In this document: piece by piece, positions 1-64,000 of the stretch
How the letters are laid out: each line of letters opens with the position of its first letter
Numbering within the stretch: the stretch's first letter is position 1
From: Lunularia cruciata
Lineage: Eukaryota; Streptophyta; Marchantiopsida; Lunulariales; Lunulariaceae
DNA length: 64,000 bases
Direction: 5' to 3'
Assembly: GCA_948567375.1 (NCBI GenBank)
Contig: OX419756.1
Span: 28,534,333-28,598,332, forward strand
The notes under the pieces: model-generated
Told to the model about the DNA's origin: nothing
Seen by the model: only the letters and a program-made list of their open reading frames with translations
Databases searched by the model: none
Position numbers and translations under genes: made by a program

Positions 1-3000
1 CATGTCTTTTCCTGGAATATTACAGCAGCTAGAAGCCACGCCAGCTCTATTTGTACTGCAAAAGGTTTGCAATCACTGCATTCTCGGTTTCTCGACTTAT
101 ATATCTAAACCAGAGTTTAATCCTTCTTACGGATCATGTCAATCTTGGAAACTGACTCAAATCAAATCCTAATGGTTATGTGATGACTGAATCATGGATA
201 TCGCTTAAATTATGTGTCGTCTTTTGAGAACCTCGAGCCTACTATGTAAACCGCCATTTATATATTCATATATATGTAAACATAGTGTGGACAGGAGTAC
301 AAGGAACAACCAAGTGCAAAAGGGAAAAAAACACCAAAGCTGAATAGTCCCTAACTACCAAGAAAGAAACAAAAACATGTCCTGAGAGCACAGATGGGGC
401 AAAAGTACACCAACAACACGCACCAAAGAAGCTAAGAAGGAGGTTGTATACTCCTCAATTATGTGGTAAAAGTCCTCTAAGACTATGTTTAGTGATTGGA
501 GAGGGAGGACCCTAGCCATGCTGGAAGGTGTTGTTATGGCAGCATATGCTGCTTTCCTCCACAAGGAACCTCGTGCTGCCTCCCTAAGGAGACCATCAAA
601 GTGGTGATGTAGGTGTCCATACCTCTCAATTGCTAAGGGACAAAGGTATCCAAGGATAGTCATGTGTGTAGTGGTCCTCCTTGCCCCTAAAGGCAATGGT
701 TGTTGTTGCTCATGCATGTATGCTTGCCTATGCCAATGACTCTGCTCATAGGAGGTTTGCCACCACCATGTCATGCAATGAATAATAAGAATATGTGAAA
801 GTAACAATATTTTCTTTACAATATTTGCCTAAAGGATAGGTGGTCCTAGTAGATCTAAACACCTCTCATCTTGAACTTGGGCCTATGTATCTGAGCCACT
901 ATACCACTCATTGCATCATGGATTCTAGTGGGCTCTCTACTAATTGCACATTGTAAAGAGTCAATGCCCTATATGTCATATGGGAAGCCACATGTTCATT
1001 GGTCAAGAAGCACTATGAGAGCTAGATGTGGGAGACTCAACCTCAAACTTAGAGTTGTAGTAAACTCACTATAAATAAATCAGAAATTGTCAATCAAGTG
1101 AGAAGCTTGGAGCTAAGCTCCATAACGTCTCTCACCTCTCACTGCAAGAGAGAATCCTAGCTCTACTATCAAGTATAGGTGTATTAGTGAGAATGTTGGT
1201 AAGTGTGTGAGGATTGGTATGCTCACTAAGATCCACTTGAATCTTCCTAGAGTTTAGGGATACAAAGTTGATAAACTTGGGAACTGGCATGTGTGCAAGG
1301 CTTGGCAATAGGTTACAAGCCAAACATACCTATGATTGGAAGGCGTAAGTGCCTAAATCCATTATCATGATAGGTCCCAACAAGACAGGATGCCCCTTGT
1401 GTAAGAACTTGTCTACTAAACTAAGGACCACTAGAGAACATGCTCTATTTTATGGTATTGGTGTTGTGGCCTCTTGCACTATGAGGCCATATCCACCCAT
1501 GACTATGGGTAGAGCTATTTGCTACCAACATCACTCATCTTATAGTTATGGGAGTATGCATGGCCCTAATATAGTGGAGAAAGTATGGAGGATAGTATTA
1601 TCAAACCTCCACAAAAATGGCAAAGGTGCTTCTATAAGCAAGAAAGTCTATGCCAAATATGAGGCCTTAGGGAGGTAGCACCGTGTGAGAATAAAATAAT
1701 CCATTTAGGTATTCTTTAATTGGGGAAATATGTGAGCATGGATTGTGGCTTATACTAGGGTGTCCAAGATGAACAAACTACAAAAATCCTCCTATTTCAT
1801 AAGAGAGCACAAAACTCTCAAACAACCTATGGGAAAGTAGAATCTTGGTGGAAGATCAAATGGAGTGAGTACCATGCATGGGCTCCAAACCTTACATTTA
1901 TAAGTCTAGACTTATACAATTCTAGACTTGTAACCTAAGGCCTCTAAGTTTAGTCTGAAAATAGACACTTCTCTAACTACATCCTCTAAAAGGCCCATAA
2001 TATGAGTGTTGTTTGAGAGGGTTTGGGAACAACAAGATAGAATATGGTGCTTGAAAGTTTAAATTTGTTTGGTTTTGTTAGTTTTTTTGTGTTATGTATT
2101 GAGAGAAGAGTGGAATTCCTTCCCTTGAGGAAGAAAATCCACAAAACTTTGTTTTGGTGAAGATATAGTTCTTTGGACGATGAGCATCTTCAAAATACTG
2201 ACATTTTCACACAAGTGATTGTACTTTCTTTGAAAGATAGTGTGCTTATTTTCAATGAAGATGAACAGATGTGTCTTTGGAAGAAAGTATTATTGTCTTC
2301 CAAAGATAAGGTTTAGGATCTGGTTCTTTGGAAGATCCACTACTAGTTCTTTCAAAGATATAAAAGATCTTTAAAAGAGTGAGAACATTCTTTGGGGAAG
2401 AAGGATGCAAAAATTCCAAGAAACATGCAAATCCAAGTTTCCTCACCCAAGTGCAGAGTCAAGAAAGGAGAAGAGTTATAAACTTGACATTTCTATAGTG
2501 GAGAGTGATTTTACTAATCTTTAGTATCTTTACTCATTTTTGCAAATCCTTAATTAGTAAAGAGAGAATGGGAATGTGAAGGGATTGAGTAGAAATCTAT
2601 GCAATTCATAATATTTCAATGGTGAAAAGCATCACTCCAAAGGCTACCAAGAATACTTTGGACTTGATGACACTATTGGTTGACCATCCTTGGAAGATGG
2701 AAGCATTAGAGTGCAACATTATAAAGGTTGCAAGTGAGCTTTCTCTTGTGGAATTGGAAGTATACTTTGAGGGCCATGGCTCTAGAAATTTAGGAGATGA
2801 AGAAGGTTGTACTAGGTAATCTACAAGCCAATGTGAGGAAGATCTTGAGGAAGAGAGCTAAGAGTAGCTAGGGGTTAGGCATTTGAGTCTTGCTTCAATC
2901 TAAGTAGTAAAATGCAAGCATGGATTGACAAGACCTTTGCCCATGACAAGCACTCCATGTTGAAAGTACATTTCATATGGTAATACATGTGGTATTGATA

Positions 3001-3085
3001 TATAACACGTATGTATACTATAGTTGTTAGGGTTTGGGTATAACACATAACATCCGATGGTGGCATTAGTTAGAATTAGAGTATT
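1..3085. other. Unassigned AT-rich sequence, no recognisable gene
   Basis: I recognise no protein family here. The longest open frames are 355-807 on the minus strand (150 codons, rich in His, Leu and Arg) and 1349-1678 on the plus strand (109 codons, with a CPLC motif near its start). Neither has a family motif I can name, a clear neighbour relationship or a convincing promoter, so I do not call either a gene. The first ~140 bases look less repeat-like than the rest. The stretch is probably decayed repeat DNA, but that is inference. Confidence 0.3.
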
Positions 3086-3089
3086 TAGG

Positions 3090-3800
3090 TCTTACCTTTG
3101 AGATTCAATTTGTTCATTTGATCAAGATGTTGGTGGTATAGTCAATAAGCTTGAGCAACGTATCATGAAATTTGTAGCACCAAAGCTACTTTGCTCAGAC
3201 ATTGGAGTGGTAGTATTGGCAATCATAGTCATAGTTACAAAGGCCTAGAAGGGCCACCAAAGCTAGTATTAGTTGGAGTTAGAGTATTTAAGTCTTACCT
3301 TTGAATGGTAGTTTGTTCTTTCCATCAAGATGTTGGCTGCATAGTCAATAAGCTTGAGCAGTGTGTCACGACATTTGTAGCACCAAAGCTAGTTTGCTTG
3401 GATAGTAGAGTGGTAGTATTGGCATCATAGTTATAGTTACAAAGGCCTAGAAGGTCCACCAAAGCTAGTTTGCTTGAATGTTGAAGTGGTAGTGTTGAGA
3501 ATCATAATTATTTTGGTAGTTTCTTATTTCAATGGCGGCATAGTCAATAAGCTTGAGCAACATGTCACAATATTTGTAGTGCCAAAGCTAGTTTGCTCCA
3601 ACATTAGAGTGGTAGTGTTTGCAATCATAATCATAGTTATGAAGGCCAAGAAGGGCCACCAAAGCTAGTTTTCTTGGACATTAGAGTGGTAGTATTAACA
3701 GTCATAGTCATAGCTATAAAGGCCTAGAAGGGCCACCAAAGCTAGTTTGCTTGGACATTGAAGTGGTAGTATTGGCAATCATAATTATTTAAGTAGTTGC
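3090..3800. repeat. Imperfect ~200-bp tandem repeat, about 3.5 units
   Basis: The phrase gtcaataagcttgagca recurs at about 3141, 3344 and 3543, a period of roughly 200 bp. The phrase ccaccaaagctagt recurs at about 3258, 3458, 3656 and 3735, showing the same period and a shorter last unit. Units have diverged by substitutions and small indels. The 64-codon frame at 3474-3668 is part of the repeat and not evidence of coding. Confidence 0.75.
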
Positions 3801-5427
3801 TTATTTCAAAGGCTTTGAGGCATAAGGCTATGGATCAAAGAAGCTATGAAGGCCCTTTTATGGGTAATTATGAAGGCCCTTCTAGTTTCTTATTTCAAAG
3901 GCTTTGAAGGCTTTGGTAGTTTTTTGGTAGATTTTGCCTATTTTGGAAGCTTCAAGGCATAAGGATGTAGGCTAGAGAGGCTACAAAGGCCTAGAAAGGT
4001 CAACAAGCTAGCATGAGGCTAGCCAATTTAGATGAGTTTCTGGTAGCTATATGGAAAAATCTACCCACCCTTCTAGATTGTATGCAATAGTGTTTGAACC
4101 TCAGATCTCTAGTTCCTAGGTTAGTGTTCTAGCCAAGTAGTCCATCCTTTCTTGTTGTCCTAGTGATTGGTAGACTAGTTAGTACCTTTACCCATGTACC
4201 TTTGGCTGGGAAAGGAAGTTTAATCCTATCCTTGGTGATCTAGGTAGCTTAGAAGTATACAAACACTCTCATTATATCAAATACCAAATGGTGCTAGAGT
4301 CAATCTGGTGTTGATTTATGAGATGGAGTGTTTTTGTTTGGATTTCTTATAATTGGACACTCTCCATTCTCTACTTCTTGTTTGTGCACTATGTTTTTAT
4401 GAGGTGCCTTGGCTTTAAGTGTTGGTGTTTGGGTGTGCTCTTGATAGTGAGGTTGGAGTGATGATCTATTAGACTATCTATATTTCTCTTTGGTGAGGTA
4501 AGAAATGATGATCTGCAAACTATGAGAGTGCATATTGTGATGGTAGGTTATAGGTTGCCTTTCACTTAGTGTAGTTGTCCATAATTAGAGCTACATTAGT
4601 GAGTGATGTTCAATTGGTGGTGCCACTTGGTGGATTACTTATGGTGGTTACATTTATGGTTTAAGTTACATTATCACAATGAGGATTTGGGGATTCTAGA
4701 GGGGATATCATTGTGTATGCAATGGATTAACATAGAGTGATGCTTGGTATTAGCTTGTATTTGAGGTCCCAATAATGGTGGAGATTGACTTCAATTTGGA
4801 GTTTGATATACAAGTTGATTTGGTTAAGAGTTCACCTAGTTTGTCCATACCATTATTGTGGAACATGGGTAAGATTTATGGGGCCTCCAAGAGCTCCAAG
4901 TGGTACTTTGGTATAATGGGTACCATTTAGTTGGATGACTCCATCTAGGAGTTTAATAGTTGGTATGAGCTATTGTAAATGAAAAACTCAACTTTGTTCA
5001 TACCCTTCATGGCATGGAAGGGGTTGTTCTATCACTTGTAGGGTCCCTTGTTGGATGATTACCATGAGTTAAAGAGAGCTCACTTGGAGGACATTGAGCT
5101 ATGGAGATAATATTGGTCTCCAAACTACATTTTTATCACTTCAAGCTTGGTTTCTAGGGATAGATTTGCAATACCTACAAGTTTTAGCTTTAATAGCATT
5201 GGTGTACCTAGTAGAGGTACACTAGTTAGAGATGGTGCTACTATGAGTGGAAGTACTACTACAAGAGGTGGTGCAATACCAAAGTTTAACCTCATAGTGG
5301 AGTTCTTTTAGTGGTTGAGGTAAACTACCAAGGAGTGTGGATTGACAAGCTGAGAAGCTTGTAGGAGTTCCAAAGGTAGGCTAAAAAGAGCTTATGCAAG
5401 GCATACACTTGCATAAGATGGCTGATT
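3801..5427 (+). other. Degenerate repeat sequence left of element A
   Basis: No intact gene is visible. At 4289-4302 the string TGGTGCTAGAGTCA resembles a decayed initiator-Met primer-binding site (TGGTATCAGAGCCA, 10 of 14 matches), so this may be the 5' end of an old LTR element. The stretch around 4330-4570 shares scattered wording with 18380-18620, suggesting a common repeat family. Translation of 4770-5300 gives short broken frames that I cannot assign. Confidence 0.25.
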
Positions 5428-6118
5428 TGTAACACCCATTTTTGCATGTATGTGCTATTGTGATATTTAGTTTGGTATGATAACTACTTGAGAGATATTA
5501 TTTATATAAAGATAAAGGATGGTTCTACACTAAAAATTATTAGCTAAAGTTAGTCATAGCTAAGATAGAGGGGACCTTACTTTGGCGGATGTAGAAAAAA
5601 TGAGCACTACTATTTTGGATTCTAGTGTGTTGACTTGGTATTATTCCTAGTTGTTTGGCTTTGAAGAAAGAGTTGAGAACTCTTGGACCCACAAGCCTTT
5701 TTGTTTCAAATTCTTCTATAGTCCAAGGATAGCACATGTGAAAGAATCCTTGATTTAGTGGTTGGATCAAGATAAGACCATATGCTTAGGAGAATATTCC
5801 CAAGAGTATGGATATTCCTTTAGCTTTTTGACTTTATTTGACTTTTAGCGTAGTAACTTGTGTTACTCCAATAATTAGTAACTTTACTTTGTAACTATTT
5901 CACAAGTATATAAATTAGGAGTGAGGAGGTACTTATCATCCTTTCATTTGCAATTATCTCTCTCTCATTGAGTTCTCTAGTGAGCAAGGTCCTGAGTCTT
6001 GGAGTGTTAGCCTTGGAAGAGTATGATGGAGTTGAGGTTCTTTACCTTCTTAGTCCATGGCATGCTACCATAATAGCCATTAGAGATTCATCTTCAGTGA
6101 GAGACAAGCCGGCTCATA
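5428..6118 (+). repeat. 5' LTR of element A (B family)
   Basis: It begins TGTAACACCC and ends GGCTCATA where other copies end GGCTCACA. It is 691 bp, collinear with the LTRs of element B and more diverged from them than those two are from each other. A TATATAA-type box lies near 5908. The four bases to its left read GATT; no right-hand partner survives to test a target duplication. Confidence 0.88.
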
Positions 6119-6122
6119 TTTT

Positions 6123-6140
6123 TGGTTCCATTACTTAGAC
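6123..6140 (+). promoter_or_regulatory. Primer-binding site of element A, decayed
   Basis: TGGTTCCATTACTTAGAC lies four bases after the LTR. It matches the site in element E (TGGTTCCGTTGCCGAGAC) except for changes of the C-to-T or G-to-A kind. Both resemble the plant tRNA-Asp primer site TGGCGCCGTTGCCGGGGA. Confidence 0.7.
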
Positions 6141-6239
6141 CTCTCTAGAAGGTAAGGTAATGTTCTACGTACAATTTTATATTAGATAGAAGGAGGCTAT
6201 GAGAGCTCACTTGGAGAGAAAATTAGAGGATAGAGGGAT

Positions 6240-7400
6240 CAACTTATGTTAGAGAACTTGGACCCATTTGTATACCATATAGTTCATTATGATGTATTTG
6301 AGGTGATTTTGTATATCTTGTACATATGAGAGGATTTGAAGAGATTGTGCAAAGTGGATTGCAAATTTTGAGGATTACAATGATTTGGGGCAAAATACAA
6401 AGTTTGAAATCTGCACTTGAAATTTCTACACATGATAGCTTGTGTTGTCCTTCAATTAGCACACTTGAAATTATTGTGAGAGCTACTATGTGCATTGGGC
6501 TAGAATTTTTGAAAGTTGATAGGGTAAACTGCTTCCCAACTACATGCTTTCTCAAAAATTGTACAAAGTCTGCCATTTCTTCAATTTTCAATGGATTGTT
6601 TTTAAACATTCCAAGAAAATTTAGTGCATTTTATTCTATTGACACAAAAATTAGAGAGAAATCATTCTTGACGAAGAGTTATAAGTTTTTAAACTGAGGG
6701 GGGTGGTTTTCAAACCAAATCTGAAATATGTGTGCTGAATAGAAAGATTCCTAGGCCAAATGGCTTGATAAAAAGATCTGAAATTTTACAAAGAGAGATG
6801 CCTTAGAGTTGTGATGAAGTGTGAAAAATTTCAAAGAACTATGATATACCAATTGAGATATTTGAGTGACATTGTGAGGAAGGGTTGATTCTACAAAGTT
6901 GAGACCTCATGCATGAGGAATGTGAGAGCAACAAAAAGCATATTTGAGTGTTTAGACTCATCTTGGGAACAAGGAGGATCATCAAGAGTGGAAATTGAGA
7001 CTATGCAAGGTTCTCCAAAGGTTTGAGGTGATTATAGGGGTGGATTTGAGGAAAAGAGAGTTTAAAATAGAATTTGAAGAGAGTGTTGAGAGGATCCAAA
7101 AACCTACACCACTTGGAGGAAAGAGTGAGTCTAAGTGCTTTTTATATGGAGAGAAGAGACATAAGGCAAGTTCATGCCCATTGACCTTTGAGGGAAAGGA
7201 GAGGATTATTTGACTTGGGTTTGCATGTTGGACCTTCTTCACCAAGATAGGGAGGGAGAAGATCTAAGACCAAGGAGTTATGTGAGGTTTGTGGAGTGGA
7301 AGGACTTCCAAAAGGACATGAGTGTAGTGGAATAAAAGCACTTTTTTAGACTTGGTGAAGAATCTTGGAGAGATTCTTAGTACAACTATAGAAATACTAC
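6240..7400 (+). pseudogene. Leader ORF (zinc knuckle) of element A, broken
   Basis: Three family copies (here, in B and in E) carry a reading frame between the primer site and gag. In A, fragments at 6326-6697 and 6995-7213 give the same protein text as B: a region with EISTHDSL and LEFLKVDRV, then a CCHC knuckle of the form C-x2-C-x4-H-x4-C near 7137-7180 (the last His/Cys spacing is kept: CFLYGEKRHKASSC, with the second Cys changed to Tyr). The frame is cut by stops and shifts. Function is unknown; a nucleic-acid-binding, gag-like role is inferred from the knuckle only. Confidence 0.55.
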
Positions 7401-7653
7401 CACCTTCATCAGCTAGTTCTCAAGATTGGTGATGGAGATAATCTTTCAACTTATGGATAAACTATCTATGAGTGTTTGATTAATATGTAGTCTAGGATTT
7501 GATGTTGCTATAGAAATCTTGGAGAAAACTGAAATTTTTGTGTTCCCTAGGGTAGATTAATCTCAAATAGTATTAGTCATGTACATACTCTATTAGTTAT
7601 AGAGATAGAAAAGCAAAAAATTGGAGAGAAAAGAAAGATAGTGAGAGGATAAG

Positions 7654-8169
7654 ATGAGGAAACTTCCAATTTTCTTTGGCAAGGATGGAGAAGATATGGA
7701 GGCTTTTGTGAGAGACTTCAAGAGAGCTTGCATAGGAAACAATGAGAGGAGGAAGAATGAGTGGGCCTCATTATTACCAAATTTCTTTGAGGATGCAACA
7801 CTTACATGGTATGAGTCAGAATACCAAAAGAAAGAAAGGAGAGATGGGCAAGAAGAGCCTTGGGGGAGTTTGACTTCAACACTCATTGAGAAATTTCTTC
7901 CAAATGAGAATAATGTGAGATTGATGAGTGAGGTTACCTTCCTCAAACAAAGAAATAGAGAGAAAGTGAGAGTCTATGTAGAAAGAGTGAAGAAGTTAGA
8001 GTCCAAATTTTGCATAGTGTTAAGGAAGGGTGGAGATGATGTGGAGATTACTATGATTGGCATAGGAACCATGCTCACCAAGAGTGGAGGGTTGAGACCA
8101 CAAATAAGAAGCAAAGTGAGGTATGAAAAACCTTCTTCCAAGGTTGAAGCTATCAAGATTGCAGTTTGT
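7654..8169 (+). pseudogene. gag: Gag of element A, N-terminal part
   Basis: The frame starts MRKLPIFFGKDGED and contains FEDATLTWYESEYQ, the retrotransposon gag core also seen in element B, at about residues 46-60. It stays open to residue ~172 and loses frame agreement with B where the LINE begins at 8170. One short internal deletion near 8083 removes a few codons relative to B (AMLTKNFVGGLRP becomes TMLTKSGGLRP). The rest of gag resumes at 10553. Confidence 0.85.
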
Positions 8170-10533
8170 TGATTGGTTGAACTTCTTCAATCTACATCAA
8201 CTTCTTTGTTTCCAAGAGGCTCTCATAGGAAGAAACTTGGTCTCCCTTGCAATAGGTGGTATGATGATAATTGAAAAATGGCAAGGATCAAAGCTATGGA
8301 TAGGTCTCTTGATCAGATTGCACAAAATCAGGCTTTTGTTTCATACAAAAAGTTGGTGAAGTGCAAAAAGTGGGCATTTTTGAGACTCAAGGGGGTTGAG
8401 TTGAGCATTGAATTGAAGAGCAATCCCAAGGATTTTTGGAAGAAGGTAACCATCAGATCTCCATCTCCATCGCTGGACCTGAATGAGCTTTGTGACTATG
8501 TGAAGGATCTGTACTTTTTCACTGATGCTCCAAGCATGGCACCTTGCCTTGGATCTGCTCTCACCATCTCCAAAGCTGATGTCAAGTACCAATTGAAGAA
8601 GTTGGCCAATGGTAAGGCTGAAGACCTTGATGGACTATGTGTTGAAATTTTGAAGTGGGGCGGCAGCCATTTTATTGCAGTACTCACTTCTCATTTGAAT
8701 GAGGCAATCAGGTATGGCTTTCTTGATAGATGGTGCTTCAAGAAGGTAGTTCCTATTCACAAGTCCGGCCAGAGAGATGTTGTCACCAATTACCATACCA
8801 TACTTGTTGGTAGTGTCTTTGCCAAGTTGTATGGTCAAATTTTGGAGTCGAGGTTGAGCACTTGGGCTGAAAAGTAAAAAATTTGAGCTAAGTGCCAAGC
8901 TGGTTTTAGATCAGGCTTTAGTACTTTGGACCACCTATTGGTACTCCATGTTTTGTGGTGGAAATCTAAGGGTGTTGGAGAGCTCTCTATGTTGCATTTA
9001 TTGATTTCAGGAAGGCCTTTGATAAGGTGCTGAGGAAATCTCTAAGTGAGAGACTCACTGAAGTGGGTGTTTCATCTGATCTGATTGGTGCTATCTCTAG
9101 ACTCTATGAGAAATTGATTGTGAAACTTGCATCTTTGAGCTCTCAAGATGTCCTTAGCACAAAGGGTGTGATTCAAGGCTGGTCTCTATCTCCAACTCTG
9201 TTTGGAATCTTCATCAATGATCTAGAGAGTCTACTCATGGAAGCTGGAGCTACTGGTGTACAGGTTGGCTCCTTGATGATACATGCACTCCTTTATGCAG
9301 ATTATGTAGTGCTCCTCTCCACAAATCCACAGAGTTTATAGAAGCTGTTGGATTCTCTACTTTGCTTTTGCAATCAAACAAAGATGGAGGTGAACCTTGA
9401 CAAGTCCAAGGTGATTGTGGTGGGTTCTAAATGTGTCACACCTTTCTTTTTGATGGACAACAATTGGAGCAAGTTTCTTCTTATAAGTACTTGGGCCTTG
9501 AGTTTTCTCATGACTATAGTTGGTCTACTTGTGTGAAGATGAGAATCAATGCATGGTTTAGAGCTTTGTATTCACTCATGAATCGCTCTAGACTTGCTCA
9601 TCTTACCACATGGGAGTTGAAGAAGGTGTTGTCCAGATCTCTTGTGCAGCTGGTGGTTCTCTATGGTACTCATATTTGGGGTCCAAGTACTAAGAAGACA
9701 TGGTCAAAAAAGGTGTAGAAAATTCAAAAACTGTTTTTGTGTGATAAACTTGGAGTGAGGACTCAAACTCCTTATGTATTGCTGCTTGGTGAAACTTGGT
9801 TTTTGCCTCTTGAGGCCAAAGCTTTGTTCTTGGCTCTCACATATGCCACTAAGGTGAGATCCATGGAGCATGAGAGACTTCCCTACCAAGCTTTTTGTGC
9901 CACTCTATCTATTGGTTGGTATACAGATCTGATTGCATGGGTCACAAGGTGGAATGTTTCTGAGCGACATTGGAGATTGGAGCCTATTGCACTTTGAGAG
10001 GTGATCAAGGAGCAGTTATTACTACACTTATGGCAACAACCCGGTACCAAGATGGTGTTCTATCAGCAGTTTGTAAATCCTATGTTGGTGTATTGTGAGC
10101 AAGATTATCTCTTGGCTAGGATCTCTACTTCACTTAGACATGTTATTGCTCAATATAGAACTAGTTCTCATAGACTAGATGTAGAACAAGGACCTTGGCA
10201 GCAGATAGAGCACTCCATGCAACTTTGCAAATTGTGTACTTTGAGCAAAGTTGAGGATGAGCACCATGTGTTTGTTGATTGCCCTTGTTACATGCAGATT
10301 AGAGTTAGACATCAGATTACTTGTAGTGATTTCTCAACTCTCTTATAGGTTGAAGCTTTAGCATTAGGGAAGTATATGATAGAGATTAGTTTATATCAAA
10401 CCAATTTGTTACAGATTGGTCAGATGCCATAGGCTTTGGCCTAGGCTCACATTTCATGTGTTTTGTATTGTGTTTCCAACCTTTTGACTCTTTGAGTCTT
10501 CTGGACTTTATATTTAATTGTTTCATTGTTTCA
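8170..10533 (+). mobile_element. 5'-truncated LINE fragment inserted into gag of element A
   Basis: Comparison with element B fixes the junctions: B reads gcaatttgtatggag without a break, while A is interrupted after TTGT at 8169 and resumes at TTGT (10534-10537), giving a possible 4-bp duplication. The fragment holds a non-LTR reverse transcriptase and a C-terminal zinc knuckle but no endonuclease, as expected for 5' truncation. Its 3' end reads as repeats of ttgtttca and not a plain poly-A. Confidence 0.8.
8278..10348 (+). pseudogene. LINE reverse transcriptase and C-terminal zinc knuckle, broken
   Basis: Frames at 8278-8877, 9027-9341, 9431-9718, 9737-9997 and 10001-10348 read on as one protein. 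Landmarks in order are: the linker YFFTDAPS; a VVPIHKSGQRD segment typical of LINE fingers; FIDFRKAFDK (motif A, catalytic Asp) around 8998-9027; IQGWSLSPTLFGIFI (motif B); YADY in place of YADD at the catalytic motif C near 9296; and MEVNLDKSKV. The C-terminus has a C-x2-C...H...C knuckle (CKLC, HHVFVDCP) near 10228-10290. YADD to YADY and several frameshifts show it is inactive. The clade is uncertain; motif wording differs from the usual plant L1. Confidence 0.8.
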
Positions 10534-10552
10534 TTGTATGGAGTAGATTTTA

Positions 10553-11576
10553 AAAGGGGATGAGAGTGATTGGTGTTGAAGGAGGTTGTGCATCCTCCTC
10601 AAGGCTACAAGTATGGTGGAACTTCTGATACTTTGGTGGAAAGGGTTGCACCACAAGTAGTAGTTGCTTCAGTTCTTGCACCTCCACCAAAAGATCCACT
10701 TCAAACCATCACAGAACAACTTGCAAATCTCAAGATCAATGTGGTGCAACTATGGGAGAAGAGAGAGGTGGATCAGAATTTAGGGAGAGGGCATAGAAAT
10801 TATGGAAACTATCCATATAGAGGAGGCCAAGTACCCAATAATTTCAATCATAGAAGTTGTTTTGGTTGTGGAGGAAGTGGCCACACCCAAAAGAATTGCC
10901 CAAATTCCACTTTCCATGGAAGAAAGTGTTATGAGGGAGGCAATAGAGGGAAAGAGGGAGGTAATGAAACCCAAGTTGCTCCTAATTCAAACAAAAGTAA
11001 GGAGATAACCTTTGTAAATGTGGTTGAGAGCAAGTATGAGAAGTGAGAGTGCTCAAACTTCAAGAGCTTAATTTGGAGCTTTTGGCACAAGAGAAAAAGA
11101 GAGCTCATTTTGCAAAGGATGTACACTCTTCTCAAGGATTTACTCCTAGCAAGGATAATCTTATGTCTACTAGGAGCACTCACACCTCAACACCATCAAC
11201 AACAAAGACTCCAAGAAAGAAGTTGTGGATGGAGGACTTCTTGATCTCCAAGCAACAATAGAACTACAATGTGTTGGAGTATGTTGGTAGTCATATGGCT
11301 GACATCACAATGGGCTAATTGATTACTTTGAACCCTACATTGAGAAAGGAGCTTGAAGGTTGGTTTGAGTTCTACAACAAGTAAGAGGAAGAAGAAGGCA
11401 AAAACTCAAGTATCAATGGGGGTGGTGGATGCCAAACCATCACCATGGGAGGCATGTAAATATGCCTCCAAGATTGATGTGAGTGAATGATCACAACATC
11501 AAGGATGCATTGGATGATGGAGGATCAACAGTGAATGCCATGTCAAAAAGGTTGATGAAGAAGTTGGGTATGATAT
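10553..11576 (+). pseudogene. gag: Gag C-terminal part and start of protease, element A
   Basis: After the LINE, text identical in order to element B resumes: VLKEVVHPPQGYKY, the knuckle CFGCGGSGHTQKNC near 10858-10900, then a stop at 11044 and further stops near 11259 and 11317. The protease remnant near 11515 reads D-D-G-G-S-T where B has V-D-G-G-S-A. Element C is inserted directly after GGTATGATAT at 11576. Confidence 0.82.
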
Positions 11577-11985
11577 TGTAACAATATAGAGTTAGCAACG
11601 TAGTTAGTAAGGCTAATGAAGTATAATAAGCCAAATTAGCCCAAAATATTTTAGAAGCATCTAGGAAGTTTTTTGGGAAGTTTTTTGACTAGCTTATCTT
11701 GCATCCCAAGCAGGTAGCTTCTAGAAGCTTTCAACTAGCTTAGCTTGCACGCCAAGTAGACAACTTCTAGAAGGAAGCTTCTTGAAAAGCTTCCTGGTTA
11801 ACTTGACTTACACTCTAAGAAAGTGGCTCAAGGAAGCTTCTTGAGAAGCTTCTCAAGGGCCTTGTATGCTACTTATAAATACCAAAGCCTAAGTTCATAC
11901 TGGGCATTTGGAGTTTTCTCACATTCAAGTGTCCCCATGTGAGTTTCCATTATCTTATTTCTCTCCTTGGTCTTGGTCTTTTACA
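11577..11985 (+). repeat. 5' LTR of element C
   Basis: It starts TGTAACAATATAG and ends ...CTTTTACA directly before the primer site. The U3 part is full of overlapping palindromes built on AGAAGCTTCT (11690-11860). A TATAAAT box follows at 11874-11880. Confidence 0.88.
11740..11880 (+). promoter_or_regulatory. Palindromic GAAnnTTC cluster and TATA box in LTR of C
   Basis: At 11831-11857 the string GAAGCTTCTTGAGAAGCTTC contains two GAAnnTTC blocks, the building unit of heat-shock elements, although the spacing between blocks is four bases where the consensus has two. More AAGCTTC blocks lie upstream at 11756-11800. A TATAAATA box follows about 15-20 bases later. The arrangement recurs in the 3' LTR (19920-19967) and in the LTR of element D. 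Confidence 0.5.
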
Positions 11986-11986
11986 T

Positions 11987-12004
11987 TGGTATCAAAGCAG
12001 GAAT
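11987..12004 (+). promoter_or_regulatory. Primer-binding site of element C (initiator-Met type)
   Basis: TGGTATCAAAGCAGGAAT follows the LTR after one base. It matches the common plant initiator-Met site TGGTATCAGAGC with one change. This site is usual for plant chromoviruses. Confidence 0.8.
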
Positions 12005-12249
12005 GGGATGGATGGAATTTATGGACCACCAAATCCACTTCCACCAAACCATTGGGATTTTTGTGTCCAAGTACTACCCAAACATTGTTTCACACAATTC
12101 ATCACTTCACACTTTGGATAAGATTTTTAGCATATGATCACCATATCTGAGGAACCCTTGGTGCTTCCGGTTGTAACTTATGGAGAATGGTGGATATGTT
12201 GCTTTTGTGTGTTAATAAATTAGATAAATATAGGGGTGGTGTGATAGAG

Positions 12250-12895
12250 TAGCAACCATGGTGGCAATGCCCGATGTTATCCTTGCTATGCAACAACAAA
12301 TCAAGCACCTTACTTGATCGTTGGATGAACAAGATCTTTGACGACAAGAGCACGTAGAGAGAGTACCAGTCCAAGAAGGAGATCATCAAATCTGATTCTC
12401 TAAACCCAAGGTATTTGAAGGCAAGAATCTCTCGGGTGCAGTGGAGAATTTTGTGTTTGATTGTGAACGTTATTTTGAAGCTACCAATCTGCAAGATGAG
12501 CAAAAGTATATTCTCTTGGCTTCTAGCCAATTGGATGGAGTAACAAAGCTATGGTGGAGATTCCGAGTAGAGCAAGCTTAATGATAAATTTTTGCACCAA
12601 TCTTGACGTGTGTAGAATTCAAGAGTGAAATAATTAGTTGGTTCCAAGCTATAAATGCCACATGATTTGCAAGGGATAGGTTGGCAGAGTTGAAACAAAT
12701 TGGCTCTGTAAGAAGTTACATCACGTAATTCTAGAACACCATCTTGCAAATTATAGATATATTAGAAGGTGAAGCTCTAGATTGATTTGTGAGGGGTTTG
12801 AAGTCAAGAGGTAACCATACGAGAGCCACAATACTTGGAGGAAGCCATGCGGTTGGCCAAACATTTTGATTCCTTAGTTGCAACAACTTGGTCTT
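12250..12895 (+). pseudogene. gag: Gag of element C, N-terminal part
   Basis: In the plus frame, 12405-12570 reads PKVFEGKNLSGAVENF, then FEATNLQDEQKYILL and KLWWRF, the standard retrotransposon gag capsid core (including the W-W pair). Text such as LKQIGSVRSYI follows near 12690. Stops interrupt at 12580 and later. The frame is cut by a solo LTR at 12900. Confidence 0.7.
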
Positions 12896-12899
12896 GACC

Positions 12900-13588
12900 T
12901 GTGAGCCGGCCAGTCTCTCACTCATGATGAACCTTTGATGGCTATTATGGTAGTGTATCATGACTAAGAAGGCAAGGAACCCCAAATCCATCATACTCCT
13001 CCAAGGTTAACACTCCAAGACTCAAGACATTGCTCACTAGAGAATTTAATGGGAGAGAGATAGTTGCAAATGAAAGGATGATGAGTACCTCCTCATCTCT
13101 TGTTTATATACTTGTGAAATAGTTACACACTAAAGTCACTATTTACCAAAGTAACTCAAGTTACTAGGCTAAAAGTCAAGTAAAGTCAAAAAGTATAAAG
13201 GAGTATCCATCTACATGGGTATATTCCACTAAGCATGTGATCTTATCTTGACCCAACAAATACATCAAGGATTCCTTCACATGGGCTATCCTTGGACTAT
13301 AGAAGAATCCAAGACAAAAAGGCTTACAGGCCCAAGAATTCCCAACTCTTTCCTCAAAGCCAAACACCTAGGAATAATACCAAGTCAACACACTAGAATC
13401 CAAAATAGTGGTGCTCATCTTTTCCACTTCCTCTAAAGTAAGGTCCCCTCTATCTTAGCTATGACCAACTTTAGCTAATCATGACTAATATAGAACTATT
13501 ATTTATCTATATAAATAATATCTCTCAAGTACTTATTATACGAAGCTAAATATCACAATACCACACACATGCACAAATGGGTGTTATA
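12900..13588 (-). repeat. Solo LTR of the B family, reverse orientation, in gag of C
   Basis: It begins TGTGAGCCGGCC and ends GGGTGTTATA, the reverse complement of the B-family LTR. The flanks are GACC (12896-12899 and 13589-13592), an exact 4-bp duplication. No internal sequence is present, so it is a solo LTR left by recombination. Confidence 0.9.
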
Positions 13589-13592
13589 GACC

Positions 13593-14396
13593 TTGACCTC
13601 CACAAAACCTACCGGTACACTACACATGAGTGGAAGATCCGACACCAATGGAGATTGATGTTATTCAATGGAGATCACTTGGTATTGTAGATAGAGAGAA
13701 ACTGTGAAAAATGGTGGTTATTTTTATTGTTGTCAATTGGGACATTGCATTGCTTAATGTCCACTCAAGAATGAGCGACCTCAACAAGTTGCCCAAATAG
13801 AGTTTGTGGAGCGGAATGATCAAGGAAATGAAGAATCCTAGTAGGAGATTTTGAGCCACCTATTAGGAGCTTGATTAGTTCCAATGGGATTGAAGGCTCG
13901 ACCTATGCAAGGTATGATATTTAATCAAGATTGTAGGATTTTGGTTGATTTTGGAAGTTCAGAGAATTGCATGATTATGCAAGTAGCAAAGGAATTGAGT
14001 ATTCCTATCAAGCCAATAAGTGGAAGTAGATTGATGATGGTGGATGGTAGAAAGGGTTTTGCATTTTGTACCTTGCATCCTATTACTTTCAAGATTGGGA
14101 AGGAGTATTTGGAGTGTATGAGGTTTGGAGTGGTACCTCTAAACTGCAATATCATTCTAGGATTACCTTGGCTTGAATGTTATAAGGTTGAATTTGATTG
14201 GACCCAACAACAAATTCAAATACAACACCAAGGTAAGAATTCCCAATTAGGTTGTCTGACATCTTTAAGTAAGACACCTAAAAATAGTCAATCCCAAGAT
14301 GGGAAGTTTGTCAAGAAGGTAGCCATAGAGCAAGCCTTGAAGAGAGATGAGTCCCAAGATGGGATGTTTACCAAGAAAGTAGCCATGGAGTAAGCT
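13593..14396 (+). pseudogene. pro: Gag zinc-knuckle remnant and protease of element C
   Basis: Near 13720-13770 a degraded CCHC knuckle is readable (text GHCIA and CPLKNERPQQVA). The protease frame 13884-14393 carries ILVDFGSSENC, where the usual motif has D-S/T-G, and ILGLPWLECYKVEFDW, the conserved C-terminal protease motif. Element D has the same VDFGS wording, so the Phe may be a family trait and not a lesion. The frame ends at a stop in a 20-residue repeat region. Confidence 0.75.
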
Positions 14397-14465
14397 TTGA
14401 AGAAAGATGAGTCCTTAGATGGGAAGTTTGTTAGTGAAGCAACCATAGAGCAAGGTTTGGAGAAA
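14286..14465 (+). repeat. Three in-frame 60-bp repeats between protease and RT (element C)
   Basis: The units begin SQDGKF, SQDGMF and SLDGKF, each about 20 residues (core DGKFVKKVAIEQALKRDE), from about 14289 to 14465. Element D has the same three units on the minus strand at about 60745-60925. They form a charged linker between protease and reverse transcriptase. Confidence 0.7.
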
Positions 14466-15990
14466 GATAAATCTGTTTTTGTGGTGTGGATCAAGCCAAT
14501 TGCACAAGGACAATTTGAGGAGGGCATAGAGCCTCATCAAGCAATGGTTGATCAGATAGTTCAAGAGTTTGTGGATGTGTTTTGGGATGATCTGCCAAAG
14601 GAATTACCCTCTGATCATGGTATGCCCTTCAAGATTGAGTTATTGTCAAGGAGTACTCTAATGAGTAGACCAATCTATCGGCTCACACCAAAGGAGTTTG
14701 AGGAGTTGCAAACAATACTTATGGAGTTGTTAGAGAAGGACTTCATACAACATAGCACCTCTCCTTAGGGAGCACTGATACTATTCATTTTGAAGAAGGA
14801 TGGAGGACTTTGTTTTTGTATTGATTACCATGGGCTCAATAAAAAAATAGTGAATGCATATCCCTTGCCTCAAATCAATGACTTGCTTGATCAATTGAGT
14901 GGAATATGATACTTTTCCAAGTTGGATCTTCACAATAGCTATTGGAAAATCTCCATTGATAGGGAGGATGTGCAAAAGATTACCTTTTGTACAAGGTATG
15001 GGTATTTCAAGTGGAGAGTTTTACCTTTCGGGCTCACTAATGGTCTAGCAGTCTTCATGGATCAGATGCATTGGGTGTTGGATGGACTATTGGATTGATA
15101 TGTGGTGGTGTTCTTGGATGATATATTAATCTATAGTAAGACAAAGATAGAACACATGAATCATGTGCAAGAAGTCCTAAGACAACTACAACAATGGAAA
15201 TTTTACTGTAAGAAGTCAAAGTGTGCCTTTTGGCAAAAGGAAGTTACCTTCTTGAGTCACAAGATCTCATCGGAGGAGATCAAGATGGAAGAGGAGAAAA
15301 TCAAGGTCATTATTGATTGGCCTACTCCAAAGGATGCAACAAAAGTATGGGCATTTAATGGATTGGCTAGTTTTTATCGACGATTCATCCATTATTATGC
15401 TCATGTGGTTGCACCATTGGTTGACCTCTGGAGGAAGAACTTGAGCTTCTAGTGGACCACCAAGCATGAAAAAGCATTCCAAAAGTTAAAACATATGGTG
15501 TCTTCAAGGCCCATTCTTCAACCATATGATCCTCAACTACCTTGCATGGTTGATTTTGATACTTCTAACTTTGTAATTGGAGCCGTGTTGCAAGAGGAAT
15601 TCCTAGATAGACTACATCTCATTGTCTTTGTGTCTTGGTGACTAAATACAATTGAAAGAAATTACTCTACTCAAGATCAAGAACAACTTACAATGGTATA
15701 TGCTACCAAGGTATGGAAGCATTATCTCTTAGGAAAATAAGTGATCATGCAAATTGATCACAAACTATTGTTGTAGACCTTACACTTGAAACACATGAAG
15801 AGTCAACATCATCAATTGGAGGAACAACTCCAATTGTTTGACATCAAACTTGAGTACAAACCAGGTTGGTTCCATGTCATCCATGATGCTCTATCACAAC
15901 AACCTGATTTGAAGTCTCTTCCTCTCATCACGACAACAATTCTGATGGTGTCAATTGACTCCAAGGTCCAAAACAAGTTTTGATTAGCTC
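14397..15990 (+). pseudogene. pol: Reverse transcriptase and RNase H of element C
   Basis: RT motifs appear in order: [37 protein letters not shown] (motif A, Asp present); VLPFGLTN (motif B); and VVFLDDILIYSK (motif C, DD present) near 15105. The thumb reads NGLASFYRRFIHYYAHV. RNase H follows with FVIGAVLQ near 15575, VYATKVWKHYLLGK near 15705 and a HDALSQQPDL end near 15885. Stops fall at 14766-14768 (TAG where D has TGG), 14908, 15098, 15451 and several places in RNase H. Confidence 0.85.
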
Positions 15991-16527
15991 TACAACAAGA
16001 TCCCTTCTTCCAAATGGTACATGGTCATCTTATAGTATGCGACAAGGAGTACAACACCTTCTCCTTCAAGGAAGACCTTTTATTCCATGAGGATTGGATC
16101 TATGTTCCAACCAAAGGTGATCTCCAACCTATACGCCTTCAACAAGCCCATGATTTACCAATAGCTGGTCACATGGGTGTAGAAAAGACCTTGGGTACCC
16201 TCCAGCATTGATGGTGGTGGCCCAACATGACACAAGATGTTCAAGAGTTTGTCCAATTGTGTGAGAGCTGCCAACGTAACAAGGCCAACAACCAAAAGCT
16301 GAATGGACTCCTTCAACCACTCCACATTCCATCTGCTCAATGGGAACACATGAGCTTGGATCTCATCACATCCTTGCCCAAGACAAAGCAAGTACATACA
16401 ACAATCGTGGTGTTTGTGGATAAGCTTAGTAAGCAAATCCACTTGGCACCAACCTTTGATATTGTGGATGCTCCAACCTTAGCGCAAATCTACTTTGACA
16501 ATATCTTCAAGCATCATGGGATGCCAC
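15991..16527 (+). pseudogene. pol: Integrase of element C, N-terminal half
   Basis: It has the H-H-C-C zinc region (HDLPIAGHMGVEKT around 16150, CESCQRNK around 16262) and the first core segment HMSLDLITSLP with the first catalytic Asp near 16360. TAG/TGA stops occur at about 15982 and 16209. The frame is interrupted after HHGMP at 16527 by a 2.2-kb insertion; the integrase continues at 18752. Confidence 0.82.
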
Positions 16528-18751
16528 GTTGTCGTGTTGTGGTTTGCATAGCCTATAAAAAAGTGACTTATCATAGTTTATCTTGACATTAATGGAGTAG
16601 GTTGTATGGTAGATCCGATGGATGAGATGTTACCATGTGAGCAATCTATGTACATGCATATGATTGACCACATGGGTTACAATCTAATCATGTTTGAGGG
16701 CTCTAATGAATATAGATGAGGGTGAGTGGAGAGACAGAGGGAGTTTTTAGTTGAGGAGTCTCAAGAGGGAGGAGGACATTGGGAGTGAGAGTTGTAGCAG
16801 TGCACAAGTGGTAGAACATCAGAGGAAGCATTTGAGCATACTTGTGATCTGCCATTCCCAAATTCTTTTCTCATTAGGCTTCAGATTTTACACCAAGACG
16901 GCTTATGAGACTAGATGGTAGCACATTTTGGGGCGGTGTTCATGGAGTCGTTGATGGGAAACCCATATCCTATCATCCTTCTGGTGCTTACGTATGAAAA
17001 TGTCTAGGACTTGACAATCTATGTGCTTCTATACTTGGGGAATGCATGAATTTCTTGCTCATAAGATTCAAGGTGGAGTTGTGTGGTCCATTTGTCAAAA
17101 AGTGAAGAAACTACAAGATAAATTTCCAAGAGATTGGGTTGCAAGAGGAGGAGTCTAGAGTTTTTTGACCATTGAGGGAGTTAGGCAAAGGCATTCAAGG
17201 AGTGAAGACCATGGTTGGAAAGAAGAGCTAACAGGCTACAATCTGAAGACAGAAATCACACAATTTGAGATGATTTTGACAAGGTTATTATCAATTTAAT
17301 CAAGGGGGGTAGAGTTCATATCCTAGAGCACAAAGTAGGCAATTGAGAGAGCTTCTTGAGACATTTTTACTATCTGTCAATGGGTATGGAAAGTAGACAA
17401 AGTGCTTACAATATTGAATGCAAGAAATTTGAGTTTTGGATCAATCTCAAATCAGATCTAATTGATTGAAGTTGAAGCTTTTTGGGATGTAAGGTGTTGG
17501 AAAAGAGTTAATGATTAGGTTTGGAGTTTTGGTCACTTCCCAAGTTGTGATTCAGATTATCTTATGAAAATTTCCAATGTTGTTGGTGGGTATGGTTTGC
17601 ACCTTTGTATCAAGGTTTTCATGTAAATTCTCAAATAGAGAAATCAAGGTCTTGGATCAAGTATACCTGAGTCTATAGAGCTCACAAGTTAGCCGAGCTC
17701 AAGAATTGATCCACATCTAGGGATTGGGGTTTTAGTAGTCCATAAAACTTTGCAGAGTGTTAAACAAGAGCACAACAACTACTATGGAAAATTCAGTTGG
17801 CTTTGGACTCATATAGAGTGAGATCTGATGCAAAAAGTTTTACTAAAAAGATTGTTGTAAGCTCAGAGGAGTACTTCTTTCTTCAATCATAATTGAATGT
17901 CAATTCTCTCACTTTTGTGACTATGATTAATTGAGAGTTCAGATTTCCAGAGTGTTTTTTGAGGTTTAAGTGTACATCTGATTTATAAATCAGGGGAAAG
18001 TTGGCAAGAACTAGGGGCAAAACCCTAAAATACGGATTTCAAAATTAGAGTGAAAGTTGTGAAACATTTGGCCAACTTTGAGAGCTTGTCAAGGGAGCTG
18101 TAGTGATCTAATTGAGGTCTATTTTATATCATTAAAAAGCTTATCTCATAGGATTTCCATTGAATTCTGGAACTCTTGAATCCAAGCTACAAAAAAAATT
18201 ATGGTTATATGAGCTACGTAGAGTTTTCCCCATCAAGAATACATAGGAATTCTCCACTTAGAGTAGAAAATTGTGGAGATTTGAAGTTCAGATTGGAGGA
18301 GACTTGGAGTACAGGTTGAAATGAGCTTGATTACAGAGCAAGAAGGCTCTCAAGATCTTTTCCAACAAAAAGTATAGATAGTTGTTGCTATATTCTTGTG
18401 ATTGGATCCTCTCTATGCTTGTCTACTTGTTTGTATGCCCAATGGGTTTGGATTGGTGTGTGAGTGTTGCGCTTAGGTTATTTCCTTCTAGGAGTGTTGT
18501 GTATTTCTCCTTGGTAATGCTAGAGGTGATGACCAGCAGACCAAGAGTACGTGTTTTGATGATAGGTTATGTTACCCATCATTTATCCTTCCCAATAGCA
18601 AAAATACTAGTTATAGAGATAAGGGTTCCAATGGTTAGGTAATGCATGTGTTCAGATGAGTAGTTATAGGTTTACCTATAGCCTCTAATCTATAGTCTCC
18701 AGCTAGGCACCCTATGTGTTCTTAGAGAGAGAAAGGAATAGTGCGATAGAG
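16528..18751. mobile_element. Unclassified 2.2-kb insertion in integrase of element C
   Basis: In element D the integrase text runs through this point without a break (atgccac then atgtactcatc). In C about 2.2 kb separates the two halves. The inserted sequence has no recognisable protein; the only longer frame (18382-18642, 86 codons) is not a known family. The right part shares wording with 4330-4570, so it may be an LTR fragment or a non-autonomous element. I cannot see clear terminal repeats or a clean duplication. Confidence 0.6.
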
Positions 18752-19660
18752 TGTACTCATCCTAACCGTGATCCTTGATTCATCAGGAAGTTTTGGCAAG
18801 CACTCTTCTAGATACTCAACACCAAGCTTGCTTTGTCCATGGCCTATCATCCTCAAATTGATGGATAAACCAAACATGCAAATCATACCTTGGTGGATAT
18901 GCTGCATGCCTTCGTCAATGTCCACCATACCAATTAGGATGAATGTCTTGCAACTACAAAATTTGCCTACAATAATTCCAAATAGGCAAGCATGGGATTT
19001 TCTCCTTTCTTTCTTAATTTTGGCCAAGATCTGCTTGTTCTTGATTCTCTTCTTGCTCCTCCTCCATCTCTGGTCCCTCCTTCTTCAACCTTCTTGACCA
19101 CCATATCCCAATCTCTCCAACAAGCCAAATCTCACCTCTTTGTTGCTCAAAATTGTCAGAAATAATATAAAAACCACCATCATTGTGATCCCCCCTTTGA
19201 AGTTGGTGATAAAGTCATGCTATCCTCTAGTAACTTATCCCTCCCACTTGATACTCAAGTTTGCAAACTTGCCTTTAATTAGATAGAACCCTTTGATGTC
19301 ACCCAAATCATCTCTCTTGTTGCTTATCAACTTGCCTTACCTTGTCATATACGCATCTACCCTATCTTTCACATTTCCAAGTTGAAACCCTTTGTTCCTA
19401 ACCTATCTTCTTTTTCCTCTTGTCTAACCTCCTCCTCCTCCTCCCATCCCTATTAATGATCACAAGGAGTACAAAGTTGATTGTATCCTTGCACGTTGTC
19501 ACATTCAACAAGGACGCCGCCAACAAGGTCCTTTGGAAAGGGTATCCCCTTCATGATGCCACATAGGAACCTCTTTCTCACCTCCAAAATGCATAGATGA
19601 CCATCCAAGATTTTGAACCTTTAATGGTGACGAGGACGTCACCAACTAGCAATGGGCAAA
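18752..19660 (+). pseudogene. pol: Integrase C-terminal half and chromodomain, element C
   Basis: Core text resumes with a broken DRDP segment (second catalytic Asp), then TKLALSMAYHPQIDG, and a Gln/Glu-region remnant reading TKHAN. The C-terminal integrase text includes VGDKVMLSSSNLSLP. Between about 19455 and 19620 frames match the chromodomain seen in D: YKVDCILARCHIQQGRRQ and the WEPLSHLQNA-type segment. Several frameshifts and stops are present. Confidence 0.75.
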
Positions 19661-19662
19661 TA

Positions 19663-20071
19663 TGTATCAATATAGAGTTAGCAATGTAGTTAGTAAGGCT
19701 AACAAAGTAAAGAATAAACCAAATTAACCTAGAATATTCCAAAAGCATCTATGAAGCTTCTTGGGAAGCTTGCTGACTAGCTTAACTTGCACCCCAAGTA
19801 GGTAGCTTCTAGAAGCTTCAAACTAGCTAGCTTGCATACCAAGTAGGTGGTTTCTAGAAGGAAGCTCTTGAGAAGCTTCTTGGTTAACTTGGCTTGCACT
19901 TTAAGAAAGCGACTCAAGGAAGACTCTTGAGAAGCTTCTCAAGGGCCTTGTATGCTATCTATAAATACCAAAGCCAAAGCTCATGCTTGGCATTTGGAGT
20001 TTTTCCACATTCAAGTGTCCCTTTGTGAGTTTCCATTCTCCTATTTTTCTCCTTGATCATAGTATTTTCCA
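19663..20071 (+). repeat. 3' LTR of element C
   Basis: It begins TGTATCAATATAG and ends ATTTTCCA. It is the same length as the 5' LTR but clearly diverged. A TATAAATA box lies at 19960-19967, preceded by GAAGCTTC palindromes. The flank GATAC (20072-20076) pairs with GATAT before the 5' LTR. Confidence 0.87.
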
Positions 20072-20076
20072 GATAC

Positions 20077-20338
20077 CTTCCAAACCTTCAACATGTTTGG
20101 TGAGCATGGCAAACAAGCAACAAGTTAGACTAGTAGGAGGTGGATAAGATGGTAGTTTCAATTATGGGAGTTCAAAATCTCATGACTTTCCAAGTCTTGA
20201 AGGATTCAAGCTATGAATTACTTCTTGGGAAGCCATGGTTGAGAGCAACAAGCACAATTGATTGATGCACAAAGAGTATTTGAGGATTGGGCCATCAAAC
20301 CATAAAGTCATAATTCCTATGACTTACACCACCATAAG
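20077..20338 (+). pseudogene. pro: Protease end of element A, continued
   Basis: The text matches element B across FVVSMANKQQV and LMTFQVLKDSSY to LLGKPWLRA, then a TGA at the same position as in B. One base is missing just after that TGA relative to B. Similarity to B ends near 20338. Confidence 0.8.
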
Positions 20339-21704
20339 TGGTGATAGGTGCATAATGGACCTATCAACCACATTTTACTGCATAGATTGAGTCTAGCACA
20401 ATGTTAGGAGCGGCTCAAGTACCCAGATAATGATGACAATGCGGAAGAGTGTAGTGGAGTAGAGTATCTATCAAAGATCATTTGTTCCTTACTATTCCAA
20501 TTGAAGAAGAAGAAGGAGGAGGACCTGAAGAAAGATTATCTAGAGGTGAAGAATGAGCTATAGGTAGTGCAGTATCTGAGCAAAGAAGTCTTGAAGTTGA
20601 AGGAGAGATTAATCCAAGGAAAGGAAGAAGCCAAAGTATTTTGGGGTTGATGTGGTACTTTGGAGTCAAAGTTTTGAGAATTTGTAGGCAAGTTTTGAGA
20701 AGCAAAGGAGCAATTAAGGACGTCAAGAAGAAGAATTGAAGGAACAAAAGCATTCAAGAAATCAAAGAGTGAGTTCAATGAAGTGCAATGCAAGGTGATA
20801 CACTCCAAGGTGATTGAAGTGGTAAGTGAACACGAGTTGGAGAGATTGAGAAAGGTTGCAGTAGAGGATCGGGCTTGGTAGTGTTAGTTGATAGATAAGA
20901 GTCATGAGGAGGAGAGGTTGCAAGTCTGATGAGAAGGGTGGAGACTCAACTTGTTCAATATATGGAGGAGAAAGAAGCATGACAGCAAATTTTGAAGACA
21001 AGTTAAAGATGTATCAAAATGAGTTGGAACTAGAGTGGAATTGAGAGAAGATAGTTCCGAGGAAGACATCAAAGGTAGTAGGAGAGATCATCAAGAGAGT
21101 AAAGGTGATGTTGAGTACTGAGTCAAAAGTGAAGATGGAAGAAGCAAGACTACACAAGTTGAAGTTTCTAGTGTAAGAGATAAGGAAGAAGAAGGTGAAG
21201 GACATTGACATGAATAAATTGTTGATTTGATTGAGAGAGAGAGTAGATAGAAAAATGGTAGAAGTAGGAGAATATGTTAGTCTCAAGTTATATCTAATTA
21301 AAGCAAAATTTGAAGAAATTTGTAGTAGTTTGAAGGTAGAAACCTGAGGCAAAGCAGTGGAGATAGGAGTGCAGGTGTATTTGGGTGAGTTACTTGAGTC
21401 ATTTGAAGAAGTTAGAGTAGAACAAAAGAATGTAATTAGTAGAGTCATGACTTCAATTTTAGTTCAAACTAAAGATAGGATAGAAATAGAAGAAGTTGTA
21501 GTTGAACCCAAAGTAGAGGAAGCAATTGAAGTTACATTAAGTGTAGAAGCCAAAGTAGAAGTAGACATTGGATCAGATTAGTACTTGATTTGAGATTTGA
21601 AAAGGCAGATATGTAGAAGTAGAATGTCATTTTTGGATCTATAGGTTAGTAACATAGTAGTTGGAGTGGTTTAGGTAGTCTAGATACCTATTGAGTGCCC
21701 TACC

Positions 21705-21712
21705 TATTTAAA
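21705..21712 (+). promoter_or_regulatory. TATA-like box of the giant LTR family
   Basis: CCTATTTAAAGGA lies about 120 bp after the end of the coiled-coil frame. Two other copies keep it on the minus strand, at 22908-22916 and (as CCTATTAAAAGGA) at 44591-44604. Its position implies that the coiled-coil frame lies in U3. Confidence 0.5.
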
Positions 21713-21810
21713 GGAGGCATTTGCAATGAGTTGTTCAATTCTAAAGTTGAGTAAAGCAAAGTGCTAGAACTCAATGCTTGTCATTTTAGTTTAATTCCAA
21801 GTATCAATCT

Positions 21811-21841
21811 TGTGTGTGTGTGTGTGTGTGTATGTGTGTTT
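21811..21841. repeat. (GT)n microsatellite in the giant LTR
   Basis: About ten GT units with one interruption. The two minus-strand copies have only short CA tracts at the matching place, so the run expanded in this copy. Confidence 0.85.
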
Positions 21842-22248
21842 GTGAATGTTTGGAGAAGTTCAAATTGCAAGTTTGAGTGTGTAAGATGTTGGATTTTGCA
21901 GCTCTGGTTCCATTTTGTGTGTTTGATCTTGAGTGGAATGCAACCAAGGCAATGCCTTGATAAATTTGTGAGGAATTTTAGTGTTGGTAGTATTTTTATT
22001 TTATCATCACAACATTGAATGATGGGAAATAATTTTGATTGAGGAATTTATGCCTTTAGTGGAAGTGTGGAACTCAATTCTAAGGCAAAATTATTTTGTG
22101 GTAAAGTAAACTTCTTTGAGAAAATTGAATCATCACAATCAAGATTAATTTGGAAAATTTTGATAGATTGTGATTATGGGTGTAAATAATTTGTGACAAG
22201 ATTGTGATTCAATGCTTGTTATTCTCTTTTGGGTGTTTTTTCTACCTA

Positions 22249-24214
22249 TGATAACCCAACAAGTATCATTTTTATGGTAATGAATAAGTAAGTTTGTTCT
22301 CACAAAGATACTAATGAGAATTGGTCATATATAAAGTAAACAATAACAATGTAGTTCTTCTTGAGTTCTTCGTTAGCATCATAGATAGAAACTAGACCTA
22401 GAAGAGAGTAACAGACACTAATTTGCAATCTCGTCACAAATTACACTCATAATCACAACTTCATCAAATCTTTCCAAACAATGTTGATTGTGATGATTCA
22501 GATTTTCTCAAAGAAGGCTTCTTCACTATGAAACAACTTCATCTCAAAATTGTGTTCCACCCCTCCACTAAAAGCAAAACTTCCTCAATCAAAATTGCTT
22601 TGCATCAAACCCATGTTGCACTCCTAAATGAAGAATACTACCAACACTACAATTCCTCATAGATCTATCAAGGCATTGCTTTGATTGCTATCCATTCAAG
22701 ATCAAACAAAAGAATGAATTCAACATTGTGGAATCCAATATCCAACAAGCTCACTAGCTTGCACTTCAAAATTCTCCAAACACTCACAAACACACACATA
22801 AGATTGATACTTGGAACCAAGTTGAAACAACAAGCACAGAGTTATAGTACTTTGCTTTGCTCAACTTCAAAAATACAAATGTTGAACAACACATTGTGAA
22901 TGCTTCCTTTAAATAGACAGAGCACTTAATAGTTACTAACAAAAAAACAATTCTACAACAACTTTACCAACCTATCTACCTCCTTATTCTCTAACCAAAT
23001 CTTCTCTAACATCTCAAGCAACTCACCTAAAGATACCTGCAGTCTTACTTTTATGACTTTAGACTTCTTATTTGCCTTTATCTCACTATGAAGTCTATCT
23101 AAGTCTGATCTAACAATATCTAATATGAGATAGACATTGTCTCCTACCTCTAACACTTTCCTATATACTTGATCTCTTAGACAAATCAGCAGATTGTTCA
23201 AGTCTACCTCCTTTGGTTTCCTTCTTCTTGTCTCCTACAGCGACAACTTCAATTTGTGCAACCTCAGTTCTTCAAACTTAACCTCAATCTTAGTACTCAA
23301 CATTGCTTTCAACTCCTTCACAGTTTCTCTTATTGCATCCGACTCCACAGTTAGAACTATCTTCTCCTTACTTCTCTCTACTTCCAATTCATTCCAATAC
23401 ATCATCCACTCATCCTTGAATTTGGCCTTCAGTGCCTCCTTCTCTTGCACATACTAGACCAATTGACCTTTGACTCCTCTAAGCAGCCCATGCAATCATT
23501 CTTCCTTTGATTACAATTTTTCAACTCTTGTTGCACGTCTTGATTTTTCTTTGTTGTGCTCTTCTTCAAACTATCAAAATCTTGCTCCATTATTGCCACA
23601 ATTTCCTTTGAGTGTATGACTTCTAACCAAACATCAACAACTTCTTGCTTCATCTTCTCAATCAATGCATCTTGCTCTTTTATCTCATCACCATGGTTCA
23701 GGAAGTTCTCATGCAAAGTATCCAAGCTTTTCCTCCAAAGAACTGCTTCAACCCAAAGTTCTTTGGCTTCCTTCTCTCCTTGGGTTAGCTTACTCCTTAA
23801 CTCCAAAGTCTCCTCACTCCTTTGCTTAACTACTTCCAACTCATCCTTCACTTCCGGATGATACTTCAATAGCTCTGCTTTCTTTTGCTGTAGATGTACC
23901 AATAAAGGACATACAATCTTTGATAGATATTCATCTCTGATATATCTTTCTTCATTGTCTTGGATGTCTTTGTCTTTGGTAGGCACTTCTTTGGCTAGTG
24001 CCTTACCCAAAAGACGTGATCTTTGTATCTTCAATGTCTTGCACTCCAAGCTCTCCTCTTTGTTTTTGGCTTTGCTTGGTCCTACAATACAACTTACATG
24101 CTTCTCTTTGTTCTGTCTGCTCTTGGAAATACCAAGGCAACCTCTCCTACTTGTTCATCTTCCAACTCGATTGCCGGAAAATCCAAACACGACTCATCTC
24201 CTCCTTCCATGCGG
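22249..24214 (-). repeat. 3' LTR of the giant element, U5 side and coiled-coil half
   Basis: This aligns base for base in order with 43951-46100. It contains the R/U5 leader with its short CA tract, the TATA-like box (22908-22916) and the C-terminal half of the U3 reading frame. The remaining part of the same LTR is at 34203-34275, 34969-36477 and 37172-37175, separated by later insertions. Confidence 0.85.
22953..24214 (-). pseudogene. Coiled-coil protein encoded in the giant LTR, C-terminal half (left copy)
   Basis: Frames at 23429-24049, 23235-23450 and 22953-23201 read on as one protein rich in Glu, Lys and Leu, with long heptad-like runs (VKDELEVVKQRSEETLELRS; ALIEKMKQEVVDVWLEVIHS; RDQVYRKVLEVGDNVYLIL). 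The start of this half encodes a short region, ELEDEQVGEVALVFPRA, near 24130-24180. It has no enzyme motif. The same text occurs in two other copies, at 44720-46100 on the minus strand and 20415-21581 on the plus strand. I do not recognise the family. A structural or gag-like self-assembling role is a guess from the coiled coil. Confidence 0.6.
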
Positions 24215-24693
24215 TGTCAGGGAACTTTTTTGGCCTCAAGAGTGCACCGGGCACCGGGCACCTGGTCGCTTGTGCTCAGCTTGTCTTTATTGTAGTTGAT
24301 TTAGAGTTTCTCGTAGACTATCATTCTCTTCCTATTCCTTGTGTGTTGGAAATCTCAGCTCTATAAGAATTTGGGGTTTTCTCTGTTTCTTGAGGTTGGG
24401 TTTCTCAAGGGTTTGTGTTTGTTCTTGGCCTTCACAAAATTGGCTAGCTCATGCTATTTCAGCTATGGTTTTGGATCCAACAGTTCCTAGAAATGGCTGG
24501 GAATTTTACAAACAACAAATAGTTTCTATTCAGGCTCAACCCGGCACCTAGACTACTGAATCAAACCATTCATATAGATGGACTGAGAGCTCTTAAAATG
24601 GAGCTTCCTCAATGCTACTCACAACTCAAACACACCACCGTCTCAAGATTTGTCATTCATAAAATTTCAGCTGCAAGGTTCACAAGTTTGGAC

Positions 24694-25385
24694 TGGAACA
24701 CCCATATGTGCATGTGTGTGGTATTGTGATATTTAACTTGGTATTACAAGTATTTAAGAGATATTATTTATATAGAGATAAAGGATGGTTCTATATTAGT
24801 CATGGTTAGCTAAATTTAGTCATAGCTAAGATAGAGGGGACCTTACTTTAGAGGAAGTAGAAAAGATGAGCACCACTATTTTGGATTTTAGTGTGTTGAC
24901 TTGGTATTATTCCTAGGTGTTTGGCTTTGAGGAAAGAGTTGAGAACTCTTGGGCCCGCAAGCCTTTTTGTTTTGGATTCTTCTTTAGTCCAAGGATAGCC
25001 CATGTGAAGGAATCCTTGACTTAGTGGTTGGGTCAAGATAAGACCACATGCTTAGGGGAATATGCCCATGTGAATGGATATTCCTTTCTACTTTTTGACT
25101 TTACTTGACTTTTAGTCTAGTAACTTGAGTTATTACGGTAATTAGTAACTTTGGTACGTAACTATTTCACAAGTATATAAGCAAGGGGTGAGGAGGTACT
25201 TATCATCCTTTCATTTACAACTATCTCTCTCTCATTGAGTTCTCTACTGAGCAATGTCTTGAGTCTTGGAGTGTTAGCCTTGGAGGAGTATGATGGAGTT
25301 TGGGTTCCTTGCCTTTTTAGTCCATGGTGCGCTACCATAATAGCCATTAGAGGTTCATCTTGAGTGAGAGACAGATCGGCTCACA
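24694..25385 (+). repeat. 5' LTR of element B
   Basis: It starts TGGAACACCC (other copies TGTAACACCC) and ends GGCTCACA. A TATATAA box lies at 25174-25180, in the sequence caagtatataagcaag, which all family copies share. Confidence 0.95.
25174..25180 (+). promoter_or_regulatory. TATA box in the B-family LTR
   Basis: TATATAA is followed by a short GC-richer stretch and a CT-rich run (tatctctctctcattgag), a usual layout for an LTR promoter. The same box is at 32290-32296 in the 3' LTR. Confidence 0.6.
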
Positions 25386-25389
25386 TTTT

Positions 25390-25407
25390 TGGTTATGTTG
25401 CCGGGAC
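25390..25407 (+). promoter_or_regulatory. Primer-binding site of element B (tRNA-Asp-like)
   Basis: TGGTTATGTTGCCGGGAC begins four bases after the LTR. It shares the GTTGCCGGG core with the plant tRNA-Asp site. Elements A and E carry the same site with different decay. Confidence 0.75.
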
Positions 25408-25449
25408 CTCTCTAGAAGGCAAGATAATATTCCGCGTTTAATTCTACAT

Positions 25450-26644
25450 CAGTCAAAAGGAGGCTATGAGAGCTCACTTGGAGAGAACATTAGGATAGGA
25501 GAGGGCTGAACTTATGTTAGAGAACCAAGATCCATTTGTATGCCCTGTAGTTCATTATGATGTCTTTGAGGTGATTTTGTACATCTTGTACACATGAGAG
25601 GAATTGGAGAGATTGTGTGAGGTGGATTGCAAATTTTGGGGATTAAGGTGATTTTGGGCAAATCTCAAGTTTGGATCTAGGCTTGAAATTTCTACACATG
25701 ATAGCTTGGGTTATCTTTTAGTTAGCACACTTAAAAATATTATGAGAGCTACTATGCGCACTGGTCTAGAATTTTTGAAAGTTGATAGGGTAAAGTGCTC
25801 CTGCAACTACATGCTCTCTGGAAAATTGTACAGAGTTTGCCATTTCTTCAATTTTCAGTGAATTGTCATGAAACTTCCCAAGAAAATTCAGTGCATTATA
25901 TTCTACCTGCTGCCACAACAATTAGAGAGAGATCGTTTTTGCACAGGGCGTTATGAGCTTTTGAAGTGAGGGGGGTGGTTTTCAGACCAAATCTGAAATT
26001 TATGTGCTGAATAGGAAGGTGTCTAGGCCAAATGGCTCAATGAAAAGATCTGAAATTTTGCAAGGAGGGACGCCCTAGAGTTGTGATCAAGTGTGAAAAA
26101 TTTCAGATGACTGTGACATATTGGTTGGGAGATTTGAGTGACATTGTGAGGAAGGGTCAATTCTACAGAGTGGAGATCTCATGCATGAGGAGTTTGAGAT
26201 CAACAAAAAGCATGTTTGAGTGTTTAGATTCATCTTGGGAACATGGAGGGTCATCAAGAGTGGAAATTGAGATTATGCAAGGTTCTCCAAGGGTTTGAGG
26301 TGATTGTAGGGGTGGATTTGAGGAAAAGAGAGTTTACAATAGAATTTGAAGAGAGTGTTGAGAGGATTCAAAAACCTACACCACTTGGAGGAAAGAGTGA
26401 GTCTAAGTGCTTTCTATGTGGAGAGAAGGGACATAAGGCAAGTTCATGTCCATTGACCTTTGAGAGCAAGAGATTGAGGGAAAGGAGAGGCTTACTTGAC
26501 TTGGGTTTGTATGTTGGACCTTCTTCACCAAGATTAGGAGGGAGAAGATCTAAGGCCAAGGAGTTATGTGAGGTTTGTGGAGTGGAAGGACTTCCAAAAG
26601 GACATGAGTTTAGTGGAGTAAAAGCACTTTTGGAACTTTGGTGA
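25450..26644 (+). pseudogene. Zinc-knuckle leader ORF upstream of gag, element B
   Basis: A degenerate frame of about 400 codons precedes gag. Early text includes HYDVFEVILYILYT and EISTHDSLGYLL. An open frame at 26083-26298 carries YWLGDLSDIVRKGQFYRVEI and ends after VEIEIMQGSPRV. The next frame (26243-26644) carries on with FEVIVGVDLRKREF, a CCHC knuckle CFLCGEKGHKASSC near 26408-26450, and a second Cys pair, CEVCG, near 26572. The frame change at about 26296 occurs at the same place in A and E. The wording recalls plant proteins with a DUF4283-like region followed by a CCHC_4 knuckle, a resemblance I cannot test here. Confidence 0.6.
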
Positions 26645-26951
26645 AGGATCTTGGAGAGAGTCTCAGTATAGCTACAAAAATACTACCACCTTCATTAGCT
26701 AGTTCTCAAGATTAGTGATGGAGATAATCTTTCAACTTATGGATAAACTATCCATGAGGGTTTGATTAATATACACTCTAGGATTTGATGTTGCTATAGA
26801 AATCTTGGAGCAACCTGAACCTTTTGTGTTCCCTAGGGTGGATTATTCTCAAATGGTGTTAGTCATGTATATACTCTATTAGTTATAGAGTGAGAGAAAA
26901 GAAAAGAGAAAAAGAAAAATTGAGAAAAAAGAAAGATAGTGAGAGGTTAAG

Positions 26952-28706
26952 ATGGAGAAACTTCCGGTTTTCTTTGGCAAGGATGGAGAAGATGTGGAGG
27001 CCTTTGTGAGAGACTTCAAGAGAGCTTGCATAGGAAACAATGAGAGGAGGAAGAATGAATGGGCTTCATTATTACCAGATTTCTTTGAGGATGCAACACT
27101 TACATGGTATGAGTCAGAATACCAAAAGAGAGAGAGGAGAGATGGGGAAATAGAGTCTTGGGATACTTTGACTTCAGCACTCATTGAGAACTTTATTCCT
27201 GATGAGAGTTATGAGAGATTGATGAGTGAGGTTACATTTCTCAAGCAAGGAGATGGAGAGAAAGTGAGAGTCTATGTGGAAAGAGTGGAAAAGTTAGAGT
27301 CCAGATTCCGCATAGTGTTGAGGAAGGGTGGGGATGATGTGGAGACTATAATGATTGGCATAGGAGCCATGCTCACCAAGAATTTTGTGGGAGGGTTGAG
27401 ACCACAAATTAGAAGCAAGGTGAGATATGAGAAACCTTCTTCCAAGGTTGAAGCTATCAAGATCGCAATTTGTATGGAGGAGAGTTTAGAAGGGGATGAG
27501 AGTGATTTGGTGGTGAAGGAGGTTGTACATCCTCCTCAAGGCTACAAGTATGGTAGAACTTCTGATACTTTGGTGACAAGGGTTGCACCACAAGTAGTAG
27601 TTACTCCAGTTCTTGCACCTCCACCAAAAGATCCACTCCAAACCATCACAGAACAACTTGCGGATCTCAAGATCAATGTGGTGCAACTATGGGAGAAGAG
27701 AGAGGTGGATCAGAATGTAGGGAGAGGGCCTAGAATTTATGGAAACTATCCATATAGAGCAGGCCAACCAGCCAACAATTTCAATGATAGAAATTGTTTT
27801 GGTTGTGGAGGAAGAGGCCATATTCAAAGGAATTGCCCAAATTCCACTTACCATGGAGGAAGGGGTTATGAGGGAGCCAATAGAGGGAAAGAGGGAGGTA
27901 GTGAAACCCAAGTGGCTCCTAATCCCAACAAAGGTAAGGGGATAGCATCCATAGATGTGGTTGAGAGCAAGTATGAGAAGGAAGAGTGCTCAAACCCCAA
28001 GGGTCTTAATTTGGAGCTTTTGGCACAAGAGAAGAAGAGAGCTTGTTTTGCAGAGGATGTTCACTCTTCTCAAGGATTTACTTCAAGCAAGGATACTCCT
28101 ATGTCTACTAGGAGCACTTGCACCTCAACACCATCAACAACAAAGACTCCAAGGAAGAAGTTGGGGATGGAGGATTTCTTGATTTCAAAGCAACAATGGA
28201 ACTACAATGTGTTGGAGGATGTTGGTAGTCACAAGGCTAACATCACAGTGGGCCAATTGATTGCTTTGAACCCTACCTTGAGAAAGGAGCTTAGAGGTGG
28301 TTTGAGTTCTACAAGGAGCAAGAAGAAGAAGAAGGCAAAAGTTCCAATATCAATGGGGGTGGTAGATGCCAAGCCAGCACCATGGGAGGCTTGTGAATAT
28401 GCCTCCAAGATTGATGTGAGAGTGAATGGTCACAATATCAAGGATGCATTGGTTGATGGAGGATCAGCAGTGAATGCCATGTCAGAAAGGTTGATGAAGA
28501 AGTTGGGTATGATACCCTCAAGACCTTCAACATTTGTGGTGAGCATGGCAAACAAGCAACAAGTTGGACTAGTAGGAGTGATGGATAAGGTGGTAGTTTC
28601 AGTTATGGGATTTCAAAATCTCATGACTTTCCAAGTCTTGAAGGATTCAAGCTATGACTTACTTCTTGGGAGGCCATGGTTGAGAGCAGCATGCACAACT
28701 GATTGA
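26952..28706 (+). CDS. gag-pro: Gag-protease polyprotein of element B
   Basis: The 584-residue frame begins MEKLPVFFGKDGEDVEAF. The capsid core lies at about residues 1-180, with the FEDATLTWYESEYQ signature near residue 46-60. A basic and Gly-rich stretch precedes a CCHC knuckle, CFGCGGRGHIQRNC, at about residues 282-295, which would bind the element RNA. The aspartic protease follows, with ALVDGGSAVNAM near residue 499 (D-G-G where D-S/T-G is usual) and LLLGRPWL near residue 570. The ATG is chosen because A and E align from the same codon. The frame ends at TGA 28704-28706; after it the same frame stays open into RT, so the normal product was probably one polyprotein or needed readthrough. 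Confidence 0.9.
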   Translation: MEKLPVFFGKDGEDVEAFVRDFKRACIGNNERRKNEWASLLPDFFEDATLTWYESEYQKRERRDGEIESWDTLTSALIENFIPDESYERLMSEVTFLKQGDGEKVRVYVERVEKLESRFRIVLRKGGDDVETIMIGIGAMLTKNFVGGLRPQIRSKVRYEKPSSKVEAIKIAICMEESLEGDESDLVVKEVVHPPQGYKYGRTSDTLVTRVAPQVVVTPVLAPPPKDPLQTITEQLADLKINVVQLWEKREVDQNVGRGPRIYGNYPYRAGQPANNFNDRNCFGCGGRGHIQRNCPNSTYHGGRGYEGANRGKEGGSETQVAPNPNKGKGIASIDVVESKYEKEECSNPKGLNLELLAQEKKRACFAEDVHSSQGFTSSKDTPMSTRSTCTSTPSTTKTPRKKLGMEDFLISKQQWNYNVLEDVGSHKANITVGQLIALNPTLRKELRGGLSSTRSKKKKKAKVPISMGVVDAKPAPWEACEYASKIDVRVNGHNIKDALVDGGSAVNAMSERLMKKLGMIPSRPSTFVVSMANKQQVGLVGVMDKVVVSVMGFQNLMTFQVLKDSSYDLLLGRPWLRAACTTD

Positions 28707-28721
28707 TGGCTCAAAGGGTAC

Positions 28722-30971
28722 TTGAGGATTGGGCCATCAAACCAAAGAGTCACTATTCCTGTGACTAACACCACCAACACTTCACATTCAGATACACCAT
28801 CTTCTGATTATTGGGAATCAGATTCTGAAGAAGGAGCTTCAGGTGTGGACACAAGCATGGAGGAAGAGACTTCCACGGAGGAGGATGAATTTGAATCTGA
28901 TATAGATGTGTATCCCTTGTGTGCTATGGATTTTGCACCTAAGCCAGAGGTTTTGAAGGACCTAGATAAATCACCATTGACACTTGAGGAGGTAGAGAGA
29001 AGGTTATCTACCCTCAAGTATGGTCCAAATATTACCAAGGAGGAGAAGGTGAGATTTGAGGAGATTTTCCGCAAGTTCATCCATGTGTTTGCTTTTAGTT
29101 ACAAGGATTTGAAGGAAGTCACCTTGGAGGAGCACAAGATAGAGGTGGAGTCACATGCAAGACCAATCCGCCAAAAGCAACGTTGCATTAGCCCACCAAT
29201 ATCTTTGGTTGTGAAGGAGGAGATTGATAAGCTCAAGGAGGCTGGATTTATCTTTGAGGTGGAAAATTCAGAATGGGTGTCTCCAATTGTCATTGTGAAA
29301 AAAAAGAATGGCAAGCTTCGGGTATACAAGAAGCTCAATGCTGCTACCAAGAAGGACTACTACCCATTGCCATTCATTGATGAGATCTTGGAGGAGGTTG
29401 CAGGTCATGAGAGGTACAGTTTTGGAGATGGTTATAGTGGATACAACCAAATCAAGATTGCACCAGAGCATCAACAACTCACCACGTTCACCACACCTTG
29501 GGGAACTTACGCTTTCAAGGTCATGCCTTTCGGGCTTTGCAATGCTCCAACCACATTCCAACGGTTCATGAACAAGGTATTTGAACCTTTCATTGGGAAA
29601 TTTGTGAGAGACTTCATTGATGACTTTTGTGTCTATGGGAGCAAGGAGGAGCACTTTGAGCACCTAATCAAAGTCTTGCAATGCTTGGATGAAACAAATG
29701 CATCACTCAACCTAGAGAAGTGCATTTTTGGATGTGAAGAAGGTCTACTTTTGGGGCACATCATCTCCAAGGATGGAATAGTAGTTGATACTGAGAAGGT
29801 GAGGAAAATCTCAGACCTTCCATTCCCTTCAAGCTTGACAAAGTTATGCCAATTCTTGGGGATGGTTGGATACTATAGGAGGTTCATCTTCTCATTTTCC
29901 AACAAAGCTTATGCATTGACCATCTACATGAAGAAGGGTGTAGATTACATGGTGATTTTGGAGGACAAGGAGGCTCTCAAAGCTTTTGAGGAGCTCAAGC
30001 AATCCCTTGTTGTAGCTCCAATTCTTGCTAAGCCTGATTGGAGTAAGCCTTTCATCCTCTACACTAATGCTTCTAATGTAGCTATAGGATGCACTCTTAG
30101 TCAATTAGACCAAGATGTGCATGATCATCCAATAGCTTATGCTAGTAGGCAGATGGTTTCAGCAGAGAAGAACTACTCTGTCACGGAGAGAGAAGGGTTG
30201 GCAGTGATCTTTGGTCTCAAGAAGTTTAGACACTACTTGATTGGAGGGAAAGCCACCATTGTCACGGATCACAAGGCTTTGAAGTACATCTTCAACAAGC
30301 CTAGTGTTGAAAGGAGACTAGCAAGGTGGATGATACTCTTATCTGAGTATGACTACACCATTGAGGATAGGCTAGGAAAGAAACATGCAAATGCTGATTT
30401 GTTATCAAGAGCCTATGATCATGATGGAGATGAGCCAATGGATGATTCCTTCCCGGATGAGGAGCTCATGATAATCTCAATCACTCAAGAGGTTCCAATG
30501 GAGTACAAGGAGATTGTGGATTTTGTGACAAGAGGTAACTATCCAGAAGGGATGCATGCTAGGGAGAGGAAGGCCCTTGCAGCAAGATCTAGACCTTACA
30601 CAATGGTGGAGGATATTCTTTTTCACCAAGGAGCAGATGGTCTACTTCAAAGAGCAGTGGGTAAGGAAGAATCTATCCTACTCATAAAGGAGTTTCATGA
30701 AGGTTTAGTATGTGGAGGACACTTTGCAAGAAAGGTGACTGCTTTCAAGATTCTAGATGCAGGTTACCATTGGAGAGGGATTTTCAAGGATTGTCTTGAT
30801 TATTGCAAAACTTGTCATGTTTGTCAAGCTTTTGCTAGAAAGTCTACATCCACTCCACCACTTAGATCAATTCCATTGCTAGGACCTTTTGAGAAGTGGG
30901 GAATTGATTTTGTAGGTCCTCTCAATAGAACCCCAAGGAACAATTGGTACATTGTGGTAGTTACTAATTAA
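28722..30971 (+). CDS. pol: Reverse transcriptase, RNase H and integrase N-terminus of element B
   Basis: The frame continues in phase with gag-pro. An acidic linker (residues ~25-60) precedes RT. RT motifs: YYPLPFIDEILEEV; FGDGYSGYNQI (motif A Asp present); VMPFGLCNAPTTFQRF; and FIDDFCVYG (motif C). Three codons appear deleted before motif A, since KLRVYKKLNAATKKD lacks the usual CVD. RNase H shows TNASNVAIGCTLSQ, TEREGLAVIFGLKKF, VTDHKALKYI and NADLLSR. Integrase has the zinc region (H near EFHEGLVCGGHF, CKTCHVC) and the first core Asp in WGIDFVGPL. The frame ends at TAA (30969-30971), where a Tyr or similar codon (TAY) would be expected before LTKWVEARPL. Confidence 0.92.
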   Translation: MRIGPSNQRVTIPVTNTTNTSHSDTPSSDYWESDSEEGASGVDTSMEEETSTEEDEFESDIDVYPLCAMDFAPKPEVLKDLDKSPLTLEEVERRLSTLKYGPNITKEEKVRFEEIFRKFIHVFAFSYKDLKEVTLEEHKIEVESHARPIRQKQRCISPPISLVVKEEIDKLKEAGFIFEVENSEWVSPIVIVKKKNGKLRVYKKLNAATKKDYYPLPFIDEILEEVAGHERYSFGDGYSGYNQIKIAPEHQQLTTFTTPWGTYAFKVMPFGLCNAPTTFQRFMNKVFEPFIGKFVRDFIDDFCVYGSKEEHFEHLIKVLQCLDETNASLNLEKCIFGCEEGLLLGHIISKDGIVVDTEKVRKISDLPFPSSLTKLCQFLGMVGYYRRFIFSFSNKAYALTIYMKKGVDYMVILEDKEALKAFEELKQSLVVAPILAKPDWSKPFILYTNASNVAIGCTLSQLDQDVHDHPIAYASRQMVSAEKNYSVTEREGLAVIFGLKKFRHYLIGGKATIVTDHKALKYIFNKPSVERRLARWMILLSEYDYTIEDRLGKKHANADLLSRAYDHDGDEPMDDSFPDEELMIISITQEVPMEYKEIVDFVTRGNYPEGMHARERKALAARSRPYTMVEDILFHQGADGLLQRAVGKEESILLIKEFHEGLVCGGHFARKVTAFKILDAGYHWRGIFKDCLDYCKTCHVCQAFARKSTSTPPLRSIPLLGPFEKWGIDFVGPLNRTPRNNWYIVVVTN

Positions 30972-30998
30972 CTTACCAAGTGGGTTGAGGCTAGACCA

Positions 30999-31613
30999 TT
31001 GAGGGACAAGAATGAAGATGAAATGGGTAGATTTCTTTATGAACGCATTATCACTAGGTTTGGATGCCCTTTGGAGTTGGTTTCTGATAGAGGAGGAGAG
31101 TTTACAAGAAGCATTACTACAGCCATGCTACGACATTTCTCTATCACCCATAGAGTAACTACATCTTATAAGCCAAATTCCAATGGCTTGGCAAAGAGAA
31201 CCAATCAGACCTTGTGCATGATGTTGGCCAAAGATGCAGAAATGGAAGGGGCTAAACATCATTGGGACAAGAGGATTCATGCAGTTTTGTGGGAGTATAG
31301 GACAACTATGAAAACTTCCACCGGATATTCTCCATTTCAATTGGTGTATGGTATTGAGTCTACCTTACCTATTCACTTTGATCTTCCTACCTTCCAAAGC
31401 ATTCATAGGAGATTGAAGAAAGCACAAGGAGGTGATGCAGAGAAGTCAAGGAAGGATCAACTCATGGAGTTGGAAGAGGCAAGAGCAGTTGTTATGGTTC
31501 GAGTGGAGCAAGCCCAAAGGAAACAAATGGAGAGCTATGAAAAGAGGCAAGGCAAGAAGAAGGTGGAGACTTTCAAAGAAGGTGATTGGGTAATGTTGTT
31601 TGATTCCATTTGA
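30999..31613 (+). pseudogene. pol: Integrase C-terminal part of element B
   Basis: Phase is unchanged after the TAA, so this is the same reading frame. The second catalytic Asp lies in ELVSDRGGEFT. The third catalytic residue should be Glu in a GxAE(R)TNQ-type motif, but the sequence reads GLAKRTNQT, a Glu-to-Lys change (AAG for GAG). This residue is needed for strand transfer, so the encoded integrase would be inactive even without the stop. The frame ends with a typical C-terminal segment, FKEGDWVMLFDS, and then TGA. Confidence 0.85.
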
Positions 31614-31789
31614 TTCAAGAGAGTGCAAAAAAAGTTTTTGCCTAAGTACTTTGGACCTTTCATAGTAGAGAAGGTGTTACACCTATGATCTCAAGGAGTT
31701 GGGAGGAAGACACTTTGCTAGGATTAACCATGATAAGTTGAAGATGTACCATAGAAGGTAGAGAGACCTGCACTTTGAGTACAAAGTGA

Positions 31790-31809
31790 AAACTTAGTCC
31801 GGGAGTAGA
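31790..31809 (+). promoter_or_regulatory. Polypurine-tract candidate of element B
   Basis: The bases before the 3' LTR read ccgggagtaga, a short purine-rich run directly abutting TGTAAC. It is weak, and longer purine runs lie further upstream. Confidence 0.35.
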
Positions 31810-32502
31810 TGTAACACCCATATGTGCATGTGTGTGGTATTGTGATATTTAGCTTGGTATTAAAAGTACTTAAGAGATATTATTTGTATAGAGATAAAGG
31901 ATGGTTCTATATTAGTCATGGTTAGCTAAAGTTAGTCATAGCTAAGATAGAGGGGACCTTACTTTAGAGGAAGTAGAAAAGATGAGCACCACTATTTTGG
32001 ATTTTAGTGTGTTGACTTGGTATTATTCCTAGGTGTTTGGCTTTGAGGAAAGAGTTGAGAACTCTTGGGCCCGCAAGCCTTTTTGTTTTGGATTCTTCTT
32101 AAGTCCAAGGATAGCCCATGTGAAAGAATCCTTGACTTAGTGGTTGGGTCAAGATAAGACCACATGCTTAGGGGAATATGCCCAAGTGAATGGATATTCC
32201 TTTCTACTTTTTGACTTTACTTGACTTTTAGTCTAGTAACTTGAGTTATTACGGTAATTAGTAACTTTGGTATGTAACTATTTCACAAGTATATAAGCAA
32301 GGGGTGAGGAGGTACTCAATCATCCTTTCATTTGCAACTATCTCTCTCTCATTAAGTTCTCTAGTGAGCAATGTCTTGAGTCTTGGAGTGTTAGCCTTGG
32401 AGGAGTATGATGGAGTTCGGGTTCCTTGCCTTCTTAGTCCATGGTGTGCTACCATAATAGCCATCAGAGGTTCATCCTGAGTGAGAGACAGGCCGGCTCA
32501 CA
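31810..32502 (+). repeat. 3' LTR of element B
   Basis: It begins TGTAACACCCATATG and ends GGCCGGCTCACA, 693 bp. It is followed by GGAC (32503-32506), matching the bases before the 5' LTR. Confidence 0.95.
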
Positions 32503-32729
32503 GGACAAGCCATCCAACTCCAATTCATATAGTGTTTGCACTCACTTATGACAGAAAATCATTTCAGCTGGGGCTTTTCACACACACTCTGTCCGACAAC
32601 AGGAAAGACAACTCACCTTCCGGACCTCTTCCTTCACCTTCCAGTAGCACTCCCATCAATGCCTCCTTGCAAAGGTTTTTGTTCTCAGCCAAAGTTCCTT
32701 CCATGAAACGCCCTCAGCTCTCGTGTGAA

Positions 32730-33260
32730 AATTTCCTTTCTGTCCAGCCCTCTCTCTCCTGTTGTCTCAAGCTTTAACATCTTCTTGCAAAAATTTCTCT
32801 TCTTTCCAAGCACTTACTCTCCTGCACATCCTTCATTCCTTCAAGAAGAAAACTCTTTCTTGCCCTACTATCTCAAGCCCTAACATCTTCCTGCAAAAAT
32901 TTCCTTTCTCCGAGCCCTCTCTCTCCTACAAAGTCCTTCACTCTCTTGAGAAGAAACACTTTCTGCCCTGCACTCTCAAGTCCTAACAGTCCTCCTACAA
33001 AAGTTTCCCTTCCGTCCCAACAGTTACTCTCCTGCACATACTCCATTCCCTTGAGAAGAAAACCATCTCTTGTCCTGCTGTCTCAAGCCCTAACATCTTC
33101 CTGCAAAAATTTCCTTTCTCCCAGCCCTCTCTCTCCTGCAAAGTCATTCACTCTCTTGAGAAGAAACACTTTCTGCCTTGCACTCTCAAGCCCTAACAGT
33201 CCTCCTGCAAAATTCCCTTCAGTCCCAGCACTTACTCTCCTGCACATGCTCCATTCCTTC
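32730..33260. repeat. ~106-bp minisatellite, about five units
   Basis: The anchor tctcaag followed by a ccctaaca-type stretch recurs at about 32763, 32870, 32974, 33081 and 33185, a period of 104-107 bp. Units alternate between two variants (one with ccagccctctctctcctg, one with cacttactctcctgc), so the array looks like a dimer-based higher-order repeat. Confidence 0.8.
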
Positions 33261-33261
33261 T

Positions 33262-33780
33262 ATCCAACTCAAAAATTCACTCCTCCTCTCCTAGCTTGCT
33301 CTCCATTCTTGCGGGAAAACCCTACTTGCTTTCTTTCCTGTTCAGACCTCCTGTCCAACTCAAAAATTCACTCCTCTTCTCCTAGCTTGCCCTCCATTCT
33401 TGTGGGAAACTTACTTGCCTTCTCCTACCCAGCCCTACTGTCCAACTCAAAAATTCACTCCTCCTGTCCAAGCTTGCACTCCATTCCTATGGGAAACTTA
33501 CTTGCCTTCTCCTACCCAGCCCTACTGTCCAACTCGAGAATTCACTCCTCTTGTCCAAGCTTGCACTCCCCTTGCAAGAAACTTACTTGCCTTCTCCTGC
33601 CCAGCCCTCACATTCAACTCAAAATTCACTCCTCCTGTCCAAGCTTGCACTCCATTCATGCGGGAAACTTCCTTGTCTTCTCCTACCCAGCCCTACTGTC
33701 CAACTCAAGAATTCACTCCTCTTGTCCAAGCTTGCATTCCCCCTGACATCTCCCAAAAAAAAACCCTTTTTTTTAGTTCC
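33262..33780. repeat. ~87-bp minisatellite, six units
   Basis: The anchor tccaactcaaaaattcactcc recurs at about 33262, 33353, 33439, 33526, 33613 and 33699. The 86-87 bp period is a multiple of three, so frames stay open by default; the long frame 32946-33746 and its overlapping neighbours are a by-product and show no known domain. Confidence 0.82.
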
Positions 33781-34202
33781 TGCCCAGGCCAGCTTCTCGA
33801 GTTTTCTCTTTCCCAAATTTTCTCTTTCTTGTCACTCCTCTATCCTCCCTAAACATCTATTGAAAAACCCTTTCCCTTCTGTCCTTTTCTTCTCTTCTCA
33901 ATCCTTCCTTGACACCCCAAAACCCCTTTCATACTGCAGCTAGCAAATACTCTCAAGACCCCAATAACATACACAAACTCCAACGCTTAAGTGACATCCA
34001 AATAAACCCCGAGCTTATGTAACATTAAAGAAAATCCACCACTCAATTTCCTCCCTCCCTTAACACAAGAGAAAAACCTTGAGCTTACAAGAACATAAAA
34101 CAACTACCGATTTCACCATAACATAAACCTTTGAGTTCACTAACATGAAAAACTCACACCAAATGGCACCAATACTACGTGTAGACTATTCTCCCGACGG
34201 CA
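33781..34202. other. Right end of the unclassified insertion, no gene seen
   Basis: AT-rich sequence with A runs and no open frame of note. It ends ...CTCCCGACGGCA, where similarity to the giant LTR resumes. Confidence 0.4.
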
Positions 34203-34275
34203 GCTATCAATTGCCTCATGAAACTCTTGCTCTTCTTCTCCAACAATCCCTTCTCTTGATTGCTGAAATTTGGCC

Positions 34276-34968
34276 TGTAACACCCATTTGTGCATGTGTG
34301 TGGTATTGTGATATTTAGCTTGGTATTACAAGTACTTAAGAGATATTATTTGTATAGAGATAAAGGATGGTTCTATATTAGTCATGGTTAGCTAAAGTTA
34401 GTCATAGCTAAGATAGAGGGGACCTTACTTTAGAGGAAGTAGAAAAGATGAGCACCACTATTTTGGATTTTAGTGTGTTGACTTGGTATTATTCCTAGGT
34501 GTTTGGCTTTGAGGAAAGAGTTGAGAACTCTTGGGCCCGCAAGCCTTTTTGTTTTGGATTCTTCTTAAGTCCAAGGATAGCCCATGTGAAAGAATCCTTG
34601 ACTTAGTGGTTGGGTCAAGATAAGACCACATGCTTAGGGGAATATGCCCAAGTGAATGGATATTCCTTTCTACTTTTTGACTTTACTTGACTTTTAGTCT
34701 AGTAACTTGAGTTATTACGGTAATTAGTAACTTTGGTACGTAACTATTTCACAAGTATATAAACAAGGGGTGAGGAGGTACTCAATCATCCTTTCATTTG
34801 CAACTATCTCTCTCTCATTGAGTTCTCTAGTGAGCAATGTCTTGAGTCTTGGAGTGTTAGCCTTGGAGGAGTATGATGGAGTTCGGGTTCCTTGCCTTCT
34901 TAGTCCATGGTGTGCTACCATAATAGCCATCAGAGGTTCATCCTGAGTGAGAGACAAGCTGGCTCACA
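34276..34968 (+). repeat. Solo LTR of the B family
   Basis: TGTAACACCC to GGCTCACA, 693 bp, with GGCC on both sides (34272-34275 and 34969-34972). It shares many variants with the 3' LTR of B and is therefore a recent insertion. The interrupted host text, a giant LTR, matches 46150-46200 across the joint. Confidence 0.93.
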
Positions 34969-36477
34969 GGCCTCTCCTTCATAGCCACTGCTAGACTCTC
35001 CACTCTGCATCATGAATTCTTCTTTTGCTCCCAAGTCTTCACCCTTCAACTCAGTTTCTTCTTTTGGTTTGTCCTCTAGAGACAATTCCTTCACTTCTAC
35101 CGGTGCGGGCTTTGGATTCAATATTCATATCTTTTGGGGCTGCACTAGCATGATTTGTCCTTTGGGTCTTCTTCTCTTTCTTGGCATAGGGATCTCTATT
35201 GCCAATATCTTCTCCTTACTACTCTTCAAGTAGTAGTCATTGCCTTCACTTGCTTGATGTAATATTGTTCATCCCCATTTGCTTCTCTTCATAAATTGGG
35301 TGAAAGTGGGACACCATCTGTCCTCTCTCCTCCAAGCTAAGTAGGTTTAATCTGAAGTAGAAGTGGGCTGCAAAGGGTACTAAATAGTGGGGCAGCATAT
35401 CCATTCTCCAACTAGTAATCCTCTGCCCGACTCGTTGGTGCAGATACTTCACCAAGTCTATTGCCTCTCTTGCAAACATATGATAGAAGAATATTGCTTG
35501 TTGCATCATTACATAGGTGGTTTGCTCTGGCTTGAACATAGCTATCATTGCACCCACAAATTCTCTTTGCATTGGTATTTCTAACTATCCACCTTGTACC
35601 CATTCTTGGTGCAAGGTCTATTGAAAAATTTCCATACCTTGGCAATTTCTTCCAAAAACTCACACTTTTGATAGAAGGTGATTCCTCCTACCTCTCTTGG
35701 TTCTCTCTGTAGGACTAATCTCCAATCTTACTCAGTCATCAAGCCAAATTTCCTTTCTTCTCTTCATACTTGGACCCATCTTTGCAATTGTTGGTAGTAG
35801 TTTTTGTCATGAACCTTGGAAACCTCAAACTCTAGTTCTAGGCCAAAATATGATGCAAAGTCTGGTCAAGACTTTGATCCTTACCACTACATCTAATCAA
35901 CAAATTGCAAGAACCTTCACCGCACTTTGCTTATTTCCCTTTGGAGCCATCATGTGCTTCCTCACTCTTTTTTTATGAAAGATCAAACCTAAGACTCTAA
36001 CACACTCCTCTTGCATACTCATAGTTTTCATTCTTATGGGATGACTTTGAATAGGAATAGGATATCATCTAGACATTACAGTGCTTCCTTGTCAAAATCA
36101 TAATTTTATAGTCCTTTGCTAATCAGTCATTCTTCAATCAATTCCTTGTTTATCCACCAATTCTATGGGTTGGTCTCCTGCTCAAGGTCATCTTGATCTC
36201 AAGGTAGTCACTTTCTTCCTACATACTTCCTTGATTGGCTGACCCCAAGGAAAAGTTGTTAAAGGTTCTTTGAATTGGATTGCGCATCACGATACAAAGT
36301 CCTTTGTCTTTGGCTTTATAATTCTTTTTGCTTGACCCAAGTCTTTCTGACCCAAGGTAGACTTTGGATATATGCCAAACACACAATTCTTCTAATTTCT
36401 TCCCCTTTTAGCCTTTATTTGGCTTTTAATAATGCACTTCTTCTTCAAAAATTGTAAAAAACAAAATATGTGGGTAC
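34969..36477 (-). repeat. 3' LTR of the giant element, U3 start with N-terminal half of the LTR reading frame
   Basis: It aligns with 46160-47712. On the minus strand the coding text begins MMAPKGNKQSAV near 35975 and continues through frames 35412-35663 and 35246-35572 (FAREAIDLVKYLHQRVGQ; SLEERGQMVSHFHP) to a Lys/Arg-rich patch, PMPRKRRRPKGQ, near 35165, then 34930-35121. Frameshifts separate the pieces. The right copy gives the same order, so the LTR-encoded protein has this N-terminal region followed by the coiled coil. Confidence 0.78.
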
Positions 36478-37167
36478 TGTGAGCCGGCTTGTCTCTCACT
36501 CAAGATGAACCTCTGATGGTTATTATGGTAGTGCACCATGGACTAAGAAGGTAAGGAACCCGAACTCCATCATACTCCTCCAAGGCTAACACTCCAAGAC
36601 TCAAGACATTGCTCACTAGAGAACTCAATGAGAGAGATAGTTGCAAATGAAAGGATGATGAGTACCTCCTCACCCCTTGTTTATATACTTGTGAAATAGT
36701 TATGTACCAAAGTTACTAATTACCGTAGTAACTCAAGTTACTAGACTAAAAGTCAAGTAAAGTCAAAAAGTAGAAAGGAATATCCATTCACATGGGCATA
36801 TTCCCCTAAGCATGTGGTCTTATCTTGACCCAACCACTAAGTCAAGGATTCTTTCACATGGGCTATCTTTGGACTAAAGAAGAATCCAAAACAAAAAGGC
36901 TTGCGGGCCCAAGAGTTCTCAACTCTTTTCTCAAAGCCAAACACCTAGGAATAATACCAAGTCAACACACTAAAATCCAAAATAGTGGTGCTCATCTTTT
37001 CTACTTCCTCTAAAGTAAAGTCCCCTCTATCTTAGCTATGACTAACTTTAGCTAACCATGACTAATATAGAACCATCCTTTATCTCTATACAAATAATAT
37101 CTCTTAAGTACTTGTAATACCAAGCTAAATATCAGAATACCACACACATGCACAAATGGGTGTTACA
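36478..37167 (-). repeat. Solo LTR of the B family, reverse, near the edge of the giant 3' LTR
   Basis: TGTGAGCCGGCT to GGGTGTTACA, flanked by GTAC (36474-36477 and 37168-37171). Removing it restores tgtgggtaccaca, the same end as the right LTR at 47707-47718. Confidence 0.93.
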
Positions 37168-37175
37168 GTACCACA

Positions 37176-37190
37176 TACTCCTTCCCTCAA
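37176..37190 (-). promoter_or_regulatory. Polypurine tract of the giant element
   Basis: On the minus strand the bases directly before the 3' LTR read TTGAGGGAAGGAGTA, a clear purine-rich tract next to TGTGGTACC. Confidence 0.75.
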
Positions 37191-38570
37191 ATGTGAGTGT
37201 CCATACAAACATCAGCTTTGGGTTCTTTATACAAGTCTGAGTCTACGGTCCAATATTTTTGAACTCTCCATCCGTTCACTTGAGTGGCAAATGGATTGCC
37301 CTCCAGGTCTGCAAGTTGAATAAAGCTATTGTCACAAATGAGAATTTTACAATATGGCTCCATCCACCTTAAGTGCAGCTTGCCTAGAAAAAATATTTAG
37401 TGATTGTCATATAACAACACCAAATTGCTTTCTCAAATAGGAATAGGCTTTATGCACTTATCATGTCTAACTTTATGCTGATCTTGTACCTCCTTTGTGG
37501 TTTGCATTACATCATCTCTTTTCTCTTCTAACCACGTTAGTTGATGGATCTAAAGATCTTGACTTTCTTCCTCTGACAATCATTCCTCACAAAGGATCCG
37601 ATATGCCGATACTTCAAATTCAACTGGTAGTATGGGATGCAATCTATATGTTAGAAAATATGGAGTTTTTTTGGTGGTAATATTTTTGGTGGTTCTATAT
37701 GCCCACAAAGCTGCAGGTAACTTTGTCATAGGCATAATTGACAATCACCTTGTTCAAAATTTTGCACAACAATCCATTTGCTTTCTCTATTAGTCCATTC
37801 ACTTTTGAATAATAAGGAGTTGTCTTTTTGATGTTTAATCTGGAAGTACTTGGTTAAGGCTTCCACCATTGAGTTTAAAAAACAAGTCCTTCAATCATTG
37901 ACCAATTTCAAAGGACATCAATAACTTGAAATGATGTTTTGGAAGAAAAATTTTGTGACTATTTTTGTATTATCTCTCCGAGTTTCCTTAGCTTCAACCA
38001 TCTTAGTAGAATAATCAATCCACACCAAGATGTATCTCTTTCTCCTGAATTGGGTCACCGGTTGAATCAGACCCACAAAATCAATTTCCTATTTTTCAAA
38101 TGGGGGCCAATGGAAAATTGGTCTCAAAGGCCATCGGGAAGTAGCTATCAGTTTTCCTATTCTTTGACAAGCATCACAACTTTAGATATGGGCCTGAGTA
38201 TCCTTGTACATCATAGGCCACCAATGCACCGATGCAAGAATTTTCCTTACAATATTCTTTAGTGCATAGTGTCTCCCAATGCTTCCAAGTTTAAGGACTC
38301 AATTACTCTTCCAACTTTATATGCTTCCTAGCATCTTCAAAGTACTTTTTCTTTGCTCATTTTAAACAAGATGTTGTGTTTTAGCTGATATGGTCCCATT
38401 TTCTTGAGGAAGACTGCCCTTTGCTCTAGGTCCAGTCCCTCAAGACACTAGCAAGTATGCAGATAATGATATTTTGCCATATATCTTGTACTTTGCATCA
38501 CCATCAAATGGTATAACTCTTTGTCAAGAAACCAATCATTGACTTCCACATCTTGGTCTTGAGATTCTAA
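37191..38570 (-). pseudogene. pol: Integrase of the giant element
   Basis: On the minus strand, text from about 38200 down to 37880 reads CDACQRIGKL (end of the zinc region), WPLRPIFHWPPFEK, IDFVGLIQPV (first catalytic Asp) and ILVWIDYSTKMVEAKET. Later text to 37200 is broken, with stops and frame changes. The frame follows RNase H in the usual Ty3/gypsy order. Confidence 0.72.
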
Positions 38571-38571
38571 T

Positions 38572-39027
38572 CTAAATAGGAATTCCACATTCAAATGCAA
38601 AGCTCCCTTCCTTACTTGTACAATGTATGTGAATTCTTGTAGCAACAGGATCCATCTTGGAATTCACCTTGACAAATTTGCCTTCTTCACCAAATGTTGT
38701 AAAGCAAATGGTCCACATAGAAGACAAACTCATATCCCAACAAGTAGTGGTGAAACTCTTTGCATATACCATTCCAAGTGCTTCTCTTTCAATCATCAAA
38801 TAATTTTTTCTTGCAACTAAAAGCTGTTGGCTTGTATAGTAGACTAGATAGTCTTTCTTCTTCTTGTCCGCCTGACTTAAGACTACTCCAATTTCCATGA
38901 ACAAAGTGTCCACATACACATGAAAAGGGGTATCTCAATTTGGAGCCCTCATAACTGGTGCTTCAACCTATTTCTTCTTCAACACTTGGACAGCTTCTTC
39001 TTGTTTTGCTTCCCACAAGTAATCTTT
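38572..39027 (-). pseudogene. pol: RNase H of the giant element
   Basis: The frame 38572-38919 contains FMEIGVVLSQ, LVYYTSQQLLVARKNY and MIEREALGMVYA, the standard RNase H order with its acidic residues. It is separated from the RT thumb by the solo LTR at 39032-39722. Stops occur near 38948-38970. Confidence 0.8.
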
Positions 39028-39031
39028 GGAC

Positions 39032-39722
39032 TATAACACCCATTTGTGCATGTGTATGGTATTGTGATATTTAGCTTGGTATTACAAGTACTTGAGAGAT
39101 ATTATTTATATAGAGATAAAAGATGGTTCTACATTAGTCATGATTAGCTAAAGTTAGTCATAACTAAGATAGAGGAGACCTTACTTTAGAGAAAATGGAA
39201 AAGATGAGTACCATTATTTTGGATTCTAGTGTGTTGACTTGGTATTATTCCTAGGTGTTTGGCTTTGAGGAAAGAGTTGAGAACTCTTGGGCCCGCAAGC
39301 CTTTTTGTTTTGGATTCTTCTATTGTCCAAGGATAGCCCATGTGAAGGAATTCTTGACTTAGTGGTTGGTTCAAGATAAGATCACATGCTAGTGGAATAT
39401 GCCCATGTGAATGGATATTCCTTTCTACTTTTTGACTTTACTTGACTTTTAGTCTAGTAACTTGAGTTACTGCAATAATTAGTAACTTTGGTAAATAAAT
39501 TTTTCACAATTATATAAACAAGGGGTGAGGAGGTACTTATCATCCTGTCATTTGCAACTATCTCTCTCTCATTGAGTTCTCTAGTGAGCAATGTCTTGAG
39601 TCTTGGAGTGTTAGCCTTGGAGGAGTATGATGGAGTTGGGGTTCCTTGCTTTCTTAGTCCATAGTGCGCTACCATAATAGCCATCAAAGGTTCATCCTGA
39701 GTGAGAGACATGCTAGCTCACA
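39032..39722 (+). repeat. Solo LTR of the B family in pol of the giant element
   Basis: It starts TATAACACCC (the G of TG mutated) and ends TAGCTCACA. The flanks are GGAC and AGAC, a 4-bp duplication with one change. Minus-strand pol text reads on across it once it is removed. Confidence 0.9.
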
Positions 39723-39726
39723 AGAC

Positions 39727-40680
39727 TTCTTTAAAAGCTTTGTTAGGGGTGCAACAAGCACCACATAGTTTGATACAAAGCATTTGTAGTATCCAACATG
39801 TCCCAAGAAGGCTCTCAACTCCGGAATGCTTTTAGGGGATTCCAAAGCTAAAATGAATTTCCACCTTCCCAACATTGACTTCAATACCTTGGCTTGAGAC
39901 CCAATGCTCCAAAAGAATTCCTTCTTTCATTGTGAAGAAGCATTTCTCCAAGTGTAATGACAAGCCAAAAATTGACACCTTTCAAAAGTTTTGTGAAGGT
40001 AATCCAAATGTACTTCTCTTTGCCCAAACACACAAAAATCATCAATGAAGACTTCCAAAAATTTTTGCAAAAAATCTTTGAAGATTGCATTCATCATGCA
40101 ATGGAAAGAAGCAAGAGCATTACATAACCCAAAGGGCATTTAATTATAAGTGGAAGTGCCCTTATTGGTAGTGAATGCAGTTTTTTCCTTATCTTCTTCT
40201 TGAATAGACTCTTGATTATAGCTTGGAAATCCATCAAGAAAGGTATAGCAAGGATGACCAGCTACTTGGTCCAAAATTGTATCGGTCAAAGGTAAGGGAT
40301 GATGATCCTTCCTTGTAGTTGCATTCAGCTTGCAAAAGTCTTGGCAAATCTTCCTAGTCTTCTTCTTCAAAACAATGATGATGGGGAAACCCCCTCATTG
40401 CTCAAGATGGGGAAAATTATCCCCCAAGTACTTGTCAATCTCATCTTTCACCAAGAGTGAGTACTTTAGGTTCAAGTGATACTGTCTTTGCCAAACCGGA
40501 ACTGCACCGTCAATTAGATCAATTTGATGTTCTCCAAATTGTTGTGGAATACCCAATATTTGATCAATCGACCAAGTAAATACATATTGGAATTCTATAA
40601 ATAAGGCAGTGTATCTTGCCAACTCCTCCAGAGTGACTATCTTTGAAATTTTCAAAATTTTACCTTCGGCCAAGACAACA
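39727..40680 (-). pseudogene. pol: Reverse transcriptase of the giant element
   Basis: Minus-strand frames in order: 40395-40673 (finger region, VWQRQYHLNLKYSLLVKDEI); 40140-40370 (ARKDHHPLPLTDTILDQVAGH-type segment and FLDGFPSYNQ, motif A); 39927-40139 (MPFGLCNALASFH, then FIDDFCVFG, motif C); and 39684-39884 (IPELRAFLGHVGYY thumb). The wording matches non-chromoviral plant elements. Frame breaks occur near 40391, 40137 and 39885. Confidence 0.85.
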
Positions 40681-40699
40681 TCTTGACAATCATTGGGGT

Positions 40700-41735
40700 T
40701 GATGACTCCTTCAATGTGACTAACTCGGCTTAACCCAAGTCAAATAGCAATCAAACTTCCTTCCTCCAAATCATTTTCATCCAAGGTGATGTTGTATGAG
40801 CCTTGGTCTTTGATCTCCACCTCATAGCACTCCAAGTTATTGACTTGGACTTCTTCTTCAGAGTCTTTGGAAGAAGACAAAGAATCTTTGGATTCATCTT
40901 TGTTCACAAACAAAGATGTTTCCCCGAGGTGGGGAACCTTCGTCCAACTCACAATCACTAGCTTTTAGTCTATGAATGAGATGTCCTTAAACCTCAGCTT
41001 CTACTAGTGCCAATCTACAACAACTTGGGCATTGTACAACCAGGGTCTTTTTATCAACAATGGGTAACTAGTCTTGGTCATTGGTCTCAACACAATGTGA
41101 TTCAACTTGAAGGGGCACTCCTTTGATTATTGTAGTAATATTTGACAACATGCCCAAAGGTCATCTCCTGGTTTGGTCTACAAATTTTAGAATTCGGGAT
41201 GTTGGTTCAAATGCATGGTACCTAAATGATTTGTGGTGTCCTTTGTCATGATATTCACACTGGAACCCAAATCAATGGGTATCAATGTGATCATGCAACC
41301 CGTAATCTCCGCATCTACTTTAGGAGATCCCAAATCCTCTTGTTTAACATGATAAATGTCCACAAGTCCTTGGTCATCGCACTTACTTTCTTGAGGGCCA
41401 AACTCAACTAATTCTTATACAACTTGTTGTCCTCCCACAATGGCTTGAATGTGACATAACATTCATGGATGTCAAGCCTGTCACAATATTGTATTGGGGT
41501 CCTCCTCCCAACTTCACCTTCTTCACCTTTGACTTCGGGTTAGAAGTCTCTCCTCATTCAAACTAGACTTCAAGGTGCTTCATGATAGTGATCGGAGTAC
41601 TTGTGGTCTTGACCCAAGGTTCTTTGGGTTTACCACCTCAACTTGTATCAGATCCTTGACTTTGGATCTAATGTCAGCTGGAAACACTAGCACCTTCATC
41701 TTTATACCCTCCTCAAAACTCATCTTCCAAGTTCT
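40700..41735 (-). pseudogene. pro: Protease and acidic linker of the giant element
   Basis: At about 41252-41276 on the minus strand the text reads PIDLGSSVNIM, a protease active-site relative (D-L-G in place of D-S/T-G). The frame 40740-40958 is an acidic linker (SLSSSKDSEEEVQV). I see no intact frame spanning both. Confidence 0.6.
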
Positions 41736-41740
41736 TTGTA

Positions 41741-42256
41741 CTACTTAAAACCTTTTTTGCAAGGCCTTGGCTTTGGCTTTGGTAAAATTTTCTCTAGCTT
41801 TGTAGAAAGAATAGCTTTTGGGTGTAGTCTCTTTGCCTTTCCAGAAGACGAAGAAGTAGTACTCACTTCTTTAGGATCATGCTTCTTCTTACCAGAGTGC
41901 ATCTCAACTTTCAAAATTTTGAGGTGCGGCCATTCTCCTTTTGAAGATAAACTTCTTTCTTGAGGTCTCTCCTCCTCAAGAGTGATACAATTTTTATTTG
42001 TATCCCCTTTTGATTGAAGCGCAACATGCTTAGCAAGGATCTGTATATACTTCACTAGCAGCTTCAGATTAGGTGGTTGAGGGCACTGATTTCCAGTGTG
42101 GGTTGAATCCTTACAATTTCCACATAGTGGAACATACCCAATCTGATGCCTTAGCTCAAGGCAATTTGGAGACCAATGGCCTATAGAGCCACAATTATAA
42201 TGTGCCCCTAGTGCAACATTTTGAGGCCTTTTTTGCCGCCCATTGGTGGTCTTCAT
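41741..42256 (-). pseudogene. gag: Gag zinc-knuckle region of the giant element
   Basis: This 171-residue frame has two Cys/His clusters: HYNCGSIGHWSPNCLE (first Cys changed, remaining C-x4-H-x4-C kept) and LCGNCKDSTHTGNQCP. A basic Lys/Pro-rich tail follows. Two knuckles in a row suggest the nucleocapsid part of gag. Confidence 0.75.
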
Positions 42257-42390
42257 TGAGGAGTATTATTATTATACCCCCTTGGTCCATACCTCGGACC
42301 TTGGTACAATGTGCTTGCCTGAGGTTGTACCTCTTGGGGGTTTGGTACACTACTTCTTCTTCCTCACTTTGGTCCCATCTTGGAACCTAA

Positions 42391-43260
42391 TCAATTTGCA
42401 ATAAATTGATAAGGTTCACAAACAATTTGTGTTGGCATGGCCTGATTTCCACATGCAGTGCACCATACATTGGATCTACCAAATGAAGGAGGCTTCCTTT
42501 GGTCCTTTGCCCCAATCATTTGGATCTTAGAATCTGTAAACTCTTTTATAAGAGTCTCCATCTTAATGTCGGTCTTATTTACAACTTTTGTTGGGGGTAT
42601 CATGGTTTCTTTCCTCCTTGCCTTTGTATTATTGGCGGACATAGAGGATTCTTTTGAAGAAGGGGAGGTACTGGGAGAAGCTCTTCTTCTTGACTTCTTG
42701 CCATTCTTCTCCAAATTCCTTTAGTTACTGAAGAATGAGAGTGGGCTGCCTCATATCTAGCAACATGTTTGAGTACTTTATCCCAGGAAGTTACATTCTT
42801 CTCTCTTGCAAAGATCTAAATTTCTGGTGACAATCCACCAAGGAACCAGGTGACGGTCTGGGCATCAGAGTTACCCACCACACCAGATTGCTTTAGTACT
42901 CAGTTCAACAGGGCCATGAACTGCTCAAAGTAGTCTTTCAACTTCTCTTTCTTTCTCCGGTCTAAATCATTTTTGTGCTGCAAAGACACTCGTATCATAA
43001 TCAACTTCTTGGAATCATTCCATAAAATTGTTTTCAAGTCCGCCCAATTAGTTGGTCTTAACCCCTTTTGGGTTATATGGGTGTACCAATTCTGAGCTTT
43101 CTTTTGGAGCAAACTTGGAAAAATGCACAGCCGGTCAGCAGAGTCATGCTCCTTATTGGCAAAGGAGATGACTTCAAATTCTTCAATGAATTCATCAAGA
43201 TATTCATCTTGTTTTGTCCCTTATACTTTTGATAGCCATGTTGGGTAACAAGTAACAAAG
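42391..43260 (-). pseudogene. gag: Gag capsid region of the giant element
   Basis: Frames 43073-43258, 42900-43112 and 42391-42714 continue into each other. Text such as KAQNWYTHITQKG and NDLDRRKKEKLKDYFEQF fits a retrotransposon gag (Trp core and acidic/basic helix). A Ser/Lys-rich stretch precedes the zinc knuckles. Confidence 0.7.
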
Positions 43261-43923
43261 TGATGTTATAACTCTAAGGAATAGGTTGCGGTAATGTGGA
43301 GCTTGATAGACTTGAGGTACTGGCTGGTAATTTTTTGTCAAATTCAGCCCAAGGGTTCACTAAGTTCAAAGTGGTCTTTGTTGATAGGTTGTTCTTTTGT
43401 TGGGAGGTCGACTTCAACCCAAGTCAGAGACAAAGGTTCAATATCTTCAGATGGCTCTTCAAGATCCCTTTGAACAAGTCAAGGAATTGTATAGAGAGGT
43501 ATTGACACTCTTCTTTTGTCAAAATTTGTGGTATCTTCTCACAAATAAATTCTTTTATGAAACTGGCTCCCTTGATGGCTCTTGAGGAAGTCAGTGTATT
43601 GGGTTGTAATGAATATGTTTGTACACTTGCATCTTTCTTCTTTTTGGGATTTGGAGATGTAAAGTAGCCTCACCACCCAATCTCTTGTTTCTTCTATTTG
43701 AGGTCTTTCAAGGCTTCTTGAACTTTGTGAAGAAGTTGCAAATCTAACGTCTCCTTCTTAGCTTTGTCAAATGTGAATTGGTCCTAGCATTCTTCTTCTT
43801 CATGGTGCAAAGTTTGTTTACAAACTCTCTCTTCATGTTGTTCTCTCAATGCAGACATTCATATTGGTTGGACACGTAGTTTTAGATTTGGTTTAGTATT
43901 CTTCCACTCTCAAGATTTGTATC
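43261..43923 (-). other. Leader between primer site and gag of the giant element
   Basis: About 660 bases without a recognisable domain. It probably holds the packaging leader and the start of gag, blurred by frameshifts. Confidence 0.5.
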
Positions 43924-43941
43924 CCCAACAACAGAGCCAAA
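43924..43941 (-). promoter_or_regulatory. Primer-binding site of the giant element (tRNA-Asp type)
   Basis: On the minus strand it reads TGGCTCTGTTGTTGGGGA, differing from the plant tRNA-Asp site TGGCGCCGTTGCCGGGGA at four positions, three of them C-to-T. It lies nine bases inside the LTR end. Confidence 0.85.
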
Positions 43942-43950
43942 AATCATATG

Positions 43951-46900
43951 ACAACATGGCAAGTATTACTTTTGTGGTAATTAGTAAGTAAAGTTGTTCC
44001 CACATAGATTTTAGTAAAAACTGGTCAAATATAAAGTGAATAGTAACAATGCAGTTCTTGAGTTCGTTTTTAGTCTCTTAGATAGAAACTACACCTAGAA
44101 GAGAGTAACAAGCATTGATTCACAAATTACACTCATAATCACAACTTCATCAAATCTTTCCAAACAATCTTGATTGTGATGATACATATTTTCTTGAAGA
44201 AGGCTACTTCACTACAAAATGACTTTATCTCAAAATTATGTTCCACCCCTCCACTAAAGGCACAACTTCCTTGATCAAAATTGCTTTGCATCAACCCCAT
44301 GTTGCACTCCCAAATGAAGAGTACAACCAACACTATAGTTCCTCACAGATCCATCAAGGCATTGCTTTGATTGCTATTCACTCAAGATCAAACAAAAAAT
44401 GAAATTAGCACTACAGAATCCAACATCCAACAAGCGTATTGACTTTCACTTCAAAATTCTCTAAACACTCACAAACACACACAAGATTGATACTCTAAAT
44501 TGACCTGAAACAACAAGCACTGAGTTATAGCACTTTGCTTTACTCAACTTCCAAAATATAAATACTGAACAACAATACACTACAAATGCTTCCTTTTAAT
44601 AGGCAGATCACTTGACAATTACTAACACAAATACCATTCTACAATAACTTTACCAACCTACAAATCCAAAATGCTAAACCACTTTTTCATATCTACCTTG
44701 TCATATCTCAAATTTGTTTCTAATCCAGTCTGATGTCAACTTCAACTTTGGCTTCCAAACCCAATGTTCCTTCAAGTACTTCTCCTTCTTTAGGTCTCTC
44801 TAATACTACTACTTCATCTACTATTTCTAAAATCTCTTCAGACTGAACTACAATTGAAGTCATGGATAGTCTATCTACCTCATTCTCTAACCCAATCTTC
44901 TCTAACATATCAAGCAACTCACCCAAAGATATGTGCACTCCTACTTCTATGACTTTGGACTTCTTATCTGCCTCATCTTGCTATGAAGTCTAGCTAAGTC
45001 TGATCTAACAAAATATAATTTGAGATAAACATTTTTTCCTACCTCTAACATTTTCCTATCTACTTGATCTCTTAGATGAATCAATAGATTGTTCAAGTCT
45101 ACCTTGTTTGCTTTCCTTCTCCTTGTATCTTGCACCAAAAACTTCAATCCATGCAACCTCACTTCTTCTAACTTAACCTTGGCCTCAATACTCAACATCA
45201 CTTTCAACTCCTTCATGATTGCTCCTATTGCATCCGACTCCACACTTGGAACTATCTTCTCTTTACTTCTCTTTACTTCTAGTACATTCTAGAACATCAT
45301 CAACTTGTCCTCAAATTTGGCCTTCAGTGCCTCCTTCCCTTACACATACTGGACCAATTGACCTTCAACTCCTCTGAGCAGCCCCCACAATCATTCTTCC
45401 ACTCAATTATGATTTTTCAACTCTTGTTGCTAGGCTTGATCCTTCTCTGCTGCACTCTTCTTCAGACTCTCCAACTCTTGCTCCATTATTGCCGCAATAC
45501 CCTTTGAGTATATGGCTTCTACCCAAGCATCAAGAACTTCTTGCTTTATCTTCTCAATCAATACCTTGTGCTCTTTTAACTTATCACTGTGCAAAGTTCT
45601 CATGCAAAGTATCCAAGCTTTCCCTCCCAAGAAATGCTTCAGCCCAAAGTTCTTTGGCTTCCTTCTCTCCTTGGGTTAGCTTACTCCTTTACTCCAAGGT
45701 CTCCTCACTCCATTGCTTTACTACTTCCAACTCATTTTTCACTTCTAGATGATTCTTCAATAGCTCCACTTTCTTTTGTTATAGATGCATCAACAAAGGA
45801 CAAACAATCTTTGATAGGTATTCAACTCTGATGTATCTTCCTTCATTTTATCTGATTTCTTTGCCTTTGGGAGGCACTTCTTTGGCTGGTGCCTTAACCC
45901 AAAGATGTGATCCTTGTATCTTCAATGTCTTGCCTTCTTAGCCCTTTTCTTCATTTTGGCTTTGCTTGGTCTTGCAACTATAGCTTGCACGCTTCTCTTT
46001 GATTTGGCTGCTCTTGGAAATACCATGGCAACCTCTCCTACTTGTTAACTTCCAACTTGACTGCTGGTAACTCTAGATATGGCTTATCCCTTCCTCCCAT
46101 GTGATCAATCGCCTCATGAAACTCCCGCTCTTCTTCTCCAACGATCCCTTCTCTTGATTGCTGAACTTTGGCTTCTCCGTCACTGCCATTGTTAGACTCT
46201 CCACTCTGCAGCATGAATTATTCTCTTGCTCCTAAGGCTTCACTCTTTGACTTGGTTTCTCCTTTTGATACATCTTCCAAAGACGATTCCTTTGATCCTT
46301 CATTCCTTCATTTCTACTAGTGTGTGCTTTGGATTAAATCTTTGTATCTTTTGGGGTTGCACCAGCATGATTCGTCCTTTGGGTCTACTTCTCTTTCTTG
46401 GCATGGAGATCTCTACTACCACTATCCTCTCCTTACCACTCTTCATGTAGTAGTCATCACCTTCACACACCTGCTTGATGTTATATTCTTCATCCCCATC
46501 TGCTTCACTTTGTAAGTCAAGGTGAAAGTGAGACACCATCTGTCCTCTCTCCTTTGAGCTAAGTACGTGTTATCTAAAGTAGAAGTGGGTTGCAAAGGGT
46601 ATGAAATAGTGGGATGGCATATCTATTCTCCAACTAGTAATCATCTGCCCGACTTGTTGGTACCAACACTTTGCTTAGTCTACTGCCTCTCTTGCAAACA
46701 TCTAATGGAAGAATACTACTTGTTGCATTGTTATATAGGTGGTTTGCTTTGGCTTGAACATAGCCAACATTGTGCTGATGATCCCTCTTCACATTGGGTC
46801 TTTATAACATCCACCTTGTACTTGTTCTTGGTGCAAGGTCTATTGAAAGGATTCCTCACCTCGGCAGTTTCTTTCAAAGACTCACACTTCCAATAGAAGG

Positions 46901-47718
46901 TGACTCTTCCTACCTTGCTTGCTTCTCTCTGTAGGACTAATTTTCAATTTGACTCAGTCCATCAAGCCATATTTCTTCTCTTTCCTTCATGCTTAGGCCC
47001 ATATTTGCAATTGCTGGTAGCAATTTGTGCCATGAACCTTGGAAAGCTCAAATTCCAATTCCAAGCTAGAAATGTGATGCAAAGTCTGGTCAAGACTTCA
47101 ATCCTTGCCACTACATCTAATAGACAAATTGCAAGACCCCTCACTGCACTCTGCTTATTTGCCTTTGGGGCCATTGTGTGCTTCTTCACTCTTTGTTTAT
47201 GAAAGATCAAACTCAAGACTCCAACCCACTCCTCTTGCATGCTCGCAATTTGCATTCCTTAGGGATGACTTTGAATAGGAACAAGATATAGTCTAGACAT
47301 TGCAGCACTTCTTCGTCAAAAATCTTAATTTTATAGTCCTTCACTGATCAGTCATTCTTTAGTTGATTCCTTGTTTACCCACCAATTCTATTGGCTGGTT
47401 TCCTATCCCTCTCAAGGTCATCTTGATCCTAAGGTAGTTACTTTCTTCCTATGTACTTTCTTGATTGGCTAAACCTGAGGAAAAGTTGTTTAAGGTTCTT
47501 TGGATTTGGTTGCGTATTTTGATATGAAGTCCTCTATCTTTGGCTTCATACTTCTGTCTACCTAACCCAAGTCCTTTTGACTCTAACCCTAGGTAGACTT
47601 TGGGTCTATGCCAAACACACAATTCTTCTTATTTCTTCCCCATTTAGCCTTCCTTTGGCTTTTAGAAATGCACTTCTTCTTCAAAACTTGTTAAAAACAA
47701 AAAAATGTGGGTACCACA
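43951..47718 (-). repeat. 5' LTR of the giant element, 3.77 kb
   Basis: On the minus strand it begins TGTGGTACCCACAT (47718) and ends ATGTTGTCA (43951), next to the primer site. It aligns along its length with the dispersed pieces of the left LTR and, for its last ~1.9 kb, with 20415-22248 plus 47719-47859. It holds a long reading frame upstream of a TATA-like box. Confidence 0.88.
44720..47178 (-). pseudogene. Protein encoded within U3 of the giant LTR (right copy)
   Basis: Reading the minus strand from the ATG near 47178: MAPKANKQSAVRGLA and LLDVVARIEVLTRL; a middle part homologous to the left copy's FAREAIDLVKYLHQRVGQ region; a Lys/Arg-rich patch, PRKRSRPKGRIML, near 46370; ELPAVKLEVNK near 46050; and then a long coiled coil (45430-45630, 44947-45243) ending with GTLGLEAKVEVDIRLD at 44720. 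The total is about 820 codons with multiple stops and shifts. The same plan in the left copy argues for a real ancestral protein. It has no enzyme motif. A basic patch plus coiled coil could mean nucleic-acid binding and self-assembly, but the family is unknown to me. Confidence 0.62.
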
Positions 47719-47859
47719 CTACCCAAGAGGCTAAAAAAGCAATCAAGAAGGTCTACTTGGTGACTTTTACTTTGTATTTGACCATTTTTGACTAGTGTCT
47801 TGGTGAGAACAAATGATTACCTCTAGATTACTGCAAAAGTGATACTAACTAGGTTGTCA
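47719..47859 (+). repeat. Giant-family LTR fragment (host copy), right part
   Basis: The sequence ctacccaagaggctaaaaaagc through gatactaactaggttgtca aligns with the reverse complement of 43951-44095, the U5 end. It completes the LTR interrupted at 22248. No primer site follows, so the host copy is a 3' LTR or a solo LTR. Confidence 0.78.
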
Positions 47860-48489
47860 AGTCAATTATGGGAGACCAATATAGGAGATCTCCATTCAAA
47901 TCCATATATATATAGGAAGTGGTTCTACACAATACATAATATGTGGGGAGCTTATTGTCCAAATTCAACCCTGTCATCCAATTAATAGCTTTATGGTGAG
48001 AGCTAAGGTTCTTGTAACAATAGCAAAGTCATATGATGTGTTAGTTGGTAGAGCAATGTATAATCCATAGATTTCAATATTGATGATTGGAAGGAGATAA
48101 CTTCCTATAAGCTAGGTTGGGAATCAGGTGAGGGATGGGTATGTTGCCTACTGGTATGCTTTAGTAGTGACAATCTTAGCTCACTATAGTCATGGACCAT
48201 GGTATTAATTTCAGCTTTCAATGGTTCTATTACTTGGCTTAGTGACTTATTAAAGAGGAACACCCATGCAAGAGATACCCTAGTATTAGAGGAAATCACT
48301 CAGATTTGAGGTACAAGTGGGATTGTTCTATCCATATTGGATGTTCCATTGTGGAGTTACAAGGAGGTATTGCAACAACATGCATATAAATTTCAATTGT
48401 GCAACAAGTTTGGAGTGGAGCCTTTCTACCACCAAGAGAGTAGTATGAGGATGGTGTCTATTACCTCGTCACCTTTGGATACCACACTT

Positions 48490-49455
48490 ATTGCTTGGTA
48501 ATATCCAATAGAAGGAATATGCATATTAGAGTTGTTTGGTGGGATTAGCGTTGGAATTGCTGTGATAGTACATGCAAGTATATGAGGTACTTGTATATGG
48601 AGAGAGATGAGATTGCTAAGCAAGTCTCTTTACATCATGTGGCACACTTGGTCTATCAATATCCTGATTTATTACCAATGTCAATAGACAAAGGTACCAA
48701 AAGATTGTATTCATAGACATTTCCTTGTTGGGGACATAAGATTTGGAAAGACATGGTCCCATTCATTTTTTGATTTTTGGATGGCCATGTCAAGGACATA
48801 CACATGTTGGCTGAGGTTAGGGTCTACAAGATCCTATTTTGGTGTGTTTGGGAGATATTACATATACTACAACATCTTCAAGTTCATTAGTCCATTTCTC
48901 TAGCCTACATTTATAACAGCCTTTTGATAGGTGATTCTAATTCACGTGTAGTGGTGAGTACAATCAGGTCCATTCTTGGATGGGACTTCCATGTTGTTAG
49001 ATGTAGCCAAAGTTAGATCCCAAGCACATTATCTTCATCATTGATGAGAAAACCTCTTACCTAGAGAGGTTTTACAACATACTTATGATGAGTTCAAGAA
49101 GTAGCCCAATTGTTGATGTCATTATGGATATTGGGTAATAGTCTCAGATGGTGGTAGTGGTTGATAGGTCACCTATGGCATTGGTGAACCTTGTTAGGCA
49201 ACCCAAAGTAGCTTTACCCACATTCATGAGTTTCCCATATGTTTTTTGAGAGAGAGGTCTTGGATTCTTTTAGGACTCACAATTATAGCAATTGGTGGAT
49301 TCCAATGCCAATGAGAGAAAGTAGGGAATGGGTTTTCTGAGCTAGTATTTTTGCAATTTTATTAGTGTTAAAGGAATCCAAACATCAAGTGTTATGTCAA
49401 GCTATGGACCTAAATTTTTTGACCTGGATTGTGAGCCTTGGCTTGGCAAAGTAGC
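48490..49455 (+). pseudogene. C5-cytosine DNA methyltransferase, copy 1 (in element G)
   Basis: C5-methyltransferases move a methyl group from S-adenosylmethionine to cytosine in DNA. Motif I, LELFGGISVGIAV, is at 48526-48561 (cofactor pocket). YLYMERDE at 48588-48611 gives the acidic residue that binds the ribose. Motif IV, GWPCQGH, is at 48779-48799 with the catalytic Cys. Then come GLQDP and LQHLQ text, a decayed motif VI near 48910-48930 (the ENV equivalent is lost), LLGD/IGDSNSR text, a motif IX relative, NANER, near 49302, and motif X, QAMDLNFLTWIVS, at 49398-49436. Successive motifs lie in three frames, so it is a pseudogene. A second copy is at 51600-52500. Confidence 0.8.
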
Positions 49456-49859
49456 ATAGGATGTGCTTGATAGGCATCACCACTTGGACATTTGTGAGCT
49501 TTTTGCTTATTGAGGCAAGTCAAGCACATCTTGGGTGATGGACCAAGTGGGCATAATATTCTTGGGAAATAGCCATTAGATGCTAGTAAAAATGGTTTAC
49601 TTGGGGTTCATCTAGGTGAGCATGGTCTACTTGGATTACAGTCTTGGTCTACTTGGGATGCAATTGGAGGACGTGTGAAGCTTGCAACTAGAGTAGAGGG
49701 AGTTTTTTGCTCTGAAGTTGGGGACTTTAACACTTTGGAGTATGACATTATTACCCCTAAGGGCCAAATGTAGTAACCAATCAGTGCATCTTCTACTCCT
49801 AAATTAGTTATAAATGATACTTGGGAGCAAAACATTGGACCCAAGCTTATAGGAAGAGA

Positions 49860-50434
49860 AAGATGCAGAATTTGGAGGTTCTTAAGAAGCTACACAAGTT
49901 GTTTTGCCTTTAGTATGAAGGATATGGGTGCTCTAAAAGGACTTGGTATTTTGATTGAGTTGACTAATGATAAAATAGCTTTTTTTGTCCCTACAAATAT
50001 AATGACATGGAAAGAGCATTGATTTAGAGCCAAAGTAAAGACCTTTTTGAGGTTGATTTGGTGGAAATTTCACATAGAGAGTATGCTATAACTATAGTGA
50101 TTCTAACCAAGAAGGATATACATGGCAGCTACACAAATAGGTAGATGTGTAGAAATTACCACCCTATCAACCAACAAAATAAGACTAATTGATGTACTAT
50201 GCTTATACCAAAGGAGATCTTTGATATGATTGTGCATGCAAAGGTCTTCAATCCTTTGGATCTTTGAGCAAGATATCATCAATTGCCAATCAATGAGGAG
50301 GACAACTCCAAGATAACATTTTTGGCTATTAATCCTCATGTAAGGATGTATTATATCAATGGAAGTTCTAACCATTTTGGTTAAAGAACATTCTTGCCAA
50401 GTTCTAAAGGATCATGGATAGGATCCCTAACCGG
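49860..50434 (+). pseudogene. pol: Reverse transcriptase fragment of element G
   Basis: Text in order: LEVLKKLHKLFCL (RT N-terminal helix), GILIELTND, ILTKKDIHGSY, YHPINQQNKTN, MLIPKEIFDMIVHAKVF and YHQLPINEEDNSKITF, matching the finger and palm of plant Ty3/gypsy RTs. The motif A region reads NPLDL where LDL is expected. It is cut near VMDR-type text (KGSWIG) at 50434 by the gap. It lies about 400 bases after the methyltransferase, in the same direction. Confidence 0.75.
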
Positions 50435-50634
50435 NNNNNNNNNNNNNNNNNNNNNNNNNNNNNNNNNNNNNNNNNNNNNNNNNNNNNNNNNNNNNNNNNN
50501 NNNNNNNNNNNNNNNNNNNNNNNNNNNNNNNNNNNNNNNNNNNNNNNNNNNNNNNNNNNNNNNNNNNNNNNNNNNNNNNNNNNNNNNNNNNNNNNNNNNN
50601 NNNNNNNNNNNNNNNNNNNNNNNNNNNNNNNNNN
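50435..50634. other. Assembly gap, 200 N
   Basis: Exactly 200 N. The bases to its right begin inside a B-family LTR, about 233 bp from where that LTR should start, so at least that much is missing and the size is nominal. Confidence 0.98.
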
Positions 50635-51086
50635 TTGAGGAAAGAGTTGAGAAACTCTTGGACCCACAAGCCTTTTTGTTTTGGATTCTTCTATAAGCCA
50701 AGGATAACCCATGTGAAGGAATCCTTGACTTAGTCATTTGTTCTAGATAAGACCACGTGTTGAGGAAAATATTCCCATGAGTATGGATATTCCCTTAGAC
50801 TTTTCATTTTATTTAATTTTTAGCCTATTAACTTGAGTTACTCCAGGTAATTAGTAACTTTGGTGCATAACTATCTCACAAGTATATAAACAAGGAGTGA
50901 GGAGATACTCATCATCCTTTCATTTGCAATTATCTCTTTCTCATTGAGTTCTCTAGTGGGCAATGATTTGAGTGTTAGCCTTGGAGGAGTATGATGGAGT
51001 TGGGGTTCCTTGTCTTCTTAGTCCATGGTGTGCTACCATAATAGCCATCAAAGGTTCATCTTGAGTGAGAGACAGGCTGGCTCACA
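50635..51086 (+). repeat. B-family LTR, 5' part lost in the gap
   Basis: It matches the B LTR from ttgaggaaagagttgag to GGCTCACA. The following AGAC would be the right-hand duplication. No primer site or internal region follows, so it is probably a solo LTR. Confidence 0.88.
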
Positions 51087-51598
51087 AGACATTTGAGCAA
51101 TAGTCTAGAGAAGCAAGGCCAAGCAACATGACCAAGGTTTTCATTAGCTTAGAACATGCATAAAATCTTACATGCATTCTAGTCTTCACTCCATGTGACT
51201 ATATTTGCAATAAGAAGGAATTGGCACAAGGGATTTGCATACCTTCTTGTGTTCCTTGTATATTATAAATGTTATGAAAATTTGCTTAAGTATTTATGAT
51301 AGTTTTCAATACATCACAAACAATTGGCTTGTAGTTGATACAAAGAACCCTAAAAAAGGGAGATTGTAGGGGCTTTGATGAAGAACTTCAAGCCCCCTAT
51401 AAACCATTTACCTCACAAATTCTCAAGCCATCTTCTTTGAGCACTTTTTCTTTGAAGGACTGATTGATTGGAGCTAGATCTTTCACCAACACATGTAGAA
51501 GATGTACAATACCTTTCATGGACCAAGATCTCACTATCTTATACTTATCATTGTGCATTTCTACATTGATTTACTCACCAAAGAAGAGAAGTGCAAAT
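51087..51598 (+). other. Unassigned stretch between LTR and second methyltransferase
   Basis: Broken frames with no motif I can assign. It might be the rest of element G's pol or the start of a second element; I see no RT or integrase landmark to decide. Confidence 0.3.
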
Positions 51599-52560
51599 TA
51601 CCATATATCATAAATACTTGTATGAGGAGAGAGATAAGACAACTAAAATAGTCTCTCTACATCATATGGCACACTTGGCCTATTGGTATCTAGACTTATT
51701 ACCAATGTCAATAGTCAGAGTTACCAAAAGACCCTACCATCATACATTTGTTTGCTTGGGATGCAAGATTTGGAGAGACATTGTCCCATTCATTTGGTGA
51801 TTTTTGGATGGCCATGTCAAAATATACCTATACTAGATAAGATTAATGTTTATAAGATCCTTGTTCTGGTGTGTTCTGGGATATGCTACTTATATTAGGA
51901 TATTTCTTAGTTCATCAAGCAATTTCTTCAACATAAATTTTGGAAAACATCCCTTTGATGGGTAATTCTTGCACATGGGTGATGACAAGTACTCATAAAG
52001 TTTGGTCTTGGATTAGACCTATTGTATTATTAGATGTAGACAGAGTTGGATCAAAAGCTGATTGTCCTTGTCTTTGGTTGACAAACCTCTTACTTAGAGA
52101 GGTTATATAGTATGTTATGATGGGATTCAACAACTAGCCAACCTTATTTTCAATGATAATTTGGATGTTAGATGTTAATCTCAAATGGTAGGAGTATCTG
52201 ATAGGTCATTAAAGGCATTGATGAGCCTTGTAGGTTAGCCTAGATTTACTTTAGCCACACTCATGATTGTTCCAACTTCCCATGCTTATAAGGAGGGAAG
52301 TCTTGGACTTGTTTGGGTCTCAAGAAATTATAAAAATTGGTGGAGCCCAATGTCTATGAGAGAGAGCAAGTGATGGGTTTCTATATTTGATATTACTACC
52401 ATTTCAATAGTGTTAGAAGCATCCAATCATCAAGTGTTAGGTCATGCTATGGATCTGAAATTTTTGACTTGGATTGTGAGCTTTGAGGTGGTTGCATAGT
52501 GTAGGATGGGCTTGATATGCATCACCATTCAAACTGCTTTGAGCTTTGTGCCTATCTGTA
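51599..52560 (+). pseudogene. C5-cytosine DNA methyltransferase, copy 2
   Basis: It begins at YLYEERDK (51615-51638), lacking motif I. Motif IV, IFGWPCQN, lies at 51800-51823. Motif VI, LENIPLMGNS, at 51940-51969 keeps the Glu-Asn pair. Motif VIII text, VDRVGSKADCP and LWLTNLLLREV, follows near 52036-52090. Motif IX, EREQVMGF, lies at 52358-52381 and motif X, HAMDLKFLTWIVS, near 52446-52484. Base-level similarity to copy 1 runs to about 52560. Together the two copies cover every main C5-methyltransferase motif. It is 5' truncated and frameshifted, hence inactive. Confidence 0.82.
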
Positions 52561-52567
52561 AAACCAA

Positions 52568-52790
52568 TAGCTAGATATATAATCTGGAGGTGAAAATTGG
52601 CTTGTTTTGTCTAGATGGATATAATATAGGATGGACTAAGTAAATCAGATAGAGGTGTCACCAAAAGAATACTTCCACTAATATGGCAGGAGCCAAAACA
52701 CCATGAAAACTTCACGGTTAATTTTGGAGGCCTAAAAAAATGAATTAGGCCTAAAAATTAAAGGATTCCCCTTCCCTTTTAGAGAAAACC
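52568..52790 (+). repeat. Dispersed repeat block R, copy 1
   Basis: The stretch tctggaggtgaaaattgg through the aggcctaaa region is repeated in the same orientation at 56165-56380. It starts directly after the second methyltransferase. It contains no recognisable protein. Confidence 0.6.
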
Positions 52791-53009
52791 TTGCTTAATA
52801 TGTTATGTGGTTAGACCAAAAGTGATGTTTAGGGATTTTGTAGTCTACAATTTTGGTGAGGAATATTATCAACAACTGATAATCTTTGAGGTCCCAACAG
52901 TAGTCCCAATAGTTTGTCCTCTCTCTCAAATGATCATATTAACCCTCTATTGAAGTAGGAATTAGCAATTGAGTGTTTGCCATGTGTATGAATATGGAGC
53001 AATAGTTGT

Positions 53010-53900
53010 AGGATTTGATGCAAAGAATGCGGGGGATGTTAAATGAGTTTCAAGAGATCAAGATGAGAATGGAAGGATTGCAAAGTTAAGTACATGCCTT
53101 CAAGAATGATCAGGTAATGCAAGATGGAGAACCATCCCAAGACCCAACACCAATGGTCAAAGGACCTAAAGAGTCACTCATGCCAATGACACCAACCCTG
53201 GTCATCAACAAAGCTACATTGTTACTACAAATGCAAAAGACATGCAATATCAAGCCTTACAAGGAAAAACATCCCATGGGAGTAATAGAGAATTGGATTT
53301 CAAGAATGAATGATATCTTTGATGACTTACAATTGAGATCATTGATCATTCCGCAAGCATGTTTGCATATGTGTTCTTGACCAATAAAGCCCTCACATGG
53401 TATGATACTTAAGAACAATCATTGTTGGTAGAAGGAAAAGAGATCACTTGGACAAAAATGCAAGAAAGGCTTCTCAAGAATTTCCAATATGTGGATTCCA
53501 TGCAGATGGCCCAAACTTAACTCTGGGGGTTGAAGCAAAAGAATAGCATACAAGAGTATGTAGAGGCATTTCTTGATCTATAGGTTTCAATAACTAATAT
53601 GAGTCTAGCAAAAGCTCTTGATAATTTCAAATGGAGATTAAAAGAGCAGATTTGCCAAGAGGTAATTGGGCAATATTCAATTCAAAGACCGAGGAGCATG
53701 ACCTCTTCAAGAAGAAAAAGGAAAGGTCAAAAAAGGAGAGATAGAGTCCCACAAATAAAAGTAGCTTAAGCAAAACAACAACATTATTACAATTGTGGCC
53801 GAGTTGGGCACAGTTATCAATCACCATCCTAGAGGCCCTTGGTCTCCATACAAGCAACCTTTGAACCACATGAAGAGACAAATGGAAGAGGAGGATGTAG
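53010..53900 (+). pseudogene. gag: Gag of element F
   Basis: The frame 53117-53380 reads through IENWISRMNDIFDDL. Text near 53395-53520 gives ALTWYD and WTKMQERLLKNFQY, the gag core with its Trp. A CCHC knuckle remnant, YNCGRVGHSYQS, lies near 53785-53820 with two cysteines replaced. Frameshifts are frequent. Confidence 0.7.
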
Positions 53901-53996
53901 AAATCAAATTGAAAACAAAGATTGATAGTAAATGTACCTCACAACCTTATTGGCTCAATGGAGTAAAGTAAAGGTAGGACAAGGAAGAGGACAAGT

Positions 53997-54330
53997 GTGC
54001 AAAGGCGGAGGAAAACAAACATACAATTGATTATTGGAAATGAGGTCCTAGAAGGCAATCAAGTGAAAATATTGATAGACTTTAGAGCAACAAAGAATTT
54101 CTTGTCTTGCTCTATTGCAATAAGGTTGGGGATAGAACTAGAGAAGGATGAGAATGACAAAGTAGAGTTATCTAATGGTCACATAAAGAGGATTGAGCCA
54201 TTTCCTAGAAAGTTCTCACTCTCTATAGGAGAGTATCAAGAAGCAATTGAGTGGTGAGTGATATGGTTAGCTTGTTATGATGTAATCTTAGGCATGCCAT
54301 GGATGGAGCGCTACAACTTCATGGTCGATT
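53997..54330 (+). pseudogene. pro: Protease of element F
   Basis: The 86-residue frame has ILIDFRATKNFLSCSIA, the retropepsin active site with D-F-R in place of D-S-G, and LSNGHIKRIEPF. It continues after a stop as DVILGMPWMERYNFMVDW near 54280-54330, the conserved end of plant retroelement proteases. Confidence 0.8.
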
Positions 54331-54639
54331 GGAAAAGGAAAGTAGTGGAAACTAGCCAATAGAAGATCTTGGGGGTTAAAGAAAGATCACAAAGGCAAGA
54401 ATTGCCTCTTTATGTCATAATGACCACATTTGTTGGTAAGACATGTAGATGTTTCATGGGTCTAACAAGAGAAATCCAAAATGCACAACTTGATGGATAA
54501 ATTCTTGAGAAATTGAAAGATGTGGTCATGAGTTTAAAGTTGTGTTTCCATATGATTTATCCTTAGGATTACTACCAAACAAAAAATTAGATCATAAAAT
54601 TGAGATACTTCTTGGGAAGATACCTCTAGTAAGGCGCAT

Positions 54640-55400
54640 ATCAATTATTACCTTATGAGTTGGAGTAGTGTAAGGCTCAAATAAAGGATATGCTATAGAA
54701 AGGGTTTATTTCTAAACCCAAGGTATCATCATATGGGGCTTGTGTCTTGTTAGTGAAGAAGAAAGACAGGACAATGAACATTTGCATTGACTTCTGAGGA
54801 CAAAATCAATAGATGTTGAAGGAAAAGTACTCATTACCTTGCATGGATGACCTATTTGATCAGCTCAATAAGGCAAAGCACTACGGAGTGGTTACAACCA
54901 AATCAGAATTGCAAAGGAAGACATACAAAACTACCTTTCAAACAAGGTATGGTCACTTTGAGTATTTGGTGATGCTATTTGGCCTCACCAACACTCTAGC
55001 CACTTTCATGAGTTTGATGAATATGGAATATTTTGTCCATACTTGGATAAATTTGTTATCATTTTCCTTAATGACATCTTAGTCTATAGCAAGATGATGA
55101 TGGAGCACAAGCAACATTTATAAAAATTCCTCTAAATTCTACAACAAAATTAGTTGTATGCTATTATCTCAAACTATGAGTTTGGGAAATTTGAAGTAAA
55201 CTACTTGGGGCATAGAGCAAGTGCAACAAGTATCCAATTGTTAACAGATAAAATAGAAGTCATTCAAAAATTAGGTGCTCTAGAAGATCAGGTTCAACTC
55301 AATAGTTTCTTGGGATTGATAGAGTTCTATTGTTGATTTTACAAGGACTTCTCCAAGGTTGCACAGACTCTAATGGCACTACTTGGCAAGAAGAAGAAGT
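54640..55400 (+). pseudogene. pol: Reverse transcriptase of element F
   Basis: Text in order: SSYGACVLLVKKKDRTMNICIDF; YSLPCMDDLFDQLNKAKHYG; TTFQTRYGHFEYLVMLFGLTNT (motif B); FLNDILVYSK-type text in another frame near 55066 (motif C, first Asp replaced); and FLGLIEFYC (thumb). Motif A reads VVTTKSELQ, with the catalytic Asp lost. Confidence 0.78.
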
Positions 55401-56028
55401 GGATGTGGTGAATTGCACAAGAATTGAAAGATGCATTCTACATGCACTAATATTAAAATAGTATGACCAAAATGTCCAATCAAGGAGGCTATAGATGGAT
55501 TAGGTGTTGCAAGTAGAGCAGTCCTTTGAGAAGAATATAATGATTGATAGCACCCAATTGCATATTTCTCTCAAAATTTGTTACCAATAGAATGCAACTA
55601 TCACACCATCAAACAAGAAGAGTTGGCCATTGTTATTGAAACCAAGAATTGGAAGCACTATCTTGGTGAGAAGGCATTTGTAGTGAAGATAGACCAAAAA
55701 ACTCTAGTCTACCTCAAGACACAAAAAGATCTATCTCATCATTAGATTTGGTGGGTAGAGGTGGAGACAACGGTTCAACATGACAATCACATATATGGAA
55801 AGCAAGAATCCACTTGTAGATGCATTCACTTGGATGCCTATGGCAAATAATATAGTGGTGGAGATCAAGATGAACCTAGAATTCTAGCCAAGGATTCTTG
55901 CTATTATGAAAACTGACCCAAAAATTATAAGAGCTTAATCATCCAAGGCCATAACCAATACCCAAGGACTCACATTTTGTGATGGTAAGTTATGGATTTT
56001 AGATGCCATAGACAAGAACCACAATCCT
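55400..56028 (+). pseudogene. pol: RNase H of element F
   Basis: Broken frames give QEELAIVIETKNWKHYLGEK near 55617-55670 and VKIDQKTLVYLKTQKDLSH near 55685-55740, both standard RNase H segments. Several stops are present. Confidence 0.7.
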
Positions 56029-57331
56029 ATGGAATGTCATGATTCCACCATTGTAGGTCAGATTGGAGTGGACAAGACCTTAAATACAATCAAATGCCAC
56101 TATTATTGGCTCACGATGAGCAACAATGTGATAGAGTGTAATACCAATAACAAGACATATTATCTAGAGGTGAAAATTGACTTGGTAACATTTGGAAGGA
56201 TGTTATGTATGATAGGTTAGGTAGATCAGATAGAGGTGTCACTAAAGGAGTACTTCAAATAATAGGACAGGAGCTGAAAAGAACTTGAAAACTTCAAAGC
56301 CAATTTCAGAGGCCTAAACAATTGAAAATGAAAATATGTTAACTCAACCTCCCATGAGAGAATAGGCTGACCTTCCCTCTTCCTTGTCTATCTCATTGAG
56401 AGCTTTCCAATGGACCCTCATCCTCGTGATTCTAAGATTCCTACATGAAGATTCTCTAAAGATTCCTTTTGGTCAAAGATTGTTGACCAACCAAATAGGA
56501 TCAAAACCAACATGTCATGTATGCATGCAACTAATCTTAGGATAGAGCTTACTAACATGTCACCTATCCATGTATCTGATCCAAGGGTGGAGCTTCCTTT
56601 GAGAGAACACTCTTTGTTATATAATAAAGTCAAGATACTCCTTTGGGGCATCAAAGTATTGAGTGTGAAGCTTGGTATTTCACTTAAGGTCTCCTATTTT
56701 CAAAAGATTACACAGAGTATGTTTCAAGCTGCCTATTTTGTCAACAAAATAAAGCTTCAAATCAAGCTCCTGCTAGACTTTTTCAACCACTCCCTACTCC
56801 AACATAACATTGGAAACATGCAAACATGGATCTAGTTTGTGAATTGGCCAAGACCATCTTAGGGTTTGACTCCATCATAGTCTTTGTGAACCAACTCATC
56901 AAAATGATTCATGTACAACCTACTACCAAGGACATGCCTACTCCACAATTAGCTTAGTTGTACTTAGATGAAGTCTTTTCTCACCATGGCTTGTCTTGAG
57001 TGCTCATCACCAATAGAGGTACTCAATTCACTAATTTTTTTGGAGAACACTCTTTGGTATCTTCAAAACCAAACTGGCCATGTCCATAGCTTACTATTCA
57101 CAAATTGATGGATAAACAAAGCGGGCTAATTGCATTATTGAGAGCATGTTCTAACATTTCAACTTAGATGAGTAAGAGAGGTGGGACATCTTACTTCCAC
57201 CGGTAGAATTTTCCTACAACAATTCAATGAATGTATCTGCATAGGTCACACCATTCTTCTTCATGTATGGAGAGCATCCTTCCATACCTTTGGGTTTGAT
57301 GAAGATCCGCCTGGTAGCTACTAAGGTTGAT
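56029..57331 (+). pseudogene. pol: Integrase of element F, split
   Basis: The zinc region is at 56029-56160 (GQIGVDKTLNTIKCHYYWLTM). After about 550 unrelated bases the text resumes near 56725 with QAAYFVNK, then MDLVCELAKTILGFDSIIVFVNQLIKMIH (first catalytic Asp retained), LITNRGTQFT with the second Asp replaced by Asn, and YSQIDG. It is cut at 57331 by element D. Confidence 0.75.
56148..56700 (+). other. Insertion in integrase of F, containing repeat R copy 2
   Basis: The first ~230 bases match 52568-52790 in the same orientation. The rest (56400-56700) has no match I recognise in the window. It separates the integrase zinc region from the core. Confidence 0.5.
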
Positions 57332-57781
57332 TGTAAAAGACCAAGACCGAGGAGAGAATAGGAGAATTGAAACTCACATTGGGACACTTGAATGAGTGAA
57401 AACTCAAAATGCCTAGCATGAGCTTTGGCTTTGGTATTTATAGGTAGCATACAAGGCCTTTGAGAAGCTTCTCAAGAAGCTTCCTCAAAATGCTTTCTCA
57501 AAATGCTTAATCCCTAAAGCTTCCTCAAAACGCTTCTTAGAGTGCAAGCCATGTTAATTAGGAAGCTTCTCAAGAAGCTTCCTTCTAGAAGGCGCCTACT
57601 TGGCATGCAAGCTAAGCTAGTTGGAAACTTCTAGAAGCTACTTACTTGAGGTGCAAGCTAAGCTATACGGGAAGCTTCCCAAGAAGTTTCCTAGATACTT
57701 TTGGAATATTCTAGGCTAATTTGTCTTATGTGCTACTTTGTAAGCCCGACTAACTTCGTTGCTAAACTCCATATTGTTACA
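57332..57781 (-). repeat. 3' LTR of element D
   Basis: On the minus strand it begins TGTAACAATATGGAG and ends GGTCTTTTACA, 450 bp, longer than in C because of extra copies of the AAGCTTCC-type subrepeat (57480-57545). A TATAAATA box (minus) lies at 57435-57442, with GAAGCTTC palindromes beside it. Confidence 0.87.
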
Positions 57782-58117
57782 TATTCCTCTGCCGCTAGTT
57801 GGTGACATCCTTGTTGCCAGTGAAGCTTCAAATTCTTGGATGGCCGTTTGTGCATTCTGGAGGTGAGAAAGAGGTTCCCATGTGGTATCATGAAGGGAAT
57901 ACCCTTTCCAAAGGACCTTGTACTCCATATGTTGGCGACGGCCTTGTTGAATATGGCGACGTGCAAGGATACAATCAACTTTGTACTCCTCATGATCATT
58001 GATAGGGATAGGAAGAGGGAGAGGTTGGCCTTGAGAGGAAAAGGAAGAGGGGTTAGGAACAAAGGGTTTCAACTTGGAAACATGAAAGACAAGATGGATA
58101 CGCATGTGACAAGGCAA
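57716..58117 (-). CDS. pol: Integrase C-terminus and chromodomain of element D
   Basis: The open frame starts within the integrase C-terminal region (IHLVFHVSKLKPF) and then gives a full chromodomain: YKVDCILARRHIQ, then EYKVLWKGYSLHDTTWEPLSHL and a C-terminal helix, AQTAIQEFEA. Chromodomains bind methylated histone tails and steer integration in chromoviruses. The last ~20 codons run into the LTR (text GICNNMEFSN encoded by the LTR start) before the stop at 57716. Pieces upstream lie in other frames, so the whole protein is broken. Confidence 0.85.
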   Translation of the reverse strand: MPCHMRIHLVFHVSKLKPFVPNPSSFSSQGQPLPLPIPINDHEEYKVDCILARRHIQQGRRQHMEYKVLWKGYSLHDTTWEPLSHLQNAQTAIQEFEASLATRMSPTSGRGICNNMEFSNEVSRAYKVAHKTN

Positions 58118-59230
58118 GGCAAGTCAATAAGCAACAAGAGAGACAATTTGGGTGATATCAAAGGGTCCTATCCGATTAGGGGCAAATTTATGAACTTGGG
58201 TATCAAGTGGGAGAGGGAGGTTACTAGAGGATAGCATGACTTTATCATTGACTTCAAAGGTAAGATCACAACAATGGTGGTCCGCATATTGTTTTTGGCA
58301 ATTCTAAACAACAAGACTTGGCTTGTTGGAGAGATTGGGATATAATGGTCAAGAATGTGGAAGTATGAGGAACCTAAGATGGAGGAGTAGCAAGAAGAGA
58401 ATTGAGAACAAGCGGATCTTGGCCAAAATTGAGAAAGAAAGGAGAAAATCCAATGCTTGCCTGTTTAGAATTGTTGTAGGAAAATTTTGCAACTATAAGA
58501 CATTCATCTCAATTGGTATGGTAGACATTGACAAAGGCGCACAACATATCCTCCAATGTATGATTTGCATGTTTGGTTTGTCCATCAGCTTGAGGATGAT
58601 AGGCCGTGGACAAAGCAAGCTTGGTGCCGAGTTTTTAGAAGAGTGCTTGCCAAAACTTCCAAGTAAATTGGATCACGGTCGGAGATGAGTACATGTGGCA
58701 TCCCATGATGCTTGAAGACATTGTCAAAGTGGATTTGCGCTAAGGTTAGAGCATCCATGCTATCACAAGTTGGTGCCAAGTAGATTTTCTTACTAAGCTT
58801 ATCCATAAACACCATGATGGCGGTGTGTCCTTGTTTTTTCTTTGGCAAGGATGTGATGAGATCCAAGCTCACATGCTCCTAGCAAGCAGAGTGAACAATG
58901 AGTGGTTGAAGGAGTCCACTCGGCTTCTAGTTGCTAGCCTTGTTATGTTGGCAACTCTCATACGATTTGACAAATTCTCAAACATCTCATGTCATGTTGG
59001 GCCATCATCATTGACATTGGAGGGTACCCAAGGTCTTGTCCACGCCCATGTGACCAGCGATGGGTAAATCATGGGCTTCTTGAAGGCGCACAAGTTGAAG
59101 ATCACCTTTAGCTAGAACATAGATCCGGTCCTCATGGAATAAAAGGCCCTCCTTGATGGAGAAGGTGTTGTACTCCTTATTGCATGCCGTAAAGTGACCA
59201 TGTACCATTTGGAAGAAGGGATCTTGGTGT
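58118..59230 (-). pseudogene. pol: Integrase of element D
   Basis: The zinc region at 59008-59208 reads HDLPIAGHMGVDKTLG; a CESCQ-type pair follows in a broken frame near 58950. The core at 58585-58872 has MSLDLITSLP (first Asp) and VLISDRDPIYL (second Asp). The Glu region near 58560 and the C-terminal text (VNDKVMLSSSNLPLPL-type, near 58210) are in other frames with stops. Confidence 0.82.
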
Positions 59231-59800
59231 AGAGATTGAAACTCATTCTAGACCTTAGAGTCAACTGACACCATTGAAATTGCCGTTGTGATGAGAGGAA
59301 GAGACTTTAAATCAGGTTGTCGTGATAAAGCATTAGGGATGACATGGAACCGACCTGGTTTGTACTCAACTTTGATATCATACAGTTGGAGTTGTTCTTC
59401 CCATTGATGATGTTGACTCTTCATGTGTTCTAAGTGTAAGGTTTGCAACAATGGTTTGTGATCAGTTTGCATGATCACTTGTTTCCCCAAGAGGTAATGC
59501 CTCCATACCTTGGTAGCGTATACCATTGCAAGTTGTTCTCAATCTCAAGCAGAGCAGTTTTGTTCAGCCGTATTGAGTCGGCAAGACACAAAGGCAATGG
59601 GATGGAGTCCATCTGGGAATTCTTGTTGCATCATGGCTCCAATTGCAAAGTTAGAAGCACCAAAATCAACCACACAAGGTAGTTGAGGATCATATGGTTG
59701 AAGAATGGGTCTTGATGACACCATATGCTTTAACTTCTGGAATGCTTCTTCATGCTTGGTGGTCCACTGGAAGCTCAAGTTTTTTCCTAAGAGGTCAGTC
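59231..59800 (-). pseudogene. pol: RNase H of element D
   Basis: Frames 59545-60024 (C-terminal part) and 59248-59526 give VDFGASNFAIGAMMQ, FVSCRLNTAEQN, MVYATKVWRHYLLGKQ, MQTDHKPLLQTL and FHVIPNALSRQPDL, a complete RNase H order. A frameshift or stop lies near 59535. Confidence 0.85.
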
Positions 59801-60760
59801 AATGGTGCAGCCACATGAGCATAATAGTGGATGAACCATCGGTAAAAACTGGCCAATCCATTGAATGCCCGTACTTTTGTAGCATCTTTTGGGGTAGGCA
59901 AATCAGTAATGGCCTTGATCTTTGCTTCTTCCATCTTGATCCCCTCTGATGAGATCTTATGACCCAAGAAGTAACCTCCTTTTGCCAAAAGGCACACTTT
60001 GACTTCTTGCAGTAAAATTTCCATTGTTATAGTCGTCTTAGGACTTTTTGCACATGATTTGCTGTTTTGCCTTTGTCTTGCTAAAGATTAAGATATCATC
60101 CAAGAACACCACCATGGACCAATATAATAGTCTATCCAACACCCAATGCATCTGATCCATGAAGACTGCTAGAGCATTAGTGAGTCCGAAAGGTAGAACT
60201 CTCCACTCAAAATGCCCATACCTTGTGCAAAAGGTAATCTTTTGCACATCCTCTCAATCAAAAGGAATTTGCCAATAGCCGCTATAAAGATCCAGCTTGG
60301 AAAAAAAGCATGCTCCACTTAGTTGATCAAGCAAGTTATCAATCTGAGGCAAGGGATATGCATTCTTCACGGTTTGCTTATTGAGCCCATAATAATCAAT
60401 ACAAAAACAAAATCCTCCATCCTTCTTTGGAACAAATAGTACCGGTGCTCCCCAAGGAGAGGTACTTGTATGACATCCTTCTCCAACAACTCTGTAAGTG
60501 TTGTTTGCAACTCCTCCAACTCCTTTGGTGAGAGCCAAGAGATCCGTCTACTCATTGGAGTACTCCTTGGCAATAACTTGATCTTAAAGGGCATACCTCG
60601 ATCGGAGGGTAATCCCTTTGGCAGATCATCCAGAAACACGTCCACAAACTCCTTAACTATCCGATCAAACATTGCTTGATGAGGCTCTTGGCCCTCCGCA
60701 AATTGTTCTTGTGCAATCGGCTTGATCCACACCACAAATACAGACTTATCTTCCTCCAAA
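59800..60760 (-). pseudogene. pol: Reverse transcriptase of element D
   Basis: Minus-strand frames 60367-60759, 60254-60538, 60038-60247 and 59545-60024 overlap in sequence order. Motifs: [41 protein letters not shown] (motif A); RVLPFGLTNALAVF; and MVVFLDDILIFSK (motif C). The Trp of PWGAP is intact here and a stop in element C. The thumb reads FNGLASFYRWFIHYY. Confidence 0.88.
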
Positions 60761-61330
60761 GCTTGCTCTATGGCTACTTTACTAACAAACTTCCCTTCTA
60801 GGGACTCATCTCTCTTCCAAGCTTGCTCCTTGGTTGCCTTCTTGGCAAACTTCCTATCTTGGGACTCATCTCCCCTCTAGGTTTGCTCTATGGCTACCTT
60901 CTTGACAAACTTCCCATCTTGGGACTTACTATTCTTAGGTGTCTTACTCAGAGGTGCCAGACCGCCTAATCAGAAATTCCTACCTTGGTGTTGTACTTGA
61001 ATTTGGCATCAGGTCCAATCAAATTGAACCTTATGATATTCAAATCAAGGTAGACCCAAAATAATATCATAGTGTAGAGGTGTCACTATAAACCTCATAC
61101 ACTCCAAATACTCCTTCCTTATCTTGAAGGTAACAAGATGCAAGGTGCGGAATGCAGAACCCTTTCTACCATCCGCCATCATCAAACTAATTCTAATCAA
61201 TGGCTTGATAGGAATACCCAATTCCCTTGCATAGACATGCAATTCTCTAAACTTCCAAAATCAACCAATATCCTACAACCCCGATTAGATATCGTACCTT
61301 GCAAGTGAAGAAAAATTGCATAGGTCAAGT
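60745..61330 (-). pseudogene. pro: Protease and 20-residue repeats of element D
   Basis: The active-site text RILVDFGSLENC lies near 61250-61285 and the ILGLP end near 61045. Three ~20-residue units (SQDGKF, SQDRKF, SLEGKF) follow at about 60925-60745, as in element C. Stops occur inside the repeat region. Confidence 0.75.
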
Positions 61331-61594
61331 TCAATCATATTGGAACTAATCAAGCTCCCAATAGGCGGCTCAAAATCAGCTATTAGGATTCTTTGTTTCC
61401 CTGATCATTCCCCTCCACAACCTCCACATGGGCAACTTGTTGAGGTCGTCCATTCTTGAGTGGACATTTGGCAATGCGATGCCTCAATTAGCAATAACAA
61501 AAACAACCACCATTTTGTTGTAGTTTCTCTCTATTTGCCAAGCCAAGCGGTCTTTGTTGAATGGCATCAATCTCCATTGGTGTTGGCTCCTCCA
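61331..61594 (-). pseudogene. gag: Gag knuckle remnant of element D
   Basis: Minus-strand text reads GCFCYC, RHRIAKCPLKNGRPQQVAHVEVVEG near 61415-61510, a CCHC knuckle with one change. Upstream text, PTPMEIDAIQQ, matches element C. The remainder of gag is gone. Confidence 0.65.
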
Positions 61595-61596
61595 TT

Positions 61597-62199
61597 ACAT
61601 TAGTCATGAGCAGCTAAAGTTAGTCATAGCTAAAATAAAGGGGACCTTACTTTAGAGGAAGTGGAAAGAATGAGCACCACTATTTTGGATTCTAATGTGT
61701 TGACTCGGTACTATTCCTAGGTGTTTGGCTTTGAGGAAAGAGTTGAGAAATCTTGGGCCCGCAATCCTTTTTGTTTTGGATTCTTCTCCAGTCCAAAGAT
61801 AGCCCATGTAAAGGAATCCTTGACTTTGTTGTTGGGTTAAGATAAGATCACATGCTTAGTGGAATATGCCCATGTGGATAGATATTCCTTTATACTTTTT
61901 GACTTTACTTGACTTTACTTTACTTTTAGCCTAGTTACTTGAGTTACTATGGTAAATTGTAACTATGGTGCATAACTATTTCACAAGTATATAAACAAGA
62001 GGTGAAGAAGTATTCATCATCCTTTCATTTGCATCTATCTCTCTCTCATTGAGTTCCCTAGTGAACAATGTCTTGAGTCTTGGAGTGTTAGCCTTGGAGG
62101 AGTATGATGGAGTTGGGGTTCCTTGCCTTCTTAGTCCATGGTGCATTACCATAATAGCCATCAGAGGTTCATCCTGGGTGAGAGACAGGCTAGCTCACA
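61597..62199 (+). repeat. 5' LTR of element E, first ~100 bp missing
   Basis: Similarity to the B LTR begins at acattagtcatg and runs to TAGCTCACA. The missing start means the D-E joint is a deletion or recombination and not a clean insertion. Confidence 0.9.
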
Positions 62200-62203
62200 C
62201 TTT

Positions 62204-62221
62204 TGGTTCCGTTGCCGAGAC
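62204..62221 (+). promoter_or_regulatory. Primer-binding site of element E
   Basis: TGGTTCCGTTGCCGAGAC is the least decayed version in the window, closest to the tRNA-Asp-type site. Confidence 0.78.
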
Positions 62222-62269
62222 CTCTCTAGAAGGCAAGATAATGTTCCGCATACAATTCTATATTAGATA

Positions 62270-63470
62270 GGAGGTTATGAGACCTGACTTGGAAAGAACT
62301 TTAGGGGAGGAGAGGTCTGAACTTATGTTAGAGAACTTGGATCCATTTTTATACTCAAGAGTTCATTATGATGTCTTTGAGGTGATTTTGTACATCTTGT
62401 ACACTTGAAAGGATTTGGAGAGATTGTGTGAGGTGGATTGCAGATTTTGGAGATTAAGGTGATTCTGGGCAAAATCTCAACTTTGAGATCTAGACTTGAA
62501 ATATATACACATAAAATCTTGGGTTATCTTTCAATTAGAACACTTGAAATTATTATGAGAGCTACTATGTGCACTGGGCTAGAATTTTGAAAGTTGATAG
62601 GGTAAATTGCTCTCCCAACTGCATGCTCTATGGAAATTGTACAGAGTCTACCATTTATCCAATTTCAGTTTCTTGTCTTTAACATTTCCAAGAGACTTCA
62701 TTATATTGTATCCTACCTCTTGACACAAAAATTAGAGAGAGATCATTCTTGAGCATAGAGTTATGAGTTTTTAAAGTGAGAGGTGGTTTTCATACCAAAT
62801 CTGAAGTATGTGTGCTGAATAGAAAAGTGTCTAGGCCAAATGGCTCAATGAAAAGATCTGAAATTTTGCAACAAGGGACAACCTAGAGTTTTTATCAAGT
62901 GTAAAAAATTTCAGAGGATTATGATATACCAGTTGAGAGATTTGAGTGACATTGTGAGGAAGGGTCAATTCTATAGAGTTGAGATCTCATGCATGAGGAG
63001 TTTGAGAGCAACAAAAAGCATGTTTGAGTGTTTAGATTCATCTTGGGAACATGGAGTGTCATCAAGAGTAGAAATTGAGACTATAAAAGGTTTCCCAAGG
63101 GTTTGAGGTGATTCTAGGGGTGGATTTAAAGGAAAGAGAGTTTAGAATAAAATTTGAAGAGAGTGTTTAGAGGGTCCAAAAACCTACACCACCGGAGGAA
63201 AGAGTGAGTCTAAGTTCTTTCTATGTGGAGAGAAGGAACATAAGGCAATTTCATGTCCATTGACCTTTGAGAGCAAGAGATTGAGGGAAAGGAGAGGATA
63301 ACTTGACTTGGGTTTGCATGTTGGACCTTCTTCACCAAGATTGGGAGGGAGAAGATCTAATTCCAAGGAGTTGTGTGAGGGTTAAGGAGTTGAAGGACTT
63401 CCAAAAGGACATGAGTGTAGTGGAGTAAAAGCACTTTCGGAGACTTTGGTGAAGGATCTTGGAGAGAGTC
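62270..63470 (+). pseudogene. Zinc-knuckle leader ORF of element E
   Basis: The frame 62921-63106 (YQLRDLSDIVRKGQFYRVEI, ending KGFPRV) is followed, after the same frame change as in B, by FEVILGVDLKEREF text and a CCHC knuckle, CFYVERRNIRQ in the wrong frame, near 63215 (CSKFFLCGEK text is shifted by a deletion at 63193). Stops near 63166 and 63302 break it. Confidence 0.5.
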
Positions 63471-63688
63471 TTAATATAGCTACAAAAATACTACCACCTT
63501 CATCAGCTAGTTCTCAAGATTAGAGATGGAGATAATCTTTCAACTTATGGGTAAACTATCTATGAGAGTTTGATTAAAATGCACTCTTGGATTTGATGTT
63601 GCTATAGAAATCTTGGAGCAACCTGAACCTTTTGTGTTGCCTAGGGTGGATTATTCTCAAATGGTGTTAGTCATGTACATATTCTATT

Positions 63689-63926
63689 CAACGAGATGAG
63701 TCAGCTCTGAAATGACCGCGTCCGCATTGTCCGTGTAATGTGAATGAAGGTCTAAACAGCCCATATAGTCGGACGCACACTAGAGAAATCACGCCACCGA
63801 AGCCTTCTGCACAGTCCACCACAATGACGTGACCATGAGCAGTTTTTAAACAATATGAAGACTGAAGGAAGACAGTTAAGGCAAGCACGTAAGTTCCTCT
63901 TAGCTTAACCCTTCCCAGTCTTTCGC
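63689..63926. other. CpG-rich 238-bp insert in the leader of element E
   Basis: Element B reads ctattagttatagagtg here. E reads ctatt, then 238 bases, then atagagtg, so four bases are replaced. By eye the insert has about twelve CpG sites and roughly half G+C, while its surroundings are AT-rich and poor in CpG. It has no open frame with a known domain and no obvious terminal repeats. Confidence 0.7.
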
Positions 63927-63982
63927 ATAGAGTGAGAAAAAAGAAAAAAATTGAGAGAAAAGAAAGATAGTGAGGGGTTAAG

Positions 63983-64000
63983 ATGGAGAAACTTCCGGTT
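63983..64000 (+). CDS. gag: Gag start of element E, cut by window end
   Basis: ATG GAG AAA CTT CCG GTT is identical to the gag start of element B at 26952. Only six codons are in the window. Confidence 0.85.

What the first reader, a model, noticed from the sequence alone, without database searches (positions are those of the whole stretch)
48490..50434. A cytosine DNA methyltransferase lies upstream of reverse transcriptase in a Ty3/gypsy element
The plus strand carries C5-methyltransferase motif I (LELFGGISVG), the YMERDE acidic motif, PCQ with the catalytic Cys (48785-48793), and motif X (QAMDLNFLTWIVS), followed within 400 bases by Ty3-type RT text in the same direction. Retrotransposons carrying C5-methyltransferases have been described, as far as I recall, in dinoflagellates and charophyte algae; one in what looks like a seed-plant genome would be notable. 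A plausible but untested role is self-methylation or escape from host silencing.
Basis: partly seen in the sequence, partly recalled or inferred. Interest (0 to 1): 0.88.

Follow-up and report, generated by a model that had tools for sequence, protein, structure and literature searches.

The report
DNA-methylating jumping genes in a liverwort
The decayed piece in this window belongs to a family of virus-like jumping genes that carry their own DNA-methylating enzyme and have left some three thousand copies or fragments in what is probably a liverwort genome; such elements had been described in algae but were said to be missing from land plants.

Summary

The interpretation needs changes. The host looks like a liverwort, not a seed plant. 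Relatives occur in Marchantia, Calypogeia, Sphagnum and green algae. The MTase-RT junction occurs 2,992 times in the 566-Mb genome (control 0). Sampled element MTases form one old clade; a separate capture from land-plant DNMT3 is rejected.

Beyond the finding: (i) an in-frame TAG in a TMV-like leaky context separates MTase from RT; (ii) terminal repeats are split (A1-body-B1-A2-B2), yet copies are flanked by 4-bp target duplications, and the inner B1-A2 junction is a 10-bp palindrome resembling two joined unprocessed ends; (iii) many algal relatives carry the MTase after RNase H instead.

Closest known is KnitGypsy-Dnmt3 of Klebsormidium. I rate this a new variant of a known kind. MTase activity, readthrough and self-methylation are inferred, not shown.

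The parts
47866..50426 (+). Relic 1 of the element: end of the PR region, MTase, TAG stop, first part of RT; many frameshifts and stops; cut by the assembly gap
   Evidence: blastn to L028:5124-7722, 76% over 2608 columns; tblastn of ORF1 and ORF2
48526..48555 (+). MTase motif I, LELFGGISVG
   Evidence: translation; LFGGISTG in 15 of 25 genome copies, reference included
48594..48611 (+). YMERDE acidic motif (YVERDE in intact copies)
   Evidence: translation; ERDE in 26 of 26 copies
48785..48793 (+). PCQ with the catalytic Cys (motif IV)
   Evidence: translation; WPCQG in 25 of 26 copies; Cys invariant in the 12 aligned relatives
49398..49436 (+). Motif X region QAMDLNFLTWIVS
   Evidence: translation; LGQAMDLN in 23 of 24 copies
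49771..49773 (+). TAG that separates MTase from RT, kept in the relic; next six bases TAACCA here, CAGCCA in most copies
   Evidence: TAG at 28 of 28 junctions found; 97 of the 100 places listed
49777..50425 (+). RT relic, start of the downstream ORF
   Evidence: tblastn 60-68% identity to ORF2 residues 2-218
50435..50634 (.). Assembly gap (200 N) that truncates relic 1
51615..52556 (+). Relic 2: MTase only
   Evidence: blastn to L028:5862-6803, 74%; direct repeats D1/D2
3942..5426 (+). Relic 3: 5' untranslated part and start of gag of the same family
   Evidence: blastn to L028:2098-3639, 74%; tblastn ORF1 1-153

Best explanation
The window holds dead pieces of a large, recently active family of gypsy-type retroelements in what is probably a liverwort. 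The family long ago captured a DNMT3-type C5 DNA methyltransferase and has passed it on since. Shown: the gene order gag-PR-MTase-TAG-RT-RH-INT-PHD; conserved MTase catalytic residues in most copies read and a predicted DNMT3 fold; about three thousand copies or fragments; split terminal repeats; 4-bp target duplications. Inferred: (1) most ribosomes stop at the TAG and make Gag-PR-MTase, and a minority read through it (UAG CAG CCA, a TMV-type context) to add RT-RH-INT-PHD, so the MTase is made in excess over RT and enters the particle. (2) The MTase methylates the element's own cDNA de novo, so that the copy arrives already marked, which could shield it from sensing or damage, or cap its expression and so its cost to the host. 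(3) The integrase, steered by its PHD finger instead of a chromodomain, inserts a permuted form (A-body-B-A-B), probably by cutting at a B-A junction of a circular intermediate: that inner junction (GACA-GC-TGTC) looks like two joined, unprocessed ends, and inserted copies lack the extra GC at their outer ends. My confidence covers the identification and the expression layout; self-methylation as the function is about 0.4.
Against: No expression, methylation or protein data. Motif I differs from the reference in 10 of 25 copies, and only 9 of 24 MTase copies lack a stop in the domain, so many MTases are dead. pN/pS of 0.36 is only moderate constraint; RT's is lower (0.12, in a smaller and less divergent set of 12). 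Gag and PR had no Pfam match in ORF1 and rest on motifs read by eye. Nine type I database proteins run from MTase on into RT without a stop, so the TAG is not universal in the family. Relic decay at CG and CHG looks like host methylation. No primer-binding site was recognised. A circle model also predicts an A-B-A-body-B isomer, not seen in the copies read. One copy with both ends (L027/L043) has unmatched flanks and 10% diverged repeats.
Confidence: 0.85

Rival explanations
1. A host methyltransferase gene or pseudogene happens to lie beside an unrelated retrotransposon, or a single copy picked it up recently.
For: In the window the MTase text is broken, and relic 2 contains MTase text without RT.
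Against: 12 of 12 copies read at 10 kb have MTase-TAG-RT; 2,992 junction places genome-wide; the same union in Marchantia, Sphagnum and algal proteins; host DNMT3 and DRM exons are clearly different and fall outside the element clade.
Confidence: 0.01
2. Liverwort elements captured a host DNMT3 on their own, separately from algal elements (independent captures, as de Mendoza et al. argued for dinoflagellates against charophytes).
For: The MTase sits before RT in liverworts and some unnamed contigs but after RNase H in most other relatives, which could reflect two captures. One old capture from the plant DNMT3 lineage is itself not excluded (p-AU 0.345).
Against: The sampled element MTases form one clade at 100/100; type I with plant DNMT3 is rejected, p-AU 0.0007 (group named after the first tree was seen); both orders share the C-terminal PHD finger and related RT.
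Confidence: 0.1
3. The in-frame TAG is a true stop and RT-INT is made another way (splicing, re-initiation or an internal promoter); the MTase is then a Gag-side protein with no fixed ratio to RT.
For: Some Marchantia gene models join MTase and RT in one protein (such as P0008 and P0015), which could mean splicing or only the predictor's choice.
Against: TAG is kept at nearly all junctions seen while the codon before it varies (GTG 66, GTA 22, ATG 7, ATA 3, other 2 of 100); CAR YYA follows in 25 of 28; the downstream frame is the same; stop readthrough for Gag-Pol is known in retroelements (passages of PMC10085805 and PMC5009743).
Confidence: 0.2
4. The MTase acts as a structural or nucleic-acid-binding part, or on RNA, and not as a DNA methylase.
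For: de Mendoza et al. raise RNA methylation for SymbioLINE-Dnmt (PMC5890265 section 11). Many relatives have ECQ instead of PCQ at motif IV (66 of 173 proteins; 75 PCQ, 3 other, 29 not found by the pattern).
Against: The copies read here mostly keep WPCQG, ENV and RxR and the predicted DNMT3 fold; DNMT2-type RNA methylases score far lower.
Confidence: 0.15

Closest known systems
KnitGypsy-Dnmt3 of Klebsormidium nitens (de Mendoza et al. 2018, PMC5890265; sections 9 and 11 read)
   Same: Gypsy domain set with an unrearranged Dnmt3 inside the polyprotein; repeats laid out as in DIRS elements (their Fig. 4 legend); DNMT under purifying selection.
   Different: Here the host is probably a land plant, copies number in the thousands, and the MTase lies before a leaky-type TAG and before RT. 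The exact split repeats, 4-bp target duplications and PHD finger are documented here; whether KnitGypsy has them was not seen.
SymbioDIRS-Dnmt3 / SymbioLINE-Dnmt of Symbiodinium (same paper)
   Same: Retrotransposon with a cytosine methyltransferase; in their abstract, retrotransposon DNMTs can methylate CG de novo.
   Different: DIRS and LINE elements, not Gypsy; reported as an independent acquisition.
DIRS / PAT-like tyrosine-recombinase elements
   Same: Split direct repeats A1-body-B1-A2-B2 (the PAT layout is recalled).
   Different: This element has a DDE integrase, TG..CA ends and 4-bp target duplications, and no recombinase domain was found in the ORFs scanned.
Plant chromoviruses (Ty3/gypsy with an integrase chromodomain)
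   Same: gag-PR-RT-RH-INT with a C-terminal chromatin-reader module.
   Different: The module is a PHD finger, and a DNMT3-type MTase is present.
Land-plant DNMT3 and DRM host genes
   Same: Related catalytic domain.
   Different: The host DRM exons are rearranged (motif X before motif I); host-type DNMT3 forms its own clade.

Membership tests
C5 cytosine methyltransferase, DNMT3 type | PF00145 match and ordered motifs I-IV-VI-VIII-X without rearrangement | tested here: met
   PF00145 E 2e-7, over cut-off, matching profile 48-121 of 324; 11 of 12 relatives; order read
C5 cytosine methyltransferase, DNMT3 type | Catalytic Cys, ENV and RxR residues kept | tested here: met
   WPCQG 25 of 26, ENVP 24 of 25, AHRLR 20 of 24 copies; Cys, the Glu of ENV and both Arg invariant in 12 relatives
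C5 cytosine methyltransferase, DNMT3 type | Closer to DNMT3 than to DNMT1, DNMT2 or DRM | tested here: met
C5 cytosine methyltransferase, DNMT3 type | Methylates DNA | not testable with these tools
   needs a bench assay
Gypsy-type (Ty3) retroelement | gag knuckles, Asp protease, then RT-RNase H-integrase in that order | tested here: met
   Pfam RVT_1, RNase H, H2C2, rve in order; knuckles and DSG read by eye in ORF1, no Pfam gag or PR match there; YIDD 15 of 16 copies
Gypsy-type (Ty3) retroelement | RT falls in the Ty3/gypsy clade of a reference tree | not tested
   only one other gypsy-type polymerase of the window served as outgroup
Gypsy-type (Ty3) retroelement | Short fixed target-site duplication and TG..CA ends | tested here: met
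   4-bp duplication in 7 of 8 testable copies; ends TGTC..GACA
Standard LTR retrotransposon | Two complete LTRs at the ends | tested here: not met
   Repeats are split: A1-body-B1-A2-B2
DIRS / PAT-like element | Split direct repeats | tested here: met
DIRS / PAT-like element | Tyrosine recombinase instead of DDE integrase, no target duplication | tested here: not met
   rve integrase found and no recombinase among Pfam matches at E up to 0.01 in the three ORFs scanned; target duplications
KnitGypsy-Dnmt3 family | Gypsy domains, Dnmt3 in the polyprotein, DIRS-like repeats | tested here: met
   against their description
KnitGypsy-Dnmt3 family | Shared ancestry of MTase and RT with the Klebsormidium elements | not tested
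   no protein named Klebsormidium appeared or 46
Chromovirus | Chromodomain at the integrase C-terminus | tested here: not met
   PHD PF00628 E 7e-10 there, no chromodomain match in ORF2 at E up to 0.01

The most novel reading that the evidence does not exclude
A green-plant retroelement lineage has carried its own de novo DNA methyltransferase since before the split of liverworts and green algae. In land plants it makes the enzyme as part of the Gag-level protein through a leaky stop, methylates its own DNA in the particle, and inserts a permuted form, cut at a palindromic end-to-end junction, through a DDE integrase steered by a PHD finger. That would be a retroelement that sets its own epigenetic state on arrival and uses a circle-junction route that I do not know to be described for integrase elements.
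Probability: 0.3. Interest if true: 0.88.

Novelty: new variant of a known kind. Interest (0 to 1): 0.72.

Why it matters
[quoted passage not shown] thousands of copies in what looks like a liverwort, and relatives in Marchantia and Sphagnum, contradict that. Marchantia is a tractable laboratory plant, so the question of why a parasite would carry the enzyme used to silence it can be tested there. A DDE-integrase element with split repeats and target duplications also raises a direct question about how such repeats are copied and inserted. Annotators of bryophyte DNA methyltransferases need to separate host DNMT3 from element MTases: one Marchantia element protein (P0004) carries a source name beginning 'DNA (cytosine-5'.

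Tried and rejected
Rejected: seed-plant host. Direct repeats D3-D5 as LTRs of the MTase element: they are one dispersed ~460-bp repeat with 9 copies in the window. DRM, CMT or MET1 origin. DIRS membership in the strict sense (no recombinase found, target duplications present). Recent capture from the host DNMT3.

Led nowhere: scan of viral contigs with the MTase alignment (35 pattern matches, none confirmed). No tRNA primer-binding site could be named after A1. Element-specific methylation could not be separated from host methylation by decay pattern: relic 1 C>T at CG 0.51, CHG 0.46, CHH 0.17. Foldseek searches of our own did not complete. Genome-wide counts for the B-A, A-body and A-B junctions, and the exact TAG-only count, did not complete, so the TAG share rests on the 100 listed places, all on one contig, with exact flanks and CAGCCA fixed in the pattern, hence the least decayed copies. 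The B-A pattern that I sent lacked the two bases GC seen later, so it would have undercounted. Literature: 10 of 10 searches used; I found no report of MTase retroelements in liverworts or mosses among the listings and passages seen, which does not prove absence in print.

Rows dropped: one search scored 123 of 2161 candidates; I set 6 aside as probable host exons or odd ones (5 looked at) and took 117 as element-like, of which only those fetched were checked. In one search the tree had 37 of the 173 element proteins plus L025; for the careful tree I dropped 13 rows (long, partial or divergent), among them both host DRMs and 5 element rows (4 type I, 1 unclear), with them in, the elements were still one clade (100) but type I held an unclear row and stood at 88. 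In one search only 5 type I rows had enough RT and RNase H, and 45 of 98 type II rows were used. Target duplications: of 10 copies with both sides fetched, 8 were testable and 7 matched; L027/L043 did not match, L030/L045 had no A1, and in L031/L046 no A was found. L046 ends right after B1, which could be a unit-length insertion. L021 keeps only about 74 of the 448 bp of A1.

Full report
CHECK OF THE OBSERVATION. A better-preserved copy (L028) aligns to window 47866-50426 at 76% nucleotide identity over 2.6 kb, in the order PR region, MTase, TAG, RT. An assembly gap at 50435-50634 ends this copy. A second MTase-only relic lies at 51615-52556 and a gag-side relic at 3942-5426. CpG observed/expected is 0.05 and 0.00 in the two MTase relics, against 0.46 in the matching part of L028 and 0.14 in the window as a whole.

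BETTER COPIES. The window lies in a 566-Mb genome. A PF00145 search scored 123 of 2161 candidates, all over the family cut-off; I took 117 as this element, with open frames up to 1428 aa. Twelve copies were read in 10-kb stretches. Put together from several copies, the two ORFs read gag with two CCHC knuckles, PR (LLDSGAQ), MTase, TAG, then in the same frame RT, RNase H, integrase and a PHD finger; gag and PR rest on motifs read by eye. The MTase-TAG-RT junction, searched with the six bases up to and including the stop left free, occurs 2,992 times with up to 3 mismatches (control 0) and 708 times exactly. One full copy spans 9,948 bp (L028/L044), so the family could make up to about 5% of the genome if most copies were full length, which was not tested.

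RELATIVES. The protein database gave 85 and 113 hits: Marchantia polymorpha (up to 73% over part of the domain, 70% over all of it), Calypogeia fissa (71%), Sphagnum fallax (47% over a gene model with missing parts; 73% over 226 aligned columns), Monoraphidium, Cymbomonas and many unnamed contigs. Two gene orders occur among 173 proteins. Type I has PR-MTase before RT (9 by RT position, 29 more by PR position). Type II has RT-RH-MTase-INT-PHD (115, and 18 more probable); 2 are unclear. A PHD finger was found in 114 proteins, against 130 with integrase. Element MTases form one clade (100/100), type I one clade (97/94), and land-plant DNMT3 another (99/99) (a sample of 33 element rows). Type I with plant DNMT3 is rejected (p-AU 0.0007), while an old origin of all sampled elements from the plant DNMT3 lineage is not (0.345). 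The RT tree separates the type II group (96). The simplest reading is one old capture and one later change of the MTase's place in the polyprotein. Sixteen type I database proteins inspected end 60-164 residues after the MTase, in line with a stop there in relatives too, although ends of contigs were not excluded; the 9 others assigned by RT position run on into RT, some as Marchantia or Sphagnum gene models, some as metagenome proteins, so the stop is not universal.

HOST. The host's own DNMT3 is nearest Riccia fluitans (59%), then Riccia sorocarpa, lycophyte, fern and Sphagnum proteins; the element is nearest liverwort elements. Eight large contigs hold about 558 of 566 Mb (lengths). I take the host as a liverwort; the species is unknown.

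THE STOP. At 28 of 28 junctions found in fetched loci and the window the stop is TAG (one copy is counted twice, L011/L033), and the next six bases fit CAR YYA in 25. In the 100 genome places listed, TAG stands in 97, TAA in 2, TTG in 1, while the codon just before varies: GTG 66, GTA 22, ATG 7, ATA 3, other 2. These are copies with exact flanks on one contig, and shared descent inflates such counts. That UAG CAR YYA is the TMV-type leaky context is recalled, not taken from a paper read here; that retroelements use in-frame stop readthrough for Gag-Pol was seen in passages of PMC10085805 and PMC5009743. If it holds, the MTase is made with Gag and PR, and RT only as the extension.

THE ENDS. 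Elements begin TGTCACG and end CGACA. A 448-bp repeat A stands at the left end and again near the right end; a 107-bp repeat B stands just before and just after the right A. So the layout is A1-body-B1-A2-B2, as recalled for PAT-like elements and as de Mendoza et al. note for KnitGypsy-Dnmt3 (repeats as in DIRS). Seven of 8 testable copies have matching 4-bp flanks (GAGG, TCTT, TTTA, AACC, ACTC, CATA, TAGC), the mark of a DDE integrase. Between B1 and A2 stand two extra bases, so the inner junction reads GACA-GC-TGTC, a 10-bp palindrome, in 6 of the 7 copies read; the seventh (L042) has GT for GC. The outer ends lack these bases. This is what two unprocessed ends joined in a circle would look like, with the extra bases trimmed on insertion. 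A G-rich tract (AGCTAGGGGGGCG) stands just before B1, not before A2. If it primes the plus strand, reverse transcription would give BA-body-BA, and the inserted form would be a circular permutation of it, cut at a B-A junction. The model also predicts an A-B-A-body-B isomer that I did not see. This part is inference. Repeat pairs differ by 41 of 3321 sites in 6 copies, 40 of them transitions: recent insertions, roughly a million years at an assumed (recalled) 7e-9 per site per year.

HOW IT PROBABLY WORKS. Gag-PR-MTase builds the particle and a minority of readthrough products bring RT, RNase H and integrase-PHD. The MTase most likely methylates the element's DNA before or at insertion; de Mendoza et al. 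report de novo CG methylation by retrotransposon DNMTs (abstract) and propose cDNA methylation. The benefit is unknown: avoiding sensing of foreign DNA, protection of cDNA, or self-limitation. The PHD finger probably directs insertion by reading histone tails, as chromodomains do in chromoviruses (inference). Relics in the window decay at CG and CHG alike, so the host probably silences old copies anyway.

COMPARISON AND NOVELTY. A retrotransposon with a captured DNMT3 is known from K. nitens and Symbiodinium (PMC5890265, sections 9 and 11 read). A 2025 survey speaks of streptophytes and dinoflagellates (PMC12344493, passages), and Morozov et al. state that land plants lack such elements (PMC6338049, passages). 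New as far as my searches reach: land-plant hosts with thousands of copies, the order change, the leaky-type TAG, the PHD finger and the precise split-repeat ends with target duplications. I file it as a new variant of a known kind, not as a proven member of KnitGypsy-Dnmt3, because the Klebsormidium sequences could not be compared.

Noticed in passing
window 5661, 12900-13357 (-), 24927, 32043, 34509, 36478-36934 (-), 39265, 50635, 61731: A dispersed repeat of about 460 bp, 9 copies in the window, the other 8 at 82-87% identity to the copy at 50635; it first looked like an LTR pair.
   Followed up: partly
window 29022-31370 (+): A second gypsy-type polymerase, 30% identical to the element's ORF2 over 838 aligned positions in one frame; further polymerase relics at 14598-16526, 37873-40355 (-), 54881-57041, 59314-60406 (-).
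   Followed up: no
window 60743-60926: Three tandem copies of a 60-bp unit.
   Followed up: no
P0026, P0032, P0041, P0119, P0150 and others: Motif IV reads ECQ instead of PCQ in 66 of 173 element MTases, 63 of them in the RT-RH-MTase order; the catalytic Cys is kept. Effect on activity unknown.
   Followed up: partly
L048:625-1101 and L034:939-1158 (strand-turned): Extra B-A-C or A-C pieces next to an element end: nested or tandem insertions, or recombination at the repeats.
   Followed up: no
L046:62-200 (strand-turned): A copy whose B1 is followed directly by unrelated DNA, without A2 and B2; perhaps a unit-length insertion cut at the B-A junction. Its left end was not found.
   Followed up: no
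L031:6504-9998 (-): An uninterrupted 1165-aa frame next to an element copy; not identified.
   Followed up: no
L002, L015, L001, L004, L003: Exons of probable host DRM (two, motif X before motif I), DNMT3 (two) and CMT genes: the host seems to keep its own de novo methylases.
   Followed up: partly
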